Below are positions 1 through 64,000 of a stretch of 64,000 bases of DNA, piece after piece. The notes beneath the pieces were generated by a model. It saw only the letters and a program-made list of their open reading frames with translations, had not been told where the DNA came from and made no database searches. Source of the DNA: Mariniblastus fucicola. Lineage in GTDB: Bacteria; Planctomycetota; Planctomycetia; Pirellulales; Pirellulaceae. A program made the translations under genes and the position numbers. How positions within the stretch are numbered: position 1 is the stretch's first letter; each line of letters begins with the position of its first letter. The stretch spans positions 5,890,001-5,954,000 of the forward strand of contig NZ_CP042912.1 in assembly GCF_008087665.1 (NCBI RefSeq), written 5' to 3'.

Positions 1-1
1 A

Positions 2-2956
2 GCACTGGTGACGGATCGAATCGAGAAAGCGATTCGCGAAGTCGAACAGATCAAGGAGATCCGTTCGCAAAGCCGATCGGGGGCTTCACTGATTACGGTT
101 GAGCTTCGCGACGACGTTTACGAACCCGGACCGATTTGGAGCCGCATCCGCGGAAAGGTAGAAGACTCGATCGCATTCTTGCCGGCTGAAGCGTCTCGTC
201 CGCAGTTTGATGAAATCGATGTGCGAGCTTTCGCCTGGATCGGTGCGCTGACGTGGGCTCAGGACAGCGAGCCCAACTATGCGATTCTGGGCCGTTTCGC
301 GAAAGACCTGGAGGACCGAATTCGTGCGATTTCAGGCACCGACGATGTGTCGCAGTTTGGCAAGCCGGACGAAGAGATCGTTGTCGAAGTCGACCAATCG
401 CGACTGGCGAACGTCGGATTGTCTGCTGTCGATGTTGCCGATTCGATCCGCGGCGACGATGCGAGGAACGCGGCGGGGACATTGCGTTCTGACAACGAGT
501 CAATCGCGGTTGAGATGGCAAACCAACTTAATTCTGTCGAAGCCATACGGCAGTTACCGCTGAAAAACAGCGGTGAACAGGGCAATTTTGTGGTCATCGG
601 CGACGTCGCGAAAGTTGAGCGGACGATCGCGGATCCCCCAGCCGAACTTGGTCAGATGAACGGTCAGGCAGCGATGTTGCTTGGTGCGATGGTGCGAAAC
701 CGAAGTCGTATCGACACGTGGAGAGCCGAGCTTGGCGACGTCGTCGACGGGTTCCGTGCTGAACTTCCGCCGGCGATCGAGCTGGTCGATGTGCTGGATC
801 AAAACCAATACGTTCAAGGCCGCCTGTCCGAGCTTTTGGGAAACCTTGCGATCGGATCTCTGGCCGTATTGTGCGTGGTTTGGTTGTTGATGGGATGGCG
901 AAATGCTTTGATGGTTTCGATGGCGTTGCCGTTGGTGTCACTGGCTGTGCTGTCAGGAATGCGAATCAATGAAACTCCGATCCATCAAATGTCAGTCGCC
1001 GGATTGATCATCGCGTTGGGGTTGTTGATCGACAACGCCATCGTGATCGTGGACTCCGTCAGCAGCCAGATTCGTTCGGGAAAGTCTCACCTACAAGCCG
1101 TTTCTGCGACCGGCCGAATCCTGGCGATTCCACTGTTGGCGTCGACACTGACAACCGCTTTTGCCTTCGCGCCGATTTGTCTGATGGAAGGCCCCGCCGG
1201 AGAGTTCGTTGGGGCGATGGCGATGAATGTCGTGATCTCGGTGGCCAGTTCGCTGCTGCTTAGCTTGCTGATCATCGCACCGCTGGCGGCGATGCTGGAT
1301 CGGATCGGAACTCGCGACCAAACATCGGCCGCTGGCGTCAGGCCAGGTTTTCTCAAGCCTGTGTTTGAGCGCATTGTGCTGACATCAATTCGTCGCCCGA
1401 TTCTTACCGCCGCGGGTTGTGCTGCTTTGGCGGCCGCCGGCATCGTGTCAATGTCGATGTTGCCAATGCAGTTTTTTCCTCCGGCCGACAGAGACCAGTT
1501 TCATATCGAAGTCGAACTGCCACCGAACGCTTCGTTCGCCGAACTCAAAACACTCACCAACGAAATCAGCAAGGAATTGGGAAACAATCCCCGCGTGCAA
1601 CAATCGACATGGTTGCTTGGCCGGACGGCTCCCGCGTTCTACTACAACATCATCACCAACCGTCTTGGGGCGAAAAACTACGCGCATGGAATCGTGCAGC
1701 TGGATTCGAAAAAAGACGGCTCTGCGGAGATTCGCAAAGTGCAGCGAGACCTTCAAACCAGGTTTCCGGAAGCGCGTCTGCTGGCCCGACAGCTTGAACA
1801 GGGGCCTCCTTTCACAGCACCGATCGAACTGAGATTCTTCGGCCCGAATCTTGATGTCTTGCGAGAGCTGGGAGAGAAATCTCGCAAGCTACTTTCGGGT
1901 TTGGAAGACGTCGTTCACGTTCGCGTTGAGTTGAACGATTCTACTCCCACAGTTCAGGTTGACGTTTCCACCGAAGACGCACAACTGGCTGGGCTTCGAC
2001 CGGGACAAATCGCGTCGCAGATCAATGCTCAACTGGACGGAGCCGTTGGCGGGTTCGTACTGCAGCAGACGGAACAGATTCCGGTTCGCGTTCGAATTGC
2101 AGGCCATCAACGGGCAAACTTCGAAGACCTGAATCAACTGAGCCTTGTGTTTCCTTCGGCTGACGGCCCGAGGCAAATTCCGCTCAGTGCGGTTGCGGAT
2201 TTGAAGCTAAAGCCAACCACCGCGACCGTTGCCCGACTCAACAGCATTCGCATGCAGGAAGTCCAGGTGTTCCTGCAGGCGGGCACGCTGCCATCGAAAG
2301 TTCAGGCAAAACTTCAATCCAAAATGAAAGAAGTCGGTTGGACGCTGCCGCCTCGGTACTCGATGGAGTTCGGCGGCGAGTCTTCGAAACGCGGCGAAGC
2401 GGTTGGCAACCTGATGGCCAGCGTTGGAATTTTAATTGCTGCCATGATCACGACTTTGGTCCTGTCGATCGGCAGTTTTCGCGGGGCGGTGGTTATCGGG
2501 GCCGTCGCGATGATGGCGGTTGGCTTCGGCGGTGCGTCCCTGTACCTGTTCGGATTTCCGTTTGGCTTTATGGCGATCGTTGGCATCATGGGTCTGATCG
2601 GAATCGCGATCAACGATTCCATCGTCGTGCTGACGGCGCTGCGCGAAGACGAAGCAGCATCAGCGGGAGACGAACAGGCAATCTTGCGGGTCACACTGCA
2701 CGAAACGCGTCACGTTTTGGCGACAACGTTTACGACCATCGCCGGATTCCTGCCGTTGATCCTTGCCGGAGGCGGGTTTTGGCCTCCGATGGCAATCGCG
2801 ATCGCAGGCGGAGTGGTCGGCTGTACGCTGCTGGCGTTGGTTTTTGTACCAAGTTCGTTCGGGTGGTTGGTTCGACGAAAACAGGCTTCGGCGGAATCCG
2901 CTCCGGCAATGATCCGACGCCCGATTGAAGTTTTCCGACAGCACTCCGTGACTTAG
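2..2956 (+). CDS. RND-family efflux transporter permease, 5' end missing
   Basis: This is an inner-membrane proton-driven efflux pump subunit of the AcrB/HAE1 type. The reading frame is open to the first base. The GTG at 8 is not the true start, because the visible residues (TDRIEKAIREVEQIKEIRS) match the family segment that normally follows an N-terminal transmembrane helix and about 50 periplasmic residues. Visible features are the first periplasmic domain, a block of hydrophobic helices from about 840, and the signature GLLIDNAIVIVDS near 1018, which carries the proton-relay Asp pair. A second periplasmic domain follows, then a final membrane bundle (about 2410-2860) with GLIGIAINDSIVVL. 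The first 50-60 residues lie outside the window. The substrate cannot be told from the sequence. Any membrane-fusion partner would lie upstream, off the window. Confidence 0.93.
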   Translation, partial: ALVTDRIEKAIREVEQIKEIRSQSRSGASLITVELRDDVYEPGPIWSRIRGKVEDSIAFLPAEASRPQFDEIDVRAFAWIGALTWAQDSEPNYAILGRFAKDLEDRIRAISGTDDVSQFGKPDEEIVVEVDQSRLANVGLSAVDVADSIRGDDARNAAGTLRSDNESIAVEMANQLNSVEAIRQLPLKNSGEQGNFVVIGDVAKVERTIADPPAELGQMNGQAAMLLGAMVRNRSRIDTWRAELGDVVDGFRAELPPAIELVDVLDQNQYVQGRLSELLGNLAIGSLAVLCVVWLLMGWRNALMVSMALPLVSLAVLSGMRINETPIHQMSVAGLIIALGLLIDNAIVIVDSVSSQIRSGKSHLQAVSATGRILAIPLLASTLTTAFAFAPICLMEGPAGEFVGAMAMNVVISVASSLLLSLLIIAPLAAMLDRIGTRDQTSAAGVRPGFLKPVFERIVLTSIRRPILTAAGCAALAAAGIVSMSMLPMQFFPPADRDQFHIEVELPPNASFAELKTLTNEISKELGNNPRVQQSTWLLGRTAPAFYYNIITNRLGAKNYAHGIVQLDSKKDGSAEIRKVQRDLQTRFPEARLLARQLEQGPPFTAPIELRFFGPNLDVLRELGEKSRKLLSGLEDVVHVRVELNDSTPTVQVDVSTEDAQLAGLRPGQIASQINAQLDGAVGGFVLQQTEQIPVRVRIAGHQRANFEDLNQLSLVFPSADGPRQIPLSAVADLKLKPTTATVARLNSIRMQEVQVFLQAGTLPSKVQAKLQSKMKEVGWTLPPRYSMEFGGESSKRGEAVGNLMASVGILIAAMITTLVLSIGSFRGAVVIGAVAMMAVGFGGASLYLFGFPFGFMAIVGIMGLIGIAINDSIVVLTALREDEAASAGDEQAILRVTLHETRHVLATTFTTIAGFLPLILAGGGFWPPMAIAIAGGVVGCTLLALVFVPSSFGWLVRRKQASAESAPAMIRRPIEVFRQHSVT

Positions 2957-2984
2957 CGTTGGCGATCACTTAGCGTTGGCGATC
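2951..2984. repeat. Two perfect 17-bp tandem repeats
   Basis: The unit acttagcgttggcgatc occurs twice head-to-tail. The first copy contains the TAG stop codon of the RND gene, so duplication extended the 3' untranslated region without altering the protein. Confidence 0.9.
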
Positions 2985-3021
2985 ACGCATTCAGGATGGC
3001 AATGCGGCCCTGATTGACTTT

Positions 3022-3094
3022 GTGGCACAGGGCACAGCGAAATAAGAAAGCCGAAGCTGGACCGATGCAATCACAGGCTGGAAGCCTATGCCAC
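3022..3094. repeat. Degenerate hairpin element with GTGGCA ends
   Basis: The right end reads ACAGGCTGGAAGCCTATGCCAC. Its reverse complement starts GTGGCATAGGC, and the left end at 3022 starts GTGGCACAGG. The right arm is itself a small hairpin (AGGCT-GGA-AGCCT). The same design recurs at 13824-13891. It lies in the 224-bp gap between the RND gene and the M50 protease, where no gene is seen. Confidence 0.65.
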
Positions 3095-3180
3095 CTCGGA
3101 CTTCGAATCAGCATCAGTGCGTTACTGGCGGCGGAATGTTAAACTTATAGCTTCAACCTTTCCAACCCTCGGGCGTTGCC

Positions 3181-4002
3181 GTGTTATTGCGTGAACCTGG
3201 TCAGACTCCATACGACTTGAAATTTAATGTGCTTGGCTTTCCGTGCCGGGTTCATCCCGCGTTCTTCATCCTACCGGTGTTGTTCAGCCAGGGCTTTCTG
3301 CAAATATTTGACGTCAACGCCGGCTTGGGCGTGATCATCGTTGCCGCGGTGTTTTTCATTTCAGTTTTGGTCCATGAGCTTGGGCACACACTCGCGTTTC
3401 GATACTTTGGCATCGACTCGCACGTCGTCCTGTACTGGATGGGCGGCCTCGCGATTCCCGGTGGCAGCGGCGGAATGGGAAGCTGGAAAGCTGGTCGTAC
3501 TCGCAGTCTCAAACCGAACGAACAGATTATCGTTTCTTTGGCCGGGCCGATTGCGGGATTGTTGCTGGCAGCACTTTTCGTCGTGGTGATCGCGATTCTC
3601 ACAGGTGGTGTTTCGTTGCGATGGGCCGGGCCGTTTCCGCTTCCGCAATACAGTGTCGACGGCTCGATTCTGGCAGACTCTCAACCGCTACACATGTTTA
3701 TTTGGGTTAGCGTTGTCATCAATGTCGTCCTCAATATTTTCAACCTGCTGCCGGTGTTTCCACTCGATGGTGGACAAGTCGCGCGGCAACTGTTTGTCAA
3801 AGCCGATCCTTGGGCGGGCGTTCGCAAGAGCACGATTCTGTCGCTGTGCGTCGCCGTATTTATTGCCTTGTTTTCGCTGCAACGGGGCGACACATTCCTC
3901 GCGATATTCTTTGGCTTCATGGCGTACAGCAACTATCAGTCAATGCTGATGGGCGGCGGAGGTGGCTTTGGGGGAGGCGGCGGCAATCGAAGGCCGTGGT
4001 AG
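3181..4002 (+). CDS. M50 family (site-2-protease-like) membrane metalloprotease
   Basis: This is a multi-pass membrane zinc protease of 273 residues. The zinc site HELGH is at residues 65-69 inside the second hydrophobic helix. The third metal ligand sits in the family motif NLLPVFPLDGGQ near residue 190. About five to six hydrophobic segments are visible and there is no PDZ domain, so it resembles the short SpoIVFB/Rv-type M50 members rather than RseP. The C-terminus is a low-complexity glycine run (GGGGGFGGGGG) before NRRPW. The start is GTG at 3181, chosen because the cytoplasmic leader before the first helix fits the family. The AAA ATPase begins 12 bp downstream and the two are probably co-transcribed. 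The substrate is unknown. Confidence 0.85.
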   Translation: MLLREPGQTPYDLKFNVLGFPCRVHPAFFILPVLFSQGFLQIFDVNAGLGVIIVAAVFFISVLVHELGHTLAFRYFGIDSHVVLYWMGGLAIPGGSGGMGSWKAGRTRSLKPNEQIIVSLAGPIAGLLLAALFVVVIAILTGGVSLRWAGPFPLPQYSVDGSILADSQPLHMFIWVSVVINVVLNIFNLLPVFPLDGGQVARQLFVKADPWAGVRKSTILSLCVAVFIALFSLQRGDTFLAIFFGFMAYSNYQSMLMGGGGGFGGGGGNRRPW

Positions 4003-4014
4003 CGGTGGTCGACG

Positions 4015-5070
4015 ATGAGCGAACCGAACCTTGATCGCGACGCAGCGTTTCTACGAGGCGTCTATCTCCGCGAAAATTTCGACTTCGGTGCAAGATCCAG
4101 CGCGATTCCAGAGCCGCCCGCGGAAGAAGTCGAGCCCGCTCAGCCATCTCGAGATGCGGACGACACGCTGTTCATGACCGATGACGAGTTCATCAAATCG
4201 ATCACAACATTGTCCGATTCAGACGTCCTGCCGCGAGCTTCAATCAGCCCTACAGGAGTGCAAGAATCAACCTCTCTGGACCCTTTCGCTTCACCCGAGT
4301 CAGAATTACTGCCGTCAGATCCACGCATCGAAAAGGTTGCTCGCAAGGATCGGTTTCCGTTTTCAATTTCATGGGTCAAGGATTTGGAATTGGAGTTCAA
4401 AACCGCGGTCACGTTTCTGGTCGGTGAAAACGGAAGCGGAAAATCGACTTTGATCGAAGCCATTGCGTCGCTGGCTGGATATCCGGTTTGCGGCGGCGGC
4501 CACAACGATGTCGCCAGTTCGTTTGGCCCCGAACGTCACAGCGAACTGGCTCAGGCGATGTATCCGCATTTCAAAAAGCGGCCTCGGGATGGTTACTTTT
4601 TCCGTGCCGAGTTCTATGCCCAGTTTGCTTCGCTACTCGATCGGCGGCAACGCGATCCCGACTTCAAAGGTGACCCGTACAAGCGTTACGGCGGTCAGTC
4701 TCCGCATACGCGCTCGCACGGCGAGTCGTTTCTTGATTTGATCAACCACCGGATCGGCAGCGGATTGTATTTGATGGACGAGCCCGAGTCCGCACTCTCG
4801 CCGCAGCGTCAACTTTCTTTATTGGCCGCGATGGCAAAATCGGTGAAGTCCGGAAAGACGCAGTTCATCATCGCGACTCATTCGCCAATTTTGATGACGT
4901 TCCCCGGAGCCACGATTCTTGGTCTGGATTCGGATTCAATTGCCGAAACGACGCTCGAGGAGACAACCCATTTTCAGTTGACCCGCGGGATTCTGGAGTT
5001 CCCTGAAAAATACTGGCGTCACCTGACCGAGGATGCCAGCGAAAATTCCGCCGGTGACGACCACCAATAG
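4015..5070 (+). CDS. AAA family ATPase (ABC-ATPase-like fold)
   Basis: A soluble ATPase of 351 residues. Walker A, GENGSGKST, is near residues 137-145. Walker B, LYLMDEPESAL, is near 251 and includes the catalytic Glu. The switch His is in ATHSP near 289. SHGESF near 240 acts as the signature-like loop. This is the compact predicted-ATPase layout of the AAA_15/AAA_23 groups, and no transmembrane partner is seen. The first ~105 residues are an acidic, low-complexity extension without recognisable domain, longer than usual. The gene starts 12 bp after the M50 protease gene, which suggests one operon, but the functional link is not evident. The role is unknown. Confidence 0.82.
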   Translation: MSEPNLDRDAAFLRGVYLRENFDFGARSSAIPEPPAEEVEPAQPSRDADDTLFMTDDEFIKSITTLSDSDVLPRASISPTGVQESTSLDPFASPESELLPSDPRIEKVARKDRFPFSISWVKDLELEFKTAVTFLVGENGSGKSTLIEAIASLAGYPVCGGGHNDVASSFGPERHSELAQAMYPHFKKRPRDGYFFRAEFYAQFASLLDRRQRDPDFKGDPYKRYGGQSPHTRSHGESFLDLINHRIGSGLYLMDEPESALSPQRQLSLLAAMAKSVKSGKTQFIIATHSPILMTFPGATILGLDSDSIAETTLEETTHFQLTRGILEFPEKYWRHLTEDASENSAGDDHQ

Positions 5071-5181
5071 ATTCAACAGATTTCGAACACCAAGTGCTGC
5101 AGGGCAAAATCGAAGGCTCGAGATTCGAGACCGCGAACGAGTTCTCGGCCGGAGCATCCGAACCCGATCGGAATGGCGCAG

Positions 5182-5209
5182 AAAAAAAGCCCACCGAATG
5201 CGGTGGGCT
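5182..5209 (-). terminator. Rho-independent terminator of the lysine-rich protein gene
   Basis: On the minus strand a 9-bp perfect stem (AGCCCACCG / CGGTGGGCT, loop CATT) is followed by a run of T. It lies just past the stop of the 5230-5685 gene. Confidence 0.9.
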
Positions 5210-5229
5210 GTGTGTGAAAGAGCGTCGGC

Positions 5230-5685
5230 TCAGGCCTTCTTCTTTTTGGCAGCTTTTTTCTTCGTCGCCTTTTTGGTGGCGGCTTTTTTCTTGGTAGCTT
5301 TCTTTTTTGGTGCTACGGGCTCGCCAGTTTCCGGATCGATTTCCGGCTCCTCAATGACTTCTTCTTTCACTTTTTGAACAAAGTGAGGCGGTTTACCTTC
5401 GGGGCTGAGTTCCTTGGCCCGTTTCTCCGCGGCTTTACGCTGGTTGAATTCATACAATGCGACGCGCTTCATCTGGTGATTGAAAACGCCCCAGAAAATA
5501 CGCAAGCGAACATCCGCATCAGCAGCAGCTCTGGACTTTCGTTTCTTGGCTGGCTTTTTCTTTTTCTTCTTGGGTGCTTCCGCGTCGTCGCCCTCATCAG
5601 CCCCTTTTTTCTTGGTGGCTTTCTTCTTGGTCGTCGCTTTTTTTGCTGTGGTGGAAGCTTTCTTCTTGGTCGCCTTTTTGGCCAT
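5230..5685 (-). CDS. Lysine/alanine-rich histone-H1-like protein
   Basis: 151 residues in three parts. The N-terminal tail is very basic (residues 1-52, KKATKKK and KKKKKKPAKKRK runs). The central segment is non-repetitive (about 58-110, RLRIFWGVFNHQMKRVALYE onward). The C-terminal tail is again KKAATKKATKKKAAKKK. Such tails resemble eukaryotic H1 and the bacterial Hc1/AlgP-type DNA-binding proteins, so DNA or nucleoid binding is a reasonable inference. The central segment is not a fold I can name. The gene stands alone with its own terminator. The opposite strand is spuriously open because lysine codons read as Phe/Leu. Repeat tracts of AAG/AAA codons make length variation by slippage likely. 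Confidence 0.8.
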   Translation of the reverse strand: MAKKATKKKASTTAKKATTKKKATKKKGADEGDDAEAPKKKKKKPAKKRKSRAAADADVRLRIFWGVFNHQMKRVALYEFNQRKAAEKRAKELSPEGKPPHFVQKVKEEVIEEPEIDPETGEPVAPKKKATKKKAATKKATKKKAAKKKKA

Positions 5686-5933
5686 GATCTCTATCGTTGA
5701 ATGGAGAATTAGGAATGCAAACCGCGCCTAAAAATGAATAATGGACGCATTCTGGGGCTTTTGCGAACCGCAAAGTATATTTGCTTCTGCCCGAATTGCC
5801 TACTGCACTGGGCCAACTGGGTCTAAAATTGAAGACCATTCGTTTTTCATAATCAATCCGTCAATTTGAACGGCCCAGATGACCCGTCCACCGGGTTCAA
5901 CATTCTGCCGTTTCATGTATTTTTACGCACAAT

Positions 5934-6623
5934 ATGCCAGATCCTCCTCCGGAACCCAAAACTCGATATGAGCTAACCGATCCGGATGTTCGGCTGATGC
6001 TGCGTGTCCGCGACGGTGATGAAGCCGCGTTTCGAGAGTTGGTGGAGAAATATCAGGGGCGACTGGTTGGGATTCTCACGCATCTGGTCAGTGATCGCGA
6101 AACCGCTGAAGACCTCGCCCAGGACGTCTTCCTACGAGTCTATCGAGCACGAGAACGGTATCAGCCGACGGCCAAATTCTCGACGTGGTTGTTCACGATC
6201 ACACACAATGTTGCCAGCAACTCCCTGAGAAAGTCTTCCAGGCGAAAAGAAATCAACCTTGTTTCGTCTCCGTCGGGTTCAATGCCAGTGCGGCCTCTGG
6301 AAATGATGGCGAAAGAGAAAAGTGGCCTCATGCCGGCCCGACAACTTCTCAATTCGGAGATGGAGAAAGTCATGATGGCAGCAATCGAACAGCTCGGCGA
6401 GCGACAGCGTATTGCGACGATCCTCTCCAAGTTCGAAGGAATGAGCTATATGGAAATCGGTGAAACGATGGGACTGACGACGCAAGCAGTCAAGTCACTC
6501 TTGTCACGGGCTCGCAACAATCTTAAAGACATCCTCAAACCGTACCTCGAATCGGGCGGTCTGCAGGAAAGCATGGCTGAGGGATTTAACGAAGAACCAA
6601 ACGACGAGGCTCAAGGACATTGA
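5934..6623 (+). CDS. ECF-type RNA polymerase sigma factor
   Basis: 229 residues with the two sigma-70 domains of the extracytoplasmic-function class. Region 2 runs from about residue 33 to 100, with DRETAEDLAQDVFLRVYRA and the STWLFTITHNVASN helix used in -10 recognition. Region 4 runs from about 155 to 205 (LGERQRIATILSKFEGMSY ... TTQAVKSLLSRARNNL), a helix-turn-helix for the -35 element. The linker of about 40 residues is longer than usual. The C-terminal tail is acidic. The next gene starts at the stop codon and looks like its anti-sigma partner. The target promoters are unknown. Confidence 0.93.
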   Translation: MPDPPPEPKTRYELTDPDVRLMLRVRDGDEAAFRELVEKYQGRLVGILTHLVSDRETAEDLAQDVFLRVYRARERYQPTAKFSTWLFTITHNVASNSLRKSSRRKEINLVSSPSGSMPVRPLEMMAKEKSGLMPARQLLNSEMEKVMMAAIEQLGERQRIATILSKFEGMSYMEIGETMGLTTQAVKSLLSRARNNLKDILKPYLESGGLQESMAEGFNEEPNDEAQGH

Positions 6624-6625
6624 CA

Positions 6626-8131
6626 ATGGCCAGCGAACCAGCCAAAACCAGTGAAGAAATCGACAGCGAGTTGCTTACGGCGTACCTCGACGGTGAGCTT
6701 TCTGATGCCGATTGCATCGGAGTCGAAAAACGTCTTGCCGAAGACCCGGGCTTTCATCGCAAAATGTGCGAATTGCAAAACGCCTGGGACATGCTCGACA
6801 GCCTTCCTCTGATCCAACCGAACAGCCAATTCGTTCAGACGACGATCGAGATGGCTATCGCTGGCAAGGACTCCAGGAAAACATTGCTGACTGGAAAAGT
6901 CCTCAGAGCTTTGATGCTGTTGCTGATCCCGGCCGCATTGTTCGGCGTCAGCTATTTCGTCAAACGTGAATCGATCGAGCAACCGGAACGCGAACTGGTT
7001 TACGATTTGCCGCTAATCGAAAATCATGATCGCTATAGCAAAGTCATTTTTGGAAACAACGCCGAAAGCGGCATCACGTTTCTGAAATCCGTTTACGCGA
7101 AAGGCCTGTTCCGCGAAGTGGACGACCTGTTCCCCGTCGACTCGCGAAGTGAATCGCTAAACGATTTCGAGCCAGCATCACTGCCGCCGAATCCGCAAAA
7201 GATTCGGGACCGGAGTGACCGGCTTTCTCGCTTGACGGACGAGGAACGAGCTGAACTTTTTGAGAAGAAAACCAAGTTCGAAGCGATCAACGAATCGCAA
7301 AAGGAAACTTTGCGAGAGTTTCACGACCTGCTGGCGGACGAACCTGAGCGGGACAAGCTGGTCGACGTCATGGCGTCCTATTATGACTGGCTGAAAATTC
7401 TCGGAGCAAGTCAGCGAGCGAATTTGCTGGACTTGCCGCCGGAAGATCGACTCAAAGAAATCGGTCGCATCACGCGGCAACAGGCGCAGGACGCGTTCGG
7501 CACTATCGGATCGACCAAACTTCCCCCCAACGACGCGGTTCTGTTTTACAAGTGGTACGACTTTTCGGTCGACTATTACGAGCCAGAAATTCGCGAGCGA
7601 ACGGGCAAAGTTTTGACTGAGATGCGAAAAGCAAAAGGTCTGCCGACCAACGAAATGGTGATTGACCGCATCAAGTCAGGACCGATCGAGGAGTTGGTTG
7701 AGTTCCTGATGCGAAACGATCGGGAGAACTTTGGCCAGATCCTTTGCGACAACACGCGTAGCTGGAACATCGGCATCGATTACTTGCGAGCCATCGTTTC
7801 CGATGAAGCCGGTTCAATCATCGACCAGCCGGATTTTACGGAACAGGACCGCCAGGAGCTGATTCTGAAATGGATCGAAGCCGCCAACCGGGCTCGGTTT
7901 CCCATCAAGTCATCTGAGCTGAAATCGTTCTATGCGGAACTGACGCAGGAACAACGGGACAAACTGGACAACCTCCATCCCGACCAATGGTACGACTCGC
8001 TGACGCGAATGTACTGGGAAAAGAAAATTGGCCAAACCCGATCCGCTCCATCGGAAGACGAAGCGTTTCAAAGGTTCCTTCGCCAAAGCGGCTGGGAAAC
8101 CGAATTCGGGACTGGCGAAGACGATTCCTGA
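6626..8131 (+). CDS. Anti-sigma-factor-like membrane protein with long extracytoplasmic domain
   Basis: The N-terminal part (residues 1-75) has the anti-sigma signature LLTAYLDGELSDAD followed by a helix pair. One transmembrane helix lies at about 93-112. The remaining ~390 residues would be outside the cytoplasm. They are charged and helical, with no domain I recognise. The zinc ligands (HxxxCxxC) of ZAS anti-sigma factors are absent. I chose ATG at 6626. A TTG at 6620 overlapping the sigma stop codon is also possible. Position directly after the ECF sigma gene argues that it binds and holds that sigma factor at the membrane, with the outer domain sensing an envelope signal. That role is inferred. 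Confidence 0.75.
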   Translation: MASEPAKTSEEIDSELLTAYLDGELSDADCIGVEKRLAEDPGFHRKMCELQNAWDMLDSLPLIQPNSQFVQTTIEMAIAGKDSRKTLLTGKVLRALMLLLIPAALFGVSYFVKRESIEQPERELVYDLPLIENHDRYSKVIFGNNAESGITFLKSVYAKGLFREVDDLFPVDSRSESLNDFEPASLPPNPQKIRDRSDRLSRLTDEERAELFEKKTKFEAINESQKETLREFHDLLADEPERDKLVDVMASYYDWLKILGASQRANLLDLPPEDRLKEIGRITRQQAQDAFGTIGSTKLPPNDAVLFYKWYDFSVDYYEPEIRERTGKVLTEMRKAKGLPTNEMVIDRIKSGPIEELVEFLMRNDRENFGQILCDNTRSWNIGIDYLRAIVSDEAGSIIDQPDFTEQDRQELILKWIEAANRARFPIKSSELKSFYAELTQEQRDKLDNLHPDQWYDSLTRMYWEKKIGQTRSAPSEDEAFQRFLRQSGWETEFGTGEDDS

Positions 8132-8201
8132 TCAGCCGCTGCACTTCAGCTCGAACGTTGGTCTGCAAGCTCGATGCGGAATCGCGACGCGATAGCGACT
8201 G

Positions 8202-9707
8202 CTACAACGATTGGAATCCGTCGAAGTTGAACTGGATTCCTTGCTGTGGAAAGATCCCGTAAATCGTCGTCGTCAGGTATTGATTGACGGCTTCGGAAAG
8301 TCGCTGGATTGGCTTTTTGGGAACCAACACGATATCCGAATCACGCAACCAGATCTCATCCGACGGGTAAGGCCGGCGTCCGTTGAGCGCTCCATTGAGA
8401 TCCAGCTTTGTCGCGATCAGTTGCCAGTTGGCGTCGCGTCGGAACACGATGACTTGACGCATGTTGCCACCGTCGCCAAACCCCTGAGCTAACGCAAGTG
8501 CCTGCATGACAGTCGTTGGGCCGGTGAGCGGAAACTGACCGCTCTGACCGACTTCGCCGATAACATAGATGAAACGCGGAGCTCGCTCAGTCAAAATTGG
8601 CGTTACTTCGATACCGCTGTAGAACAGTCGATAGCGAGCGTTGATCTCACGGCTGATTTCTTCAAGCGTCAAACCAATCGCTGGCACGCTGCCGATTTTC
8701 GGAAGCTGAACCGTTCCGTCCGGCGAAACCTGGGCGTTTCGAGACTGACCACCCTGCCCTGCACGAGCGTCGACGGCGTCACGAAGATCGTTCAGCGGCG
8801 TGTCGCCCTGAATCACCTGAACCACGATCTCGGGAGTTTTCACAAATTCGGTGTAGCGATCGTTGAGTTCCCGCTGCAAATTGTTGATCGTTTTCCCGGC
8901 CGTGCGAACAGTTCCAATCAGAGGCAGCGAAATCGTTCCATCAGACAGAATCTGAACGCTTGGCTGGTTCAACGTCGAGTCCGTTGTCGAAGTGACCTGA
9001 ATCGTGTCGCCAACGTAAATTCGGTACGGCTCGTTGGTGCGTTGGCGAGTCAACAGATAGACGAACTCCAACTGATCGCCGATGCGAATTCGATAGTCCG
9101 GAACGTGAGGCGTCCGAAACGGTCCAATGTACTCGCCATAGGAATACTGCTCCCAGTTCTGCGGTCTCGCATTCCCCCAACGTGGCTCTGCCGAAAAATT
9201 ACCACGTGAGTTTCCATCGACGGCACACATCGCTCTTCCCGGCATCGACTCGACCGGAGGCTGAGCGTACCCGAATGATGGTTGGGCTGTTTGGGCGTAC
9301 GCAACCGTCGGTTGAACATAAGACTGCTGGACCATCGGTGCCGCGTAGGCTGCTGTTCCAACGCCACCACACGTAGAACACCCACCTGAACAACCGCAGT
9401 CGACTCCCTGACAAAGCTGGACTTGCGCGTCGCGAATGAGTCCGTCGTGTTGATTCGGATTCGATGCCGTTTCGTAAATCGCGGTGCGAACCCTACCATG
9501 AACTTTGGCCTTCAGTGGCGACGCGTTCAAATCGACTTCGGCAGCGGCAGGGCGAACCAGCTCGTCCGTTCTCATCACCATCGCTGGCGGGTGCTCAAGC
9601 TTGATTTTCGGCTGGGGCGATGCGCCGAAGAAAACGAAAGACACGACCAGAGCGGAACTCAGTGTCGCTGCCGTCAGCATCCATGTGAAAGTTTGCTTGA
9701 TTGTCAT
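8202..9707 (-). CDS. Polysaccharide export protein (Wza/SLBB family)
   Basis: 501 residues. It begins with a hydrophobic signal/anchor segment (WMLTAATLSSALVVSFVFFG). A low-complexity linker follows and contains a cysteine-rich patch, CQGVDCGCSGGCSTCGG, near residues 97-113. Two polysaccharide-export domains come next (YRIRIGDQLEFVYL near 205, and VSPDGTVQLPKIGSVPAIG near 330). An SLBB-type segment follows (IYVIGEVGQSGQFPL near 380). Family members form the outer-membrane or periplasm-spanning channel for capsule and exopolysaccharide. No glycosyltransferases are adjacent, so its polymer is unknown. The downstream gene on the plus side converges with it. Confidence 0.88.
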   Translation of the reverse strand: MTIKQTFTWMLTAATLSSALVVSFVFFGASPQPKIKLEHPPAMVMRTDELVRPAAAEVDLNASPLKAKVHGRVRTAIYETASNPNQHDGLIRDAQVQLCQGVDCGCSGGCSTCGGVGTAAYAAPMVQQSYVQPTVAYAQTAQPSFGYAQPPVESMPGRAMCAVDGNSRGNFSAEPRWGNARPQNWEQYSYGEYIGPFRTPHVPDYRIRIGDQLEFVYLLTRQRTNEPYRIYVGDTIQVTSTTDSTLNQPSVQILSDGTISLPLIGTVRTAGKTINNLQRELNDRYTEFVKTPEIVVQVIQGDTPLNDLRDAVDARAGQGGQSRNAQVSPDGTVQLPKIGSVPAIGLTLEEISREINARYRLFYSGIEVTPILTERAPRFIYVIGEVGQSGQFPLTGPTTVMQALALAQGFGDGGNMRQVIVFRRDANWQLIATKLDLNGALNGRRPYPSDEIWLRDSDIVLVPKKPIQRLSEAVNQYLTTTIYGIFPQQGIQFNFDGFQSL

Positions 9708-9783
9708 GGCTTGATTGCCTTAGTTCGTTGGGGCGAAACTGGAATCTCGAACGAGTTCCATTGCGGGATCAAAAAGTGTCTGC

Positions 9784-11283
9784 CTAGCGGACCGTGCCTG
9801 GAGTCAACAACGATCCGATTCGCTCAACAAACGTTGGGCTTTCAGATTCGACGTTGCTTACCGGTACAACCGATGTGTCGGGATTGATGAATTGAGTAGC
9901 TTCCGGACTTTGAACCGGACTTCGTGCAATGAAGACTTGCGGTTCCACCAACTGAATCGGACCCGACTCGAGGGCTGGAGTCTGGCGATACATCGCGGTC
10001 TGATATTCGTTGAAGGCAAGATTCGCCAGGCGCTGATCTTCCTGAGTTCCCTTGCGCTGGTGGACTTTGGCAAGATTCGCCCACGCCTGAGCCGTTTGTT
10101 GGATCTTGAGGCTGTTTTTCAAATACGTTTCCGCCGCTTCAAGCTGTCCGTTTCGCGCCAACAGCACACCGAGTTCGTTCGCACTTCGATGGTTGCGAGG
10201 GTCCGCCGTCAGCGATGCGTGATGGAAGATGATCGCTTCGTACAGCTCGCTGGATTCCGGATCCGGATTCGACTGCGACATGATGGTTTTCATTTTGCCA
10301 AGGCAATACAGAGCCTCGGCGGCGACTGGGTTTTGGCCGCCGCAAGTGCCCAGCTGATGGCCTGCGTACTCAAGATAACGACGCGTTGCAGCGGATGCCG
10401 TCATTGTTTGAGCTTCGTCGTAGCCGATGATCTGCGTTTCGTGACTTTCGACGATGTTGCCGACGTTCAGAACGATCTGGCTTTGCGAATCTTCAACCTT
10501 GAAGTCCGCTGCCTCCTTCACCGCCACCAATCCGCGGCGCAGTGTGCGGACATGAGCATTACCACCGGTCGCCATGTCGTTCGACTCGGCGAGCACACGC
10601 AACGCGCCCAAAAACTCCTGGCCTGCAGCTTCGGTTGCGTTGCGTCGAGCCAGCGATTTTCCGTATTCGATCCGGTGGACGGCTTTCTGAGCCGCGGTAT
10701 CGCTCAGTGCGACAGGAGCGCTGTCGATCTGCGGCGCCGCCTTGGGAACGCGTTCGACGAAGTCTACTGTTTGGGCCGGGGTCGAACGATCGACATTCGT
10801 TTCAATTCGAGACTCCTGAGCGACGTCCTCAAACGCATCCGTCACGACTTCGTTCGCAAAGTCGACCGTTACCGGATCTCGCTGCGGCACGTTGGCTTCC
10901 GCTGCGAAAGGACCCGCCCCGCCAAGTTCAGGACTGGTGACATCATCCAGTGAAAGCAACGGCAAGTCCGGCTGTTCTGTGGCCGCGAATTCGCTGTTGA
11001 ATTCTGCGTTTTGATATTCGGATTCGTCAGAATTCTGAAACAGAGTGCTTTCAGATTTTCCGCCGACCATCGTTTCGGCCTGAGCAGGGGTTTGCTGAGA
11101 AAGCCGAGCAGATCGGTCCGCCCCAGTCGGAACATTAACCTTGATGTTCGCGGTGACTTCTGTGTTAAACGCGTCCTGGTATTTGGCCGCTTTCTGATTG
11201 TCAGCACGATACGCGAACAGAACAGCGAACAGCCCACCGCCAATCAGGACGGCTTTGATGAACGTGTGGCTGGAGATTTTCAT
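9784..11283 (-). CDS. Membrane-anchored protein with TPR-like C-terminal region
   Basis: I use the ATG that gives MKISSHTFIKAVLIGG, because residues 8-27 then form a signal anchor. An upstream ATG at 11319 adds 12 polar residues. Residues ~30-180 are low-complexity, acidic and Pro/Ala rich. Residues ~190-440 are helical, with a tetratricopeptide-like stretch near 360-420 (NHRSANELGVLLARNGQLEAA and TYLKNSLKIQQTAQAWANLA). The function is unknown. It lies 76 bp upstream of the polysaccharide-export gene on the same strand, so a role in the same envelope export process is possible. Confidence 0.7.
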   Translation of the reverse strand: MKISSHTFIKAVLIGGGLFAVLFAYRADNQKAAKYQDAFNTEVTANIKVNVPTGADRSARLSQQTPAQAETMVGGKSESTLFQNSDESEYQNAEFNSEFAATEQPDLPLLSLDDVTSPELGGAGPFAAEANVPQRDPVTVDFANEVVTDAFEDVAQESRIETNVDRSTPAQTVDFVERVPKAAPQIDSAPVALSDTAAQKAVHRIEYGKSLARRNATEAAGQEFLGALRVLAESNDMATGGNAHVRTLRRGLVAVKEAADFKVEDSQSQIVLNVGNIVESHETQIIGYDEAQTMTASAATRRYLEYAGHQLGTCGGQNPVAAEALYCLGKMKTIMSQSNPDPESSELYEAIIFHHASLTADPRNHRSANELGVLLARNGQLEAAETYLKNSLKIQQTAQAWANLAKVHQRKGTQEDQRLANLAFNEYQTAMYRQTPALESGPIQLVEPQVFIARSPVQSPEATQFINPDTSVVPVSNVESESPTFVERIGSLLTPGTVR

Positions 11284-11537
11284 TGCTGGCCTCGATCTGC
11301 ATGTTTCGGCGTTGAACAAATCACGCCGTGCAGCATCTATCGACCATCACAATTGTTAGGGCAGAGCCGGTTGTTCCGATTATGCGTATTTCTCAAGGAT
11401 TCACGCCATCGCGACCGGAACAATCCCTAAAGTTTAACGCGACAAACTTCCCATTTTAAACCTGATGCAAGCAGTCCGTGGCGTCTTGCTTCGTCGCGTA
11501 TCCCTGATCCAGCAAACCACACTGGACACTCAAACGT

Positions 11538-12299
11538 CTATCGAACACGTTCCAGCGTAAAGTACGACAGCGGAATTTTGATCGGCCCAAAGTCCGCCGT
11601 CACGCGTCCGAGCAGATGGTTGCGATCAAGCACCACAAGTTTGTCGACCAACAGTCGCACCGGATCTGATCTCAGGTTGTCGCCATCGCGATAGCTAAAG
11701 ACAGCTCCATGTTTAAACTTTCCATTGCCACACGGGGGCTGAATTTGAAACGCGCCGACACGCGAGACGTATCCTTCTTCCGGCATGCCGGCGATCGGAG
11801 CCCACCCAATGCTTCGCAACAGATCGTTGGAAACCTGCTCCACGAGAATGTTGTCGCCTCGCAAATCGCAGGGAGTCGGCACGATTTCCTTGATAAACTG
11901 GCGATAACCGGCCAGCTCCACGATTCCCTTGTTCACGCCTCGCCAACGACCGACCATCTCGTACGGTTCAGGAGTCCGGGCTTCATGGAACATTTTTCGA
12001 TAGTCCAGCAGCGTGAAATTTCGCGTGTCCATAATGTCAACGCTGCCCTGCGAGTTCGGTCGCTCCAGTCGCGTTCGCCAGATCGCACCGTCTCCGTTTT
12101 GAGTCATCTGTGCCTGAACGAGCGCGTGCTTGTGCAACGGCAACGCATCCCAGGACGGCAAGGTCGTTTGATTTCGCGGCGCTTGCGCGGCGATTTTTTG
12201 GATGAGAGAAAGCTGAGCCATCGATGCTTTCGGAAGGGCGATGGCGGCTAACAAAACGGCGAGTTGGAGGATTCGTTCCATCGAAATCGTTTCAATCAA
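11538..12299 (-). CDS. Secreted hypothetical protein
   Basis: 253 residues with a signal peptide (LQLAVLLAAIALPKASMAQ) and likely cleavage after AMAQ-type residues near 28. An inner ATG at 12281 gives a shorter leader, MERILQLAV, and may be the true start. The mature part has no domain I recognise. It contains conserved-looking stretches such as RNFTLLDYRKMFHEAR and a C-terminal LGRVTADFGPIKIPLSYF. It is transcribed divergently from the sugar-lactone oxidase gene, with a 114-bp shared upstream region. Confidence 0.7.
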   Translation of the reverse strand: MIETISMERILQLAVLLAAIALPKASMAQLSLIQKIAAQAPRNQTTLPSWDALPLHKHALVQAQMTQNGDGAIWRTRLERPNSQGSVDIMDTRNFTLLDYRKMFHEARTPEPYEMVGRWRGVNKGIVELAGYRQFIKEIVPTPCDLRGDNILVEQVSNDLLRSIGWAPIAGMPEEGYVSRVGAFQIQPPCGNGKFKHGAVFSYRDGDNLRSDPVRLLVDKLVVLDRNHLLGRVTADFGPIKIPLSYFTLERVR

Positions 12300-12413
12300 C
12301 TAGAATGTTTGACTATGTCTATTTCGTCAGCCCTGCATCCTCGCGGGCTTAGAAACCGATTCTTTGGTGTAACCGGCCCTCGTTTCAGTCCTGTTGTTTA
12401 GGTTATTCAGATT

Positions 12414-13823
12414 ATGACGGCTGATATCGAGAACTTCGGGCGCAACGTTCTGATCCAACCCGCCTCGATTCATCGTGTTGAATCTGTCGCTGAAGTGCTG
12501 GCAATCCTGCAAGCAAATCAGGGAAAACAAATCCGAGCTATCGGTTCGTTGCACGCCTGGAGCGACATCGCGAAAACGGATGGCGTCGTGATCGAGATGA
12601 AGAGTTTAAACTCGGTCGTAGTTTGCGAAGACGAAAACTTGGTGTGGGTCGGAGCGGGCTGCAAAGTCAAACGGTTGCTGAGAAAGTTGGATCGCCGCGG
12701 TTTGACTTTGCCTTCGGTGGGTCTGATTGATGAACAGATTGTCGCCGGCGCGACTGCGACTGGAACGCATGGTTCCGGCAGCAACAGCTTGTCCCATTTC
12801 ATCAAAGCCGTGCGGGTCGCGCACTATGACGCGCGCGGAAACGCCGTGATCACGACAATCGATTCGGGCGACGAACTTCGTGCGGCGCGCTGCTCATTGG
12901 GGATGCTGGGCGTGATTGTGGAGATCCAGTTCGGCTGTCGCAAAAAGTACAACATCGAAGAACATGCTCGGGCGCACAGAACGCTCGACAGCGCGATCGC
13001 GATGGAAGACTCTCACCCAAAGCAACAATTTTACCTGATGCCGTGGGCTTGGAATTTCTTCGGGCACCATCGCGTCGAGACCAATTCGCCACGAAGCGGA
13101 CTGGCAACGCTCTATCGACTGTATTGTTTCTGTGTGATCGATGTCGGGCTTCACATCGCGGTGTCACTGCTGTCGCGAACGCTCAAATCGGCTGCCGCAA
13201 CGCGATTCTTCTTCAAACGAATTCTCCCGTGGACGATCATCAACAACTGGAAAATCGTCGATGATTCGCATGCGATGTTGGTGATGGAGCACGATCTGTT
13301 TCGACACATCGAAATCGAAGTCTTTGTGCCGAGAAGCAAACTTCAACAGGCAACGGACTTGTTGACCGATATCGTTTGCGTTTTTGGATCGCAACCCAAG
13401 CGAAATGCAGATTCGACAGACTCGCTACTGGATTCCGCCGGCGCGAAAGAGCAGCTTGATTCGATGGCCGGAAGCTACGTGCACCACTATCCGATCTGCT
13501 ACCGACGAATTTTTCCTGACGACACGATGCTGACGTGTAGCTCGGCGTCGGACACCGCGGAGGTTGACGAAGACTGGTACGCGATCAGTTTCATTAGCTA
13601 CCAATGTCCTGCCGATCGCGAAGGTTTTTTCAAGTTTGCCAACTTCATTGCGCCGCTGATTGCCGAACTGTTTGGAGGCCGATGTCACTGGGGAAAGTAC
13701 AATCCGCTCGACCGCGATCAGAACGCGTGTCTCTATGCCGACATGGATCGATTCAAGGAAATCGTTCGAAGTTTTGATCCGGACGGAATATTCTCAAACG
13801 CATGGCTGGACGACGTAGTTTAG
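12414..13823 (+). CDS. FAD-dependent sugar-1,4-lactone oxidase family protein
   Basis: 469 residues of the VAO/ALO flavoprotein family, which oxidises sugar lactones such as L-gulono- or D-arabinono-1,4-lactone. The N-terminal FAD-binding half has the P-loop IRAIGSLHAWSDIAKTDG near 42-59 and ATATGTHGSGSN near 115-126. The C-terminal half carries the ALO motif RCHWGKYN near residue 423, which is diagnostic of the family and contributes a catalytic Lys. A central hydrophobic run (about 225-245) is unusual and may be buried or membrane-associated. The true substrate is not predictable. The gene ends directly at a hairpin repeat at 13824. Confidence 0.85.
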   Translation: MTADIENFGRNVLIQPASIHRVESVAEVLAILQANQGKQIRAIGSLHAWSDIAKTDGVVIEMKSLNSVVVCEDENLVWVGAGCKVKRLLRKLDRRGLTLPSVGLIDEQIVAGATATGTHGSGSNSLSHFIKAVRVAHYDARGNAVITTIDSGDELRAARCSLGMLGVIVEIQFGCRKKYNIEEHARAHRTLDSAIAMEDSHPKQQFYLMPWAWNFFGHHRVETNSPRSGLATLYRLYCFCVIDVGLHIAVSLLSRTLKSAAATRFFFKRILPWTIINNWKIVDDSHAMLVMEHDLFRHIEIEVFVPRSKLQQATDLLTDIVCVFGSQPKRNADSTDSLLDSAGAKEQLDSMAGSYVHHYPICYRRIFPDDTMLTCSSASDTAEVDEDWYAISFISYQCPADREGFFKFANFIAPLIAELFGGRCHWGKYNPLDRDQNACLYADMDRFKEIVRSFDPDGIFSNAWLDDVV

Positions 13824-13891
13824 GTGGCACAGGTTTCCCGCCTGTGATCAGGATGCTGACAATATGATGACAGGCTGGAAGCCTATCCCAC
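13824..13891. repeat. 68-bp inverted-repeat hairpin element
   Basis: It begins one base after the oxidase stop codon. The left arm reads GTGGCACAGGTTTCCCGCCT. The reverse complement of the right arm reads GTGGGATAGGCTTCCAGCCT, so the ends match with few mismatches and each arm is itself a small hairpin. It is related in design to 3022-3094 and could act as an RNA stem after the oxidase gene. Confidence 0.8.
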
Positions 13892-13921
13892 TTTTTACGA
13901 CCAGCATTCGCACAAACCTAG

Positions 13922-14671
13922 ATGCCCGAGAACGCAAAGAAAACTGACACCTTCAAACTGATGTTCACGACGTTGCTGTACGCGCCCTGCACGATTCTGG
14001 CAAAAATCGCTTCGCAAACTCGCGTCAACGAAGTCACCATTGAAGCCGACACCGTCACCAAATGCCGCAACTGGCACGCGGAATTCCTGCGCATCCCGGG
14101 CAATCTGATTCTTGGTTTCCGTCGAGCTCCCGTGAAGGTGCTCTCAACGAAACAGTGGTTCGAACGAGAACAGGAACTCGCCGGCGCTACGGTCTCAAGG
14201 AACGCGTTGCAGCTCAAAAAGCTAAACGGAAAACCGCTTTGCGAACTACTCGCCGTTGAAGTTTCTGCTGAACGAAAGCTTGCCGCGATCTCGGTTTCGA
14301 TGAGATCACTTTTTGAATTCCACTTACAGTTTGATCAAAGCCATGGTGACGCTTCGGCGACCAACGTGATGATCGACGAATTGCCGAACGGCGAACTTTC
14401 AGCATCGTGGTTCGATTTTGACGTGGCTCATCGAGCGACCGTGTCCGAAGTCGATGGCCGCGCCGACGACTTGCGGGCTCTGTTTTTCACGGCCAGGCCG
14501 TGGCTGTCCAACGCCGACTTCGCCAGACTGTTCACCGAGTTCAATGCAAACTACGCGGATGACGATGTCTGGCAAAAACTGATTGAAACCATGTCCAATC
14601 CGTTTCAGCACTGCGATGTTTTTCATCTGGCTCAGCAACGTCGCGCGAAAGATTGTTTGAACCACGAATGA
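13922..14671 (+). CDS. Kinase-fold (phosphotransferase-like) protein
   Basis: 249 residues. The second half has a kinase-like catalytic signature: QSHGDASATNVMID near 139-152 matches the HGD-x4-N catalytic loop of APH and lipopolysaccharide-kinase families. SWFDFDVAH near 160 supplies a DFD metal-binding motif. The N-terminal lobe is short and no clear glycine loop is seen. WaaP/Kdo-kinase-like or aminoglycoside-kinase-like activity is possible. The substrate is unknown. It is convergent with the helicase gene, with only 37 bp between stop codons. Confidence 0.6.
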   Translation: MPENAKKTDTFKLMFTTLLYAPCTILAKIASQTRVNEVTIEADTVTKCRNWHAEFLRIPGNLILGFRRAPVKVLSTKQWFEREQELAGATVSRNALQLKKLNGKPLCELLAVEVSAERKLAAISVSMRSLFEFHLQFDQSHGDASATNVMIDELPNGELSASWFDFDVAHRATVSEVDGRADDLRALFFTARPWLSNADFARLFTEFNANYADDDVWQKLIETMSNPFQHCDVFHLAQQRRAKDCLNHE

Positions 14672-14708
14672 ACAGATGGTACACGGATGTGACGTGCGAG
14701 ACGCGCAC

Positions 14709-17288
14709 CTACTCCTGCTCGCTTTTGGCTTTCTCTTTCTGAGCCTTCTTCGTTTCTGCCAACCAAGCTTCAGTATTCTGCGGATCGGCCTTCAAGCAAA
14801 TTGCCTCCAGCTGATTCGCGATTGGCCAAATTTCTGCCTGCCACTGCTCGTGCTCCATGTCCGGCGGACACAGTTCAGCCATCTCGTCAATCAACAAAAC
14901 GAAACGCAACAGATGACGGAAGATCATGCCTTCCTGTTTCTGCAGCTTGTTGCTGGTGATGTACTTGTTGAAATCTTCGCCGTAGTTTAACACCTCGCCC
15001 ACAATCCACACCGGCGAGATTCGTAAATCGTCGACGTAGGGAAAGTCGAACTGAAATAGCCGCTGTAGCTTGTGCGGCAAAGTCAAAATCGGAACGTAGT
15101 CATCGTCCCAGGGCTTTGGCCCGTCTTCGTCTTCCTCGTTCAAACCCAGCTCGTCGATCGTCGCAAGGCCCTTGGTCAAAAGCAAGCTGTCCAGACGCGT
15201 CGTCTGCAGTGGTCCTGGCGGAAGTTCGTCGTGCTTTGGAATGCGAACGGCTTTGCCTACCGAACGCGACATCTGCAGCAGACTCTCGAACGCCATAATC
15301 CGCTCGTTCCGATCCGCGATGCCCAGATGATTCATCAGGAACATTGCGTACAGCGGATGCACACCACGGAGCAGCAACAGGTCGCTCATCGCCTCGGTCG
15401 CCGTTGCGGTGATCGCTTCGTAATCGTCCAGCGGACCTTTCGGCGGCATCTTCTTTTTCGCCGGTTCATTCTTTTTCGTTTCGTCAGGCACCAAAGGAGC
15501 AGCTTGGCCAAACGTCAACTGACCGGCCAGCGACTTCGATTCGTCAATCGTTTCTTCAGGCTCTTTGTTTTCTTCCGCTCCATCATCAGCGCCTCCTGAC
15601 TCCCTATTCATCAGCGCCAACGGAGGTTTCGGATCAAGCGTCACGTATCCGCCTCGCCATAACGTGATCAATGCGCGGTCGAGTGCCTTCTGCTGCACTT
15701 TGCGGCCTTTCTCATCCAGCAACCTACCGTTGATCAGCTTGCGAATCCGCCCGACATCCGACGACGCATCCAGCAAATAAACCAACAGCCGCCAAGACAG
15801 CGGTCCGCGGCTGGAAAGGTCTGCCGAAGGAGCAACTTCCAACTGGGCGAATTGCTGTTGGCTCCAGTACTGCACGTCCTCGCGTCGTTTGGGTCGCTTC
15901 TTCTTGAGTGCCTTTTTCGCTTTCCGCAAACCAGGATCCTTGGTGTCCTCGGGAATCGAATCGTACTTCTCCTTCCAGCGAGCAATCCGGACGTCGTCTT
16001 CATGCGGCAACGCAAACACGAAACCCTTGTCATCAAACTGCGGTCGCCCTGCCCTGCCAAACATCTGATGCGCCGAACTGGCTTCCATCAGCTTCTCTTT
16101 CCGCGGCGGCCCCTTTAGCAGCTTCGGCAACACGACGCTGCGCGCCGGCAAATTAATTCCCGCTGCCAACGTTTCGGTACAGACACAAATGCTCAGCAGT
16201 TTTTCCTGGAACAGCTCTTCGACCACACGCCGATAACGTGGTAGCACGCCAGCGTGATGGACTCCGATGCCACGCATTAACAATTGCTTCAACTTTGGAC
16301 CGGCCCCTTGTGACCAATCGTATTCATCAAGCCGCGCCGCGAGTTGCTTTTGCTGGGCAGGCAGAACGCACTTCTTCCCCTTGAGCATCTCGCCGGTGGT
16401 CCAGCAGTGCTCGCGGTTGAAGCAGAACAACAACGCAGGTGTATAGCGAGTCGTTTCATCGCCGGTAATCATGCTCTCCACAAAATCGCCCAGCAACTCG
16501 TCTTCCACCCAGCTAAATGAAAGCGGAACTTTTCGATCGTGAGACTGGACCAGCTTCAGCCGTCGGTCATGAATCCTGGACAACCAGGAGCTGAACTCCA
16601 TTGCGTTTCCAACGGTCGCCGAAAGCAGCATCGTTTTCACGTGTCCGGGCAACAGGCTCAAGCCAAACTCCCAAACGATGCCTCGTTCGCGATCGTTGAA
16701 ACTATGAAACTCGTCCATCACGACTGCCCACACGTTGTCGAAATCGAAGGCCTCTTCGTGCAGCAATCGATTCAGTAAAATCTCGGCAACGACCACCAGG
16801 ATCTTCGCACCAGGATTCAGCTTCCGGTTGCCGGTCACCAAGCCAACCTCTTCTGCCGGAAAACCCCAACCGACGACTTTCTCCTGAATCTCACGGAACT
16901 TCTGATCGGTAAGGGCAATTAGCGGCGTCGTGTAATAGGCCTGTTTGCCAAGCTTGAGCGCCTCGAAAAGTGCGGCTTCGGCGATCAGCGTTTTGCCGGT
17001 TCCAGTCGGCGCACAAACAAGCACTCCCTGGTCTTCTGTGAACCATGCCAGCAGTGCTTCTTCCTGAACCGGATAGGGATCGAAGGGGATCGTATCGAAG
17101 TAGGCTTCTGCAATTTCGTCGCGTTGTTTTTGCAGTTCTTCCAAAACACAGGCTCTCAAGCGTGTAAAAATTTCATGGTACGGGACCAACAGCCTAGCAG
17201 ATTTAAGCCTGTTGAACCTTGAGCCGCTTGTGCCGTAACAGAGACTGACAAACGTTTTGTACTCTGGCCCGCAAACTGCATGTTCCAC
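14709..17288 (-). CDS. Ski2-like DExH-box RNA helicase
   Basis: 859 residues. Motif I is CAPTGTGKT, the Walker B box is VVMDEFHSF (DEFH), motif III is LLSATVG, and motif VI is HQMFGRAGRPQFD. Motif IV-V segments such as GVHHAGVLPRYR and TETLAAGINLPAR place it with the Ski2/Mtr4/HelY superfamily-2 helicases. A long C-terminal half is charged, with an acidic insert (EENKEPEETIDES) and no recognised domain. The first ~35 residues of the ATG start look non-coding. Translation may begin at a nearer TTG or GTG around 17160-17190, just before ACVLEELQKQRDEIAEAYF. It is probably involved in RNA turnover or unwinding. Confidence 0.87.
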   Translation of the reverse strand: MEHAVCGPEYKTFVSLCYGTSGSRFNRLKSARLLVPYHEIFTRLRACVLEELQKQRDEIAEAYFDTIPFDPYPVQEEALLAWFTEDQGVLVCAPTGTGKTLIAEAALFEALKLGKQAYYTTPLIALTDQKFREIQEKVVGWGFPAEEVGLVTGNRKLNPGAKILVVVAEILLNRLLHEEAFDFDNVWAVVMDEFHSFNDRERGIVWEFGLSLLPGHVKTMLLSATVGNAMEFSSWLSRIHDRRLKLVQSHDRKVPLSFSWVEDELLGDFVESMITGDETTRYTPALLFCFNREHCWTTGEMLKGKKCVLPAQQKQLAARLDEYDWSQGAGPKLKQLLMRGIGVHHAGVLPRYRRVVEELFQEKLLSICVCTETLAAGINLPARSVVLPKLLKGPPRKEKLMEASSAHQMFGRAGRPQFDDKGFVFALPHEDDVRIARWKEKYDSIPEDTKDPGLRKAKKALKKKRPKRREDVQYWSQQQFAQLEVAPSADLSSRGPLSWRLLVYLLDASSDVGRIRKLINGRLLDEKGRKVQQKALDRALITLWRGGYVTLDPKPPLALMNRESGGADDGAEENKEPEETIDESKSLAGQLTFGQAAPLVPDETKKNEPAKKKMPPKGPLDDYEAITATATEAMSDLLLLRGVHPLYAMFLMNHLGIADRNERIMAFESLLQMSRSVGKAVRIPKHDELPPGPLQTTRLDSLLLTKGLATIDELGLNEEDEDGPKPWDDDYVPILTLPHKLQRLFQFDFPYVDDLRISPVWIVGEVLNYGEDFNKYITSNKLQKQEGMIFRHLLRFVLLIDEMAELCPPDMEHEQWQAEIWPIANQLEAICLKADPQNTEAWLAETKKAQKEKAKSEQE

Positions 17289-17326
17289 GTGCCTGAGACC
17301 AGTGAACCTGAATCACAAAGGAGTGA

Positions 17327-17635
17327 ATGATGAGCAGGACACGACGCAAGCAAGACAGTGACATCACCCGAATCGTTGGCATTCTTTTTCTGGAAGTCCT
17401 CGCAACGATCCTGTTATTGAATCTTGTTAGCTTCGCGAACGAGCAGCGAACGGAACTCGACGAACCGGAGTTCGCGAATCGGCCTCCGGCAGCGCTGGCT
17501 TCAAATTCCTATCAGTCGCAACCTTCGCCCTACCCGTATCCCGAACCGGCCTTTTCCCGGGCGGAAACTCTCGGCTTCGACGGCGGAAAATCGGTGCCCA
17601 AAGTTGCCGTTGGCCGCTACAATGGTCGCTGGTAA
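17327..17635 (+). CDS. Small single-pass membrane protein
   Basis: 102 residues starting MMSRTRRKQD, with a positively charged leader and one transmembrane helix (IVGILFLEVLATILLLNLVSF, about residues 14-34). A Pro/Ser/Tyr-rich tail follows and has no recognised domain. It lies 26 bp before mtnD on the same strand and may be co-transcribed. The function is unknown. Confidence 0.6.
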   Translation: MMSRTRRKQDSDITRIVGILFLEVLATILLLNLVSFANEQRTELDEPEFANRPPAALASNSYQSQPSPYPYPEPAFSRAETLGFDGGKSVPKVAVGRYNGRW

Positions 17636-17661
17636 AACTCAGATATTGCGGAGACCATTCG

Positions 17662-18249
17662 ATGGCCAGCGTCCAAATTCCCGAACAAAAGCGGGATATC
17701 ACCGATCCAACTGAAATTGCTGAATTCCTGAAACCGTTCGGCATCGTCTATGAACAGTGGGATGTCGAAGGTCGTATCGGCGCCGAAGCTACGAACGAAG
17801 AAATCCTCGACGCTTACTCGCCCGAGATCGAGCGACTGAAGGAAGCTCACGGTTTCGTTACCGCCGATGTGATCAATGTTAGCCCGGAGACTCCGGGGCT
17901 GGACGACATGCTGGCCAAGTTCGACAAAGAGCATTTGCACACCGAAGACGAAGTTCGCTTTACGGTCAAAGGCAGCGGCGTGTTCCACATCAACCCGGAA
18001 ACGGCTCCGGTCTTTTCCGTCACCGTTGAGTCCGGAGACTTGATCAGCGTTCCCAAAGGCACGCATCACTGGTTCAATCTTTGCGGCGACAAAACGATTC
18101 GTTGCATTCGCTTGTTCGAAGACATGAGCGGCTGGACGCCTCATTACATGGAGCAGCCAGTCCACGAGGACTATTCGCCGCTTTGCATGGGCCCGTCGTA
18201 TCTCGAAGGTGGTGAAGGCGAAGATTTCAAGAGCGCTGTCGAGATTTAA
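17662..18249 (+). CDS. mtnD: Acireductone dioxygenase (methionine salvage)
   Basis: 195 residues, a cupin-fold enzyme of the ARD family. With bound Fe it converts acireductone and O2 to 2-keto-4-methylthiobutyrate and formate. The metal ligands are visible as HLHTEDEVRF (His, His, Glu, near 93-102) and GTHHWFNL near 133, the normal ARD pattern. The length fits the family. mtnC, whose product makes the acireductone substrate, lies two genes downstream, so this is a partial methionine-salvage group. The other salvage genes are not in the window. Confidence 0.92.
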   Translation: MASVQIPEQKRDITDPTEIAEFLKPFGIVYEQWDVEGRIGAEATNEEILDAYSPEIERLKEAHGFVTADVINVSPETPGLDDMLAKFDKEHLHTEDEVRFTVKGSGVFHINPETAPVFSVTVESGDLISVPKGTHHWFNLCGDKTIRCIRLFEDMSGWTPHYMEQPVHEDYSPLCMGPSYLEGGEGEDFKSAVEI

Positions 18250-18335
18250 GCTTTGCCTTCGGCGCTCGGTCGCAGGTTAAACGCGACGTCGTTGCGGCCT
18301 CTCGCCGCCAGAAACGCGATCTCAATGGAGCAGGC

Positions 18336-19766
18336 TTGAACTTTCTGCAAACGATTCCTGTTTGGGCCCTGCTCTTTTTCTTCTTCATTGCACCGTCGAC
18401 ACACGGTCAGACTCAGCCACCGACGCCTGAGCTCAGCAGGCTGTTGGAAGTTTGCCACATCGTCGCCGATCACCACGCTGAACCGCCGACGATGCAGCAG
18501 CTGGTTTTGCTGGCTGCAAAGTCCATTCACCACTCGCAAGAAACCGTTTCGGCAAAAGACCTGAGCCAACAGATTTCGAGGCTCCGGACGGACCAGGAAT
18601 TCCTGTCGCTGCTGCAATCGACCATCAAAAATTCCGACGCTTTTGACGCAACCGTTGCGATCGAGAACTTCCTGGAGCGAATCCCCGGCACCGGACGGTT
18701 GATAGATCTTGAAGCCGCCAAACATGACGTTCAGGCCAAACCGAACGGGCTCGTTGGCGTTGGCATCGCTCTTTCCATTGAGCAAAACCAGCCGCTCATT
18801 TCGGAATGTTTCTACGGCGGACCTGCCTCAATAGCTGGTGTAAAAAGCAACGATACAATCCTCGAAATCGATGGCAAGCCGACTGCAGGGCAAAGTCTCA
18901 ACGAAATCGTCAGCCAGCTTCGCGGAGCAGCGGATTCCAAAGTAGCACTGCTCTTGCAACATCCGACCGCAGGGACACGCACCGTTGTTGTTACGAGAAA
19001 CGTAACCTTTATCCCCACCGTGACCGGTGCCTTTCAAAATGACGATGGCAAATGGAATTATCGGCTGAAGGACCATCCGGAACTGGCGTTGCTGCGGATC
19101 GATCGCTTCGGAAACGGAACTGCCGAAGAACTTGAAAAACTCAGCCTTTTGCTCGACCGCACACGGCCTGCCGGCATCATCCTCGACCTACGAGCCGGCG
19201 GAGGAGCATTGCATGACGTCGTTAACGTCGCCGACAAGTTTCTTGACGCGGGAAGAATCGGAAGCACAACGATCGCTGAAGCCGAAACCATTCACCGGTC
19301 GAACGACGGTTGCCTGTTTGAGGATATTCCGATCGTTGTGCTGACTTCGACGACATCCAGCTCCAGCAGCGCATTTCTTGCCGCCGCACTGCAAGACCGC
19401 GATCGGGCCGTTGTCGTTGGCGAACCGACCAACGGAGCGTCTTACCTTCGCAGTCAATTCGATTTGAACAACGGAGACAAAGTCATCATCCCGTCGGGCT
19501 ACATCCGGCGCATCAACGGTACGAAGCTGTTCACGCTCGAAAACCCGATCTTGATCACTCACAATGCTCGGCGACGCATGCGAGACGAAAACTTCAATCG
19601 CAAATCTGCCAACATGGTGTTTCCAAATTTCGTCGTATTCGCCGATCGGAACACGCCTGAGTTATTGGCGGCGGTAAGCAAACAACCCGAATCAAAAACC
19701 CACAACGACCCAATTTTGACCAACGCCGTTTCGGTGCTTCGTCGAATGACGGGCAGCACGGACTGA
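18336..19766 (+). CDS. S41 (C-terminal processing peptidase)-like secreted PDZ protein, possibly inactive
   Basis: 476 residues read from a TTG start at 18336, giving MNFLQTIPVWALLFFFFIAP, a clear signal peptide. A PDZ domain lies at about 150-225 (SIAGVKSNDTILEIDGKPTAG). The S41 core follows (LALLRIDRFGNGTAEELEK; GIILDLRAGGGAL; TSSSSSAFLAAALQDRDRAV near 335-355). In CtpA-type enzymes the catalytic Lys sits in a GKG motif after GEP. Here the equivalent reads GEPTNGASYL, so the Lys appears to be missing. The gene sits between mtnD and mtnC on the same strand. Whether this is more than operon sharing is unknown. Confidence 0.78.
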   Translation: MNFLQTIPVWALLFFFFIAPSTHGQTQPPTPELSRLLEVCHIVADHHAEPPTMQQLVLLAAKSIHHSQETVSAKDLSQQISRLRTDQEFLSLLQSTIKNSDAFDATVAIENFLERIPGTGRLIDLEAAKHDVQAKPNGLVGVGIALSIEQNQPLISECFYGGPASIAGVKSNDTILEIDGKPTAGQSLNEIVSQLRGAADSKVALLLQHPTAGTRTVVVTRNVTFIPTVTGAFQNDDGKWNYRLKDHPELALLRIDRFGNGTAEELEKLSLLLDRTRPAGIILDLRAGGGALHDVVNVADKFLDAGRIGSTTIAEAETIHRSNDGCLFEDIPIVVLTSTTSSSSSAFLAAALQDRDRAVVVGEPTNGASYLRSQFDLNNGDKVIIPSGYIRRINGTKLFTLENPILITHNARRRMRDENFNRKSANMVFPNFVVFADRNTPELLAAVSKQPESKTHNDPILTNAVSVLRRMTGSTD

Positions 19767-19817
19767 TCTACAATCTCCGCCATCGCACTTCCCCACAAAG
19801 ATTCCAAGCTCGCAAAA

Positions 19818-20561
19818 ATGATTGAAATTAGCGCTGACGTTATCCTTCTCGACATCGAAGGCACCACCTCATCGATCGACTTTGTCCACGACGTCATGTT
19901 TCCGTTTGCACGAAAGCGGGTTCCCGGCTTTGTTGCGTCGAACTGGGATTCTCCGGAGCTCAACGGATGCATCGAACTGCTGTCCGAAGACCTTGGCAAA
20001 GAATCAGTCGCAGCCTGGCTTTCGGGTAACGCCGAATCGAATCAGCAATCCGTCATCGATGCGGTGGTCGACATGATTGACAACGACGTCAAAGCAACCG
20101 GACTTAAACAGCTTCAGGGCATCATTTGGAAATCGGGTTTCCACAGCGGCGAACTGGTGGCTCATTTATATAAGGACACCGCACCAGCACTCGAGCGTTG
20201 GAAAGATGCGGGGCTCGATCTGCGAATCTATTCATCCGGCAGCATCGCCGCCCAGAAGCTGTTTTTCGGGCACAGTGTCGCGGGAGATCTGCTGCATCTG
20301 TTTTCGGCGAACTACGACACAACGACGGGGCCGAAGAAAGAAGCGGAGAGCTATCACCGAATCGCGGCCGATATTGGAGTCGATGCGGATCAAATCGTTT
20401 TTGTTAGCGATGTTCCCGCCGAATTGGACGCCGCCGCCGAAGCAGGATTTCAAACCGTGCTTAGTTTGCGTCCCGGAAATGCTGTTGTTGAGAACGCCGA
20501 CGACTACCAGCAAATTGAGTCATTTGAGCAGCTTTTGGTCGCGCCAAACCAACTGTCCTAG
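19818..20561 (+). CDS. mtnC: Enolase-phosphatase E1 (methionine salvage)
   Basis: 247 residues of the HAD superfamily. It converts 2,3-diketo-5-methylthiopentyl-1-phosphate to the acireductone used by MtnD. HAD motif I is LLDIEGTTSSIDFVHD (residues 10-25), with the family-typical EGTT. Motif II is YSSGS near 131. The motif III/IV area is GPKKEAESYHRIA ... IVFVSDVPAELDAA near 175-205. The length fits the family. The start ATG at 19818 is preceded by a purine-rich stretch. It is followed by a weak terminator. Confidence 0.93.
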   Translation: MIEISADVILLDIEGTTSSIDFVHDVMFPFARKRVPGFVASNWDSPELNGCIELLSEDLGKESVAAWLSGNAESNQQSVIDAVVDMIDNDVKATGLKQLQGIIWKSGFHSGELVAHLYKDTAPALERWKDAGLDLRIYSSGSIAAQKLFFGHSVAGDLLHLFSANYDTTTGPKKEAESYHRIAADIGVDADQIVFVSDVPAELDAAAEAGFQTVLSLRPGNAVVENADDYQQIESFEQLLVAPNQLS

Positions 20562-20582
20562 CAGTAACTTGCCGCCATTGCT

Positions 20583-20608
20583 GAAGCCATCATTTTTGGC
20601 TTCGTTTT
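20583..20608 (+). terminator. Possible terminator after mtnC
   Basis: A 6-bp stem GAAGCC / GGCTTC with a 9-nt loop is followed by GTTTTG. The hairpin is short and the T tract weak. Confidence 0.4.
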
Positions 20609-20953
20609 GTTCACCGCGAAACTATTTGCCTAAAAAGCCATTCGATGGAGTGGGCATCAACCTCGTCGACAAACGGCTCTGGCGTTGTTCAGTACAGGCC
20701 ATATCGTCCGAAACGCCGCAAATAGTGGCCTTTTCTGTAAAGCTAACTGCCGCGAAACAGGTCTCGGCAAAACGCATCAGCTAAATTCACAATTGGCCAA
20801 ATTTGTGCCCTTGCTAACGCAAGCCCAAATATATTGCGGGGCTTAGGGCGCCTTTCTGAGAGAAATGCGCGAATTTATGGTTAAATAATTCTGCTTTGGG
20901 GTATAATTCTGCAACCTTATGAAATTAATCCTTGGTCTTTTTTTGAGTGATTT
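20609..20953. other. Intergenic region upstream of the DUF1559 gene
   Basis: No gene is seen in this stretch. It becomes AT-rich from about 20870 and contains a promoter-like -10 box. Confidence 0.5.
20902..20907 (+). promoter_or_regulatory. Candidate -10 box TATAAT of the DUF1559 gene
   Basis: A perfect TATAAT lies 47 bp upstream of the ATG in an AT-rich stretch. No good -35 hexamer is seen at the right spacing. Confidence 0.4.
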
Positions 20954-21952
20954 ATGAAACGTTCACAGAAGCGATATGGCTTCACCCTCGTTGAGCTTTT
21001 GGTCGTCATTGCCATCATCGGAATTCTGATCGGCATGCTTTTGCCAGCTGTTCAGCAAGTTCGCGAAGCAGCACGTCGCACACAATGCATGAACAACATG
21101 CGTCAGATTGCACTTGCTTGTTTGAACTTTGAAAGTGCTCACATGCGGTTCCCTACGGGTGCCCTTGGTGTCGCTGACCCAGTTCTTCCTGGTGTTGAAC
21201 CACAACGTATGGGTCTGCTTGCACAGATCCTTCCACACATCGAAGCAAACAACGTTGCTGCCATGTGTGAGCCAAACCTGAGCACCAAGCGCTACGGCGA
21301 TGACGGAGCTGGTTACGGTGTTTGGATTAACTACAACCTTGCCGGTGGAGCGACAACTCGCTTCGCAGCTCTTTACAACATTCCAGCTTTCCGCTGCCCA
21401 ACGGATTCAGTTCCGTCAACTGACAAAACAGCTGACGTAACTCGCACCTACGGTGTTGGACCAAGTAGCGTTACTGTTACTTTGGGTGGCTGGGGCGACT
21501 GGTCAAGTAACCTGCTTGGCGAAGAGTACGGCCTGACAAACTACATCGGTGTCGCTGGTGTACTTGGTGATGACTCAAGCGAGTCTGACAACTGGAGTGC
21601 TCACGACGGAATGTTCCTTAACCGTAGCCGCACCACGTTCGGTCGCATGTCTGACGGATCAAGTAACATCATCATGATGGGCGAAGTTGTTACTGAGCCT
21701 CTTGATGAATGGCCTTGGCCCGGCGAAACTGTCGGTCGAGCCTGGATTGGTACTCACACGATCGGAACAGTATTCTGGCCCGATAGCAGTTGGGGACCGG
21801 CCCAGCTCTTCGAATACGCAAGCGGCCACCCAGGCACTGTTAGCTTCTCACGTGGCGATGGTTCAGTGGGTGCTGTTAGCGAAGACACTGACGCAACAGT
21901 CATTCGCAACATGTCTGGTATCGCAGACGGAACCGTTGCTTCGATCGACTAG
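20954..21952 (+). CDS. DUF1559 domain protein with prepilin-type N-terminal cleavage/methylation signal
   Basis: 332 residues. The N-terminus [20 protein letters not shown] is a type IV/type II secretion pseudopilin signal, with prepilin peptidase cleavage predicted after Gly10 and Glu at +5. The DUF1559 (SBP_bac_10) domain fills the rest and ends with the typical [11 protein letters not shown] motif near residue 300. This family is strongly expanded in Planctomycetes, so the gene is a lineage marker. Codon choice is visibly different from its neighbours, with many T-ending codons (GCT, CTT, GTT), which suggests high expression. A small lipoprotein gene follows after 31 bp, a common pairing. 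The exact function of DUF1559 proteins is not established. Confidence 0.93.
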
Positions 21953-21983
21953 TTTTACTTAAACTTTTAGAAAGTTATTGACA

Positions 21984-22151
21984 ATGAAATTTGTACTTTC
22001 GGCGCTATTGGTTGCTGGTAGTTTCGTCGTTTCCTTTGGCGGCTGCTCAGATTCCACAGAGATTACTGAGCCAGATAAAGAAAACGTAAGCACCGAAGCT
22101 GTAGATTCTTCTGCAGCAGGTGTTGAATCACAATCAACAACTGTTGACTGA
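21984..22151 (+). CDS. Small lipoprotein downstream of DUF1559 gene
   Basis: A 55-codon gene starting ATGAAATTTGTA. The product begins MKFVLSALLVAGSFVVSFGG, followed by Cys, so it has a signal peptide with lipobox FGGC at about residues 18-21. The mature ~35 residues are acidic and Ser/Thr rich (DSTEITEPDKENVSTEAVD) with no domain. It shares the biased codon use of the upstream gene and ends 25 bp before a strong terminator, so the two form one transcript. It is probably an outer-surface or periplasmic anchor peptide, but the function is unknown. Confidence 0.78.
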   Translation: MKFVLSALLVAGSFVVSFGGCSDSTEITEPDKENVSTEAVDSSAAGVESQSTTVD

Positions 22152-22175
22152 TAGACGTCTGTATCAGATTCATGA

Positions 22176-22204
22176 AAGCCTCGAGCTCAGCTCGAGGCTT
22201 TTTT
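22176..22204 (+). terminator. Rho-independent terminator of the DUF1559/lipoprotein operon
   Basis: An 11-bp perfect stem AAGCCTCGAGC / GCTCGAGGCTT with a 3-nt loop is followed by TTTT. Confidence 0.92.
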
Positions 22205-22639
22205 CATGTCTGTGCCTGTGGCTCCGGTCGATTGCCGCCACCATTAATCGCGGAACGAGAGCGTGGATTGATGGAACCAATCGCCATGGATTGATGGCAG
22301 AGAGATCGCCATATTGTGACCGGATCAGCTGACCATGCATTGCTGAACTTGAACCGACAGAAGCAACTATTTCGCTATTTGAAGTTGGTTCACGGACGCT
22401 TCCACTAACGACCTTCTTTTCGCCACGCAGCGAATGCCATCCAAGTAACGATCGCCATCCAAGCAACGATCGCCATCCAAGCAACGATCGCCAAATTGGC
22501 CGAGTGATGATCACGATGGCCGAGGCAACATTCTCGCAACCGCCTGCACCTCACGATGTGCACGAAAGCGGCTTTAAATCAGTGCCGGACTAAACATGAA
22601 AGCGATTCCACAACAGCCTGGGGACTCGATCGATCACAC
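22205..22639. other. Repeat-bearing intergenic region
   Basis: No convincing gene is seen. It contains two near copies of TGGATTGATGG (around 22263 and 22288) and the 18-bp tandem array at 22439-22492. Confidence 0.5.
22439..22492. repeat. Three 18-bp tandem repeats
   Basis: The unit is atccaagcaacgatcgcc. Copies two and three are identical and the first has one change (GTAACG for GCAACG). There is no spacer between units. Confidence 0.92.
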
Positions 22640-23707
22640 TTACGACCGCACCGGTGACTCGTGCTTTCCGAACACCATGCGTCCGGCGCTGGTTTGCAAC
22701 ATGCTGGTCACCGCGATTTCGATTTCCTTGCCAATGTGCGGGCGACCATCCTCGATCACGATCATCGTCCCATCGTCAAGGTAGCCGACTCCCTGCCCCG
22801 GTCCCTCACCGGCTTTCACAACCTTCAGTTTGATCTTTTCGCCGGGCAAGAACACTGGTTTCAGCGAGTTCGCGATTTCATTCAGGTTAATTACGGGCAC
22901 GTTTTGTAGCTTGGCAACTTTATTGAGGTTGAAATCGCCGGTGACGACTTTGCCCTCAAGGTGCCGAGCCAGCATCAACAGCTTCATATCCACCGGCTGG
23001 CCCTGCATTTCAGGCAGCTCTCGATCATAGACCTTGAAGTCTATGGACGGATTGTTCCGCAGCCGATCAAGCACATCCAGCCCACGACGGCCACGTGAGC
23101 GACGCATTTTGTCACTGCTATCGGCAATTGCCTGCAGCTCGGCAAGCACAAAGCGAGGCATGATCAGCTGATTGTCCAGTATCCCCGTATCGATAATGTC
23201 CGCGATCCGGCCATCGATCACGACGCTGGTATCCAGAATGTATGGTTTGAGCCCTTTAACGTCTTTGCTGAATTCGACATAGGGAATAACAAAGCGGAAA
23301 TCGTCCTTGGTCTGCCACAGCAAGCTAATACAGGAATAGCAAACTGAGGCTCCGATAAACGTAACGATCACACTCCGGAGAAACTCGGGGCGAATGCCGA
23401 TTGTCTGAGCTTCGAGCAATCCGAACAGCGGCATCAATGCGACGTTGATGACGTAGGTTAAAAACAACCCAACCACCAAGCCGAAATAGACGCTGGAAAT
23501 CATGTCAATTCGCTTGTTGGTGATCAACAGGTCGGCAACGATCGTTCCAACAGAACCGAACAGAAAGACACCAAAGATCAACCAGATGGCAGCCCGATTC
23601 ACTTCTGCATTGTCATTCGCCATCGACCCATTGATCAAAGACACCCCCAGACCGACCGCGACGATCAGGAAGCAGGTTCTGAGAATCCAGAGTGGCAAGT
23701 TGTTCAC
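22640..23707 (-). CDS. PIN/TRAM domain membrane protein (YacL-like)
   Basis: 355 residues. Four hydrophobic helices fill the first ~135 residues. A PIN nuclease-like domain follows, starting with YILDTSVVIDGRIADIIDTG near 156-175, whose acidic residues form the metal site. A TRAM domain at the C-terminus (about 285-345; EKIKLKVVKAGEGPGQGVGY) is an RNA-binding OB fold. This is the layout of Bacillus YacL and related putative membrane RNases. The RNA target is unknown. It is followed on the minus strand by a long intergenic region. Confidence 0.88.
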   Translation of the reverse strand: MNNLPLWILRTCFLIVAVGLGVSLINGSMANDNAEVNRAAIWLIFGVFLFGSVGTIVADLLITNKRIDMISSVYFGLVVGLFLTYVINVALMPLFGLLEAQTIGIRPEFLRSVIVTFIGASVCYSCISLLWQTKDDFRFVIPYVEFSKDVKGLKPYILDTSVVIDGRIADIIDTGILDNQLIMPRFVLAELQAIADSSDKMRRSRGRRGLDVLDRLRNNPSIDFKVYDRELPEMQGQPVDMKLLMLARHLEGKVVTGDFNLNKVAKLQNVPVINLNEIANSLKPVFLPGEKIKLKVVKAGEGPGQGVGYLDDGTMIVIEDGRPHIGKEIEIAVTSMLQTSAGRMVFGKHESPVRS

Positions 23708-23993
23708 GATAAAATCTCCGACGCTGTCGGAGCCGAGCCGACGTGATACAGAATCTACTATTTACTAAAACGACTATCGCAGACTGAAGTTCGCAGCAAA
23801 AGCAGATTTGTTGCTACAATTCCCGTTAAAACGCCTGTTTATCGGGGATAACGGAACGATTCCAACATTTTGCGGACGCAATCTGCCGACTGCCAATCCG
23901 TCCGGAAAACGCCTCGAAAGCCAGAAATCCGTCGATGTCGAAGCGGGCAGCATTCTAACGACATCGCGGGGCAGCGTGTTAGCCAGGAAATCG

Positions 23994-25148
23994 TTATTGG
24001 CAAATTCTGGAGTAAGTTTGCTCGCAAAAATGATCGGTCATCCCGGCGATGTACTCGACAGCCATCCGGCGGACTCCCGTTTTCTCACTCCGTTGCTGAT
24101 ACTTTTCCGGAAAGAGTTCCGGTCGCTCGCAGTATTTGGCAAACATTTCCTTGAGCCGCTGTTGAGCTCGTTGGCGAATCGCAATCAGATCAGGATGCCG
24201 ATAGACATTGCGATACAGGAATGCCTCAAGTTCACGTTTCTGTTCCGCCAACTCCGTTGGATGCTCAATTAAAAAATCAGAGTTCATCGCCTCTGTGGCC
24301 GAGGCAAACGCACGATCCTGAAGCTGTCCTGCACAATGCGAAATCAGACTGGTCACTTGCCGTTCCACCAGCTGATGAACGATCGCCTTGCGAGTTAGAT
24401 CGTCATTGAGATTGGTGTACTTGTCGCGGACCCGTTTTAACGCATCGCGAATTAGCTGAACGGACGACATCTCCTCGATCGTCACCAGCTTCAGCTTGAC
24501 CGCATCGTCGGTGTCATGCGCGTCGTAAGTTGTGCTGTCGGCAGCGTCGACCAGTTGGACTTCCAGCAGTGGACGGGGGCCGTCTGTTTTCGTTTTATCG
24601 ATCCGCTTTTGCTGTCCGGCGAGTACTTCGTAAGTCAGATTCAAGCCCGGAAACTCCTGGTACCGGATTTCGATCTCTTCGGCGATCGTGAGTGCGAACT
24701 GGTTGTGAGAAAAACCGCCTTCGTCCGCGATACACTCATGGAGCGCGTCCTCACCAGCGTGGCCGTAAGGCGGATGGCCAATGTCGTGCATCAAGGCAAG
24801 CGCTTCGATCAAATCCTCGTTCAAGCCAAGCACTCGGCCGATCGTTCGAGCAATCGTCGCGACTTCCTGAGTATGCGTCAGCCGCGTGCGATGATAGTCC
24901 CCCATTTCACCGGTGAAGACTTGCATCTTTCCCGAGAGCCGGCGGTACGCAGAGCTATGCAGAATCCGGTCGCGATCACGCTGATACGGCCCGCGGTAAG
25001 AGTGCTCTTCCTGGGGATATTTGCGGCCGGCGGAGTCACAGCTTCTCATCGCCCAGGGCGCGAGCAGCGTCTTCTCTCGCTCTTCCACCCAGGACAGCGA
25101 ATCATCGCCACCGTTCGAAGTCGAGCTCGGTTTATTGTGGTCAGTCAT
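23994..25148 (-). CDS. dgt: Deoxyguanosinetriphosphate triphosphohydrolase-like HD protein
   Basis: 384 residues of the dGTPase family, which cleaves dGTP to deoxyguanosine and triphosphate and so tunes dNTP pools. The HD metal site is visible: RLTHTQEVA (first His) near 89, MHDIGHPPYGHAGEDALHE near 119-137 (HD pair and following His), and later VDAADSTTYDAHDTDDA near 211 (fourth ligand Asp). The leader RDRDRILHSSAYRRLSGKMQ is typical. The C-terminal ~60 residues are helical. It stands alone between the PIN-TRAM gene and the aldolase gene. Confidence 0.88.
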   Translation of the reverse strand: MTDHNKPSSTSNGGDDSLSWVEEREKTLLAPWAMRSCDSAGRKYPQEEHSYRGPYQRDRDRILHSSAYRRLSGKMQVFTGEMGDYHRTRLTHTQEVATIARTIGRVLGLNEDLIEALALMHDIGHPPYGHAGEDALHECIADEGGFSHNQFALTIAEEIEIRYQEFPGLNLTYEVLAGQQKRIDKTKTDGPRPLLEVQLVDAADSTTYDAHDTDDAVKLKLVTIEEMSSVQLIRDALKRVRDKYTNLNDDLTRKAIVHQLVERQVTSLISHCAGQLQDRAFASATEAMNSDFLIEHPTELAEQKRELEAFLYRNVYRHPDLIAIRQRAQQRLKEMFAKYCERPELFPEKYQQRSEKTGVRRMAVEYIAGMTDHFCEQTYSRICQ

Positions 25149-25166
25149 ATTTTTCTAAATGCCAAC

Positions 25167-25190
25167 GGGCCACCTGAATTCAGGTGACCC
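25167..25190. repeat. Palindromic hairpin between dgt and aldolase genes
   Basis: The core CACCTGAATTCAGGTG is a perfect 16-bp palindrome. Outer bases GGG/CCC extend it with one mismatch. It lies just upstream of dgt and could be an operator or a weak terminator. There is no T run after it in the minus direction. Confidence 0.55.
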
Positions 25191-25261
25191 GCAGGAGATT
25201 CTCTGGAAGTAAGCAGCCCAAGTCGCAAACGCAAAGCCACAAATGTGGCTCGGATAGAAAG

Positions 25262-25289
25262 CACCGCTGAAACATTCGACTCAGCGGTG
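25262..25289 (-). terminator. Possible terminator of the aldolase gene
   Basis: A 9-bp perfect stem CACCGCTGA / TCAGCGGTG is followed in the minus direction by CTTTCT. A second small hairpin (AGCCAC / GTGGCT, 25235-25250) follows. The T tract is weak. Confidence 0.5.
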
Positions 25290-25342
25290 GCTTGATCGAG
25301 GCAAAGCCAGACTTTCCTTTTCCCGTTTGCGAGAAAGCGACC

Positions 25343-26425
25343 CTAGCTCAGGCCTTCGCAGCGGTTGATGCAGTTCAAATCTTCGAAAGCCACTTTCAGG
25401 CGGTCAACGAAAGACTGCTCGCCTTTTCGCAACCACGCGCGAGGATCGTAGAACTTCTTGTTGGGAACATCGTCGCCATCCGGATTGCCAAGCTGAGTCT
25501 GCAAGTAGCCTTCATTGCCCTTGTAGTACTCGAGAACGCCTTTCCAGGTCGCCCACTGCATGTCGGTATCAAGATTCATCTTGATCGCACCGTACTCAAT
25601 GGCTTCGCGAATCTCTTCACGCGACGAACCAGATCCGCCGTGGAAAACAAAGTTCACTGGCAGATCGCCGGTACCAAATTTTTCCTTGATGTGGTCCTGT
25701 GAGTTCTTCAGGATGATCGGCTGAAGCGAAACGTTGCCCGGCTTGTAGACGCCGTGAACGTTGCCGAATGCTGCAGCGATTGTGAAGCGCGGCGAGATCT
25801 TGTTGAGGGCTTCGTAGAAGTCAGAAACTTCCGATGGCTGAGTGTAGAGCTTACTACTGTCGACATCGGTGTTGTCCACGCCGTCTTCTTCGCCACCGGT
25901 GATTCCAAGCTCGATTTCGATCAGCATGTCAACTTTGTTCATGCGCTCGAAGTACTTGCAGCAGATCTCGATGTTCTCTTCGAGCGGCTCTTCCGACAGG
26001 TCAAGCATGTGAGAACTGTAGAGTGGCTTGCCAGTCGCAGCGTAATGCTTTTCGCTGGCGGCAATCAATCCGTCGATCCACGGAAGAAGTTTCTTGGCAC
26101 AGTGATCGGTGTGCAGCACGACCGGAACGCCGTAGTGTTCAGCCATCGCGTGAACGTGCTGGGCACCCGAAACGCAACCTGCGATTGCAGCCGCCTGGTT
26201 GTCATTCGAAAGACTCTTGCCAGCGAAGAAAGTTCCACCACCGTTGGAGAACTGAATCATGACCGGGGAGTTGACTGCTGCAGCGGCTTCCAGAACGGCG
26301 TTGATCGAATTGGTTCCGACAACGTTAACGGCTGGCATCGCATAATTGTTCTCGTTCGCGTTACGCAGCAAACGGTCGAGTGCTTCTCCGGTTACAACGC
26401 CCGGCTTGATTTGTGAGTCGCTCAT
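25343..26425 (-). CDS. fbaA: Class II fructose-bisphosphate aldolase
   Basis: 360 residues from the ATG giving MSDSQIKPGVVTGEALDRLL. An upstream ATG at 26479 adds 18 residues unlike the family. It cleaves fructose-1,6-bisphosphate in glycolysis and gluconeogenesis using zinc. Zinc and active-site motifs are visible: VVLHTDHCAKKLLPWID near 104-120, IELGITGGEEDGV near 175-187, FGNVHGVYKPGN near 224, and FVFHGGSGSS near 261. The length and the YSSHMLDLSEE loop match the E. coli class IIA form. No glycolytic genes are adjacent, although pyk lies 8 kb away. Confidence 0.95.
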   Translation of the reverse strand: MSDSQIKPGVVTGEALDRLLRNANENNYAMPAVNVVGTNSINAVLEAAAAVNSPVMIQFSNGGGTFFAGKSLSNDNQAAAIAGCVSGAQHVHAMAEHYGVPVVLHTDHCAKKLLPWIDGLIAASEKHYAATGKPLYSSHMLDLSEEPLEENIEICCKYFERMNKVDMLIEIELGITGGEEDGVDNTDVDSSKLYTQPSEVSDFYEALNKISPRFTIAAAFGNVHGVYKPGNVSLQPIILKNSQDHIKEKFGTGDLPVNFVFHGGSGSSREEIREAIEYGAIKMNLDTDMQWATWKGVLEYYKGNEGYLQTQLGNPDGDDVPNKKFYDPRAWLRKGEQSFVDRLKVAFEDLNCINRCEGLS

Positions 26426-26650
26426 GAAATGAAATCTGTGGTTAGGTAATAATGGTTGATATTCGAATTCGGAGGCCACGACATTGTCCGAATCTCAGCG
26501 AGCATTATCTGTCACCTTGCACGTAAAACAATGGCAACAAGGGCTTCCTTGCGAGTTTTAACCTATCAGGGAATAACAGACCTCGAAGATGGCTAACGGG
26601 AACCAGCCATTCCTAAGCCGCAACCCTGCCGTGGCTCACTTGTGAACATC

Positions 26651-27787
26651 TTACCGCAGCGGCGGCGGAGTCACTTCAGTCACGCGAACGAGCAAAAACC
26701 TTTGCCATGGCTCGGGCCGTCGGCGATCAGGCTCCAGCACCCTGTCTTCCAACAGTTCGCCTTGCACCAACACCGCAGCGTCGAGGGATTCGAGTTCAGA
26801 TTCCGATGAAGCATCGAGTTCGTTTCCAGCCTTGAAGTTGGATTCCGAAGTTGAATTCTCTGCGTTTAGCATCGGGAAAAATTCCGACGTATCGACATCA
26901 TCCGTTAGCTCTGAACTATCCGTTGTAAGTCCACGTTCGATCGAGTCCATCCAGTCCGCATGCGCTGGTTCCGTATCGTCGACGACATCGACTTTGGCGT
27001 TGAAGAACAGATCGCCGATCCGCTCCAGCCGATTGGTCGGAGCCACCATCACGGTCTCACCTGGCTGAACCGATATTTCAAACGATAGCGCGCGAAGCTC
27101 TTTCACATCGCGGCGTTGTTGTACTGCAAAGTTTGTCCCGTCGACTCCGATTCGCGAAAGGTTCTGGCCGTAGTGGACTTCGGGGATGAACTGGAGCCTC
27201 ACTGACCCGTCTGGCATCGGCCATGAAGTGATTCGCATGTGGCATTGAGCCAACGAGGCGCGATCCGGAAACTGGCTCTCTCCGACGTAAACGACCCACG
27301 ACGATTTTTGCCGAACCGGCGAGACCTCGACGGTGAAACTCTGGCCACGTTTCTTTTCGACATGCCGGTGTGAAGCCATGCGGTAAATGGGCTCGAGCTT
27401 TCCCGCTTCGGCGAGTTCCAGTTCCTGACCGTCAAGCCATCGCGGATCCTGGATTCGAGGTGCCAACATTTTTTGAATGTCTGGCGTGTTGATGCTTGAG
27501 ATCACCGATACGCGCAACCCGTTGTCGTCGAGTCGCTGCCTGATTTCGAGCGGCAGTTTCTGGTCAGTCGTTTCGACGAAATCGGCAAACTGAGTTTGCT
27601 GCTGGTCGTCAAGTTCCACGACGGCGACGCGAACCGCAACGGAGTCATTTTCCATTTTGGATTTCGGCAGCACGATGCCGTCGCTGCGTTTTTCGTTGAC
27701 TTTCAGATTGCGGCATCCAAAGTTGGTCAGCGCAGCAGCGAGCGCGAGCCAAATCGCAACCGTTGAGATGAATTTTCCCGCGCTCAT
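26651..27787 (-). CDS. Putative lipoprotein of unknown function
   Basis: 378 residues. The N-terminus STVAIWLALAAALTNFGC is a signal peptide with a lipobox-like TNFGC, so Cys25 is probably lipidated. The mature region contains a beta-rich domain with stretches such as QSFTVEVSPVRQKSSWVVYV and SVRLQFIPEVHYGQ (roughly 130-270). An acidic Ser/Glu-rich linker and a short basic end (LEPDRRRPEPWQRFLLVRVT) follow. I recognise no domain. It is divergent from the small membrane protein at 28068. Confidence 0.72.
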   Translation of the reverse strand: MSAGKFISTVAIWLALAAALTNFGCRNLKVNEKRSDGIVLPKSKMENDSVAVRVAVVELDDQQQTQFADFVETTDQKLPLEIRQRLDDNGLRVSVISSINTPDIQKMLAPRIQDPRWLDGQELELAEAGKLEPIYRMASHRHVEKKRGQSFTVEVSPVRQKSSWVVYVGESQFPDRASLAQCHMRITSWPMPDGSVRLQFIPEVHYGQNLSRIGVDGTNFAVQQRRDVKELRALSFEISVQPGETVMVAPTNRLERIGDLFFNAKVDVVDDTEPAHADWMDSIERGLTTDSSELTDDVDTSEFFPMLNAENSTSESNFKAGNELDASSESELESLDAAVLVQGELLEDRVLEPDRRRPEPWQRFLLVRVTEVTPPPLR

Positions 27788-28067
27788 TGCTGCGGATCAT
27801 GGCATGCTATCGCATCCGCTTCAATGCGAATCCGAGACGGTAAACAGCGGCTCAATCGCCCAAACCGGGTAGCGTCGGGACTTGCTGTCAGAATCGAGGA
27901 ATGGTGTTGGGCGTGCGGTTCGAAACATGGGTTTTGGGTTCTGCTACCAGAGCCGTCGAACACAAAGAAAATTTTCTTCAGGACGAAGATTGATTCCAAG
28001 ATCCGGTGCTGGTCGGCGAAAACAGGCTATTGGCCAGCGATCCTCAAATCGAACTCCGGACGAAATC

Positions 28068-28436
28068 ATGTTTCCATCTCTTGTCCTTGCTCAGTCAGCC
28101 CAGGCGACTCAGACCAACTTCCTTGACCGAGTCGACCCTGGATTGCTGTCAGTGGCGATGCTCGTGGCCGTGATCGGCACGTTCATCCTGGCGGTCGTCA
28201 TTGTGGGTTGCGTCGCGACAACTATCCAGCGTGCGATTGCGATCCGCGAGTCCAACAAGTTGATTGTCGATTTGTTGAATCGGGGTTATTCAGCGGATGA
28301 GATCGAGCGAGTTGTTTATGGCAACATCAAGTTCAGCAGAAAAGTCGGCAAGTTCTTCCGCAACGCACGCAATGCGTTTCGCCAGGAAGAGCGATCCCCT
28401 GTACCACCAACGAAGCACACACAGCAGTCCGCTTAA
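28068..28436 (+). CDS. Small membrane protein with C-terminal cytoplasmic helix
   Basis: 122 residues from the ATG at 28068. Longer in-frame starts from 27882 add an unlikely leader. One transmembrane helix lies at about residues 28-50 (LLSVAMLVAVIGTFILAVVI). A charged helical region follows with SNKLIVDLLNRGYSADEIER, the kind of short helical hairpin seen in phage-shock and SHOCT-type proteins. I cannot name the family with confidence. Confidence 0.65.
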   Translation: MFPSLVLAQSAQATQTNFLDRVDPGLLSVAMLVAVIGTFILAVVIVGCVATTIQRAIAIRESNKLIVDLLNRGYSADEIERVVYGNIKFSRKVGKFFRNARNAFRQEERSPVPPTKHTQQSA

Positions 28437-28499
28437 GTTGCCACAATGCAACGGTGGCGCGATGGCGCGGGCTTCAGCTTTGAACGCAGCCCGAAACAA

Positions 28500-29120
28500 T
28501 TATCCCGCTTTGCGAACGGGTTGTTCTGCATACAGATTCTCAAGCTTTGAGTGCAGGATCTCCCAGCGTTTGCTGACATAGTCAAAGCGATCCAGGACTT
28601 CGAATCGCAACAGCTCCAGGGCGAGCTTCATGTACTCATCGGATTCTGTGTTCTCGAAGTGTTCGATGACGCCCTCCATCGACAGCTGGCTATCGATGAC
28701 ATCGTTCTGCATCTGGAGCAAGTGAAATTGCAGACTCTGCAATTGTCGCTCTCGAAGTTTCAGCTCACGTTCCCGATCCGAGTTCGCAGCACCGCGGGCA
28801 TCCATGCTCGTTTGCCACGAAGCAATTTTCTCGTTGAGGCTGTTTTCTTTTTCCTGAAGGCGATCGCGGCGACGTTTCAGATGGCTCGTCAATTCGGCAA
28901 TCTGCAATGGGACTTCGAGTGGCTGGTCCAGGTTGTCGTCGAAGACTTCTTTATCAACATGGACAACGCGGAGTCGTGGCGATCGCGTCGCGTCTTCCCG
29001 AACACTGACATCGTGGCGAGAAGTTCGCCGCGCATCCTGGCCGGGAGCACTCTCAATCTGACCGAGAACAATTGCGGGGTTCGCGACTTTGCGGACGGAT
29101 TCTGAGGCAGGTGTCGTCAT
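28500..29120 (-). CDS. Coiled-coil protein of unknown function
   Basis: 206 residues. The middle (about 85-150) is strongly helical and charged (LKRRRDRLQEKENSLNEKIA; RERELKLRERQLQSLQFHLL), a coiled coil. The N-terminal ~65 residues are basic and disordered in character. No signal peptide or membrane segment is seen. The function is unknown. Confidence 0.72.
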   Translation of the reverse strand: MTTPASESVRKVANPAIVLGQIESAPGQDARRTSRHDVSVREDATRSPRLRVVHVDKEVFDDNLDQPLEVPLQIAELTSHLKRRRDRLQEKENSLNEKIASWQTSMDARGAANSDRERELKLRERQLQSLQFHLLQMQNDVIDSQLSMEGVIEHFENTESDEYMKLALELLRFEVLDRFDYVSKRWEILHSKLENLYAEQPVRKAG

Positions 29121-29385
29121 GGTTCAATCCTTTTTGCATGCTCGTGGAACACTCGGGGCACAGTATTCTCACCTCATTGAAAATCGACAAATTTTGGCCT
29201 CAATCCGCGGAGTAACCACGAACGTCCGGTTCTGCGGGAAAACATGTTGAGCTTTGCCGGTTGTGCGGGCAGGAACGGCGATCGCGAATGAAAACGCGGC
29301 ACGATTGACGGTTGAAGGACGGTCTACCGCATGAAACAATGAGCTGGCCGAAATGGCATCTAAAAAGTGCAACCACAGGAATCTG

Positions 29386-29673
29386 ATGAGAATCGAACCG
29401 CTCGGAGACAAAATCGTAGTCAAACGCATGGCCGCTGAAGAAGTGACTGCGGGTGGAATCCTGTTGCCCGGCAGTGCTCAGGAAAAACCGGCTCAAGGCA
29501 AGGTCCTCTCGGTTGGCAACGGACGCATGCTTCCAGATGGCTCGCGAGCCGGATTCCAGGTTAGCGAAGGCGACCGCGTTTTGTTCTCCAGCTACGCGGG
29601 AAGCGAAATCGAAATCGACGGGAACCACTTGTTGATTATGTCCGAAGCAGAAATTCTGGCAGTCCTTGCTTAG
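29386..29673 (+). CDS. groES: Co-chaperonin GroES
   Basis: 95 residues from the ATG giving MRIEPLGDKIVVKR. An upstream in-frame ATG at 29353 adds an untypical leader. GroES caps the GroEL folding chamber. The mobile loop (AEEVTAGGILLPGSAQEKPA, about 17-36), the EGDRVLFSSYAG segment and the C-terminal SEAEILAVLA fit the family in length and order. No groEL is nearby and no CIRCE inverted repeat is visible in the 265 bp upstream, so it is a solitary groES, possibly one of several copies. Confidence 0.93.
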   Translation: MRIEPLGDKIVVKRMAAEEVTAGGILLPGSAQEKPAQGKVLSVGNGRMLPDGSRAGFQVSEGDRVLFSSYAGSEIEIDGNHLLIMSEAEILAVLA

Positions 29674-29987
29674 CTCGATCGCAAGTCGATCCGTGGCAGC
29701 GGCGATAGCCTGCATTGTCAGACTCAACCGTCCGCATCAATCGCCACATGTCGAACGGCGCGACAACCGGCGTCGACCTGTCGAATGGCGCGTCACTGAG
29801 ACAGAGCGTTTCAAAATCGAGAAACAGGCGATCTTTCATGCGCCTCATACGGCTAAAATAGGTTCGCGCTCGGTTGTGAATGAAGCCCGATATTGGGCCG
29901 CGGCATACGCCTGATTTTGTTCGCAACCTGGCACTAAAAATGCAGTTAGAAGACAGTAACACTGCCGACAAGAATCCGGAGCTATCC
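29674..29987. other. Intergenic stretch between groES and the prenyltransferase-repeat gene
   Basis: No gene, repeat or clear regulatory site is recognised in this 314-bp stretch. An in-frame extension of the next gene up to 29880 looks untranslated. Confidence 0.4.
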
Positions 29988-31481
29988 ATGTACAAGTCAA
30001 TCGTTTGTTGCGTCCTTCTTTTGGTCGCCCTAGGGACATCCTCGCTGCGGGCTCAAACCCAGCCCGATTCCAGGGGCGCAAAATTTCAGCAGCAGCTACG
30101 CCAGACCGCCGACAAAGGCGTCGCGTACCTGCTGGAGAAAGGCCGCGACGAAACCGATGGCTCGTTCAGCAAGCAGCTTAGCCCTGCCGTCACCGGGCTC
30201 TGCATCTCTGCCCTGGTTCGCAACGGCGTCCCGGTTGGCAACAAGAAAGTACAGCAGTCTCTGGCTTTTTTGGAAACGATGGTTCAGCCGGACGGCGGCA
30301 TTTATGGCAAAGGCAGCCATTTGCGGAACTATGAAACCAGTGTCAGCGTGATCGCGTTTCATCAATGCAATGTCGATGGCAAGTACGACGAAATTCTCGA
30401 TCGGGCTTCCAAATTTCTAAAAGGCATTCAGTGGGATGACGGCGAAGGCCATGGCATTGAGTCCAACCACCACGGAGGCCAGGGCTACGGCAGCCACGAA
30501 CGTCCGGACCTCTCGAATACTTCGTTCTTTCTCGACGCGTTAAAAGAACTTGAAGACGACGACATGCAAAACAGCGATGCCGTTCGCAAAGCCCTGATTT
30601 TCACTTCACGCTGCCAGAACCTGGCTTCGCCCTACAACAGCGCAGAATTCACAGAACACATCCCTGAAGGCGACGAAGGCTCGTTCATCTACTCAGCCGT
30701 TGGCAAAGGTGAGACCAAAGTCGAACCAAACTCAACGACACCCGCCGGAGGCCTTCGTGGATACGCGTCGATGACTTACGCCGGACTGAAAACGTTCCTT
30801 TATGCGGGCGTCGACAAAGATGACTTCCGCGTGAAAGCGGCCATGGATTGGATCAGTCGGCATTACGATTTGGATTCGAACCCTGGCATGGGCAAGCAGG
30901 GGCTCTTTTATTACTACCACGTGTTCGCAAAAACAATGAATGCGATTGGCGATCCGAAGCTGAAGGACCACGAAGGCGTCGAACACGATTGGCGGTCGGA
31001 CCTGGTGAGCAAACTGGCATCGATGCAGAAATCCGATGGATCCTGGACGAACGAGCACGATCGCTGGTACGAGGGCGACCCGAATTTGGTGACGGCGTAC
31101 AGCTTGCTGGCGATCAGTTATTGCCAGGATTCGCCAAACCAAAAACAGGACGCGGTTTCGGAAACCGAATCAGAAAAGTCACTTCGCCACGTCGTGATGT
31201 TTGCTTTCAACGACGACGCGAGCAAAGAGCAAATTGCAGAAGTTGAATCTGCGTTCGCTGCGTTGCCGGAGAAGATCGACACGATCACTGGTTTTGAATG
31301 GGGAACGAACAACAGTCCTGAAGGGCTCAACGATGGCCTCACTCACTGCTTCCTGGTGACCTTTGACAGCGAGGCCGGGCGAGCGGAGTATCTGCCTCAT
31401 CCGGCTCACAAAGCATTCGTTGATATCTTGAAGCCAATCCTGAAAAAGGCTGTGGTGATCGACTATTGGACCAAGGACTAG
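29988..31481 (+). CDS. Secreted prenyltransferase/squalene-cyclase-repeat protein fused to a Dabb domain
   Basis: 497 residues from the ATG giving MYKSIVCCVLLLVALGTSSL, a signal peptide cleaved near RAQ. Residues ~30-385 contain alpha-alpha barrel repeats of the prenyltransferase/squalene-oxidase type. Recognisable repeats include GVAYLLEKGRDETDGSFSKQ, FLETMVQPDGGIYGKG, FLKGIQWDDGEGHG and KLASMQKSDGSWTNE, each with a QxxDGxW-like end. The last ~95 residues (LRHVVMFAFNDDASKEQ to DYWTKD) form a stress-responsive Dabb alpha/beta barrel. The cyclase Asp motif (DXDD) is not seen, so terpene cyclisation is unlikely. The function is unknown. The fusion of the two folds in an exported protein is unusual. 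Confidence 0.82.
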   Translation: MYKSIVCCVLLLVALGTSSLRAQTQPDSRGAKFQQQLRQTADKGVAYLLEKGRDETDGSFSKQLSPAVTGLCISALVRNGVPVGNKKVQQSLAFLETMVQPDGGIYGKGSHLRNYETSVSVIAFHQCNVDGKYDEILDRASKFLKGIQWDDGEGHGIESNHHGGQGYGSHERPDLSNTSFFLDALKELEDDDMQNSDAVRKALIFTSRCQNLASPYNSAEFTEHIPEGDEGSFIYSAVGKGETKVEPNSTTPAGGLRGYASMTYAGLKTFLYAGVDKDDFRVKAAMDWISRHYDLDSNPGMGKQGLFYYYHVFAKTMNAIGDPKLKDHEGVEHDWRSDLVSKLASMQKSDGSWTNEHDRWYEGDPNLVTAYSLLAISYCQDSPNQKQDAVSETESEKSLRHVVMFAFNDDASKEQIAEVESAFAALPEKIDTITGFEWGTNNSPEGLNDGLTHCFLVTFDSEAGRAEYLPHPAHKAFVDILKPILKKAVVIDYWTKD

Positions 31482-31825
31482 AAGTGGTCCGGCTTCACCG
31501 ACATTGGCGTCTTTCGTGCACGGAATCAGGCGAAACAGCGTCTTTGCTCAATGGTATTGTTTCGACTAAATCCAATGTAAGCGGACCTCGTTTGCGACAC
31601 AAATACAGGTTGAACCGTCGAGAATTCGGGAATTCTTCTCGGTGGAGCAGATTCTGGCAGATTGCGGAAATGAGTCCAAAGCTGTTCAAGATCTTCAGCC
31701 AACATTTCCGAAAGAGCGGTAATTGCGGCTTTGTGTCGCTTCCCGGGGCGGTCGACTGTTTTTTCCATTGACAGGCTCTGGCCGATCGAGGATCATTTGC
31801 GACTCGAAAAATGCGGAGAAAATAG
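31482..31825. other. Intergenic stretch upstream of rplX
   Basis: No gene is seen in this 344-bp stretch. The sequence just before the rplX ATG holds a GGAG ribosome-binding site. It must carry the private promoter of the solitary rplX gene, but no clear promoter is recognised. Confidence 0.4.
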
Positions 31826-32152
31826 ATGAAAATCAAGAAAAGCGACACCGTTCAAATCATCAGCGGCAAAGACAAAGGCGTCACTGGAAAAGTGATTTCT
31901 GTTGATCATGCCAAGGATCAAATCACGGTCGAAGGCGTCAATGTCGTCTTCCGTCACGTGAAGCCAAGCCAAAAGAATCCTCAGGGCGGACGCTTGGAAG
32001 TTTCGCTTCCTGTTCCGGCTTCAAAGGTGATGGCGCTGTGCCCAAAGACGAACAAGCCAACTCGCGTCGGTTACCGTACGCTTGAGAATGGCACCAAAGA
32101 ACGTTTCGCCAAAAAGAGCGGCGCGTCGATGGGCGAAGTCTGGAGCAGCTAA
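31826..32152 (+). CDS. rplX: 50S ribosomal protein L24, outside a ribosomal operon
   Basis: 108 residues. The KOW motif is at the start (VQIISGKDKGVTGKVISVD, residues 9-27). The body has VEGVNVVFRHVKPSQKNPQGG and a conserved LCPKTNKPTRVGYR, as in bacterial L24. It binds 23S rRNA early in 50S assembly. Length and motifs are normal. L24 normally lies inside the S10/spc gene cluster between L14 and L5. Here it stands alone with its own terminator, so either the cluster is split or this is a second copy. The start is supported by a GGAG box 9 bp upstream. Confidence 0.95.
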   Translation: MKIKKSDTVQIISGKDKGVTGKVISVDHAKDQITVEGVNVVFRHVKPSQKNPQGGRLEVSLPVPASKVMALCPKTNKPTRVGYRTLENGTKERFAKKSGASMGEVWSS

Positions 32153-32182
32153 CGCTTCTGGCTGACAACCGAATTTGAGAAG

Positions 32183-32210
32183 GCCGCTGAAAATCGCCAG
32201 CGGCTTTTTT
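32183..32210 (+). terminator. Rho-independent terminator of rplX
   Basis: A 7-bp stem GCCGCTG / CAGCGGC with an 8-nt loop is followed by six T. Confidence 0.9.
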
Positions 32211-32268
32211 CATGCGCCGCCGGATCGCGACGACGCATGCATTCAAACAAGGTTGCGAGCCAGAAGAT

Positions 32269-33516
32269 CTACTTCTCGCCAATCGCCTGGTCGGGCCGCA
32301 TGCGAAACCAGATCGCAATCGCCACAACATTCAACACGGCTGCGAAAACGAAAAAAGCACTTGGTCCGCCGAAGTAGCTCTTGATCGTCGGGAACGCGAG
32401 TGCTGTCGCGAATGAGCCCAGGTTGCCCGCCATGTTCATCGTTCCGGAAACCGCACCGGCGCTCTTGCCGCCGATGTCCACGCAGTAAGACCACGACGGA
32501 CTGAGCGTCATGTCGGCTCCGAACAGTGCCAGCGTGAAAAACAGAATCGTGCTGGTCGCATCCGTCATCTGCAAACTGCAATACAAGCCAATCGCTGCGA
32601 GCGTGAATCCGATGATTGCAGGGATGCGGCGCGACCACACCAGGCCGGATCGAACGAACAGAAAGTCGACCAAGAAACCCGAAAACCAGTTCCCTGCCGC
32701 GCCACCGATCAGCGGTAACGCACACAGCAAACCGGCGGTCGACGGGTTCAGGTCGTAGGTCTCCTTCACGTATGGAAACAGCCACGTCAAGGCAAAGAAG
32801 AAAGTAAAGTTGCTGCAGAAGTACTGAATCATCGCCAGCCAAACTGATGTCGATCGGATGATCGTCGCGAAAGGAATCTGACTGACGCTCTCGCTGCTAA
32901 CCTGTTGTCGGTTGGCCAGAATGTATTCTTTCTCTGCCTCAGAAACCCGCGGATGTTCGGTCGGATCATTGCGAAAGACCAGCACCCAGATCGCGGCAAA
33001 CACGATTCCGACGCCGCCCAGAATGTAGAACGCTCCGCGCCAGCCGACCGCGGCGATCAACATCGGCATCAGGAACATCGCCGCAGCACCGCCCAGTCGT
33101 GAGGCAGAAAAGTTGATGCCCGTCACGAGCCCACGTTCCTTGACGGGATACCAGTTGAACGTCGCCCGAGCCAAACCTGGAAAAGCGCCGGCTTCGGTGG
33201 CGCCAAAGATAAATCTGGCGATCAGTAGCTGAACGTATCCGCCAACCGCGCCGGTGACCGCCGTCATCAGCGACCATAACCCCACGATGCATCCGAGCAA
33301 AGCTCGCGGTCCGGTTCGATCGGCCAGCGTTCCCGTTGGCGTTTGAGCGAGCGCGTACCCGAGGGTAAATATCGCCATCGCCCAACCCCACTGGACGTCG
33401 GTGAAGCCAAACTCTTCGACCATCGCTTCTTTCGACGTCGAAATACAGGCTCGGTCGATGTACAGCAGCAGCGACAGACAGAAAGTAAGCGCGACCAGAA
33501 GAAAGCGAAATGGCAT
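32269..33516 (-). CDS. MFS transporter of the anion:cation symporter type
   Basis: 415 residues with about 12 hydrophobic helices. The N-terminus has LLYIDRACISTSKEAMVEEF, and the loop after helix 2 has the MFS-like LAQTPTGTLADRTGPR. Further on, RFIFGATEAGAFPGLARATF and GLVTGINFSASRLGGAAA match the ACS family (hexuronate and other organic anion importers). The central charged loop (about 200-220) is typical. The substrate is not predictable and no catabolic genes are adjacent. Confidence 0.9.
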   Translation of the reverse strand: MPFRFLLVALTFCLSLLLYIDRACISTSKEAMVEEFGFTDVQWGWAMAIFTLGYALAQTPTGTLADRTGPRALLGCIVGLWSLMTAVTGAVGGYVQLLIARFIFGATEAGAFPGLARATFNWYPVKERGLVTGINFSASRLGGAAAMFLMPMLIAAVGWRGAFYILGGVGIVFAAIWVLVFRNDPTEHPRVSEAEKEYILANRQQVSSESVSQIPFATIIRSTSVWLAMIQYFCSNFTFFFALTWLFPYVKETYDLNPSTAGLLCALPLIGGAAGNWFSGFLVDFLFVRSGLVWSRRIPAIIGFTLAAIGLYCSLQMTDATSTILFFTLALFGADMTLSPSWSYCVDIGGKSAGAVSGTMNMAGNLGSFATALAFPTIKSYFGGPSAFFVFAAVLNVVAIAIWFRMRPDQAIGEK

Positions 33517-33666
33517 GATTGATCTTTGGCTAAGCGTGGTGGTTCATGCCATCAATTTATCACGGAATGAACACCAAAGAGCGATCGGGATGCCAATTAA
33601 GCTGCCATATCAACTTCTGCCATTTTGAAGCTGCGCCGTTGCAACGGCTTTCACTCGCACCGCTGC

Positions 33667-34239
33667 CTACGAACCGTTGCCGGGAGCCTGATGCGCCGGA
33701 TGTTCGTGGTACAGATGACTGTGAACCATGTGGATGTGACTGCGAAGGTGAAGTGTATTCTTGGCGATATCCTTGGCTCGCAAAACGTCTTCGTGATCGC
33801 CAAGCAACACCACCAGGCTATGTCCGTCTTTGACCAGTTGCTCGTACTCTTCGAGCGTTGGAACATCGACCGAATCGTCTTCGACTGCGTGGTCGACTCC
33901 GGCCATACCACCCATGATCGCACCGGTCATGCCACCCATGATTGCCATCCCCAAAGCCAAGCCTGGAAAGGTCGTCAACAGTCCGGCCAGCAAACCGGCA
34001 CCCGCTCCGACGCCGCCCCATTTGACAGTGCTTTCGAGCATCGAACTCTCGGTCGTTTCGTGATCCTCTGGCGTCTCGACTTCAGGAGCCTCGCTGTGCA
34101 CGTTGTGTGTCACCAATTCGATCCGGTCGAGCGGAAATCCTGCATCGTGATAATTTTCGACAAGCGTTTTCGCGGTCTTGAGGTCCTCGAAAACGACGAC
34201 GAGTGCCTTCGGGTCCGTTGCTGATGGTTTCTGATTCAT
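33667..34239 (-). CDS. General-stress-type protein with glycine-rich hydrophobic segment
   Basis: 190 residues from the ATG giving MNQKPSATDPKALVVVFEDL. An upstream ATG at 34296 adds 19 residues. The N-terminal alpha/beta part (FEDLKTAKTLVENYHDAGFP) resembles the domain of general stress protein 17M and low-temperature-induced proteins. A glycine-rich hydrophobic stretch follows (VGAGAGLLAGLLTTFPGLALGMAIMGGMTG, shown only in part by motif, residues ~74-105). The C-terminal half has a second alpha/beta segment ending in a His-rich tail (HIHMVHSHLYHEHPAH) that could bind metal. The function is unknown. Confidence 0.68.
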   Translation of the reverse strand: MNQKPSATDPKALVVVFEDLKTAKTLVENYHDAGFPLDRIELVTHNVHSEAPEVETPEDHETTESSMLESTVKWGGVGAGAGLLAGLLTTFPGLALGMAIMGGMTGAIMGGMAGVDHAVEDDSVDVPTLEEYEQLVKDGHSLVVLLGDHEDVLRAKDIAKNTLHLRSHIHMVHSHLYHEHPAHQAPGNGS

Positions 34240-34510
34240 CTCGCTGATTCCATTGAAGTCGGATAGAGAAAAGCCCTTCGCGATCGAAACGAGCAACGCG
34301 AAGAAAGCAGACTACCCAAAAGCAAACTCCGTGCCGCGCCCCGGAACCCGCAACCATCGCGTTCGACGGGTATTGGTTGCTTCATGTCGCGCACTTTGAT
34401 GTGCGAAAACGCACGTCACGGACCAATCCTGAATTCAAATTCGGGGATTCCGCCAGTCGCCGGTTAGCCAACAGCAGGAGTTCGTAACGTAACCTCTGTT
34501 GCCATTTCGT

Positions 34511-35977
34511 TCAGGCAATCTTCGTGACCACAATGCTGTCGTGAACTCCCGGAATCAGTTCGGTGTCGCTGACGGTAACGACCTGGTCTCCAGGCCCGAG
34601 CGAGAAAAAGCGTGTCGCAAAATGCTCGGAAAGCTGTCGAATCTGCTCGGAGCTGAAACTTGCGTTGCTGACCACGGGAACGATCCCCCAATACAGGCTC
34701 ATCTGCCGCGCGCTGTGCAGCGAATCAGTGATGCAGACCGTCGGCAAAAAGTCACGATGCTTTGATTTCAGCAGCGCGGTTTCGCCGGTGCTGCTGGCGA
34801 TCACGACCAGCTTGGCATCGATTTGCCGTGCAATGTCGGCGGCCGCAGAAGCCAGCACTTCCGAAGTCACGTTTTTTGCCAATTGATTCGCCGGAAGCGT
34901 CTTGGCTGGAACCGCCTGGAAAGTTTTCTCTGTTTCGACCATGATTCGATTCATCATCAAAACCGATTCGACTGGATACTCACCGACTGCCGTTTCACCG
35001 CTGAGCATACAGGCATCGGCACCGTCAAGGATCGCATTGGCGACATCGGAAACTTCTGCTCGCGTCGGCTGCTTGCAGTTGTGCATGCTCTCAAGCATCT
35101 GCGTCGCGACGATCACCGGTTTGCGATGCCGGGAACAGCAATCGATGATGCCTTTTTGAGCGAGCGGCGTTTGCGCAATATCGATCTCGACTCCCAGATC
35201 GCCCCGGGCCACCATGATCCCGTCCGCAGCGGCAACGATGGAATCCAGATTGTCGAGCGCTTCTCGTTTCTCAATTTTCGCAATCACAGGAGCCTGGCTT
35301 TTGGCGTCGCGCAGGACTTGCTTTAGCGATTCGACTTCCGATGCATTCCGCACAAAGCTCAAGCTGACAAAATCAGCCTCGACCGTTGCGGCCCACTTGG
35401 CGTGTTCGACATCAATCGCGCCGAGCGCCGGAATACTCAGATTCGTGGCTGGCAAGTTGACGCCCTGACGTGTCCGCACAACGCCGCCGTCGCTGACTTC
35501 GCAAACCAGGCGATCGTTTGTTTTCTCTTTCACGATCAGCCTGGAAATTCCGTCCGCCAGTACAATCGTGTCGCCGACCGAAACTTCAGAGATCAGTGGC
35601 TGGTAGAGGCAAACCAACTCATCGGGATTGTTTGTTTCGATGCCAGGAACGAAGCAAACAGTTTCTCCGTTGACGAGCGTGATGGCATCGTTGAGCAACT
35701 TTCCCAATCGTATCTTTGGTCCGGCAAGATCGACCAGAACTCCAATGGAAGCTCCCATGCTCTGTGAGACTTCGCGAATATTGGCAATGATTTTTTCTTT
35801 GCCAGCAATGGATCCGTGAGCCATGTTGAATCGAAACACATCGACTCCGGCTATAATCAACTCCTTAATTTTCTCTTTTGATTTCGACGCAGGTCCGGCG
35901 GTCGCTACAATTTTCGTGCGAGCAAAATTTCTGTTTGCGGGATTGGCGTTCAAAAGATTTACCTTTTCGTTTGGCAT
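34511..35977 (-). CDS. pyk: Pyruvate kinase
   Basis: 488 residues. It converts phosphoenolpyruvate and ADP to pyruvate and ATP. Motifs in order are TKIVATAGPASKSKEKI near 20, FRFNMAHGS near 48, VIAKIEKREALDNLDSIV near 232, GIMVARGDLGVEI near 254, and KPVIVATQMLESM near 287. The C-terminal domain includes SSTGETALL, so it is a normal type II enzyme. The start ATG gives a 20-residue leader before the conserved core, longer than usual. A TTG ten codons in is an alternative. The start codon lies only 2 bp from that of the divergent NYN gene. Confidence 0.95.
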   Translation of the reverse strand: MPNEKVNLLNANPANRNFARTKIVATAGPASKSKEKIKELIIAGVDVFRFNMAHGSIAGKEKIIANIREVSQSMGASIGVLVDLAGPKIRLGKLLNDAITLVNGETVCFVPGIETNNPDELVCLYQPLISEVSVGDTIVLADGISRLIVKEKTNDRLVCEVSDGGVVRTRQGVNLPATNLSIPALGAIDVEHAKWAATVEADFVSLSFVRNASEVESLKQVLRDAKSQAPVIAKIEKREALDNLDSIVAAADGIMVARGDLGVEIDIAQTPLAQKGIIDCCSRHRKPVIVATQMLESMHNCKQPTRAEVSDVANAILDGADACMLSGETAVGEYPVESVLMMNRIMVETEKTFQAVPAKTLPANQLAKNVTSEVLASAAADIARQIDAKLVVIASSTGETALLKSKHRDFLPTVCITDSLHSARQMSLYWGIVPVVSNASFSSEQIRQLSEHFATRFFSLGPGDQVVTVSDTELIPGVHDSIVVTKIA

Positions 35978-35979
35978 AA

Positions 35980-36591
35980 ATGATTCGGATCATTATTGAT
36001 GCATACAACCTGATCTTCCAGTGTGGGTTGCAACCGAAAAATCTCAATTCGCCGCTGGCGTTGCACCGGACGCGGCAAAGGCTGATTCACGAACTGGCGC
36101 TTCGAATCGACGAAAACCAGCGACGTGAGGTGAAACTTGTCTTTGACGCCAAGAATCCACGAGGACCATCGACACCGGATCTCGATGGAAAAGGATTCAA
36201 AATTGCGTTTTCCCGAGACTATGAAGACGCCGATACGATGGTCATCGAACTACTTCAAAAGCACAGCCAGCCACGCCAGTTGACCATTGTCTCGAACGAC
36301 CATCGGATTCAGACCGCGGCGACCCGGCGTAACGCGACCGCGATTGACGCGGATGTGTGGTTTGATCGTCTGGGAGAATCCACCAACCGCCCTGCCCTGC
36401 CCCGGAATCTGGAAAAGCCGAATCTGGCGCTCTCGGATGATGAAACACAGCAATTGATCGATGAGTTCAGTGATCTTGAGGATGCAGAGCAGTCGGACGA
36501 CCCAAAGACAAGTGACGCTGGCGACAATGAAACCGATTCACTCTATAATCCCTTCCCCAAAGGATACGGTGAAGACCTGCTCGATTTGTAA
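35980..36591 (+). CDS. YacP-like NYN (PIN-fold) domain protein
   Basis: 203 residues. The N-terminus IRIIIDAYNLIFQCG is the classic NYN/YacP beginning with the first acidic metal ligand. Later acidic and Asn positions are in VKLVFDAKNPRG, FSRDYEDADTMVIELLQ and LTIVSNDHRIQTAA (ligands near 58, 84 and 103). YacP/Rae1-type proteins are ribosome-associated or RNA-cleaving nucleases. The C-terminal ~55 residues are acidic and disordered. The ATG at 35980 is forced by the conserved MIRIIIDAYN start. It is transcribed divergently from pyk with a 2-bp gap. Confidence 0.85.
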   Translation: MIRIIIDAYNLIFQCGLQPKNLNSPLALHRTRQRLIHELALRIDENQRREVKLVFDAKNPRGPSTPDLDGKGFKIAFSRDYEDADTMVIELLQKHSQPRQLTIVSNDHRIQTAATRRNATAIDADVWFDRLGESTNRPALPRNLEKPNLALSDDETQQLIDEFSDLEDAEQSDDPKTSDAGDNETDSLYNPFPKGYGEDLLDL

Positions 36592-36792
36592 CGAGCAGAT
36601 TGCAACTTTGCGGCCGAGCAACTGAACGCTGATCCACGTTGCGATCCGGCCAAGCATGAGTGCCGCTCCATGGCAAAACGGCGGACCAGTTCGATCGGTT
36701 CGCCAGTCCCGCTTGTTCGACGCGGTCCAACTTCAGGGCGACTGCGATCGATTCCCTGAACACTGAACTCCAAATTCTGAACACGTTTAAAA

Positions 36793-37431
36793 ATGGGCCG
36801 ACGTTCACTTCCAAAAATTGACCCCACGGTTGACTTTAGCAACCACCTCGGATTCGTCGAAGATCTTGAAGCCCCCTTTGATCCGCAATCGCTTTTTGCG
36901 TCGGCTCAGGATTTGGAAATTGAGGTCGGAAGCGGCAAAGGTCTGTTCATGCTCAACGAATCCGGCCGAGTTCCAGATCGCAACTTTTTGGGCAACGAAA
37001 TCGCCAGAAAGTATTGTCGCTTTGCCGCCTATCGACTGGCTCAAAAGGAACGCTCCAACGCCTACATGATGTCCGGAGACGGGCTGCGAATGTTTCGTGA
37101 GTTTCTACCTGATCAATGCGCGGTCGCGGTCCATGTCTATTTCCCCGATCCATGGTGGAAGGAACGTCATCGTCGACGCCGCGTGATGCGACAGCCGTTG
37201 ATCGAAGACATCGAACGCGTTCTCAAGCCGGGCGGAATTTTCCATTTCTGGACTGACGTCGAAGAGTATTTCGAGGAAACGGTTGGCTTGATGAAGGAGT
37301 ACTCGAACCTCTCCGGCCCCCACCATGTTGAAGAGCCTCCTTCGGATCACGACATGGACTTCCGTACTCATTTCGAACGCCGGATGCGGAAGAATGACCA
37401 TCCTGTATTTCGCTCGCAGTATAAAAAGTAG
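36793..37431 (+). CDS. trmB: tRNA (guanine-N7-)-methyltransferase
   Basis: 212 residues. It methylates G46 of tRNA using S-adenosylmethionine. The SAM-binding motif is LEIEVGSGKGLFMLNE near 45-60. The diagnostic catalytic motif is VYFPDPWWKERHRRRRVM near 115-132. FHFWTDVEEYFEE follows. The length is normal for TrmB. It starts with a short N-terminal arm and stands alone, 202 bp after the NYN gene. The gap contains no recognised feature. Confidence 0.93.
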   Translation: MGRRSLPKIDPTVDFSNHLGFVEDLEAPFDPQSLFASAQDLEIEVGSGKGLFMLNESGRVPDRNFLGNEIARKYCRFAAYRLAQKERSNAYMMSGDGLRMFREFLPDQCAVAVHVYFPDPWWKERHRRRRVMRQPLIEDIERVLKPGGIFHFWTDVEEYFEETVGLMKEYSNLSGPHHVEEPPSDHDMDFRTHFERRMRKNDHPVFRSQYKK

Positions 37432-37447
37432 CGTTCTGCGAAGTGAC

Positions 37448-37500
37448 AAACCGAGCTTCGCCGAAGTGATAAACTAAGCTTCGCCAAACTAAGCTTCGCC
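37448..37500. repeat. 15-bp repeats downstream of trmB
   Basis: The unit aaactaagcttcgcc occurs twice in tandem (37471-37485, 37486-37500). A variant aaaccgagcttcgcc lies at 37448-37462. Confidence 0.85.
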
Positions 37501-37553
37501 AAACTGAGTCTGTGATCGGCGGAAACGTTTGAACCGAGGATCAACATCGCGTT

Positions 37554-38492
37554 CTACGTCAGCCAAATCAATAGCGCCAACGACGGAAGCGAAAAAACGG
37601 TGCTCACGACAACGGCTCCAGCCGCGAGGGCAGCGTCACCGTTCATCTGTTCGGCCATCACATAGCTGGAAACCGCGGTCGGCATCGCACAAAGAATCAC
37701 CGTCACCTGCAGCGCAACCTCATCCAGCCCAATCGCCGCTCCCACTGCCCAGCCAATCAACGGACAGACAACGCACTTGATCAGAGTCGGAACCACCGTC
37801 GCCCGCCACCCCCTCGCACTCGGGATGGAAATCAGCTGACTACCAATTCCAAGGAGCGCGATCGGAAACGCTGACGCTCCGACGATCGAGCAGGTTCTCA
37901 TGATCGATCGCGGCAACTCCCATCCCGACAACTGAAACAGCGCTCCACCCACGCAGGCCCACACAAGCGGATTCCTGGCGATCTCCAAAGCCATTGCCGG
38001 AATTGAAACGTCCTTTTCCGTTTTCTGGTTGTAGGTCACCAAAGCCACGACAGAGCCAATGTTGAAGAAGATAATCACGGGCGTCAGCGCCAGCAACATC
38101 GCGGCTTCGATCGATGCCTTCTGCTCGTCAGGCAACTCTTCGATCAAAAACAGAATCAGTGGCAATCCCATGAACGCAAGGTTGCCGCGGAAGCTGGCCT
38201 GAATCGACGCTCCGCGTGAAGCGACATTCTGATTGAACAGGATCGCAGCGATCCACGAAATTGCGAACGTAAGAGCTACGGCAGAGATCAAGGCAACCGT
38301 CATCAGGTTGTCGGATGCAGACACGGTCTCAGCGCCGGCAAGTTTATAAAACAGAAATAGTGGCAGGCCGTAGTAGTAGGCAAAGCGATTGAATGCTTGG
38401 GTTGACTCCGCGGTCAAGAATCCGCGACGACGCAGCAACATTCCCAGTCCGATGACTGAGAAAAGAGGAATCAGGCTATCAAAAATTTGCAT
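37554..38492 (-). CDS. AEC (auxin efflux carrier) family transporter
   Basis: 312 residues with about ten hydrophobic helices in two halves (first half begins FDSLIPLFSVIGLGMLLRRR). The central loop is short, and the second half includes NPLVWACVGGALFQLSGW and LLGIGSQLISIP. This matches the AEC/BASS-like fold of bacterial permeases annotated as malonate or malate transporters (MleP, MdcF-like). The substrate is unknown. It is encoded downstream of and co-directionally with ilvD, 98 bp apart. Confidence 0.88.
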   Translation of the reverse strand: MQIFDSLIPLFSVIGLGMLLRRRGFLTAESTQAFNRFAYYYGLPLFLFYKLAGAETVSASDNLMTVALISAVALTFAISWIAAILFNQNVASRGASIQASFRGNLAFMGLPLILFLIEELPDEQKASIEAAMLLALTPVIIFFNIGSVVALVTYNQKTEKDVSIPAMALEIARNPLVWACVGGALFQLSGWELPRSIMRTCSIVGASAFPIALLGIGSQLISIPSARGWRATVVPTLIKCVVCPLIGWAVGAAIGLDEVALQVTVILCAMPTAVSSYVMAEQMNGDAALAAGAVVVSTVFSLPSLALLIWLT

Positions 38493-38590
38493 AACAACAT
38501 TTAACGTTCGGCAATCGGCAGTCGAGCTTCCATCAAACGTGCGCGGCTCTACTCAGGTTTCGCAAGTACATGCTGAAACCACATTGTTTC

Positions 38591-40267
38591 TTACTCGTCC
38601 GTGACGCAACCTTCAGATGCCGACTTTACGTTCTTGATGTACTTGTAGAGTGTGCCACGTCGAACTTTGAGCGGCGGAGCCACCCACGATTCGCGGCGCG
38701 ACGCAAGTTCTTCATCGCTGACATGTAAGTCGATACGATTCTGTTCGGCGTCGATTGTGATTTTGTCACCGTTTTGCACCAGCGCAATCGGGCCACCGTC
38801 CTGAGCCTCCGGTGTGATGTGGCCGACGATGAATCCGTGGCTTCCACCGGAAAACCTTCCGTCCGTCATCAGCGCAACATCGTTGCCCAAACCAGCGCCC
38901 ATGATCGCCGAAGTCGGAGTCAGCATCTCGGGCATTCCCGGCCCGCCCTTGGGGCCTTCGTAGCGGATGATCACGACGTCGCCCTTGTTGATCTTCTTTT
39001 CTTCCAGAGCCGCGACCATGTCTTCTTCGGAATCGAAAACATTGGCCACGCCTTCGAACACAAGCCCTTCCTTGCCCGTGATTTTGGCGACCGAACCGTC
39101 GGGAGCAAAGTTGCCGCGCAGAATCTGTAGGTGACCGGTTTCCTTGATCGGATTCGAAAGCGGACGAATGATTTGTTGATCGGCCGACAGTTCCGGCAGG
39201 TCGGCAACGTTCTCCGCAAGCGTCTTGCCCGTGCATGTCACACAGTCGCCAGAAAGCAGTCCTTCGGCCAACAGAAACTTCATCACCGCGGGCGTTCCAC
39301 CAACCGCGTGCAAATCTTCCTGGACAAACTTTCCGCTTGGTTTCAGGTCAGCCAAAAACGGGATCCGATCGCTGACTTTTTGAAAGTCGTCCAACGTCAA
39401 GTCGACGTCGACGCTGCGAGCCATCGCGATCAGATGCAAGACAGCGTTCGTCGATCCGCCGAGTGCCGTGATCACGACCATGGCGTTCTCAAAAGCTTCC
39501 CTCGTCATGATGTCGCGTGGCTTGAGGTCCATTTTCAGCAGGTTCAAAATCGCCGCGCCACTGCGGTGGCACTCGTCGATCTTGTCGGGATCTTCGGCCG
39601 GAATCGAAGCCGAAAACGGCAACGCCATACCGAGTGCTTCGATCGCGCTGGCCATCGTGTTGGCCGTGTACATGCCGCCGCAAGCACCTGCTCCTGGACA
39701 GGATTTTTTGACGATCTCTTTGCGTTCTTCGTCGTCAATTTTTCCCGCGACGTATTCGCCGTAGCTTTGAAACGCAGACACGATATCCAGCTTACAGCCG
39801 CTGAGTTTTCCCGCCCGGATCGTGCCACCGTACACCATCAGGCTCGGTCGATTCAGTCGCCCCATGGCGATCAAACAGCCCGGCATGTTTTTGTCGCAAC
39901 CCGGAAGCGCAATGCAGGCGTCGTACCACTGCCCGCCCATGATGGTTTCAATCGAGTCCGCGATCACGTCCCGCGACTGCAGCGAATAGCTCATGCCTTC
40001 GGTGCCCATCGAGATACCATCGCTGACTCCGATGGTATTGAATCGCATCCCGACCAGACCGGAATCGACGACGCCTTTTTTGACTTCTTCCGACAACGCG
40101 TTGAGATGCATGTTGCAGGTGTTGCCTTCGTACCACACGCTGGCGATCCCGACCTGCGCTTTGTTCATGTCCTCGTCGGTCATCCCGGTCCCGTAGAGCA
40201 TCGCCTGAGACGCGCCCTGGACTCGGGGTTGCGTGATTTTGCTACTGTATTTGTTGAGCTGGGACAT
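38591..40267 (-). CDS. ilvD: Dihydroxy-acid dehydratase
   Basis: 558 residues. It dehydrates 2,3-dihydroxy-isovalerate and 2,3-dihydroxy-3-methylvalerate in valine and isoleucine synthesis. It uses an Fe-S cluster and Mg2+. Cluster and active-site motifs are [14 protein letters not shown] near 115, [14 protein letters not shown] near 185, and [20 protein letters not shown] near 455. I use the ATG giving [13 protein letters not shown]; an ATG three codons earlier is possible. The C-terminal [24 protein letters not shown] is normal. No other ilv genes are adjacent. Confidence 0.95.
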
Positions 40268-40356
40268 GATTGGCAATTTTGAAATGGAGGTGTTCTGTTG
40301 GTGGTGATTCGTCGCGGCTTCGCCGGGTTGGAACTTTCAACCTGACCGCAGCGACA

Positions 40357-40394
40357 CAAAAAAAGCTCTCAAGCGGTGCACACTCGAGAGCTTT
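40357..40394 (-). terminator. Rho-independent terminator of the sugar isomerase-like gene
   Basis: On the minus strand a 9-bp stem AAAGCTCTC / GAGAGCTTT with a long loop is followed by T7. It lies 19 bp past the stop of the 40413-41432 gene. Confidence 0.82.
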
Positions 40395-40412
40395 GTTGAT
40401 TCACTGCCGGGC

Positions 40413-41432
40413 TTACGCCTTGGCAGGAGTTGCCTCTTCTTTGGAACCGTCCGCGGCTGCATCCTTCGCAGCTCCGTCTTTGGTTTCTTCAGCAGCTTTT
40501 TCGCCGTCTGCGCCGTCTGCGCCTTCGGCTCCTTCACCCTCTTCGCCTTCTTCAACTTCCGGCTCTTCGACGTAAGTTGGATCTTCGCCGTCAGCCAGCT
40601 TGTCCAACATCGTGCTTAACTTACCAGCAACGTCGTGACGGTTGGGAGCACCAGCGTACATGTGTGCTTCGGTGCCCATTGAAAGTGCGCCGTCGTATCC
40701 TTTTTCCTTCAGGAACTGACACAACTTCAACGAGAACGGGTCTCCACCGGTGCACGGCAGAACGCGATCTGCAGCCGTGTACGATCCAGGCGTCGCGTCT
40801 GCACCAACGTCAGAAAGGATGACTTCTGTGAGAATCGCCAGATCCATATCAGAGATCTGATCCATGGCTCCACCGCCCACAACCCATTCCCAGGTATCCA
40901 GCGACAGGCCAACGTTCGCGTGACCGATCGCTTTGACCAAAGTCAAAATCTCTTCAGCCGTTTGAATGAATTTGTAGTTACCGTCTGCTTCGACAGCCGA
41001 CGACGCCTGAAGGTAAAGCCCCAGACGAATGCCATGCTCTTCGAACTTCGCACCGATGTCTTCGATACGCTCGCGGTGACGCTCAAAGTTCTCCTGAAAC
41101 GGAGTCGCTTCGCTGTTCGGTTCAATTCGTACGCGGCAACGTTTTGCGTTAAGCGTCGCGGCCAAGTCCATGATCGTTTCCAGCTTTTCGCAAGAAGCAA
41201 CGAACTCGGCATCAGTGCCACCGAAATTGATCGGCAGGTCGAATGAACCGATGTCCATTTTCGCGCTTTGCAGGAACTGGCATGCGAATTCCTTGCCCAG
41301 TGCATCGTGGCGTCCGACAAGATCGTTCATGTCGATCTCAACGCCTTTGAAGCCGTGAGTCAGAGCGAGTTCGATCAGTTCATTTTGGCGGCCGCCAACA
41401 CCGAGGCCTTTTGAATTCAAAACTTTGTACAT
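40413..41432 (-). CDS. Sugar phosphate isomerase/epimerase-like TIM-barrel protein with acidic tail
   Basis: 339 residues. Residues 1-275 look like the xylose-isomerase-like / AP-endonuclease-2 TIM barrel (GFKGVEIDMNDLVGRH; FEEHGIRLGLYLQ; GHANVGLSLDTWEW; GYDGALSMGTEAHM). The last ~65 residues are a low-complexity Glu/Ala/Gly/Asp tail with repeats such as EGAEGADGADGE, absent from typical members. No signal peptide is seen. The activity is unknown. The gene has its own terminator, just upstream of ilvD in the minus orientation. Confidence 0.75.
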   Translation of the reverse strand: MYKVLNSKGLGVGGRQNELIELALTHGFKGVEIDMNDLVGRHDALGKEFACQFLQSAKMDIGSFDLPINFGGTDAEFVASCEKLETIMDLAATLNAKRCRVRIEPNSEATPFQENFERHRERIEDIGAKFEEHGIRLGLYLQASSAVEADGNYKFIQTAEEILTLVKAIGHANVGLSLDTWEWVVGGGAMDQISDMDLAILTEVILSDVGADATPGSYTAADRVLPCTGGDPFSLKLCQFLKEKGYDGALSMGTEAHMYAGAPNRHDVAGKLSTMLDKLADGEDPTYVEEPEVEEGEEGEGAEGADGADGEKAAEETKDGAAKDAAADGSKEEATPAKA

Positions 41433-42168
41433 ATTGGTTCCGCTTCCTTTGTAAATTGGCCTCGTGTCAGTGTCGAAACCGAACGTTTCGAGTCAGCACC
41501 AATTCGCCCAGGTTTTCAAATCGAGCTTTCTCGAAATTGACAACGCACTGGAATGGGGTGCTGAGAGTGGATCCACCGAGGCATTCAGGCCCGCGATTCG
41601 GGCTATCGTTTGGATGTCCACGTAGAATTGAGCCGCGGATTATCACAAAAGAGTCGGCCTGATTCTAGAGGAAAGTTTGCCAATTCTCCCGGAAAGACCG
41701 TAGAAATTGACTGTTTTGGGCTCGAGAGATCCTCAGGCCAGCGAGTGACTGACTTTCGGGAGCCACAGGCGTTTTCGGGACAAATCGGAGTGATTTGGAA
41801 TGCCTGTTGGCCGTTGTTTGCTGGTCGAAGCCAAGAGCAAAAAGAGCCTGATTCACGGCTTTTTGCACAAACTTTCCTCTCACAGTGCGTTTTCACGCCG
41901 CAATCGATGTCGAGCACGCGTTTCGTCGGCATTTGTTTGGCAGGCCAAGCTTCCAGGTGAAAATCCCAACGAAATGTTCGTCTGGCGAGTTTGAGTGTTT
42001 TGCCTGTTCGAGGTTGGGTTTGGACTTCACCGATTTGGAACCCGAAGCCGGTCGCTTTTGGTGAAAACATCGGCAAGCGACAAAAACTTAAGCCTTCCCT
42101 GTTTTAGATGTCGAACCTAAGATTGTTCGATTGCCATCAGTTTGATGGCGGACCACTTTTTGAAAATC
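41433..42168. other. Gene-poor region before tmRNA
   Basis: This 736-bp stretch holds no gene I can support. A 157-codon minus-strand frame (41603-42076) has no recognisable domain and irregular composition. The tmRNA promoter should lie in the last ~60 bp, and the sequence there is AT-rich without a clear box. Confidence 0.4.
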
Positions 42169-42529
42169 GGGGGCGAATTGGAATCGACCGGATTGGATGA
42201 AGGCTTGGTGGCGTGTCGTGGTTGATCAGAAGGCCACGTAAAAATCTGATCAAAACCTTAATTGCTAAAGATAACTCTTTCGCATTGGCTGCATAGTAAT
42301 ATGCACCACCGGTTGATGAGCTTCGCTGGAGAGCTTTGAAAACCGGTCACCAATTCCAGATCGTAGTAAGTCACGTCGGATACGCTTTCTACTAAACAGA
42401 GTTTCTGTCTAGCCTGGTTTTCAGGGTGTCTCTGCCCGGCTGATCAGGCGAAATTCAAATCAGTGACTACACACGTAGAGGCCAATCTGGAAACATCGCG
42501 GGACGCGGGTTCGATACCCGCCGCCTCCA
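42169..42529 (+). ncRNA. ssrA: Transfer-messenger RNA (tmRNA)
   Basis: It rescues stalled ribosomes by adding a degradation tag. The 5' end GGGGGCGAATTGGAATCGAC and the 3' end CGCCTCC-A pair as a 7-bp acceptor stem (one G-U). The T arm GCGGG-TTCGATA-CCCGC precedes it (42505-42521). The tag reading frame begins at GCT (42264) and reads AKDNSFALAA, followed by TAG TAA (42294-42299). A small hairpin (GCATA-gtaa-TATGC) holds the stop codons, as usual in tmRNA. The CCA end is not encoded (the genome continues TCA), so it would be added afterwards, or the downstream island replaced it. Pseudoknots occupy the remainder by position. Confidence 0.95.
42505..42529 (+). other. Putative integration site in the ssrA 3' end
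   Basis: The T-arm and acceptor end of tmRNA is a preferred target of tyrosine-recombinase islands, and an integrase gene lies 182 bp downstream. No second copy of this segment is visible in the window, so the other att site would be beyond 64000. This is inferred from layout. Confidence 0.5.
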
Positions 42530-42535
42530 TCATTT

Positions 42536-42570
42536 AGCCACTTGCCGAACCTCGGCAAGTGGCTATTTTT
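42536..42570 (+). terminator. Rho-independent terminator of tmRNA
   Basis: A 13-bp perfect stem AGCCACTTGCCGA / TCGGCAAGTGGCT with a 3-nt loop is followed by ATTTTT. It starts 7 bp after the tmRNA 3' end. Confidence 0.95.
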
Positions 42571-42710
42571 GTGGGTGAAAGTAAGTTTTTGGGCCGCACC
42601 AACAAGCGAACAAATGGCTCAAAACTCCCAAAATTCCGCAAAATGTTCTTATAAGAGACCCCATTTGGGCACCAATGTTCCGATAGGGGCCTCAAAAGGC
42701 GTGTGCAAAC

Positions 42711-44555
42711 ATGGTCAAATCCAGCGAATTCCGTCCGGCTTCGAAGTCAAAATCGGTCAGTCGAACCCGAAAGAAATGGCGAGCTGATGCCCGCGGATAC
42801 TTCTCGCGGCAGATCGGCTGGGAGCTGAGCCGTACCGGAAAGCTGCAGCAACACAAGTTCCTGCTGGGCAAGGAACGCCGTCAAGCCGAGTGGCGTGAAC
42901 GAAAGCTTCGTGAGCTTTGGGATCGTTTCGCGAACAGCACTCCGGAAGACAAACCCCTGTGGCCCGAAGATTTGCTGGAGATCGCCAAGCTGATCGCCAA
43001 AGGCGTCGAAGAGGTAGCTGTCGTCTCCCGGCCTGACGACGAAGCGATCACTTACGCATCTCGAATCCAGGCACTGCAGGCCGAGCATTCCGTGGTGCTG
43101 TTCGTACCGGCGGATCGCTACCTGTACGACGTGGGCTGCGCCGCCCTGCACTGCCTCGGCAAACTACCTGCTCTGGAAACTCGTGACCGGATCCAGCTTT
43201 CCCAGAATTCCCCAGGCGAATATTCCGCTTCAAACCGAAAACCCCCAAAGCGGAAAATTGGAAACGTTGTTGCGCCCAATGACGTCGACCCTTCGATGCA
43301 TGATCGCCACCTGATGTCGGAAGTCCCACAATTCAATCAAGACATCCACGCCATTCTTGCAACGATGGCGGCACAGGGTTTAATTCAACTACCAGATGCC
43401 AACGTCTCGCTGCCGAAGCAGCAGGGCTATCAGGCTCCAGCCCCTTCTGCGCAGCACGACGTCAGAGACAGGTCAACGTTTTACGACGCCATTGAAGCCT
43501 ATCAAAAGTACATCCGCCGCGAATATTATCGCCCGGAACTGGATCGGCTGACGTCCTGGGGGCACACCCAGATCAAGCAGATGAATACGCTGAAGCAGCA
43601 TCTCAAGAATCGCCTGCTAAGCAAGATGGACGCGGATGGTGTCAACGAAATGATTGGCTACTGGCGTCGTCGGCCAACAAAGAAAGGTTCGTCCGACCCC
43701 ATGACTGCGAAGTCAGCAAGCAACTACATTTCTGCGCTCGTACGCTTTTTGAAATGGCTTCACACATCAAGCGAGTTTAGCTGGACGAAACCCTTCGCGT
43801 TTAGTGATGCGAACACCCGGGTGCAACGACTGGCCAGTGACCATGCCAATCGCAAGCTGGAGCAGGTCGATACATTTTCGCTCGATGAGCTCAAGCTTTT
43901 GATGCGATACTCGCTCCCACTCGATCGATTGCTTTTGTTGCTCGGTCTGAATTGCGGTTTTGGTCGAGCTGAGATTTCTACGCTTCTGGTCAAGGAGTGC
44001 CGACTTTTCGAAGCACATACACCGAGGCAATGCGAGCTGATCAATTACCAGTCGACCGACGAAGAATCTTTCATCAAACGAATCCGGCGCAAGAGCGGCG
44101 TTTACGGTGAGCACGTTCTGTTCCCAATGACGGTTCAAGGAATCCAATGGGCCATTGAACAACGAAATCTCTTGCCCAAATACTCGGACGACGCGCGGTT
44201 GCTGCTAAACACGAACGGCAAACCGTTTGACCATCCAACGAAAAGCGGTAACACCAACCAGACGATCCCGAACCGTCTTGCTCGAACCATCAAGAGGATT
44301 CAGAACGATGGTCACGAGATCCGCAACCTGTCATTTGGCAAGCTCCGCAAGACCGCCGGCCAGCTAATCAAGACGTTCTCCAGCGGCGAGATCATGGGCG
44401 TCTTCGAGTGCCACGGACGTCCCGTCAAATCCGACGAACTCAACGACCTCTACAGCAACCGACCATTTGGAAAAGTGTTCGAGGCGATCAAAGAAGTTGA
44501 ATCGTATTTAGAGCCAGTTTTTGCTGAGGCAGGGAAATTCCCGTTCGTAGAATGA
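42711..44555 (+). CDS. Tyrosine recombinase / integrase
   Basis: 614 residues. Residues ~1-240 are basic and unrecognised and may bind DNA arms. A core-binding (SAM-like) domain lies at about 248-355 (FYDAIEAYQKYIRREYY; SASNYISALVRFLKWLHTS). The catalytic domain follows at about 375-600. The first Arg is in LGLNCGFGRAEISTL near 414. The box II equivalent is LSFGKLRKTAGQLI near 542, with the second Arg. VFECHGRP near 565 fits the His box, and NDLYSNRPF near 580 gives the likely nucleophile Tyr. The catalytic boxes are diverged from XerC/D. Its position beside ssrA supports a role in integrating this island. Confidence 0.82.
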   Translation: MVKSSEFRPASKSKSVSRTRKKWRADARGYFSRQIGWELSRTGKLQQHKFLLGKERRQAEWRERKLRELWDRFANSTPEDKPLWPEDLLEIAKLIAKGVEEVAVVSRPDDEAITYASRIQALQAEHSVVLFVPADRYLYDVGCAALHCLGKLPALETRDRIQLSQNSPGEYSASNRKPPKRKIGNVVAPNDVDPSMHDRHLMSEVPQFNQDIHAILATMAAQGLIQLPDANVSLPKQQGYQAPAPSAQHDVRDRSTFYDAIEAYQKYIRREYYRPELDRLTSWGHTQIKQMNTLKQHLKNRLLSKMDADGVNEMIGYWRRRPTKKGSSDPMTAKSASNYISALVRFLKWLHTSSEFSWTKPFAFSDANTRVQRLASDHANRKLEQVDTFSLDELKLLMRYSLPLDRLLLLLGLNCGFGRAEISTLLVKECRLFEAHTPRQCELINYQSTDEESFIKRIRRKSGVYGEHVLFPMTVQGIQWAIEQRNLLPKYSDDARLLLNTNGKPFDHPTKSGNTNQTIPNRLARTIKRIQNDGHEIRNLSFGKLRKTAGQLIKTFSSGEIMGVFECHGRPVKSDELNDLYSNRPFGKVFEAIKEVESYLEPVFAEAGKFPFVE

Positions 44556-44713
44556 CTTTGGGAACTTTTGCTCAGTTGCCTTGTCAGCTCGCGGTATCAC
44601 CAATTTTCACTTTGCCACCACTCAATGTTTGTCCATGAATTTCCACGAAACAACCTGCAAGCCTTGGTCGGAATCCAACTAGAGTTTGTGCGTCCGCTAT
44701 TTTCGACTGCGCC

Positions 44714-45145
44714 TTATTGTATGCTCGCCCAGGCGAATAGCACGTTTTTGGCAAAACGGTATCGACGCGGATTTTCATCGTCATGATGCCGTACATTTTC
44801 AACGAATAGAACGTCCTTGTTTGTGGCAAGCCATCCAAGAGTTCTTATGTCTTTGTGAAACCGCGGGCCAACCTTCGTCTATTTGAGCTCGACGACTGCG
44901 ATCACCGATTTCGAATTGCAAACAACCAAGTCCGGGTATATCCGGGGGATCGAGTTTCCATCATCTGCTCTGATCCGTGGCTCGATAAAAGTGCAACGAT
45001 TGTCAGGCAATTCTTCGACCAAGTGAGCCCATAACGACGCCCGCACGCTTCGTTCTGAGTTGATCAAACAATTCTTGTAGTGCTTTTCAATAGTCCTCTT
45101 CCAAGCAGTAATCAACTGTTTCCGAAATGGTGCACGTATAGGCAT
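44714..45145 (-). pseudogene. PD-(D/E)XK nuclease-like gene with in-frame amber stop
   Basis: Reading from the ATG (MPIRAPFRKQLITAWKRTIE) gives 88 codons ending VIAVVELK, then TAG at 44879-44881. The same frame continues with convincing protein (TKVGPRFHKDIRTLGWLATN, then KDVLFVENVRHH) to TAA at 44714. YPDLVV and VVELK form a PD-x-ELK nuclease core, and the stop falls right after the catalytic Lys. A further C-terminal part may be encoded in another frame to 44584 (ADAQTLVGFRPRLAGCFVEI). The start has an AAGGAG box and lies 11 bp after the HNH gene, so both were one operon. It may be a sequencing error rather than true decay. Confidence 0.65.
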
Positions 45146-45156
45146 AATCTCCTTGG

Positions 45157-46014
45157 CTACTTGAAGTCGATACGATCTCGAAAAACGTGTTGCCTGTGAT
45201 ACTCAAGATATTTAATGGTTTTGGCCGCAATCTTCCCTGCCGATTGATCACTCCGAATCCCCAGCAATTTTCGCTCACCTGCAGACAACTGCTCTGAGAT
45301 AATCATTTCCCCATCATCCTTGAACGAAACCAACCCATCATCAAAGAGCGCATCCAATGTTGCGGTAAGTGGTAAGCCATTGAACGGGTCTAGCCGCTCC
45401 TTATTGCTCGACACTTTCCACGGTTTGATATGGGACGCACGGATCACAGAACTGACAGTCGTCAAAGTCAACGCGCACCGGTAGTCCCAAAGTCGCAGTA
45501 CATGCGATCGAAAAATCCCCTGCCCAATTCGAGCGGCCATGAGCCGTTTCGTCTCTGTTTCCGGTCGGTTGATATTTGTCAATTCAACAATGTCATCGAC
45601 AGCTGGATTCGAAGATCTTACTTGCAGCCTAAGTTCATCAATCGTTAGCTCGCCAAGCACTTTGGAATAGATGAACCCATCTTCGTGCTCGGGCTTGCCA
45701 AGCTTAAGCAGGACATGATCGTCAAAAGCACGAATCTTACCGTGCCGATTGAACGCCACGACAACCGCATAGGCAATCGCACCTTGCTCAATTAACCGGA
45801 TGTGTTCGGATCTTTGCGACGGGCCGTGCTTGGTGGCCCGCCATTCTGGATGGTAAAGCGTAACCCACGTATTACCATCGTCGTAGTCATTAACCGCCCA
45901 CTGACCAACCCGGAGAAACACGTCACCGGTTGCTTCGTTGACCGAGCCCCATGATTGAATCGTGTGTTGGAGCGGCGCATGAAGCCGATTGCGAAAATAT
46001 GCTGATATGTGCAT
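45157..46014 (-). CDS. HNH endonuclease domain protein
   Basis: 285 residues. The C-terminal half holds an HNH nuclease domain of the restriction-enzyme type. YRCALT near 176 is followed by RASHIKPW near 190 (first His), then FNGLPLTATLDALFDDGLVSF near 208-228 (Asn and following metal-site area). The N-terminal ~140 residues have a beta-rich domain (GNTWVTLYHPEW; AYAVVVAFNRHGK) that may sense or recognise DNA, but I cannot name it. Similar proteins act as phage-defence or modification-dependent nucleases. It is next to the broken PD-(D/E)XK gene. The start ATG is preceded by a 405-bp intergenic region. Confidence 0.8.
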   Translation of the reverse strand: MHISAYFRNRLHAPLQHTIQSWGSVNEATGDVFLRVGQWAVNDYDDGNTWVTLYHPEWRATKHGPSQRSEHIRLIEQGAIAYAVVVAFNRHGKIRAFDDHVLLKLGKPEHEDGFIYSKVLGELTIDELRLQVRSSNPAVDDIVELTNINRPETETKRLMAARIGQGIFRSHVLRLWDYRCALTLTTVSSVIRASHIKPWKVSSNKERLDPFNGLPLTATLDALFDDGLVSFKDDGEMIISEQLSAGERKLLGIRSDQSAGKIAAKTIKYLEYHRQHVFRDRIDFK

Positions 46015-46419
46015 GGCCGACCTATGAAGGACCTATTGAGATTGGCATTCTGTTTGAAATTCAAGAATCAGGAAACGAATGCGATACCAATTAATTTGTA
46101 GCGGTGAAGTTGCGGCCGACAAAATGATTCTGGGGCAACAAATGAATTGTTGCCAATTTTCAGTGCTGCCAAGCTCTGGTAAGCTTAACTAGGTTATTTG
46201 TAGCCTGGTTGGTGCCATATTCTGACGAGTCTGAGCGCAGCCCACGACCCTAAATTAGCCCGGCAGGTTGACGCCTTACAATGCTTACTTGTAATTCACA
46301 GATTGAAATCGGCTACCATCTCCATTTCGGTGGAGCCAAAAGGCGTCATTAAGTTATTGGTAGATTCAAGGCCATTAATCTGAGTCCCCCTATCGCCGAA
46401 CAGAAAACCCCGTCAGACC
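46015..46419. other. Divergent intergenic region upstream of pglW
   Basis: This 405-bp stretch has no gene. It must hold promoters for the HNH gene (minus) and the BREX cluster (plus), but no convincing -10/-35 pair or operator is recognised. Confidence 0.4.
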
Positions 46420-49400
46420 ATGCCAGACAACTGGATCACGATCTCGGAATCCCAATTTCCTTGGGAACGAGAAGCACTTGAGTTCATTCGCTCTCAGTTT
46501 CCCAGCCACGAACCGTACCGGGCGTGGTCTAACTTTGAATTCATCGCCCACGATGGATCAATTAACGAAGTTGACCTCCTTGTCTTTTCACGTGTCGGTT
46601 TCTTTCTGATCGAAATCAAAAGTAAACCCGGGATCCTCTCCGGTGACGCCGGTACGTGGACTTGGGAAACCGATGGCCGACGGTCCTACATGGACAACCC
46701 GTATTCGGCAGCCAACCTCAAATCAAAAAAGCTCACTTCGCTGTTAAAAAGCCAGCGAGCGGCCAAGGGTAAACATCAAGTGCCGTGGCTTGACGCTATC
46801 GTGTTCCTTTCCGCAGAGAATTTGAAATGCGAACTTACAGGAAGTGCTCGAACCCACATCACTCTCAGGGATCGCGAAGCTGGCCCTGATGTGAAGGCCC
46901 GCGATGGCATCATGGCTACCATCACTCGCCGAAAGTGTCCGGGACTGGACACCAACCTGCGGGGAGAATTTAACAAGCCAGTTTCAAAGATGATCGCTCA
47001 GGCGATGTTGCAAGCCAAGATTCGGCCTTCGCAGCGATATCGAAAGGTCGGCGATTACAAGCTCAACCAAATCATTGGTGAAGGGCAAGGCTATCAAGAC
47101 TGGGACGCAAACCACGTTCAGCTAAACAATAGCAACCGGCGTATTCGGATTTACAACTTGCGTTCCAACGCACCGGAAGACGAACGAGAAACTTTGCAGC
47201 GAGCGGCCAAGCGTGAAGCCGAACTTCTTGAGGGGCTTCAGCATCCCGGTGTGTTGAGACGTGAAGGCTACACCATGCACGAGCTTGGTCCAGCCTTGAT
47301 CTTCGAGCACAATCCAAGCGCAATTCGGCTTGATCACTACATCAAGCAAAAGCACGAAGAGCTAACTGACGAAGAGCGTTGTCGACTGCTGCGACAGATT
47401 GCAGAAACGGTCCGGTTTGCGCACGAAAAGCAAACTTACCATCGCGGTCTTTGCCCCCAAAGCATTCTTGTCGACAAAAGCAACCGGCTCTCCAACGTCA
47501 AGATTTTTAACTGGCAACTGGGTTTTCGCCAAAGCCCAGATACAGAACGCCATTCTCGAATCGTAACGGCGACTTCGCACATTGATCGACTGATCGACGA
47601 AGCCAGCACAGCATACCTTGCCCCAGAGGCTGGTTCATCCGATCACGCATCAGGAGAGAAATTAGACGTCTTCTCTCTGGGTGCCATTGCCTATCACTTG
47701 TTCTCGGGTGAATCTCCGGCCGCTAACGGAATTGAGCTTGCCGAAAAACTTCGTGGCAGTGATGGGCTGAAAATTCGATCGGTGCGACCAGCTGTTGACC
47801 AGCTGCACGACCTCATCGAATGGAGCACCAATCCTGTTGTCGGTTCACGCGTGATGGATTCGGTCGAAGACTTTCTCGAAATGCTCGTGGCCGTAGAACA
47901 GGAGATGGTCAAAGTCGAACAGTCGTTCGTCGAAGACCCTACGGATGCCAAGCCCGGCGACGTTATCGCAGGAGAGTATCTGATTCATCGCCGCATTGGT
48001 CATGGAGCAACTTCGTACGCGTTTCTTGTCCAAAAAGAAGACGATTACTTCATTGCAAAAATTGCCAGTGACGAAGAGCACAACTCACGCTTGAAAGAAG
48101 AAAGCGAAGTGCTTTCCAAGCTTCGTCATGCCAACATCGCTGAGTTTGTCGAAAACGTAACCGTAGGCGACCGCCACACGATTATTATCAAGCCAGCGAT
48201 CGCCAATAAAGAAAAACTGTCGATTGAAACGCTTCGCCACCGATTGAAAGAAGACGGTGCGTTACACATCGACTTGTTGCAACGCTTTGGCGACGACTTG
48301 CTCAATGCTGTCAGCTTCCTCGAAGATCAGGGCTACAACCACCGGGACATCAAGCCCGACAATGTTGCGGTCGGCCAAGTTGGTTCCGGCGATCGCCTGC
48401 ATCTGGTCTTGTTCGACTTTTCTCTCACTCGGGTGCGAGCAGACAACCTGCAAGCCGGAACGCCCGGCTACCTCGACCCCTTGTTACCCTTACGGAAGAA
48501 CAAGCAGTGGGATTCCTACGCAGAAAGATACGCAGCCGCAGTAACGCTGTATCAAATGGCGACTGGCCTCAACAACTTTCCGGTTTGGAGCGACGACGGA
48601 ACCGACCCTACACAACTGGAATCCGACGCAGAGATCGACGCAGAATTATTTGCTGCCAACATTCGCGATTCGCTTATCGACTTTTTTGAGAAAGCATTCT
48701 CTCGCAAGATCGAAAACCGGCACGACAATGCCGAACAGATGCGTCGCGACTGGAACGATTGTTTTCGTGATCTGGAGGAGCCCGGGGAATTCCTGTCCGA
48801 GCTAGGTGAAGACGAACTCAAAAAGAAGCTTGAATCGGCGACCCTCGAAACGTCAATTACAGACTTGGGGCTGGGGACACGTGCGATCAACGCCCTTGAT
48901 AGAAACGACATAACCACCGTTGAGCAACTATTGAGTGCCGGTCGTGGTCGAATCCACCGGCTCAAGGGGATTGGGCACACAACGCGCCGACACATCAATC
49001 GAGTTCTGGTTCAGCTGCAAAACAATCTTCAGAAACCAGTCACGGTTCAAGAGGCGCAGGAAGAGACTGACCATCTGCCCGAAACGAATGTCGAACGCCT
49101 CAGCATCGACCAGATGTTCAAACGAGTGTCTGGCGTTGGCCGTCAACAAGGAGAAGAAGCTCGTGCGATTCTGCCCTTGATATTCGGGACAGATGCAAAG
49201 TTCGACAAAGCGTGGGCTGGCAGTGCGGAGATCGCCCAACACACCAAAGCCGATCGGCAACAGGTCGTGGATTGGATGAAGGCATTCAGGGATCGTTGGG
49301 CCAAGGATGCTGCGATCACCAAGCTGCGAAAGGACATCAACGAGCTGCTTGATTCGGTTGGCCAAGTCATGTCGGCACGGGATATCGCGTCGGCACTTTT

Positions 49401-50592
49401 GGTAACTCGTGGCAGCCATCAACTGGAACCATTTCGTTCTCAGTTCGCACTGGCTGTCACTCGAGTTGCGGTTGAAGTTGAACGCAACATGGCAAAGCCT
49501 AAATTCATCGCACGTCGGACCAACGCTGGATCGGTCATCGTTGCCTCACGTGATGAGTTAATCTCGGTCGCTGCAAAACTTGGAGCCGGTGCCGACAAAC
49601 TCGCTGCCAATGAAACCATCGTTTCACCTGCCCGAGCGATCAAGTTGTTGCGTTCACTCAACGAAGAACTCACAACTCATATTAGCGACTCGAACTTGGT
49701 GCGATTGGCGGCCAGCATTTCCCAAAACGCAGCGCTTTCATCGCGAAACGAGTTTTATCCCAACGGAATGTCTGCTGAACGGGCCATTAAGCTCTCTCAG
49801 AATGTGCTCTACGGCAGCGACACGCTTTCCGTTGCTGATTTGAAATCACGCGTCAAAAGTCGATACCCTCAATGTGCCGACATTCCCGATCCGCCGCAGC
49901 TAAACGAGATCCTCAAAAACGCCGGTTTCGACTACCGCTGGAACAGTTCGGCTGCTGCCTATGAGAACCCGGCACGTGACCAAGTCATTCACACCACCGG
50001 CACGAACACGCTTTCCCGTTATTCCACATCGCTCTCCAGTGGTGGTCCGGGGGAGGTTACACCGGAAATTGCCGATGCACGTCAGTTCGAAGAACGAATC
50101 GAACATGCATTGAAACAGGGTGCACTGCTCGCGTTGAATGTCAAAGCCAACTACTACGACGACGCCATTCGCGAAGTCACGCGGCGGTGTGGCGTCGACC
50201 TGTTCGATCTCGAAGAGAATTTCATCGAGTTGCTGCGTGAAAAAGCGACTGAAGCTGAAGTGTCATGGCAGCAATTGTTGGATGTTGATGCACAGCCCGG
50301 GCAAGGCCACTGGGACAACTTGTTGATCCTGATCGACCGAGTCATTGAGGAGCTAAAAAAGAGAGTTCTCGAATCAGACAAAACCGTATTGATGACTTTC
50401 ACGGGTGTCCTCGACCATTACCAGCGAAAACAACCGTTTATCGCAGACCTTGCTGAGCACATCCACAAAGAGCTTCACGGTCTCTGGATTTTGTTGCCGG
50501 ATCAGGAACACGTCCCCACAACCACTGCCAGCGGCCAAGCTCCCATTCCAAAAGGTTGGCTGCAAAACCTTCACCGAGGAGCAGGCGTCTAA
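46420..50592 (+). CDS. pglW: BREX-2 serine/threonine kinase PglW
   Basis: 1390 residues. Residues ~10-120 form a NERD domain (FEFIAHDGSINEVDLLVFSR, then FFLIEIKSKPG), a nuclease-related fold. Residues ~210-480 are a first kinase domain with a degenerate catalytic loop, HRGLCPQSILV near 341 (Asp replaced) and no DFG, so a pseudokinase. Residues ~520-775 are a second kinase with IGHGATSYAFLV near 525, FIAKIA, HRDIKPDNV near 641 and DFS near 666, so probably active. An HhH-like segment lies near 811-867 (RIHRLKGIGHTTRRHIN). The C-terminal ~500 residues are unassigned. PglW is the BREX-2 kinase, thought to signal or regulate the methylation/exclusion machinery. It opens the cluster. Confidence 0.88.
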   Translation: MPDNWITISESQFPWEREALEFIRSQFPSHEPYRAWSNFEFIAHDGSINEVDLLVFSRVGFFLIEIKSKPGILSGDAGTWTWETDGRRSYMDNPYSAANLKSKKLTSLLKSQRAAKGKHQVPWLDAIVFLSAENLKCELTGSARTHITLRDREAGPDVKARDGIMATITRRKCPGLDTNLRGEFNKPVSKMIAQAMLQAKIRPSQRYRKVGDYKLNQIIGEGQGYQDWDANHVQLNNSNRRIRIYNLRSNAPEDERETLQRAAKREAELLEGLQHPGVLRREGYTMHELGPALIFEHNPSAIRLDHYIKQKHEELTDEERCRLLRQIAETVRFAHEKQTYHRGLCPQSILVDKSNRLSNVKIFNWQLGFRQSPDTERHSRIVTATSHIDRLIDEASTAYLAPEAGSSDHASGEKLDVFSLGAIAYHLFSGESPAANGIELAEKLRGSDGLKIRSVRPAVDQLHDLIEWSTNPVVGSRVMDSVEDFLEMLVAVEQEMVKVEQSFVEDPTDAKPGDVIAGEYLIHRRIGHGATSYAFLVQKEDDYFIAKIASDEEHNSRLKEESEVLSKLRHANIAEFVENVTVGDRHTIIIKPAIANKEKLSIETLRHRLKEDGALHIDLLQRFGDDLLNAVSFLEDQGYNHRDIKPDNVAVGQVGSGDRLHLVLFDFSLTRVRADNLQAGTPGYLDPLLPLRKNKQWDSYAERYAAAVTLYQMATGLNNFPVWSDDGTDPTQLESDAEIDAELFAANIRDSLIDFFEKAFSRKIENRHDNAEQMRRDWNDCFRDLEEPGEFLSELGEDELKKKLESATLETSITDLGLGTRAINALDRNDITTVEQLLSAGRGRIHRLKGIGHTTRRHINRVLVQLQNNLQKPVTVQEAQEETDHLPETNVERLSIDQMFKRVSGVGRQQGEEARAILPLIFGTDAKFDKAWAGSAEIAQHTKADRQQVVDWMKAFRDRWAKDAAITKLRKDINELLDSVGQVMSARDIASALLVTRGSHQLEPFRSQFALAVTRVAVEVERNMAKPKFIARRTNAGSVIVASRDELISVAAKLGAGADKLAANETIVSPARAIKLLRSLNEELTTHISDSNLVRLAASISQNAALSSRNEFYPNGMSAERAIKLSQNVLYGSDTLSVADLKSRVKSRYPQCADIPDPPQLNEILKNAGFDYRWNSSAAAYENPARDQVIHTTGTNTLSRYSTSLSSGGPGEVTPEIADARQFEERIEHALKQGALLALNVKANYYDDAIREVTRRCGVDLFDLEENFIELLREKATEAEVSWQQLLDVDAQPGQGHWDNLLILIDRVIEELKKRVLESDKTVLMTFTGVLDHYQRKQPFIADLAEHIHKELHGLWILLPDQEHVPTTTASGQAPIPKGWLQNLHRGAGV

Positions 50593-50599
50593 CACGCAC

Positions 50600-50700
50600 G
50601 TAACGGTGGCTTCCAGCCGCCGTCCACACCAAACAAAAAAGTAGCGGTGGCTTCCAGCCGCCGACAACAACACACAACGGCGGCAAGCTGCCACCGCTAC
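50600..50700. repeat. Hairpin repeat cluster between pglW and pglX (copy 1)
   Basis: Two direct arms GTARCGGTGGCTTCCAGCCG (50600-50622, 50641-50663) are followed by an inverted arm CGGCGGCAAGCTGCCACCGC (50678-50700). The arms can pair as a long stem, and each contains a short internal hairpin. The same arms occur inside pglX and between pglX and pglY. Confidence 0.92.
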
Positions 50701-50710
50701 CGGATTCAAC

Positions 50711-53700
50711 ATGATCAACCGAACCAGCCTCCTTAACGACCTTCGCGACCTCCTCAAAACCCTTGAGGCCGACCTGCTTGCGCGAAGCGAAAGCGACGAA
50801 GTTCCCGAAGTCGTTCAGGCCCTTGCTGACGAATACGACAAAGCCAAACAAGCCGAACGAACGGCACTCTCCTTTGAAGACTGGCGGAACGACTTCATCA
50901 CTCAGATGGCAGCGGCATGGGTATTGAGCTGTGTGTTCGTTCGTTTCCTGGAAGACAACCAGCTACTGGAACACCCGCAGATCTCTGGTCCTGGTGATCG
51001 ACTGCAGTGGGCGCGCGATCAGCATCAGGTTTACTTTACGAACCACCCAACCGAATCGGATCGTGAATACCTGTTGAAAATCTTTGGTGAGATTCGCGAC
51101 CTCAGCCATGGAGCCGGCGGGGATGTCTTTGGCAAACACAATTTCATCTGGCAATTGCCCAACTGGCTTGGCGGTGATGCGGCCAGTGAGCTGTTGAAGT
51201 TTTTCCGTACCATCAATCCAGACGATGGCACGCTGATTCATGACTTTACTGATCCCGATTGGGATACTCGTTTCCTGGGTGATCTGTACCAAGACCTGTC
51301 CGAAAAGGCCCGTAAGAAATACGCGTTGTTGCAGACGCCTGATTTTGTTGAAGAGTTCATCCTTGATCGCACGCTTGAACCAGCCTTGGACGAGTTTGGA
51401 CTCCAGCCATCTATCAGCGGCGAGGCGCTATCCGCCGGTTCCGATGAGCAACCAACCGGCCACTTCAAAATGATCGACCCGGCCTGTGGTAGTGGTCACT
51501 TTTTGCTCGGTGCGTTTCCGAGGATTTTGAAGCGTTGGAAAGAACAGGAACCAGAGACAAACATTCGCGAGTTGGTGCAGCGGACACTCTCTTCGATTCA
51601 CGGAGTGGATATCAACCCGTTTGCGATCGCGATTGCCCGGTTTCGTCTGCTGCTGGCGGCGCTGGCGGCCAGTGGTGTGAGGCGTCTGGCGGATGCTCCC
51701 GCTTATGCGATGAATCTGGCGTGCGGCGATTCGCTGTATCACGGCGTCGAGCGGCAACAGACGCTGGGCGACTGGACGGACGAGTCGCACTATTTCCGCA
51801 CCGAAGACGCCGACAATCTAAGACGCATTTTGCAGGAAGGAACCTTTCATGCCGTCGTCGCAAATCCACCCTACGTAACACCCAAGGATGCGGCCGCGAG
51901 AGATGCATACAAACGACTATATGCGTCTTGCTACATGAAATACTCACTGGCAGTACCGTTCATGGAACGAGTATTTCGATTGGCGAAGAACAACTCCGAA
52001 TCGGGGTTTTCGGGCCAGATAACGGCGAACAGCTTCATGAAGCGAGAGTTTGGCAAGAAGTTGATCGAGGATTACTTGCCGACAATCGACGTAACACACG
52101 TTGTAGATACAAGTGGGGCGTACATCCCCGGACATGGCACGCCTACCGTAATAGTGTTTGGGCGCAATCGGGCACCGACCAGTTCTACGATCCGGACCAT
52201 CATGGGAATTCGTGGCGAACCAGCTACTCCAAGTGACCCGTCCCAAGGTCTTGTCTGGGCAGATATCACTTCTCAGATGGATCGCGTAAAACACACGGGC
52301 AAGTTCACCAGCGTTTCAGAGTCAACCAGAGATCGATTCTCAAGTCATCCGTGGTCTATCGGCGGCGGTGGCGCTGCAGAGTTGAAAGAGGCTCTAGACG
52401 GAACAACCACTCGAAGGCTTGCGGACGAAGTAGCGGAGACTGGCGTCTTCGGAATTACCGCAGCCGATGACGTCATGTATGCACCAGCGCCTTCCTTCGC
52501 GAGGAGGAACGTAGAGCGAGAGTCTTACCGTCGGCTTATTGTGGGCGACGAAGTGCGAGACTGGTCAATCCATCCGGGCGACAGTGTATTGTTTCCTTAT
52601 GAATCGGAGGCGTTGATTGATCTGCGCGAACGCGTTGGCCACTACCGATGGCTATGGCCCAATAGGACCGTGCTTTGGAGTCGAGCTACATTCGCGAAAA
52701 AGACGTATCGAGAAGAGGGCCGGACGTGGTGGGAATGGCATCAGACCACATTGAGCCGGTTGCGGACCCCGGAATCGATTACGTTCGGTGAAGTTGCTAC
52801 TCACAACCACTTCGTCCGAATTAGCGGCAGAAGTCTGTTCAAGCAAACTGCTCCAATTGTGAAGTTGGCAACACACGCTTCACAAGATGACCATGACCGC
52901 TTGCTGGCCCTGCTGAATAGCTCCAGCGGCGCATTCTGGCTGAAGCAGATATGTCAGCCAAAAGGGTCGAGCGGCATTGGTCGAGGTAGTTACGACGAAG
53001 CGTGGGAGAAACACTTTGCCTTTAACGGGTCAAAGTTGGCCCCGTTTCCGGTGCCCAGTTCGATCCAAACAATCCTGCCGAATCAACTTTCTTTGTACGG
53101 AGCGGGCATTACCCGTATCGTTGGCAGTGTTAGTACAACGGCAGCAAAAACGGCACTCGGGGGCCACATTCTCGACAGTAGCCGGAGCTATGGAGAGACG
53201 TTGGGCGAGATGATCCGGCTCCAAGAAGACCTCGACTGGGAATGCTACCGTCTTTACGGTTTGCTTGAGGACGACCTGACTTACCCGACCGAAGAATCAC
53301 TGGGCATCCAGCTCGGCGAGCGTGCCTTCGAGATCGTGTTGGCCCGCAAGATGGCTCGCAGCGAAGTGGCGACCACGTGGTTTTCGCGGCACGGCAGCCA
53401 GCCCATCACAGAGCTGCCCAGCCACTGGCCCGACGATTACAAACAACTCGTTCAAAAACGAATTGATGTCATCGAGTCCGACAAGAACATCGCGCTCATC
53501 GAACAGCCCGAATACAAACGACGCTGGAACACCACGCCGTGGGAGGAACAGGTCCAAAAGGCACTCAAGTCGTGGTTGCTCGATCGGCTGGAAAGCTATT
53601 TTGATTTCGATGGCCGCATGAAGGATAGTAGCGGTGGCTTCCAGCCGCCGAGCAGTGACGGTGATGAAAATGGCGGCAAGATGCCGCCGGTACCACACGA

Positions 53701-54652
53701 CGGCGACAAGATGCCACCAGTACAGGAGGACGGCGGCAAGATGCCACCGCTACGGGAGATCGCCCTTTACTCCCTTTCCAAACTGGCAGCCGTCGCTTCG
53801 GAAGATCCGCAGTTTATGGAAGTCGCGGAAGTCTATCGCGACGATCCGGCCTTTGACGTTTTGGCCTTGATCGAAGATCTCGTCGCCGCAGAACATGTCC
53901 CATTGCTGCCGGTCCTCCGTTACAAACCCGCCGGAATCCGCAAACGAGCCGAATGGGAACAAACGTGGCAGTGGCAACGACTGGAAGACGAACTTCGCGA
54001 CGGCAAGCCCTTTACCGACTCGCGCGTCCGCTCTCTGGCAGACGACTGCGGTATTACCGATCAACAACAATCCGACATCGAAGCATGGCAACAAAAAACC
54101 ACTCCCGAACAACGCTCTGACACAACCGCCCCGATTGCTCGTGAGCTGGATGCGATCCTATCCATCACCGTACCGCCCAAATACAAGAGCAGCGATTTCA
54201 TTTCCACCGGCGGAGCCAAGTTCTGGAAGCTACGTGGAAAACTGGACGTCCCCAAAGAACGCTGGGTCAGCTTCCCGCACTGCGAAGGGAACGATGGCAC
54301 GATGATGATCGCCTGGGCTGGCTATGACCACTTGCAACTGGCCCGCGCCATCAGTGCCCACTACGTCGACATCAAGAACAACCTCGGCGGCAACGAAGAC
54401 CCGCGACTTGTTCCGCTGTTGGCCGGGATCATGGAACTGTTGCCATGGCTGCACCAGTGGCACAATGAAGTTGATCCCGAGTTCGACATGCGAATGAACG
54501 AATACTACGACAACACCTTCGTGGAATCCAACGCGGCCGAACTGTGCTTGTCGCGAGAAGAAATCAGAAACTGGCAACCGCCGAAAAAGAAACCCAAACG
54601 GCGATCCAAAAAGAAAGCCACGAAGAAAAAGAAGGAAACAACAGATGCTTGA
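50711..54652 (+). CDS. pglX: BREX-2 adenine-specific DNA methyltransferase PglX (copy 1)
   Basis: 1313 residues. An N-terminal helical region (residues 1-240) is followed by the methyltransferase core: motif I DPACGSGHFLLGAF near 256 and motif IV VVANPPYVTP near 382, giving N6-adenine activity with SAM. A target-recognition region lies at about 480-870, then helices. In BREX, PglX methylates host DNA to mark self and is required for phage exclusion. Residues ~973-1016 are a Gly/Pro/Met-rich linker encoded by inserted hairpin repeats (GGKMPPVPHD and relatives). The C-terminus is basic (KKKPKRRSKKKATKKKK). A diverged paralogue starts at 61336. It follows pglW after a repeat-filled 118 bp. Confidence 0.92.
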   Translation: MINRTSLLNDLRDLLKTLEADLLARSESDEVPEVVQALADEYDKAKQAERTALSFEDWRNDFITQMAAAWVLSCVFVRFLEDNQLLEHPQISGPGDRLQWARDQHQVYFTNHPTESDREYLLKIFGEIRDLSHGAGGDVFGKHNFIWQLPNWLGGDAASELLKFFRTINPDDGTLIHDFTDPDWDTRFLGDLYQDLSEKARKKYALLQTPDFVEEFILDRTLEPALDEFGLQPSISGEALSAGSDEQPTGHFKMIDPACGSGHFLLGAFPRILKRWKEQEPETNIRELVQRTLSSIHGVDINPFAIAIARFRLLLAALAASGVRRLADAPAYAMNLACGDSLYHGVERQQTLGDWTDESHYFRTEDADNLRRILQEGTFHAVVANPPYVTPKDAAARDAYKRLYASCYMKYSLAVPFMERVFRLAKNNSESGFSGQITANSFMKREFGKKLIEDYLPTIDVTHVVDTSGAYIPGHGTPTVIVFGRNRAPTSSTIRTIMGIRGEPATPSDPSQGLVWADITSQMDRVKHTGKFTSVSESTRDRFSSHPWSIGGGGAAELKEALDGTTTRRLADEVAETGVFGITAADDVMYAPAPSFARRNVERESYRRLIVGDEVRDWSIHPGDSVLFPYESEALIDLRERVGHYRWLWPNRTVLWSRATFAKKTYREEGRTWWEWHQTTLSRLRTPESITFGEVATHNHFVRISGRSLFKQTAPIVKLATHASQDDHDRLLALLNSSSGAFWLKQICQPKGSSGIGRGSYDEAWEKHFAFNGSKLAPFPVPSSIQTILPNQLSLYGAGITRIVGSVSTTAAKTALGGHILDSSRSYGETLGEMIRLQEDLDWECYRLYGLLEDDLTYPTEESLGIQLGERAFEIVLARKMARSEVATTWFSRHGSQPITELPSHWPDDYKQLVQKRIDVIESDKNIALIEQPEYKRRWNTTPWEEQVQKALKSWLLDRLESYFDFDGRMKDSSGGFQPPSSDGDENGGKMPPVPHDGDKMPPVQEDGGKMPPLREIALYSLSKLAAVASEDPQFMEVAEVYRDDPAFDVLALIEDLVAAEHVPLLPVLRYKPAGIRKRAEWEQTWQWQRLEDELRDGKPFTDSRVRSLADDCGITDQQQSDIEAWQQKTTPEQRSDTTAPIARELDAILSITVPPKYKSSDFISTGGAKFWKLRGKLDVPKERWVSFPHCEGNDGTMMIAWAGYDHLQLARAISAHYVDIKNNLGGNEDPRLVPLLAGIMELLPWLHQWHNEVDPEFDMRMNEYYDNTFVESNAAELCLSREEIRNWQPPKKKPKRRSKKKATKKKKETTDA
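53628..53753. repeat. Hairpin repeat inserted in the pglX reading frame with 30-bp tandem units (copy 2)
   Basis: Left arm GTAGCGGTGGCTTCCAGCCG (53628-53650). Then three tandem 30-bp units at 53672, 53702 and 53732, each beginning GGCGRCAAGATGCCRCC. The last ends as the right arm GGCAAGATGCCACCGCTAC. All are in frame, so unit gain or loss adds or removes ten residues without frameshift. Confidence 0.92.
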
Positions 54653-54664
54653 TCCTCAACCTAC

Positions 54665-54734
54665 GTACGGTGGCTTCCAGCCGCCGAACTGCTTAGCAAA
54701 CTAAAAACGAACGGCGGCAGGATGCCACCGCTAC
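54665..54734. repeat. Hairpin repeat between pglX and pglY (copy 3)
   Basis: Left arm GTACGGTGGCTTCCAGCCGC (54665-54686) and inverted right arm CGGCGGCAGGATGCCACCGC (54712-54734). It fills most of the 110-bp gap between the two genes. Confidence 0.92.
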
Positions 54735-54762
54735 TGAGTAATCCAAAACCAAACGATCGAAA

Positions 54763-57700
54763 ATGACACTACTCAACGAACTCATCGAAATTCCGGAACA
54801 GCTGGACGAAAGCCAATTCGTCATCAAGCTAACCGAAGGCGTCTCCGACGGAAAAGAAACTGTCGACAACTACGTCGTCACCAAAGACATCGCAGCACGT
54901 TTTGAAGAAGCTCTGGGCTATATCAAGATGTCGATGGATGATGGGAAAAGCCGGGCCTGTTATCTACACGGTAGTTTTGGCAGCGGTAAAAGTCACTTCA
55001 TGGCGATCTTGCACCTGCTGCTGACGGGTGACACTCACGCTCGTGGCATCAACGAGCTGGCAGGTACGATCACCAAGCATTGCACTTGGATGGACGGCAA
55101 GAAATTCTTGCTGGTTCCGTATCACATGATCGGCAGTAACTCCAGTGAAACGGGAATTCTGGGCGGCTACGCCAAGTACATCAGCAAGATCCATCCCGAG
55201 GCTCCGATCCCCGGGGTCTATCGCGCGCAAGACATGTTTGCCGATGCGATCAAGCTACGAGACAAAATTGGAGAGGTGCCTTTTTATAAAGGAATCAATG
55301 ACGGTGTTTCTGCTGGCGGCGGTTTCGGGAATGTTACTAGAACATGGGACAATGATCGTTTGGAGAAAGCGATGTTGCTCAAAGAAGGCGAAGAAGAGCG
55401 CAGCCTTTTAATCTCGGCCTTGAGCAAAGCTTATTTTTCATCGTACGGTGTTCAGGTCGAAAATGAAACTAAGAAATTCGTTGATTTGGAAGACGGCTTG
55501 GCGATCATGTGCCAACACGCCAAATCGTTGAAGTACGATGGCGTCATCTTGTTCTTGGACGAACTAATTTTATGGCTGTCTGGTAAAGCAAACAATCTTG
55601 ATTTCATTACTCAAGAATGTGCCAAATTAGTTCAGCTAGTCGAAACGGAGAACCTCGGCGAACGCCCGATTCCGTTGATCAGTTTTATCGCACGACAACG
55701 TGACTTGAACGAGTTGGTGGGTGAAAACGTTCCCGGTGCAGCGAAGTACAACTACAACACATTGCTTAACCACAACTCCCAACGCTTTCATACGATCACA
55801 TTGCCCGATAGCAACCTGCCTGCAATCGCCGAACGCCGAGTGCTGTCTTGCAAGAACGCCAGCGCGCAAAAGGAGCTGCATGCTTCGTTTGAGAAACTTG
55901 CGGAAGACGGCAAGAACAAACATGCCGTCGAGGCGTTGATGACGGGCGGCTACGACAAAGGAATGTTCCGCAAAATCTATCCGTTCAGCCCGGCACTCGT
56001 TCAGACTCTCATTGCCGTTTCCAGTTTGCTGCAACGTGAGCGAACTGCGCTCAAGGTTATGAAGCATTTGCTGGTTGAAAAACGTGGTGAACTAAAAGTT
56101 GGTGACTTGATTCCGGTAGGCGACCTGTTTGATATGGTCGCTTATGGCGAAGGTGGCTTCAGTACCGAAATGAAAGAGCACTTTGAAAACGCAAAGAAAT
56201 TATACAGCCGCAAGCTGCTTCCAGAGTTGGAAAAGAAACACAAGATAACACTGGAGCAGTACAAAGAGCTGCCCGTCGATGATCCGGCTCGGCGGCGATT
56301 TCAAAACGATGACCGGTTGGCGAAGACGTTGCTTCTATCAGCGTTGGTGCCGGATGTAGAAGCTCTTCGCGGGCTCACTGCACGCCGACTTGCCTATCTG
56401 AACCATGGCACCATCAAGGTCGTCAATCCAGGCGAAGAAGGGGCAATGGTCCTCCAGAAGATTCGCGATTGGGCCAAGATGATCGGTGCGATCAAGATTG
56501 GAGACGGTGCCGATCCGATGATTACCGTACAGCTTTCCAGCGTCGATACCGATTCAATCATCGCCAAGGCCGAACGTGTCGACAACAACGGTAATCGTCA
56601 ACGCTTGGTCCGACAAACGTTGACGGAACTGCTGAATCTAGGTGAAGAAAACACGCTTCAGCGTTGCCATTTCTATGACTGGAAATGGAAGAACACCGAC
56701 CGCGAGTGCATTGTTGTTTTCCAGAATGTCTGGGAACTGTCGATGTCAGACATTCGCAACGAAGACGATCGCTGGAAAATCATCATCGACTACCCGTTCG
56801 ACCATTCCGATCGCGGGCCGATGGACGACATCAGCAAGCTGAATGAGTTTCGAGAGGCAAACAAAGAGGGAACCAAAACCATCGCATGGTTGCCTTCCTT
56901 CTTCAGTGATGAGGCAAGCCGTGACTTGGGTTTGCTTGTTCGGCTGAATCACATCCTGTCCGGCGATCAGTTCGACAATTACGTGGGGCATCTTTCCATG
57001 CAAGACCGACCGGCCGCCCGGGCCAGTTTGGACAGCCAACGGAATGTGCTCAAAGAGCGTTTGCGGGGGCACTTGGAAGCCGTTTACGGTCTGGCAACGA
57101 ACGCCGAATCACTTCACCCGACCCATCACCTGAACCAAGGCGAACAGTTTGCATCGCTCACCAATGGTCTAAACGTACGCCCACCGGCCAAGCCGAATTT
57201 CCAAGAAGCCCTTGAGCAGATTTTGGATCAAGCACTCTGTCATGAATTCCCCGGCGCTCCGGAGTTCGAAGCACCCGTCACATCGGGAGCTGCCAACAAA
57301 GTTTTCGACTACGTCTCGCGGGCTTGCCAGACCAAAGACAACCGAGTCGAAGTTGAGCAACGCGACCGACCGCTGGTTCGTGGAATCGTCAATCCGCTGA
57401 ATCTTGGACAGCTCGGTCACGACCGTACCCATTTGGTCGTTGGCGACGAATGGAAAAATCACTTTATCAAAAAAGCATCAGCCGATGGTGGCGAACTGAC
57501 CGTTGAGAAACTGAAGGCGTGGATTGATGAACCGCAAAAGAAGGGCCTGCCAAAGTATCTGAACAATCTGTTGGTCATTGCCTATGCACTGCAATCCGAC
57601 CAAGCGTTCTATCAGCACGGCAGCGTCTACTCCGAACCGTCGTTAAAAGACCTGCCGAACTGTGAGCTTCGCCCCGAGGCAAAACCGGCGGCCGATAAAT

Positions 57701-58440
57701 GGCTATCGTCACGGGACCTTGCGTCCTTCATTTTTGGCGTCACGGCGTCCGAGCTGAACAGTGCTGCCAACGCAGCCAAACTGGCTGAAGAGGTCAAGAA
57801 AGTCGTCAGTGAAAATGCGGCAAATGTTGAGTCTTATCGGACTCAGGTTTCATCGGCCCTTACCAAACTGGGAGTCGGTCCCGATCAATCGAAACGAATG
57901 CAGACCGCCAACGCGTGCGTTTCGTTGTTTTCGCAAATTCAATCCAACAGCTCAGGCAATGACATTGTCAACGCGATTGCTGACTTCTCCATTCCAACCA
58001 CTAAGGAAGCAATGGGAGAGTGTTGTAAAGGCGGCGGCGGTTTGGCTGATTTCCTGAAAGGTTTTGAGTTTGGCTGGTTTGAAAATATCAAAGCGTTAGC
58101 TGGAAACAAAAAAACCGAAGCTGACAATGTTCTTGCTGAGGTCAAACTCGCTTTATCGGAAGACGAGCATGTAAAACCGCTTCGTTCCACGTTTGAAGCC
58201 GCTGAATCGACGGCTGTCAGATTGTTGCGTCCAGACGATCCAGCGCCGCAACCAGAGCCCGGACCTGAACCGCAACCACCCGCCCCGCCCGGCGTGCAGA
58301 TCGTTGATCGAGGCAACAGCAGTCGCATCGACGTTGCCGAGGTCGAAACGCTTCTCGGTTCGTTGAAGTCCAATCTGAAACCGAACCAAAAAATCAAGCT
58401 CGACGTCTCTTGGACCATCGAAGAAGAGTCGGGAGAGTAA
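54763..58440 (+). CDS. pglY: BREX-2 ATPase PglY
   Basis: 1225 residues. Walker A CYLHGSFGSGKSHF lies at about 66-79. Walker B DGVILFLDELILWL lies at about 260-273. A long multi-domain body follows, with an ATPase-type C-terminal region (SARTIMVG-like arginine finger not identified). The C-terminus carries a Pro-rich linker (DPAPQPEPGPEPQPPAPP) before a conserved tail domain (VEVETLLGSLKSNLKPNQ-like). PglY is the large P-loop ATPase of BREX-2, equivalent to BrxC in other types, and is needed for phage resistance. It begins 110 bp after pglX, with a hairpin repeat in the gap. Confidence 0.9.
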   Translation: MTLLNELIEIPEQLDESQFVIKLTEGVSDGKETVDNYVVTKDIAARFEEALGYIKMSMDDGKSRACYLHGSFGSGKSHFMAILHLLLTGDTHARGINELAGTITKHCTWMDGKKFLLVPYHMIGSNSSETGILGGYAKYISKIHPEAPIPGVYRAQDMFADAIKLRDKIGEVPFYKGINDGVSAGGGFGNVTRTWDNDRLEKAMLLKEGEEERSLLISALSKAYFSSYGVQVENETKKFVDLEDGLAIMCQHAKSLKYDGVILFLDELILWLSGKANNLDFITQECAKLVQLVETENLGERPIPLISFIARQRDLNELVGENVPGAAKYNYNTLLNHNSQRFHTITLPDSNLPAIAERRVLSCKNASAQKELHASFEKLAEDGKNKHAVEALMTGGYDKGMFRKIYPFSPALVQTLIAVSSLLQRERTALKVMKHLLVEKRGELKVGDLIPVGDLFDMVAYGEGGFSTEMKEHFENAKKLYSRKLLPELEKKHKITLEQYKELPVDDPARRRFQNDDRLAKTLLLSALVPDVEALRGLTARRLAYLNHGTIKVVNPGEEGAMVLQKIRDWAKMIGAIKIGDGADPMITVQLSSVDTDSIIAKAERVDNNGNRQRLVRQTLTELLNLGEENTLQRCHFYDWKWKNTDRECIVVFQNVWELSMSDIRNEDDRWKIIIDYPFDHSDRGPMDDISKLNEFREANKEGTKTIAWLPSFFSDEASRDLGLLVRLNHILSGDQFDNYVGHLSMQDRPAARASLDSQRNVLKERLRGHLEAVYGLATNAESLHPTHHLNQGEQFASLTNGLNVRPPAKPNFQEALEQILDQALCHEFPGAPEFEAPVTSGAANKVFDYVSRACQTKDNRVEVEQRDRPLVRGIVNPLNLGQLGHDRTHLVVGDEWKNHFIKKASADGGELTVEKLKAWIDEPQKKGLPKYLNNLLVIAYALQSDQAFYQHGSVYSEPSLKDLPNCELRPEAKPAADKWLSSRDLASFIFGVTASELNSAANAAKLAEEVKKVVSENAANVESYRTQVSSALTKLGVGPDQSKRMQTANACVSLFSQIQSNSSGNDIVNAIADFSIPTTKEAMGECCKGGGGLADFLKGFEFGWFENIKALAGNKKTEADNVLAEVKLALSEDEHVKPLRSTFEAAESTAVRLLRPDDPAPQPEPGPEPQPPAPPGVQIVDRGNSSRIDVAEVETLLGSLKSNLKPNQKIKLDVSWTIEEESGE

Positions 58441-58449
58441 ACAACATCC

Positions 58450-61182
58450 ATGAGTGACCTCAAACGATCACATTTGATTGCCGGAGTATCATCGTTGCCG
58501 CAGAAGAAGCTGCAACGCGTGGTCGGCGTACGCTCCTCCATCAGTTGGAGCGGCGACATTGAAAGCGAAGTCAATGGAATCCGATACTGCATCCGACAAT
58601 GCGATTCGCCCTTAGCGGTTCGTGAGTTCATCCGCTCTGCCGTCGACGGGGCCATCAATATCGCCGTCACCAACATGGACGAAGAAACCATCGGCATGGA
58701 CGCGATGTTGCGAATGGCCAGTACTCGCCTGCTAACCATCGACCGTTGGCAACTGGTCAAAGACCGCTTCCACGCCCGTTCGATTGATCCGCGAATCACC
58801 AAACACGATTGGTTGGCCGACCTGATGTTGGACATTCCCCGAGTCCAACCCGTCGCGGGCGGGTTTTTGGATGCGGAAACCGTCTGGCCCATCACGTTGC
58901 AATCCGCCCTTGGCATGAATGCCGAAACTCTGGACCTGCACAACATTCTTAGCTGGTCGCGAAACCCAGAATACGTCCAGCGATGGAAACAGATGCCGGA
59001 TGAATTCAAATCTACGGCAACCGAGTGGATGTCGGCAACGGCAGGAAAAACCGCTCAGTTGGTTCTTGCATGCGTGGAAAAGAACAACATGCCCGATGCA
59101 CTACCCATCGGATTGGTGTTGGATGTGTTACTGAATTCAGAACACAAACACGAGATGGCCAATCACCTGATTCGTTTGGAAGAACGGATGCTGGGTGTTT
59201 CCAATCCCTCGCAAGAACACCTGAACCAGTGGGCGGCCGCCTCCAAAGACCTTGTCCGATTCCAAATGGAAGCCAGCACTTCCGAGCTGAAGCAAGTCCT
59301 CAGTCGGGCCGATGCAATCTTGAAGGAGCTTGGAGCGGACAAGATGTGCTTCCTCAGCGATGTTTCGCCGATCGGATTCCATCAGCGACTGACCAACTTT
59401 GGCATCGCCCTTTCCACGCAACTTGGGACAAGCGACTTTGCCATTTCCGAGATGCTCAAAGACCGCTACCGGCGGATCTTTGACCACATGAAAGCACCGA
59501 TGGAGCCACTAAGGTTGGAACGCATCAAGATGGCGATCCGACTGCTTCGTTGGCTTGGCAGTCAGCACCAACAAACGGTCTCCTTTGACGCTCTCGATCA
59601 AGCGATTGACTACCAACTGGGCGAAGCCAGTTTTGTCGACTGGGCTCGACTGAAGATTAACGCAGTCGAGCCTTCTCAGGAGTTATCAGCCGCATTTGAA
59701 AAGCTGTTCACGAAAGTCGCCGATCTTCGCCACACTCAGGCCGAACGTTTCGCCGGTCTGTTTCAGGATTCCATTCGCCTCAACAGCAACTCTGACCAGT
59801 TCTCTGGCGTCGAGACCTTACTGAAAGATGTTGTCGCACCGCTGGCGGAGGATCGCCCAATTCTGTTGGTCGTACTCGACGGAATGAGCACCGCCGTCTT
59901 CCGGGAGCTGATGCAGGACATCGTGCATCGAGACTGGTACTGGCTGTTCCGTGAAGGCCGGGGCAAAGTCGACGGAGCATTGGCAGCAGTTCCCAGTGAA
60001 ACCAAACGTTCTCGTTGCAGTTTGCTGGCCGGTCGTTTCCTGATCGGCAACAAAGACGTTGAGTCTCGCGAGTTCCCCAAGCATCCCGAATTGCTTCGTT
60101 GCTGCAAATCGGACCATCCTCCTGAAATCTTCCACAAATCCGACATCGCACCGGGCGATGAAAGCGACCTGTCCACCAACGTTCGGGCTTCGATTCAAGA
60201 CGCCAACAAACAAGTCGTAGCCGTGGTCGTCAACGCGATCGACGACCATCTGGGCAAGAGCCAGCAATTGGAAACGATCTGGTCACGCGATGCGATCAAA
60301 GTCCTGCCATTGTTGCTTCACGAGGCCAAGACTTCCGAGCGTCTGGTCGTTTTGGTTAGCGATCACGGGCACATCATCGAAACGGGCACGGAGTACAAAG
60401 CCCACGATGGCGGCGGAGAGCGCTGGCGTCCTGATGACGGCAAACCCGGCGACCAAGAATTGCGATTGGAAGGACAGCGTGTCGTTACTGATGGCCAACC
60501 GGTGATCGTTCCTTGGTCAGAGCGTATTCGCTACACACGTGGGAAGAACAACGGTTACCACGGCGGCATCAATCCACAGGAGATCGTGTTCCCCGTTGCC
60601 GTTTTATCTCCCACAGAAGACTTTCCGGCTGGCATGACCGAATACACGCTGGAAGATCCGGCTTGGTGGGACGAGCAATACTTCCATCCACCGCAGGCGG
60701 ATGACAACGATCAGGCTGAGCGAGAAATCCCCACGGGATTGCTATTCGACATCTACGGCCCCGACCCCGATGGCAACACCGAAGAGCCCGTGAAAACAGA
60801 ATTGGCCGAAGCCCCCGCCGTTCCGGGAGCACTCGATTCGATGGCGGAACAACGAGCCGAAATCCAAACGCCACAATGGCTGAAAAATCTGCTCGATTCC
60901 ACCCTGTTTGAATCGCAGATGGAGTTTGGCAAGCGTAACCGTTTAACCCCGGAAAAGATCCGCGACGTGCTGGTTGAATTGGAACGTGGTGGCGGCAAGA
61001 CAACATCCAACGCTCTCGCCCGAGCCGTAAATCAACCTCCGATCCGCATGCGTGGATTCATTACCAGCATCATGCGTGTCTTGAACATCGAAGCCTACGA
61101 GATTCTCCGTATGGATGAAGCTTCCGGCACGATCGAATTGAACAAGCCCCTGTTGTTACGTCAGTTCGAGATTGAGGAATGA
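58450..61182 (+). CDS. pglZ: BREX-2 phosphatase-like protein PglZ
   Basis: 910 residues. It is the marker protein of BREX. The alkaline-phosphatase-superfamily core has LLVVLDGMSTAVFRELMQ near 472-489 (metal Asp). AVVVNAIDDHLGK near 590 and RLVVLVSDHGHIIETGTEY near 632-650 (Asp-His metal site) follow. The N-terminal ~450 residues are helical and the C-terminal ~180 may bind partner proteins. The gene starts 9 bp after pglY with an ATG, so translation is likely coupled. The precise substrate in BREX is not established. It is of normal length and no motif is missing. Confidence 0.92.
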   Translation: MSDLKRSHLIAGVSSLPQKKLQRVVGVRSSISWSGDIESEVNGIRYCIRQCDSPLAVREFIRSAVDGAINIAVTNMDEETIGMDAMLRMASTRLLTIDRWQLVKDRFHARSIDPRITKHDWLADLMLDIPRVQPVAGGFLDAETVWPITLQSALGMNAETLDLHNILSWSRNPEYVQRWKQMPDEFKSTATEWMSATAGKTAQLVLACVEKNNMPDALPIGLVLDVLLNSEHKHEMANHLIRLEERMLGVSNPSQEHLNQWAAASKDLVRFQMEASTSELKQVLSRADAILKELGADKMCFLSDVSPIGFHQRLTNFGIALSTQLGTSDFAISEMLKDRYRRIFDHMKAPMEPLRLERIKMAIRLLRWLGSQHQQTVSFDALDQAIDYQLGEASFVDWARLKINAVEPSQELSAAFEKLFTKVADLRHTQAERFAGLFQDSIRLNSNSDQFSGVETLLKDVVAPLAEDRPILLVVLDGMSTAVFRELMQDIVHRDWYWLFREGRGKVDGALAAVPSETKRSRCSLLAGRFLIGNKDVESREFPKHPELLRCCKSDHPPEIFHKSDIAPGDESDLSTNVRASIQDANKQVVAVVVNAIDDHLGKSQQLETIWSRDAIKVLPLLLHEAKTSERLVVLVSDHGHIIETGTEYKAHDGGGERWRPDDGKPGDQELRLEGQRVVTDGQPVIVPWSERIRYTRGKNNGYHGGINPQEIVFPVAVLSPTEDFPAGMTEYTLEDPAWWDEQYFHPPQADDNDQAEREIPTGLLFDIYGPDPDGNTEEPVKTELAEAPAVPGALDSMAEQRAEIQTPQWLKNLLDSTLFESQMEFGKRNRLTPEKIRDVLVELERGGGKTTSNALARAVNQPPIRMRGFITSIMRVLNIEAYEILRMDEASGTIELNKPLLLRQFEIEE

Positions 61183-61267
61183 TCCATACACCAAAATACA
61201 AGCCCGAAGCGTTGCGACCCCTAGCGTCGCTCGCGAGTGGTTCCCAAGCACCTTCAGAGACGAATAC

Positions 61268-61302
61268 TTTGCGTCTCTGCGACCTCGCGTCTTTGCGTTA
61301 AA
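61268..61302. repeat. Degenerate TTTGCGTCT-type repeat before the second pglX
   Basis: The segment tttgcgtctctgcgacctcgcgtctttgcgtt is a run of near-repeats of TTTGCGTCT / CTCGCGTCT. Such tracts are common intergenic repeats in environmental bacterial genomes (recalled pattern, not searched). It sits in the 153-bp gap between pglZ and the second pglX. Confidence 0.6.
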
Positions 61303-61335
61303 TCCAAATCAACCCAACCCGAAAGCCAACCACCC

Positions 61336-64000
61336 GTGATTAATCGCGAAACACTCCTCAGCGACCTGCAAGACCTTGTTCAGAAACTTGAGCTGGATCT
61401 GATTGCTCGTTCCGACGAAGACAGTGTGCCGGAGGTACGTGATGCGTTGAACGCAGAATTCAAAAAAGCGACCGAGGCGGAGCGGACGGCACTCTCCAAA
61501 GAGAAATGGCTGACCGACTACGCCGTGCAGATGGCGGCGGCGTGGGTGTTGAACTGCGTCTTTGTGCGCTTCCTCGAAGACAACCAACTGATCCAGCCGC
61601 CACGCCTGTCCGGGCCGGGCGATGCACTGCAATATGCCAAAGACCAACATCAGGTCTTCATCAGCCAGCATCCTGACGATTCGTTGCGTGAGTATTTGTT
61701 GGGCATCTTTCAAGAGATGGAACAGCTTCCCGGCTGTGCCGATCTGTTTGGCAAACACAATCTGGTCATGCAGTTGCCGAACTGGTTAAGCGGTGATGCG
61801 GCCGGTTTGGTTTACAAGTTCTTTCAGGAGATCAACTCCGACGATGGCTTGTTGGTTCATGACTTTACGGATCCTGAGTGGGACACGCGATTCCTTGGCG
61901 ATCTGTATCAGGATCTATCAGTACATGCGAGGAAGAAGTACGCGTTGTTGCAGACGCCTGATTTCGTTGAGGAATTTATTCTCGACCGGACGCTGGAGCC
62001 AGCTCTTGATGAATTTGGGTTAGAGGCCGAGCCGGTCAAAAACAAGCAGGGCGATGAGATCACCAGCAAAGGCTTCCGGATGATCGACCCCGCCTGCGGC
62101 AGCGGTCACTTTTTGCTGGGATCGTTTCCACGAATTCTGAAACGATGGCAAACGAAAGAGCCGAGCACCAACATTCGTGAACTGGTCCAGCGAACGCTGG
62201 ATTCAATACACGGTGTTGATATTAACCCGTTTGCGATCGCGATTGCGAGGTTTCGTTTGTTGCTGGTTTCATTGAAAGCATCTGAGTTCAGCAAGCTAGC
62301 GGACGCTCCAGCGTTCACAATGCATCTTGCGTGTGGAGACTCGCTGTATCACGGCGTGGGCCGACAGCAAGTTATGGAATTCACTGATGAAGCTCACTAT
62401 TTCCGCACCGAAGACTCAGCTGCACTAAAACGAATTTTAAAGAACCAGACATTTCACACTGTTGTAGCTAATCCTCCCTACATCACGCCAAAAGATCGTG
62501 CGGCAAACGCCGTCTACCGTGAACTGTACAGCACATGCCACAGGAAATACGCTCTTTCCGTACCGTTCATGCAGAAGATTTTTCAGTTGGCAGTTTCGGG
62601 CGAAATTGCCCAAGGCAGCGGATACACCGGACAGATTACTGCCAACAGTTTTATCAAACGTGAGTTCGGGAAAAAGCTAATTGAGAATTTCCTTTCAACC
62701 GTTGATTTGTTTGCAGTTGTTGACACTAGCAACGCATTCATCCCGGGCCACGCTACCCCAACTGTAATCGTGTTTGGAAGAAATCGCGCACCTGTCTCTC
62801 CAGACGTCCGCGTGGTTACCGGAAAGGCCGGTGAATCATGTACGCCTGTTGATCCAAGTAAGGGCCCTGTTTGGTTGGCCATTGTAAATGCACTTGACGC
62901 GGCGGGGACAGAAAATCGCATTGTGAGCTCGAAAGACATTTCGAGAGAGACTTTGAAAAAACATCCATGGTCGCTTGGAGGAGCTGCGGTTTCAGCTCTG
63001 AAAGAAAAGGTCGAAGCTAATGCATCAGGAACACTGGTCGACGAAATTGACGACATTGGGGTTTTTGGAATCACTGCTGCGGATGAAGTAATGTTGGCTC
63101 CTCCATCGGCCTTTAGCCGTTGGAGAATACCTTCGAAATATAGTCGACGCTTAGTTGTCGGTGATGAGGTTCGTGATTGGACTTGTGCAGATGGAGCTCA
63201 CGTTTGGTTTCCCTACGAAAACGAACAACTTGTGAAGCTTGACATCCACTCAAATGAATATCGGTGGATGTGGCCATTTCGCGCCTCGCTGTGGAGCCGT
63301 CAAACATTTGCGAAAAAGACCTATCAAGAAGAAGGACGGACTTGGTGGGAATGGCATCAGGTTACATTGCACAGACTGAAACTACCGTTAACGATCACAT
63401 TCCCGTTTGTCGCATCACATAATCATTTCAAGCTTGACGATAGTGGCTGTGTTTTCAACAGGTCTGTACCAATCATCAAGCTTGATCCAAAAAACACATT
63501 GGATGATTACTATGCAATCTTAGGATTTCTGAATAGCTCCATCGCTTGTTTTTGGCTGAAGCAAGTAAGCCAAAGAAAGCAAATGAGCGGTGGCGAAAGT
63601 ATCCGAATCCAAGACCTCTCTAAAGTTCCATTTGAGTACTCAACCACACAAGTCAAAAAAATTCCGATTCCAACTGGCTTTAGGAACCCGGAACTTCGTG
63701 AGCAACTGATAGCGGTAGCTAAACAACTTCACTTGTTGGGTGAGACTTTGGAACAAATTAGTCCCAGCAAGGTCATCGCAAATGCGCTGAACAACAAGAT
63801 TCCAGTCAAAGAAATTTGGTCTAAAGCTATCGAAGAAAAAAGATCTGCCAGATCAGCAATGATTTTATTGCAGGAGGAGTTGGACTTTATTGCCTATCGA
63901 ATGTTTGAAGTTTGCGAAGCCACTCTTCTAGGTGCAAATGTTGGAACTGGTACGATTGATGCGGGCCAAAGACCTTTTGAGCAGAGTTTTAGCACCCATC
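61336..64000 (+). CDS. pglX: Second BREX-2 adenine methyltransferase PglX paralogue, 3' end cut by window
   Basis: The frame is open from GTG at 61336 to the window end (888 codons). The start aligns with the first pglX (INRETLLSDLQDLVQKLELD versus INRTSLLNDLRDLLKTLEAD). Motif I DPACGSGHFLLGSF and motif IV VVANPPYITP are intact, so it should be catalytically active. The N-terminal half is highly similar to copy 1. The presumed target-recognition part is more diverged (SQRKQMSGGESIRIQDLSK versus a different loop in copy 1). This suggests a different DNA target or a specialised role. The C-terminus is not visible. Confidence 0.9.
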   Translation, partial: MINRETLLSDLQDLVQKLELDLIARSDEDSVPEVRDALNAEFKKATEAERTALSKEKWLTDYAVQMAAAWVLNCVFVRFLEDNQLIQPPRLSGPGDALQYAKDQHQVFISQHPDDSLREYLLGIFQEMEQLPGCADLFGKHNLVMQLPNWLSGDAAGLVYKFFQEINSDDGLLVHDFTDPEWDTRFLGDLYQDLSVHARKKYALLQTPDFVEEFILDRTLEPALDEFGLEAEPVKNKQGDEITSKGFRMIDPACGSGHFLLGSFPRILKRWQTKEPSTNIRELVQRTLDSIHGVDINPFAIAIARFRLLLVSLKASEFSKLADAPAFTMHLACGDSLYHGVGRQQVMEFTDEAHYFRTEDSAALKRILKNQTFHTVVANPPYITPKDRAANAVYRELYSTCHRKYALSVPFMQKIFQLAVSGEIAQGSGYTGQITANSFIKREFGKKLIENFLSTVDLFAVVDTSNAFIPGHATPTVIVFGRNRAPVSPDVRVVTGKAGESCTPVDPSKGPVWLAIVNALDAAGTENRIVSSKDISRETLKKHPWSLGGAAVSALKEKVEANASGTLVDEIDDIGVFGITAADEVMLAPPSAFSRWRIPSKYSRRLVVGDEVRDWTCADGAHVWFPYENEQLVKLDIHSNEYRWMWPFRASLWSRQTFAKKTYQEEGRTWWEWHQVTLHRLKLPLTITFPFVASHNHFKLDDSGCVFNRSVPIIKLDPKNTLDDYYAILGFLNSSIACFWLKQVSQRKQMSGGESIRIQDLSKVPFEYSTTQVKKIPIPTGFRNPELREQLIAVAKQLHLLGETLEQISPSKVIANALNNKIPVKEIWSKAIEEKRSARSAMILLQEELDFIAYRMFEVCEATLLGANVGTGTIDAGQRPFEQSFSTH

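Follow-up and report, generated by a model that had tools for sequence, protein, structure and literature searches.

The window, i.e. the whole analysed stretch of 64,000 nucleotides, corresponds to bases 5890001-5954000 of the Mariniblastus fucicola genome, a single contig of 6,570,840 bases that is 95% complete. With the sequence 3' of the window extended by the next 20 kb to complete the operon, a full BREX type 2 locus of the order pglW-pglX1-pglY-pglZ-pglX2-brxD-brxHI was confirmed. On the forward strand, pglW (46420..50592, 1390 aa, PADLOC PglW 1349 bits) is followed by pglX1 (50711..54652, 1313 aa, PADLOC PglX 1484 bits), a predicted N6-adenine methyltransferase with a recognition module of form A (for the two forms, see below), by pglY (54763..58440, 1225 aa, a BrxC-type ATPase, PADLOC BrxC/PglY 1323 bits) and by pglZ (58450..61182, 910 aa, PADLOC PglZ 768 bits). 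After a spacer of 153 bp (61183..61335), a second pglX starts with GTG on the same strand: pglX2 (61336..65169, of which 61336..64000 falls within the window) encodes 1277 aa with a form B recognition module and reached 1281 bits against PADLOC PglX as a whole gene and 1012 bits for the part inside the window. Beyond the window lie brxD (65386-66708, PADLOC BrxD 664 bits, Pfam BrxC_BrxD 463 bits) and brxHI (66862-68973, PADLOC BrxHI 955 bits). An earlier note, written from the window, had given the order and coordinates of the genes from pglW to the second pglX correctly, the open reading frames lying in that order and PADLOC agreeing, and had rightly placed brxD and brxHI past position 64000.

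All seven genes were assigned to BREX type 2 by PADLOC, and Pfam supported each assignment except that of PglZ, for which no family was matched at E 0.001. The core of the type (PglX, PglY/BrxC and PglZ) is thus accompanied by PglW, BrxD and BrxHI. PglZ has one match in its own genome at E <= 1e-30, and PglX has two. A wider defence island is suggested by the HNH_2 endonuclease gene upstream of pglW (window 45157-46014, minus strand) and, past brxHI, by a gene whose product is a large helicase containing an RNase_H_2 domain (10505-13891 of L002, minus strand; PADLOC matches to MkoA/MkoC). An open reading frame of 614 aa further upstream (window 42711-44555) matched no Pfam family at E 0.001; judging its motifs by eye, we take it to have the look of a phage-type integrase.

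The six type 2 genes and their W-X-Y-Z-D-HI order are those of BREX type 2 and of the Streptomyces coelicolor Pgl system (PMC12839542, PMC4365076). The Pfam matches of PglW (NERD, Pkinase, PK_Tyr_Ser-Thr and RNA_pol_A_CTD) describe a NERD nuclease-like domain, two kinase domains and an RNA polymerase alpha-CTD-like domain, the same plan as that of the type 2 PglW in PMC12839542. The difference lies in the additional full pglX between pglZ and brxD: one pglX per locus is usual for BREX-2, two full copies are found here, and the BREX type 2 section of PMC12839542 does not mention a second one.

Both pglX genes are intact. The frame of pglX2 stays open over 1277 codons with no internal stop, the TAG seen in the genome match being the terminal one; the stop ends at 65169, so that the truncation just past the window, which the earlier note had named among the results that would overturn its proposal, does not occur. 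The DPACGSGH and NPPY motifs were located at residues 256 and 385 of PglX1 and at residues 251 and 379 of PglX2, bearing out the claim that both copies keep their SAM and NPPY motifs. Near-invariant columns of the chassis, a term we use for the N-terminal, methyltransferase and C-terminal portions, are kept at 119/119 positions in PglX2 and at 118/119 in PglX1. In the variable half, PglX2 departs from 5 of the 40 near-invariant columns and PglX1 from none; we ascribe these departures to form B, since the WFxRHGSxPIT motif of form A is also absent from the inspected segments of the seven other form-B proteins. In a fold search, the models of both copies aligned to BrxX/PglX structures; in the VIA lists, CamA chains ranked above BrxX/PglX for both models, while M.BseCI ranked above them for copy 1 and slightly below for copy 2. 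The two proteins combine the SAM-binding and NPPY motifs with a BrxX-like fold including a TRD, as is characteristic of PglX/BrxX. The PADLOC REase_MTase_IIG model gave 1032 bits for copy 1 and 792 bits for copy 2, below the PglX scores of 1484 and 1281, and no nuclease family, as expected of a fused Type IIG nuclease domain, was present among the Pfam matches of either copy. A duplication introduced by assembly is excluded in practice, because the genome consists of one contig and only 46/146 four-fold sites in the N-terminal parts of the two genes agree.

Over 1248 aligned residues, PglX1 and PglX2 are 59% identical, with a trough in the recognition region. In a profile taken in 30-residue steps, identity amounted to 53-91% at residues 1-510 and 56-93% at 961-1290, and fell to 27-33% at 511-570 and 11-20% at 751-840; an island of 77% (661-690) stands inside the recognition region. 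In pglX1 this most divergent part spans 52250..53527 on the plus strand (about residues 514-939). At 746-860 the two copies are just 19% identical, and their recognition regions belong to different groups, so the claim that these regions differ is well founded. Their low identity would in itself be no proof of different motifs. Four-fold sites are identical between the copies at 46/146 positions in the N-terminal part and 42/89 in the C-terminal part (Fisher p 0.018, for a grouping made after seeing the data). As most of these sites differ, the split of the two copies must be old, and recent gene conversion was rejected on the same ground, most sites differing in both parts and the C-terminal excess being weak and its grouping post hoc. 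The two genes are in direct orientation and 10.6 kb apart, and the longest exact stretch common to both is 26 nt.

To place the two copies, 102 full-length PglX from the fetched loci were collected and, after removal of 4 identical copies, 98 were aligned. A chassis tree was built with IQ-TREE from residues 1-480 and 1010-1290 (745 columns) of 33 of the 98 proteins, a set made up of the planctomycete rows together with some close to them. In this tree PglX1 has PglX2 as its sister at support 100/100, and the PglX of genome G495 adjoins them. By eye, the two copies resemble each other over some 50 residues at 1098-1148; a shorter similar stretch occurs in G121, and the other rows inspected are dissimilar there. 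At residues 361-480, stepwise identity of PglX1 is 70-83% to the G495 protein but 53-70% to PglX2, and in a FastTree of the N-terminal part the path lengths from PglX1 are 0.50 to G495 and 0.58 to PglX2, the PglX1-PglX2 pair being joined at 0.958. A simple duplication is questioned by these two observations, and part of the chassis may be a mosaic.

The recognition modules tell another story than the chassis. We labelled as form B those proteins which carry the marker RRWxGRQG, or RPWxGRQG in G320, just after the recognition region; this label was chosen post hoc. It replaced an automatic typing by the RHG motif, which was abandoned: it called 28 of the 98 proteins B, 21 of which look like form-A variants, and called the form-B row G534 A through a chance match. 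The marker is present in 8/98 PglX, including PglX2, and is missing from the other 90, including PglX1. In a FastTree of the recognition region with all 98 rows, PglX2 clusters at 0.97 with the modules of six further form-B proteins, and G320 joins at 0.94; PglX1 has another position, for which local support is weak. When mapped onto the 33-row chassis tree, the form label requires 7 changes for 8 carriers (mean after shuffling 7.3), and the starred branches alone force at least 6. From this scatter over the chassis tree, recognition modules appear to have moved, and seem to have been exchanged, between chassis lineages. Consistent with this picture, the PglX1 module is 47% identical over 746-945 to that of a Micromonospora PglX (L134), and the chassis of the two are 44% identical over 1-480, so that the modules match at least about as well as the chassis do. 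The nearest other form-B modules share just 30-31% identity with that of PglX2 over 746-945, hence the same form need not mean the same motif. The seven other carriers come from planctomycete loci that each show the form-B PglX and no other, which argues that the PglX2 module is not mere decay.

We then asked how often two pglX genes share a BREX-2 locus. Among the best 80 of 563 confirmed PglX stretches on genome contigs, 79 loci contained one pglX and a single one, from Cellulomonas humilata L155, contained two; 41 of the 80, L155 included, span pglX to brxD. A single pglX was also present in 16/16 other planctomycete loci with whole pglX, pglY, pglZ and brxD in one stretch, eight of them from the phylum draw (G121, G385, G373, G291, G048, G165, G016, which is the same locus as L138, and G097) and eight from the family search (G496, G497, G495, G597, G534, G593, G422 and G407). 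The statement that standard BREX-2 has one pglX thus agrees with 79/80 and 16/16 other loci. Not counted among the 16 were G187 and G274, where pglX is cut at a contig end and one is seen, G350, with a short pglX and no pglY, further G237, G063, G320, G096, G191, G288 and G295, and, as fragmentary, G485, G401, G404, G578, G583, G399, G482, G609, G475, G579 and G602. PglX was detected at E 1e-30 in 16 of the 392 phylum genomes drawn, and it was present in 22 of the family's 241 genomes. The PglX of two family members, G485 and G583, are identical to those of a Pirellula sp. and a Planctomycetaceae bacterium (L086 and L104, respectively). Among the 392, with two candidates scored per genome and several genomes fragmented, two separate full pglX genes occurred in the source genome only. 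In none of the loci of the phylum, family and best-80 sets that span the junction of pglZ and brxD, our own locus apart, did a pglX lie between the two.

Several irregular loci were noticed on the way. PglX pieces lie on two contigs each in G485, G401 and G404, and may belong to one gene or two. In addition to the PglX on contig C244, G485 has the C-terminal part of a PglX on a 3 kb contig (C63, L183), and this genome is possibly another case of a two-copy locus. On contig C2 of G350 (L062 with L080), a BREX-2 locus has a pglX frame of 606 residues and no pglY before pglZ, possibly due to deletion. About 2-5 kb separate pglX from pglY in G121, G373, G274, G597 and G583, compared with 110 bp in the window locus. 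A literature search, covering mainly openly available papers, found no two-pglX BREX-2 in print. Irregular pglX genes were reportedly described by Goldfarb in 2015.

The L155 locus (contig NZ_JABMCI010000067.1) has the order W-X-X-Y-Z-D-HI and resembles ours in having two full pglX with similar ends, a divergent recognition region and one set of the other genes. It differs in that the copies are adjacent and younger, come from a distant bacterial group, and lack the form-B marker in both cases. Identity of the L155 pair is 95% at 1-250, 80% at 251-480, 47% at 481-690, 89% at 691-745, 42% at 746-860, 56% at 861-945 and 90% at 1151-1290, the transitions near 690, 750 and 930 being rather abrupt. 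This is a second, younger and independent duplication, which has left the ends alike and altered two recognition segments; we take such a pattern to favour selection of a second specificity over drift. Type I restriction-modification systems may likewise carry several hsdS specificity genes, an exchangeable specificity part serving a shared enzyme core. The difference is that in PglX one polypeptide includes the methyltransferase as well, so that here a whole methyltransferase was duplicated. More than one pglX recognition region per locus is also known from the BREX-1 of Lactobacillus rhamnosus, whose second copy is partial and adjoins an integrase (PMC7513527), whereas both copies are full length here. 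Other traits of such cassettes are likewise missing: no recombinase gene lies between the copies in our locus, just pglY and pglZ.

The spacers of the operon gave a clue to its origin. A palindromic element with the core GGTGGCWTCYWGCCGCC occurs in the W-X1, X1-Y, X2-D and D-HI spacers and inside pglX1 (window 50600-50700, 53628-53757 and 54664-54734; L002 5174-5367 and 6718-6842). The pglZ-pglX2 spacer differs from the remaining long ones in containing no REP-like palindromes, and a repeat-like stretch within it has no second place in the genome at <=3 mismatches. We had expected a genome-wide REP family, but the copies are almost confined to the BREX locus: of the 18 genomic occurrences of the 23-base version with <=2 mismatches, 16 fall in this locus, as do 10 of the 11 occurrences of an exact degenerate 17-mer. 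In other genera of the family, the 17-mer is dispersed (154 places in G440, 54 in G429, 23 in G439 and 15 in G534); it was found in 21/240 other family genomes, and within the genus 3/27 other genomes contain it, none more than twice. An exact 20-mer of the repeat was absent from all 293 other phylum genomes drawn. A repeat so nearly restricted to the locus here, yet scattered through genomes of other genera, suggests horizontal acquisition of the operon from a repeat-rich lineage. On the simplest reading, the transferred operon would already have contained pglX1 and the 3' side of pglX2, and the two-copy state would be older than the transfer. Alternatively, the repeat might have been amplified locally. 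Of the four repeat-rich genomes, PglX was present in G534 only, in one copy, and a donor lineage with two pglX copies was not found among them.

Inside pglX1, REP-like palindromes lie in frame (53628..53757, plus strand; repeat families D3, D6 and I7, as well as pattern matches) and encode a Gly/Pro-rich linker at about residues 972-1012, which is absent from PglX2 and from the six relatives inspected. Inserted repeats seem to be tolerated in PglX linkers. In the G495 PglX, both this linker and residues 1098-1148 hold other odd stretches, which resemble one another.

How might two PglX be used at one locus? Judging from sequence, the locus encodes two full-length PglX paralogues of one chassis lineage with different modules, and we consider simultaneous immunity at two motifs through one machine the most likely function, and a probable one. 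The earlier note had suggested two specificities on one core; this idea gains indirect support from the divergence of the recognition regions, the integrity of both genes, the different module forms and the single use of the rarer form elsewhere. For BREX-1, PglX is described as recognising an asymmetric motif, much of which is read by the TRD, and as methylating an adenine (PMC11842806, PMC11341690); designed changes in Salmonella PglX lay mainly in the TRD, one such mutant (TRD mutant 3) having switched recognition at one position (PMC11341690). We infer that both PglX would be made from one operon, that each would join the single PglW-PglY-PglZ-BrxD-BrxHI machine and that each would methylate its own asymmetric motif. 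Self and non-self would then be told apart at two motifs, and a phage would have to lack or protect both. In the Streptomyces Pgl system, PglX becomes toxic when functional PglZ is lacking, and both the kinase activity of PglW and the Walker A motif of PglY are required (PMC4365076). Should both PglX act here, a single PglZ would need to keep two methyltransferases in check.

It is also conceivable, but rather improbable, that only one copy determines the working specificity and the other is a silent reserve or module donor activated by recombination, akin to the switchable spare proposed in the earlier note. A past conversion would fit the C-terminal excess of shared four-fold sites (42/89 versus 46/146, with the post hoc p value given above). 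Against a reserve stand the full length of both copies, with motifs and near-invariant columns intact, and their arrangement in direct orientation around just pglY and pglZ, where recombination would delete these two genes. The longest exact shared stretch is 26 nt, and with four-fold sites mostly differing in both parts, there has been no recent exchange. The spare is further disfavoured by the lack of G/C tracts. Scanning both pglX genes for runs of >=6 G/C or >=7 A/T and for units of 2-6 bases repeated four times, we obtained just three matches, an A7 and two dinucleotide runs of four units, each of them in pglX2, and no G- or C-tract of six or more in either gene; phase variation as a likely switch was rejected on this basis. 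A consensus promoter scan found no promoter-like site in the pglZ-pglX2 spacer and 1 in the region as a whole, compared with 5.1 expected from shuffles, so that the absence from the spacer says little about a promoter of its own for pglX2.

Slightly less probable still is a division of labour, in which one copy would methylate the host while the other would mainly sense or restrict, or would regulate the first. The copies do occupy different positions in the operon, with copy 2 adjoining brxD-brxHI. In the BREX cassette of Lacticaseibacillus paracasei Zhang, two methyltransferases are present while 6mA needs only pglX (PMC10164179); a second methyltransferase thus need not methylate, and a regulatory role was proposed for it. 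Here, however, catalytic motifs and chassis columns are retained in both copies, and seven other loci show a form-B PglX as their sole PglX, which presumably carries out every task there by itself. A passive duplication heading for loss, with a second module drifting without selected function, would fit a transient state as rare as 1/80 among the best 80 loci and 0/16 among the contiguous planctomycete ones, and the 5/40 departures of PglX2, but is very improbable given an old divergence with no lesion (1277 open codons, 119/119 chassis columns) and a recognition module of a form retained elsewhere.

Two intact pglX in one BREX-2 operon represent an unusual version of a known defence system. 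More tentatively, and with somewhat less than even confidence, we propose that BREX-2 might be a multi-specificity platform, in which exchangeable PglX would combine a fixed chassis with a mobile module, and that some loci would load two forms simultaneously with a single PglZ as check. With its sister chassis and one set of partners, the locus allows different module forms to be compared in a natural setting. It also bears on how BREX-2 uses its methyltransferase, i.e. whether host or phage DNA is marked and whether PglX alone sets specificity. If both copies work, a phage that loses one motif would still be excluded.
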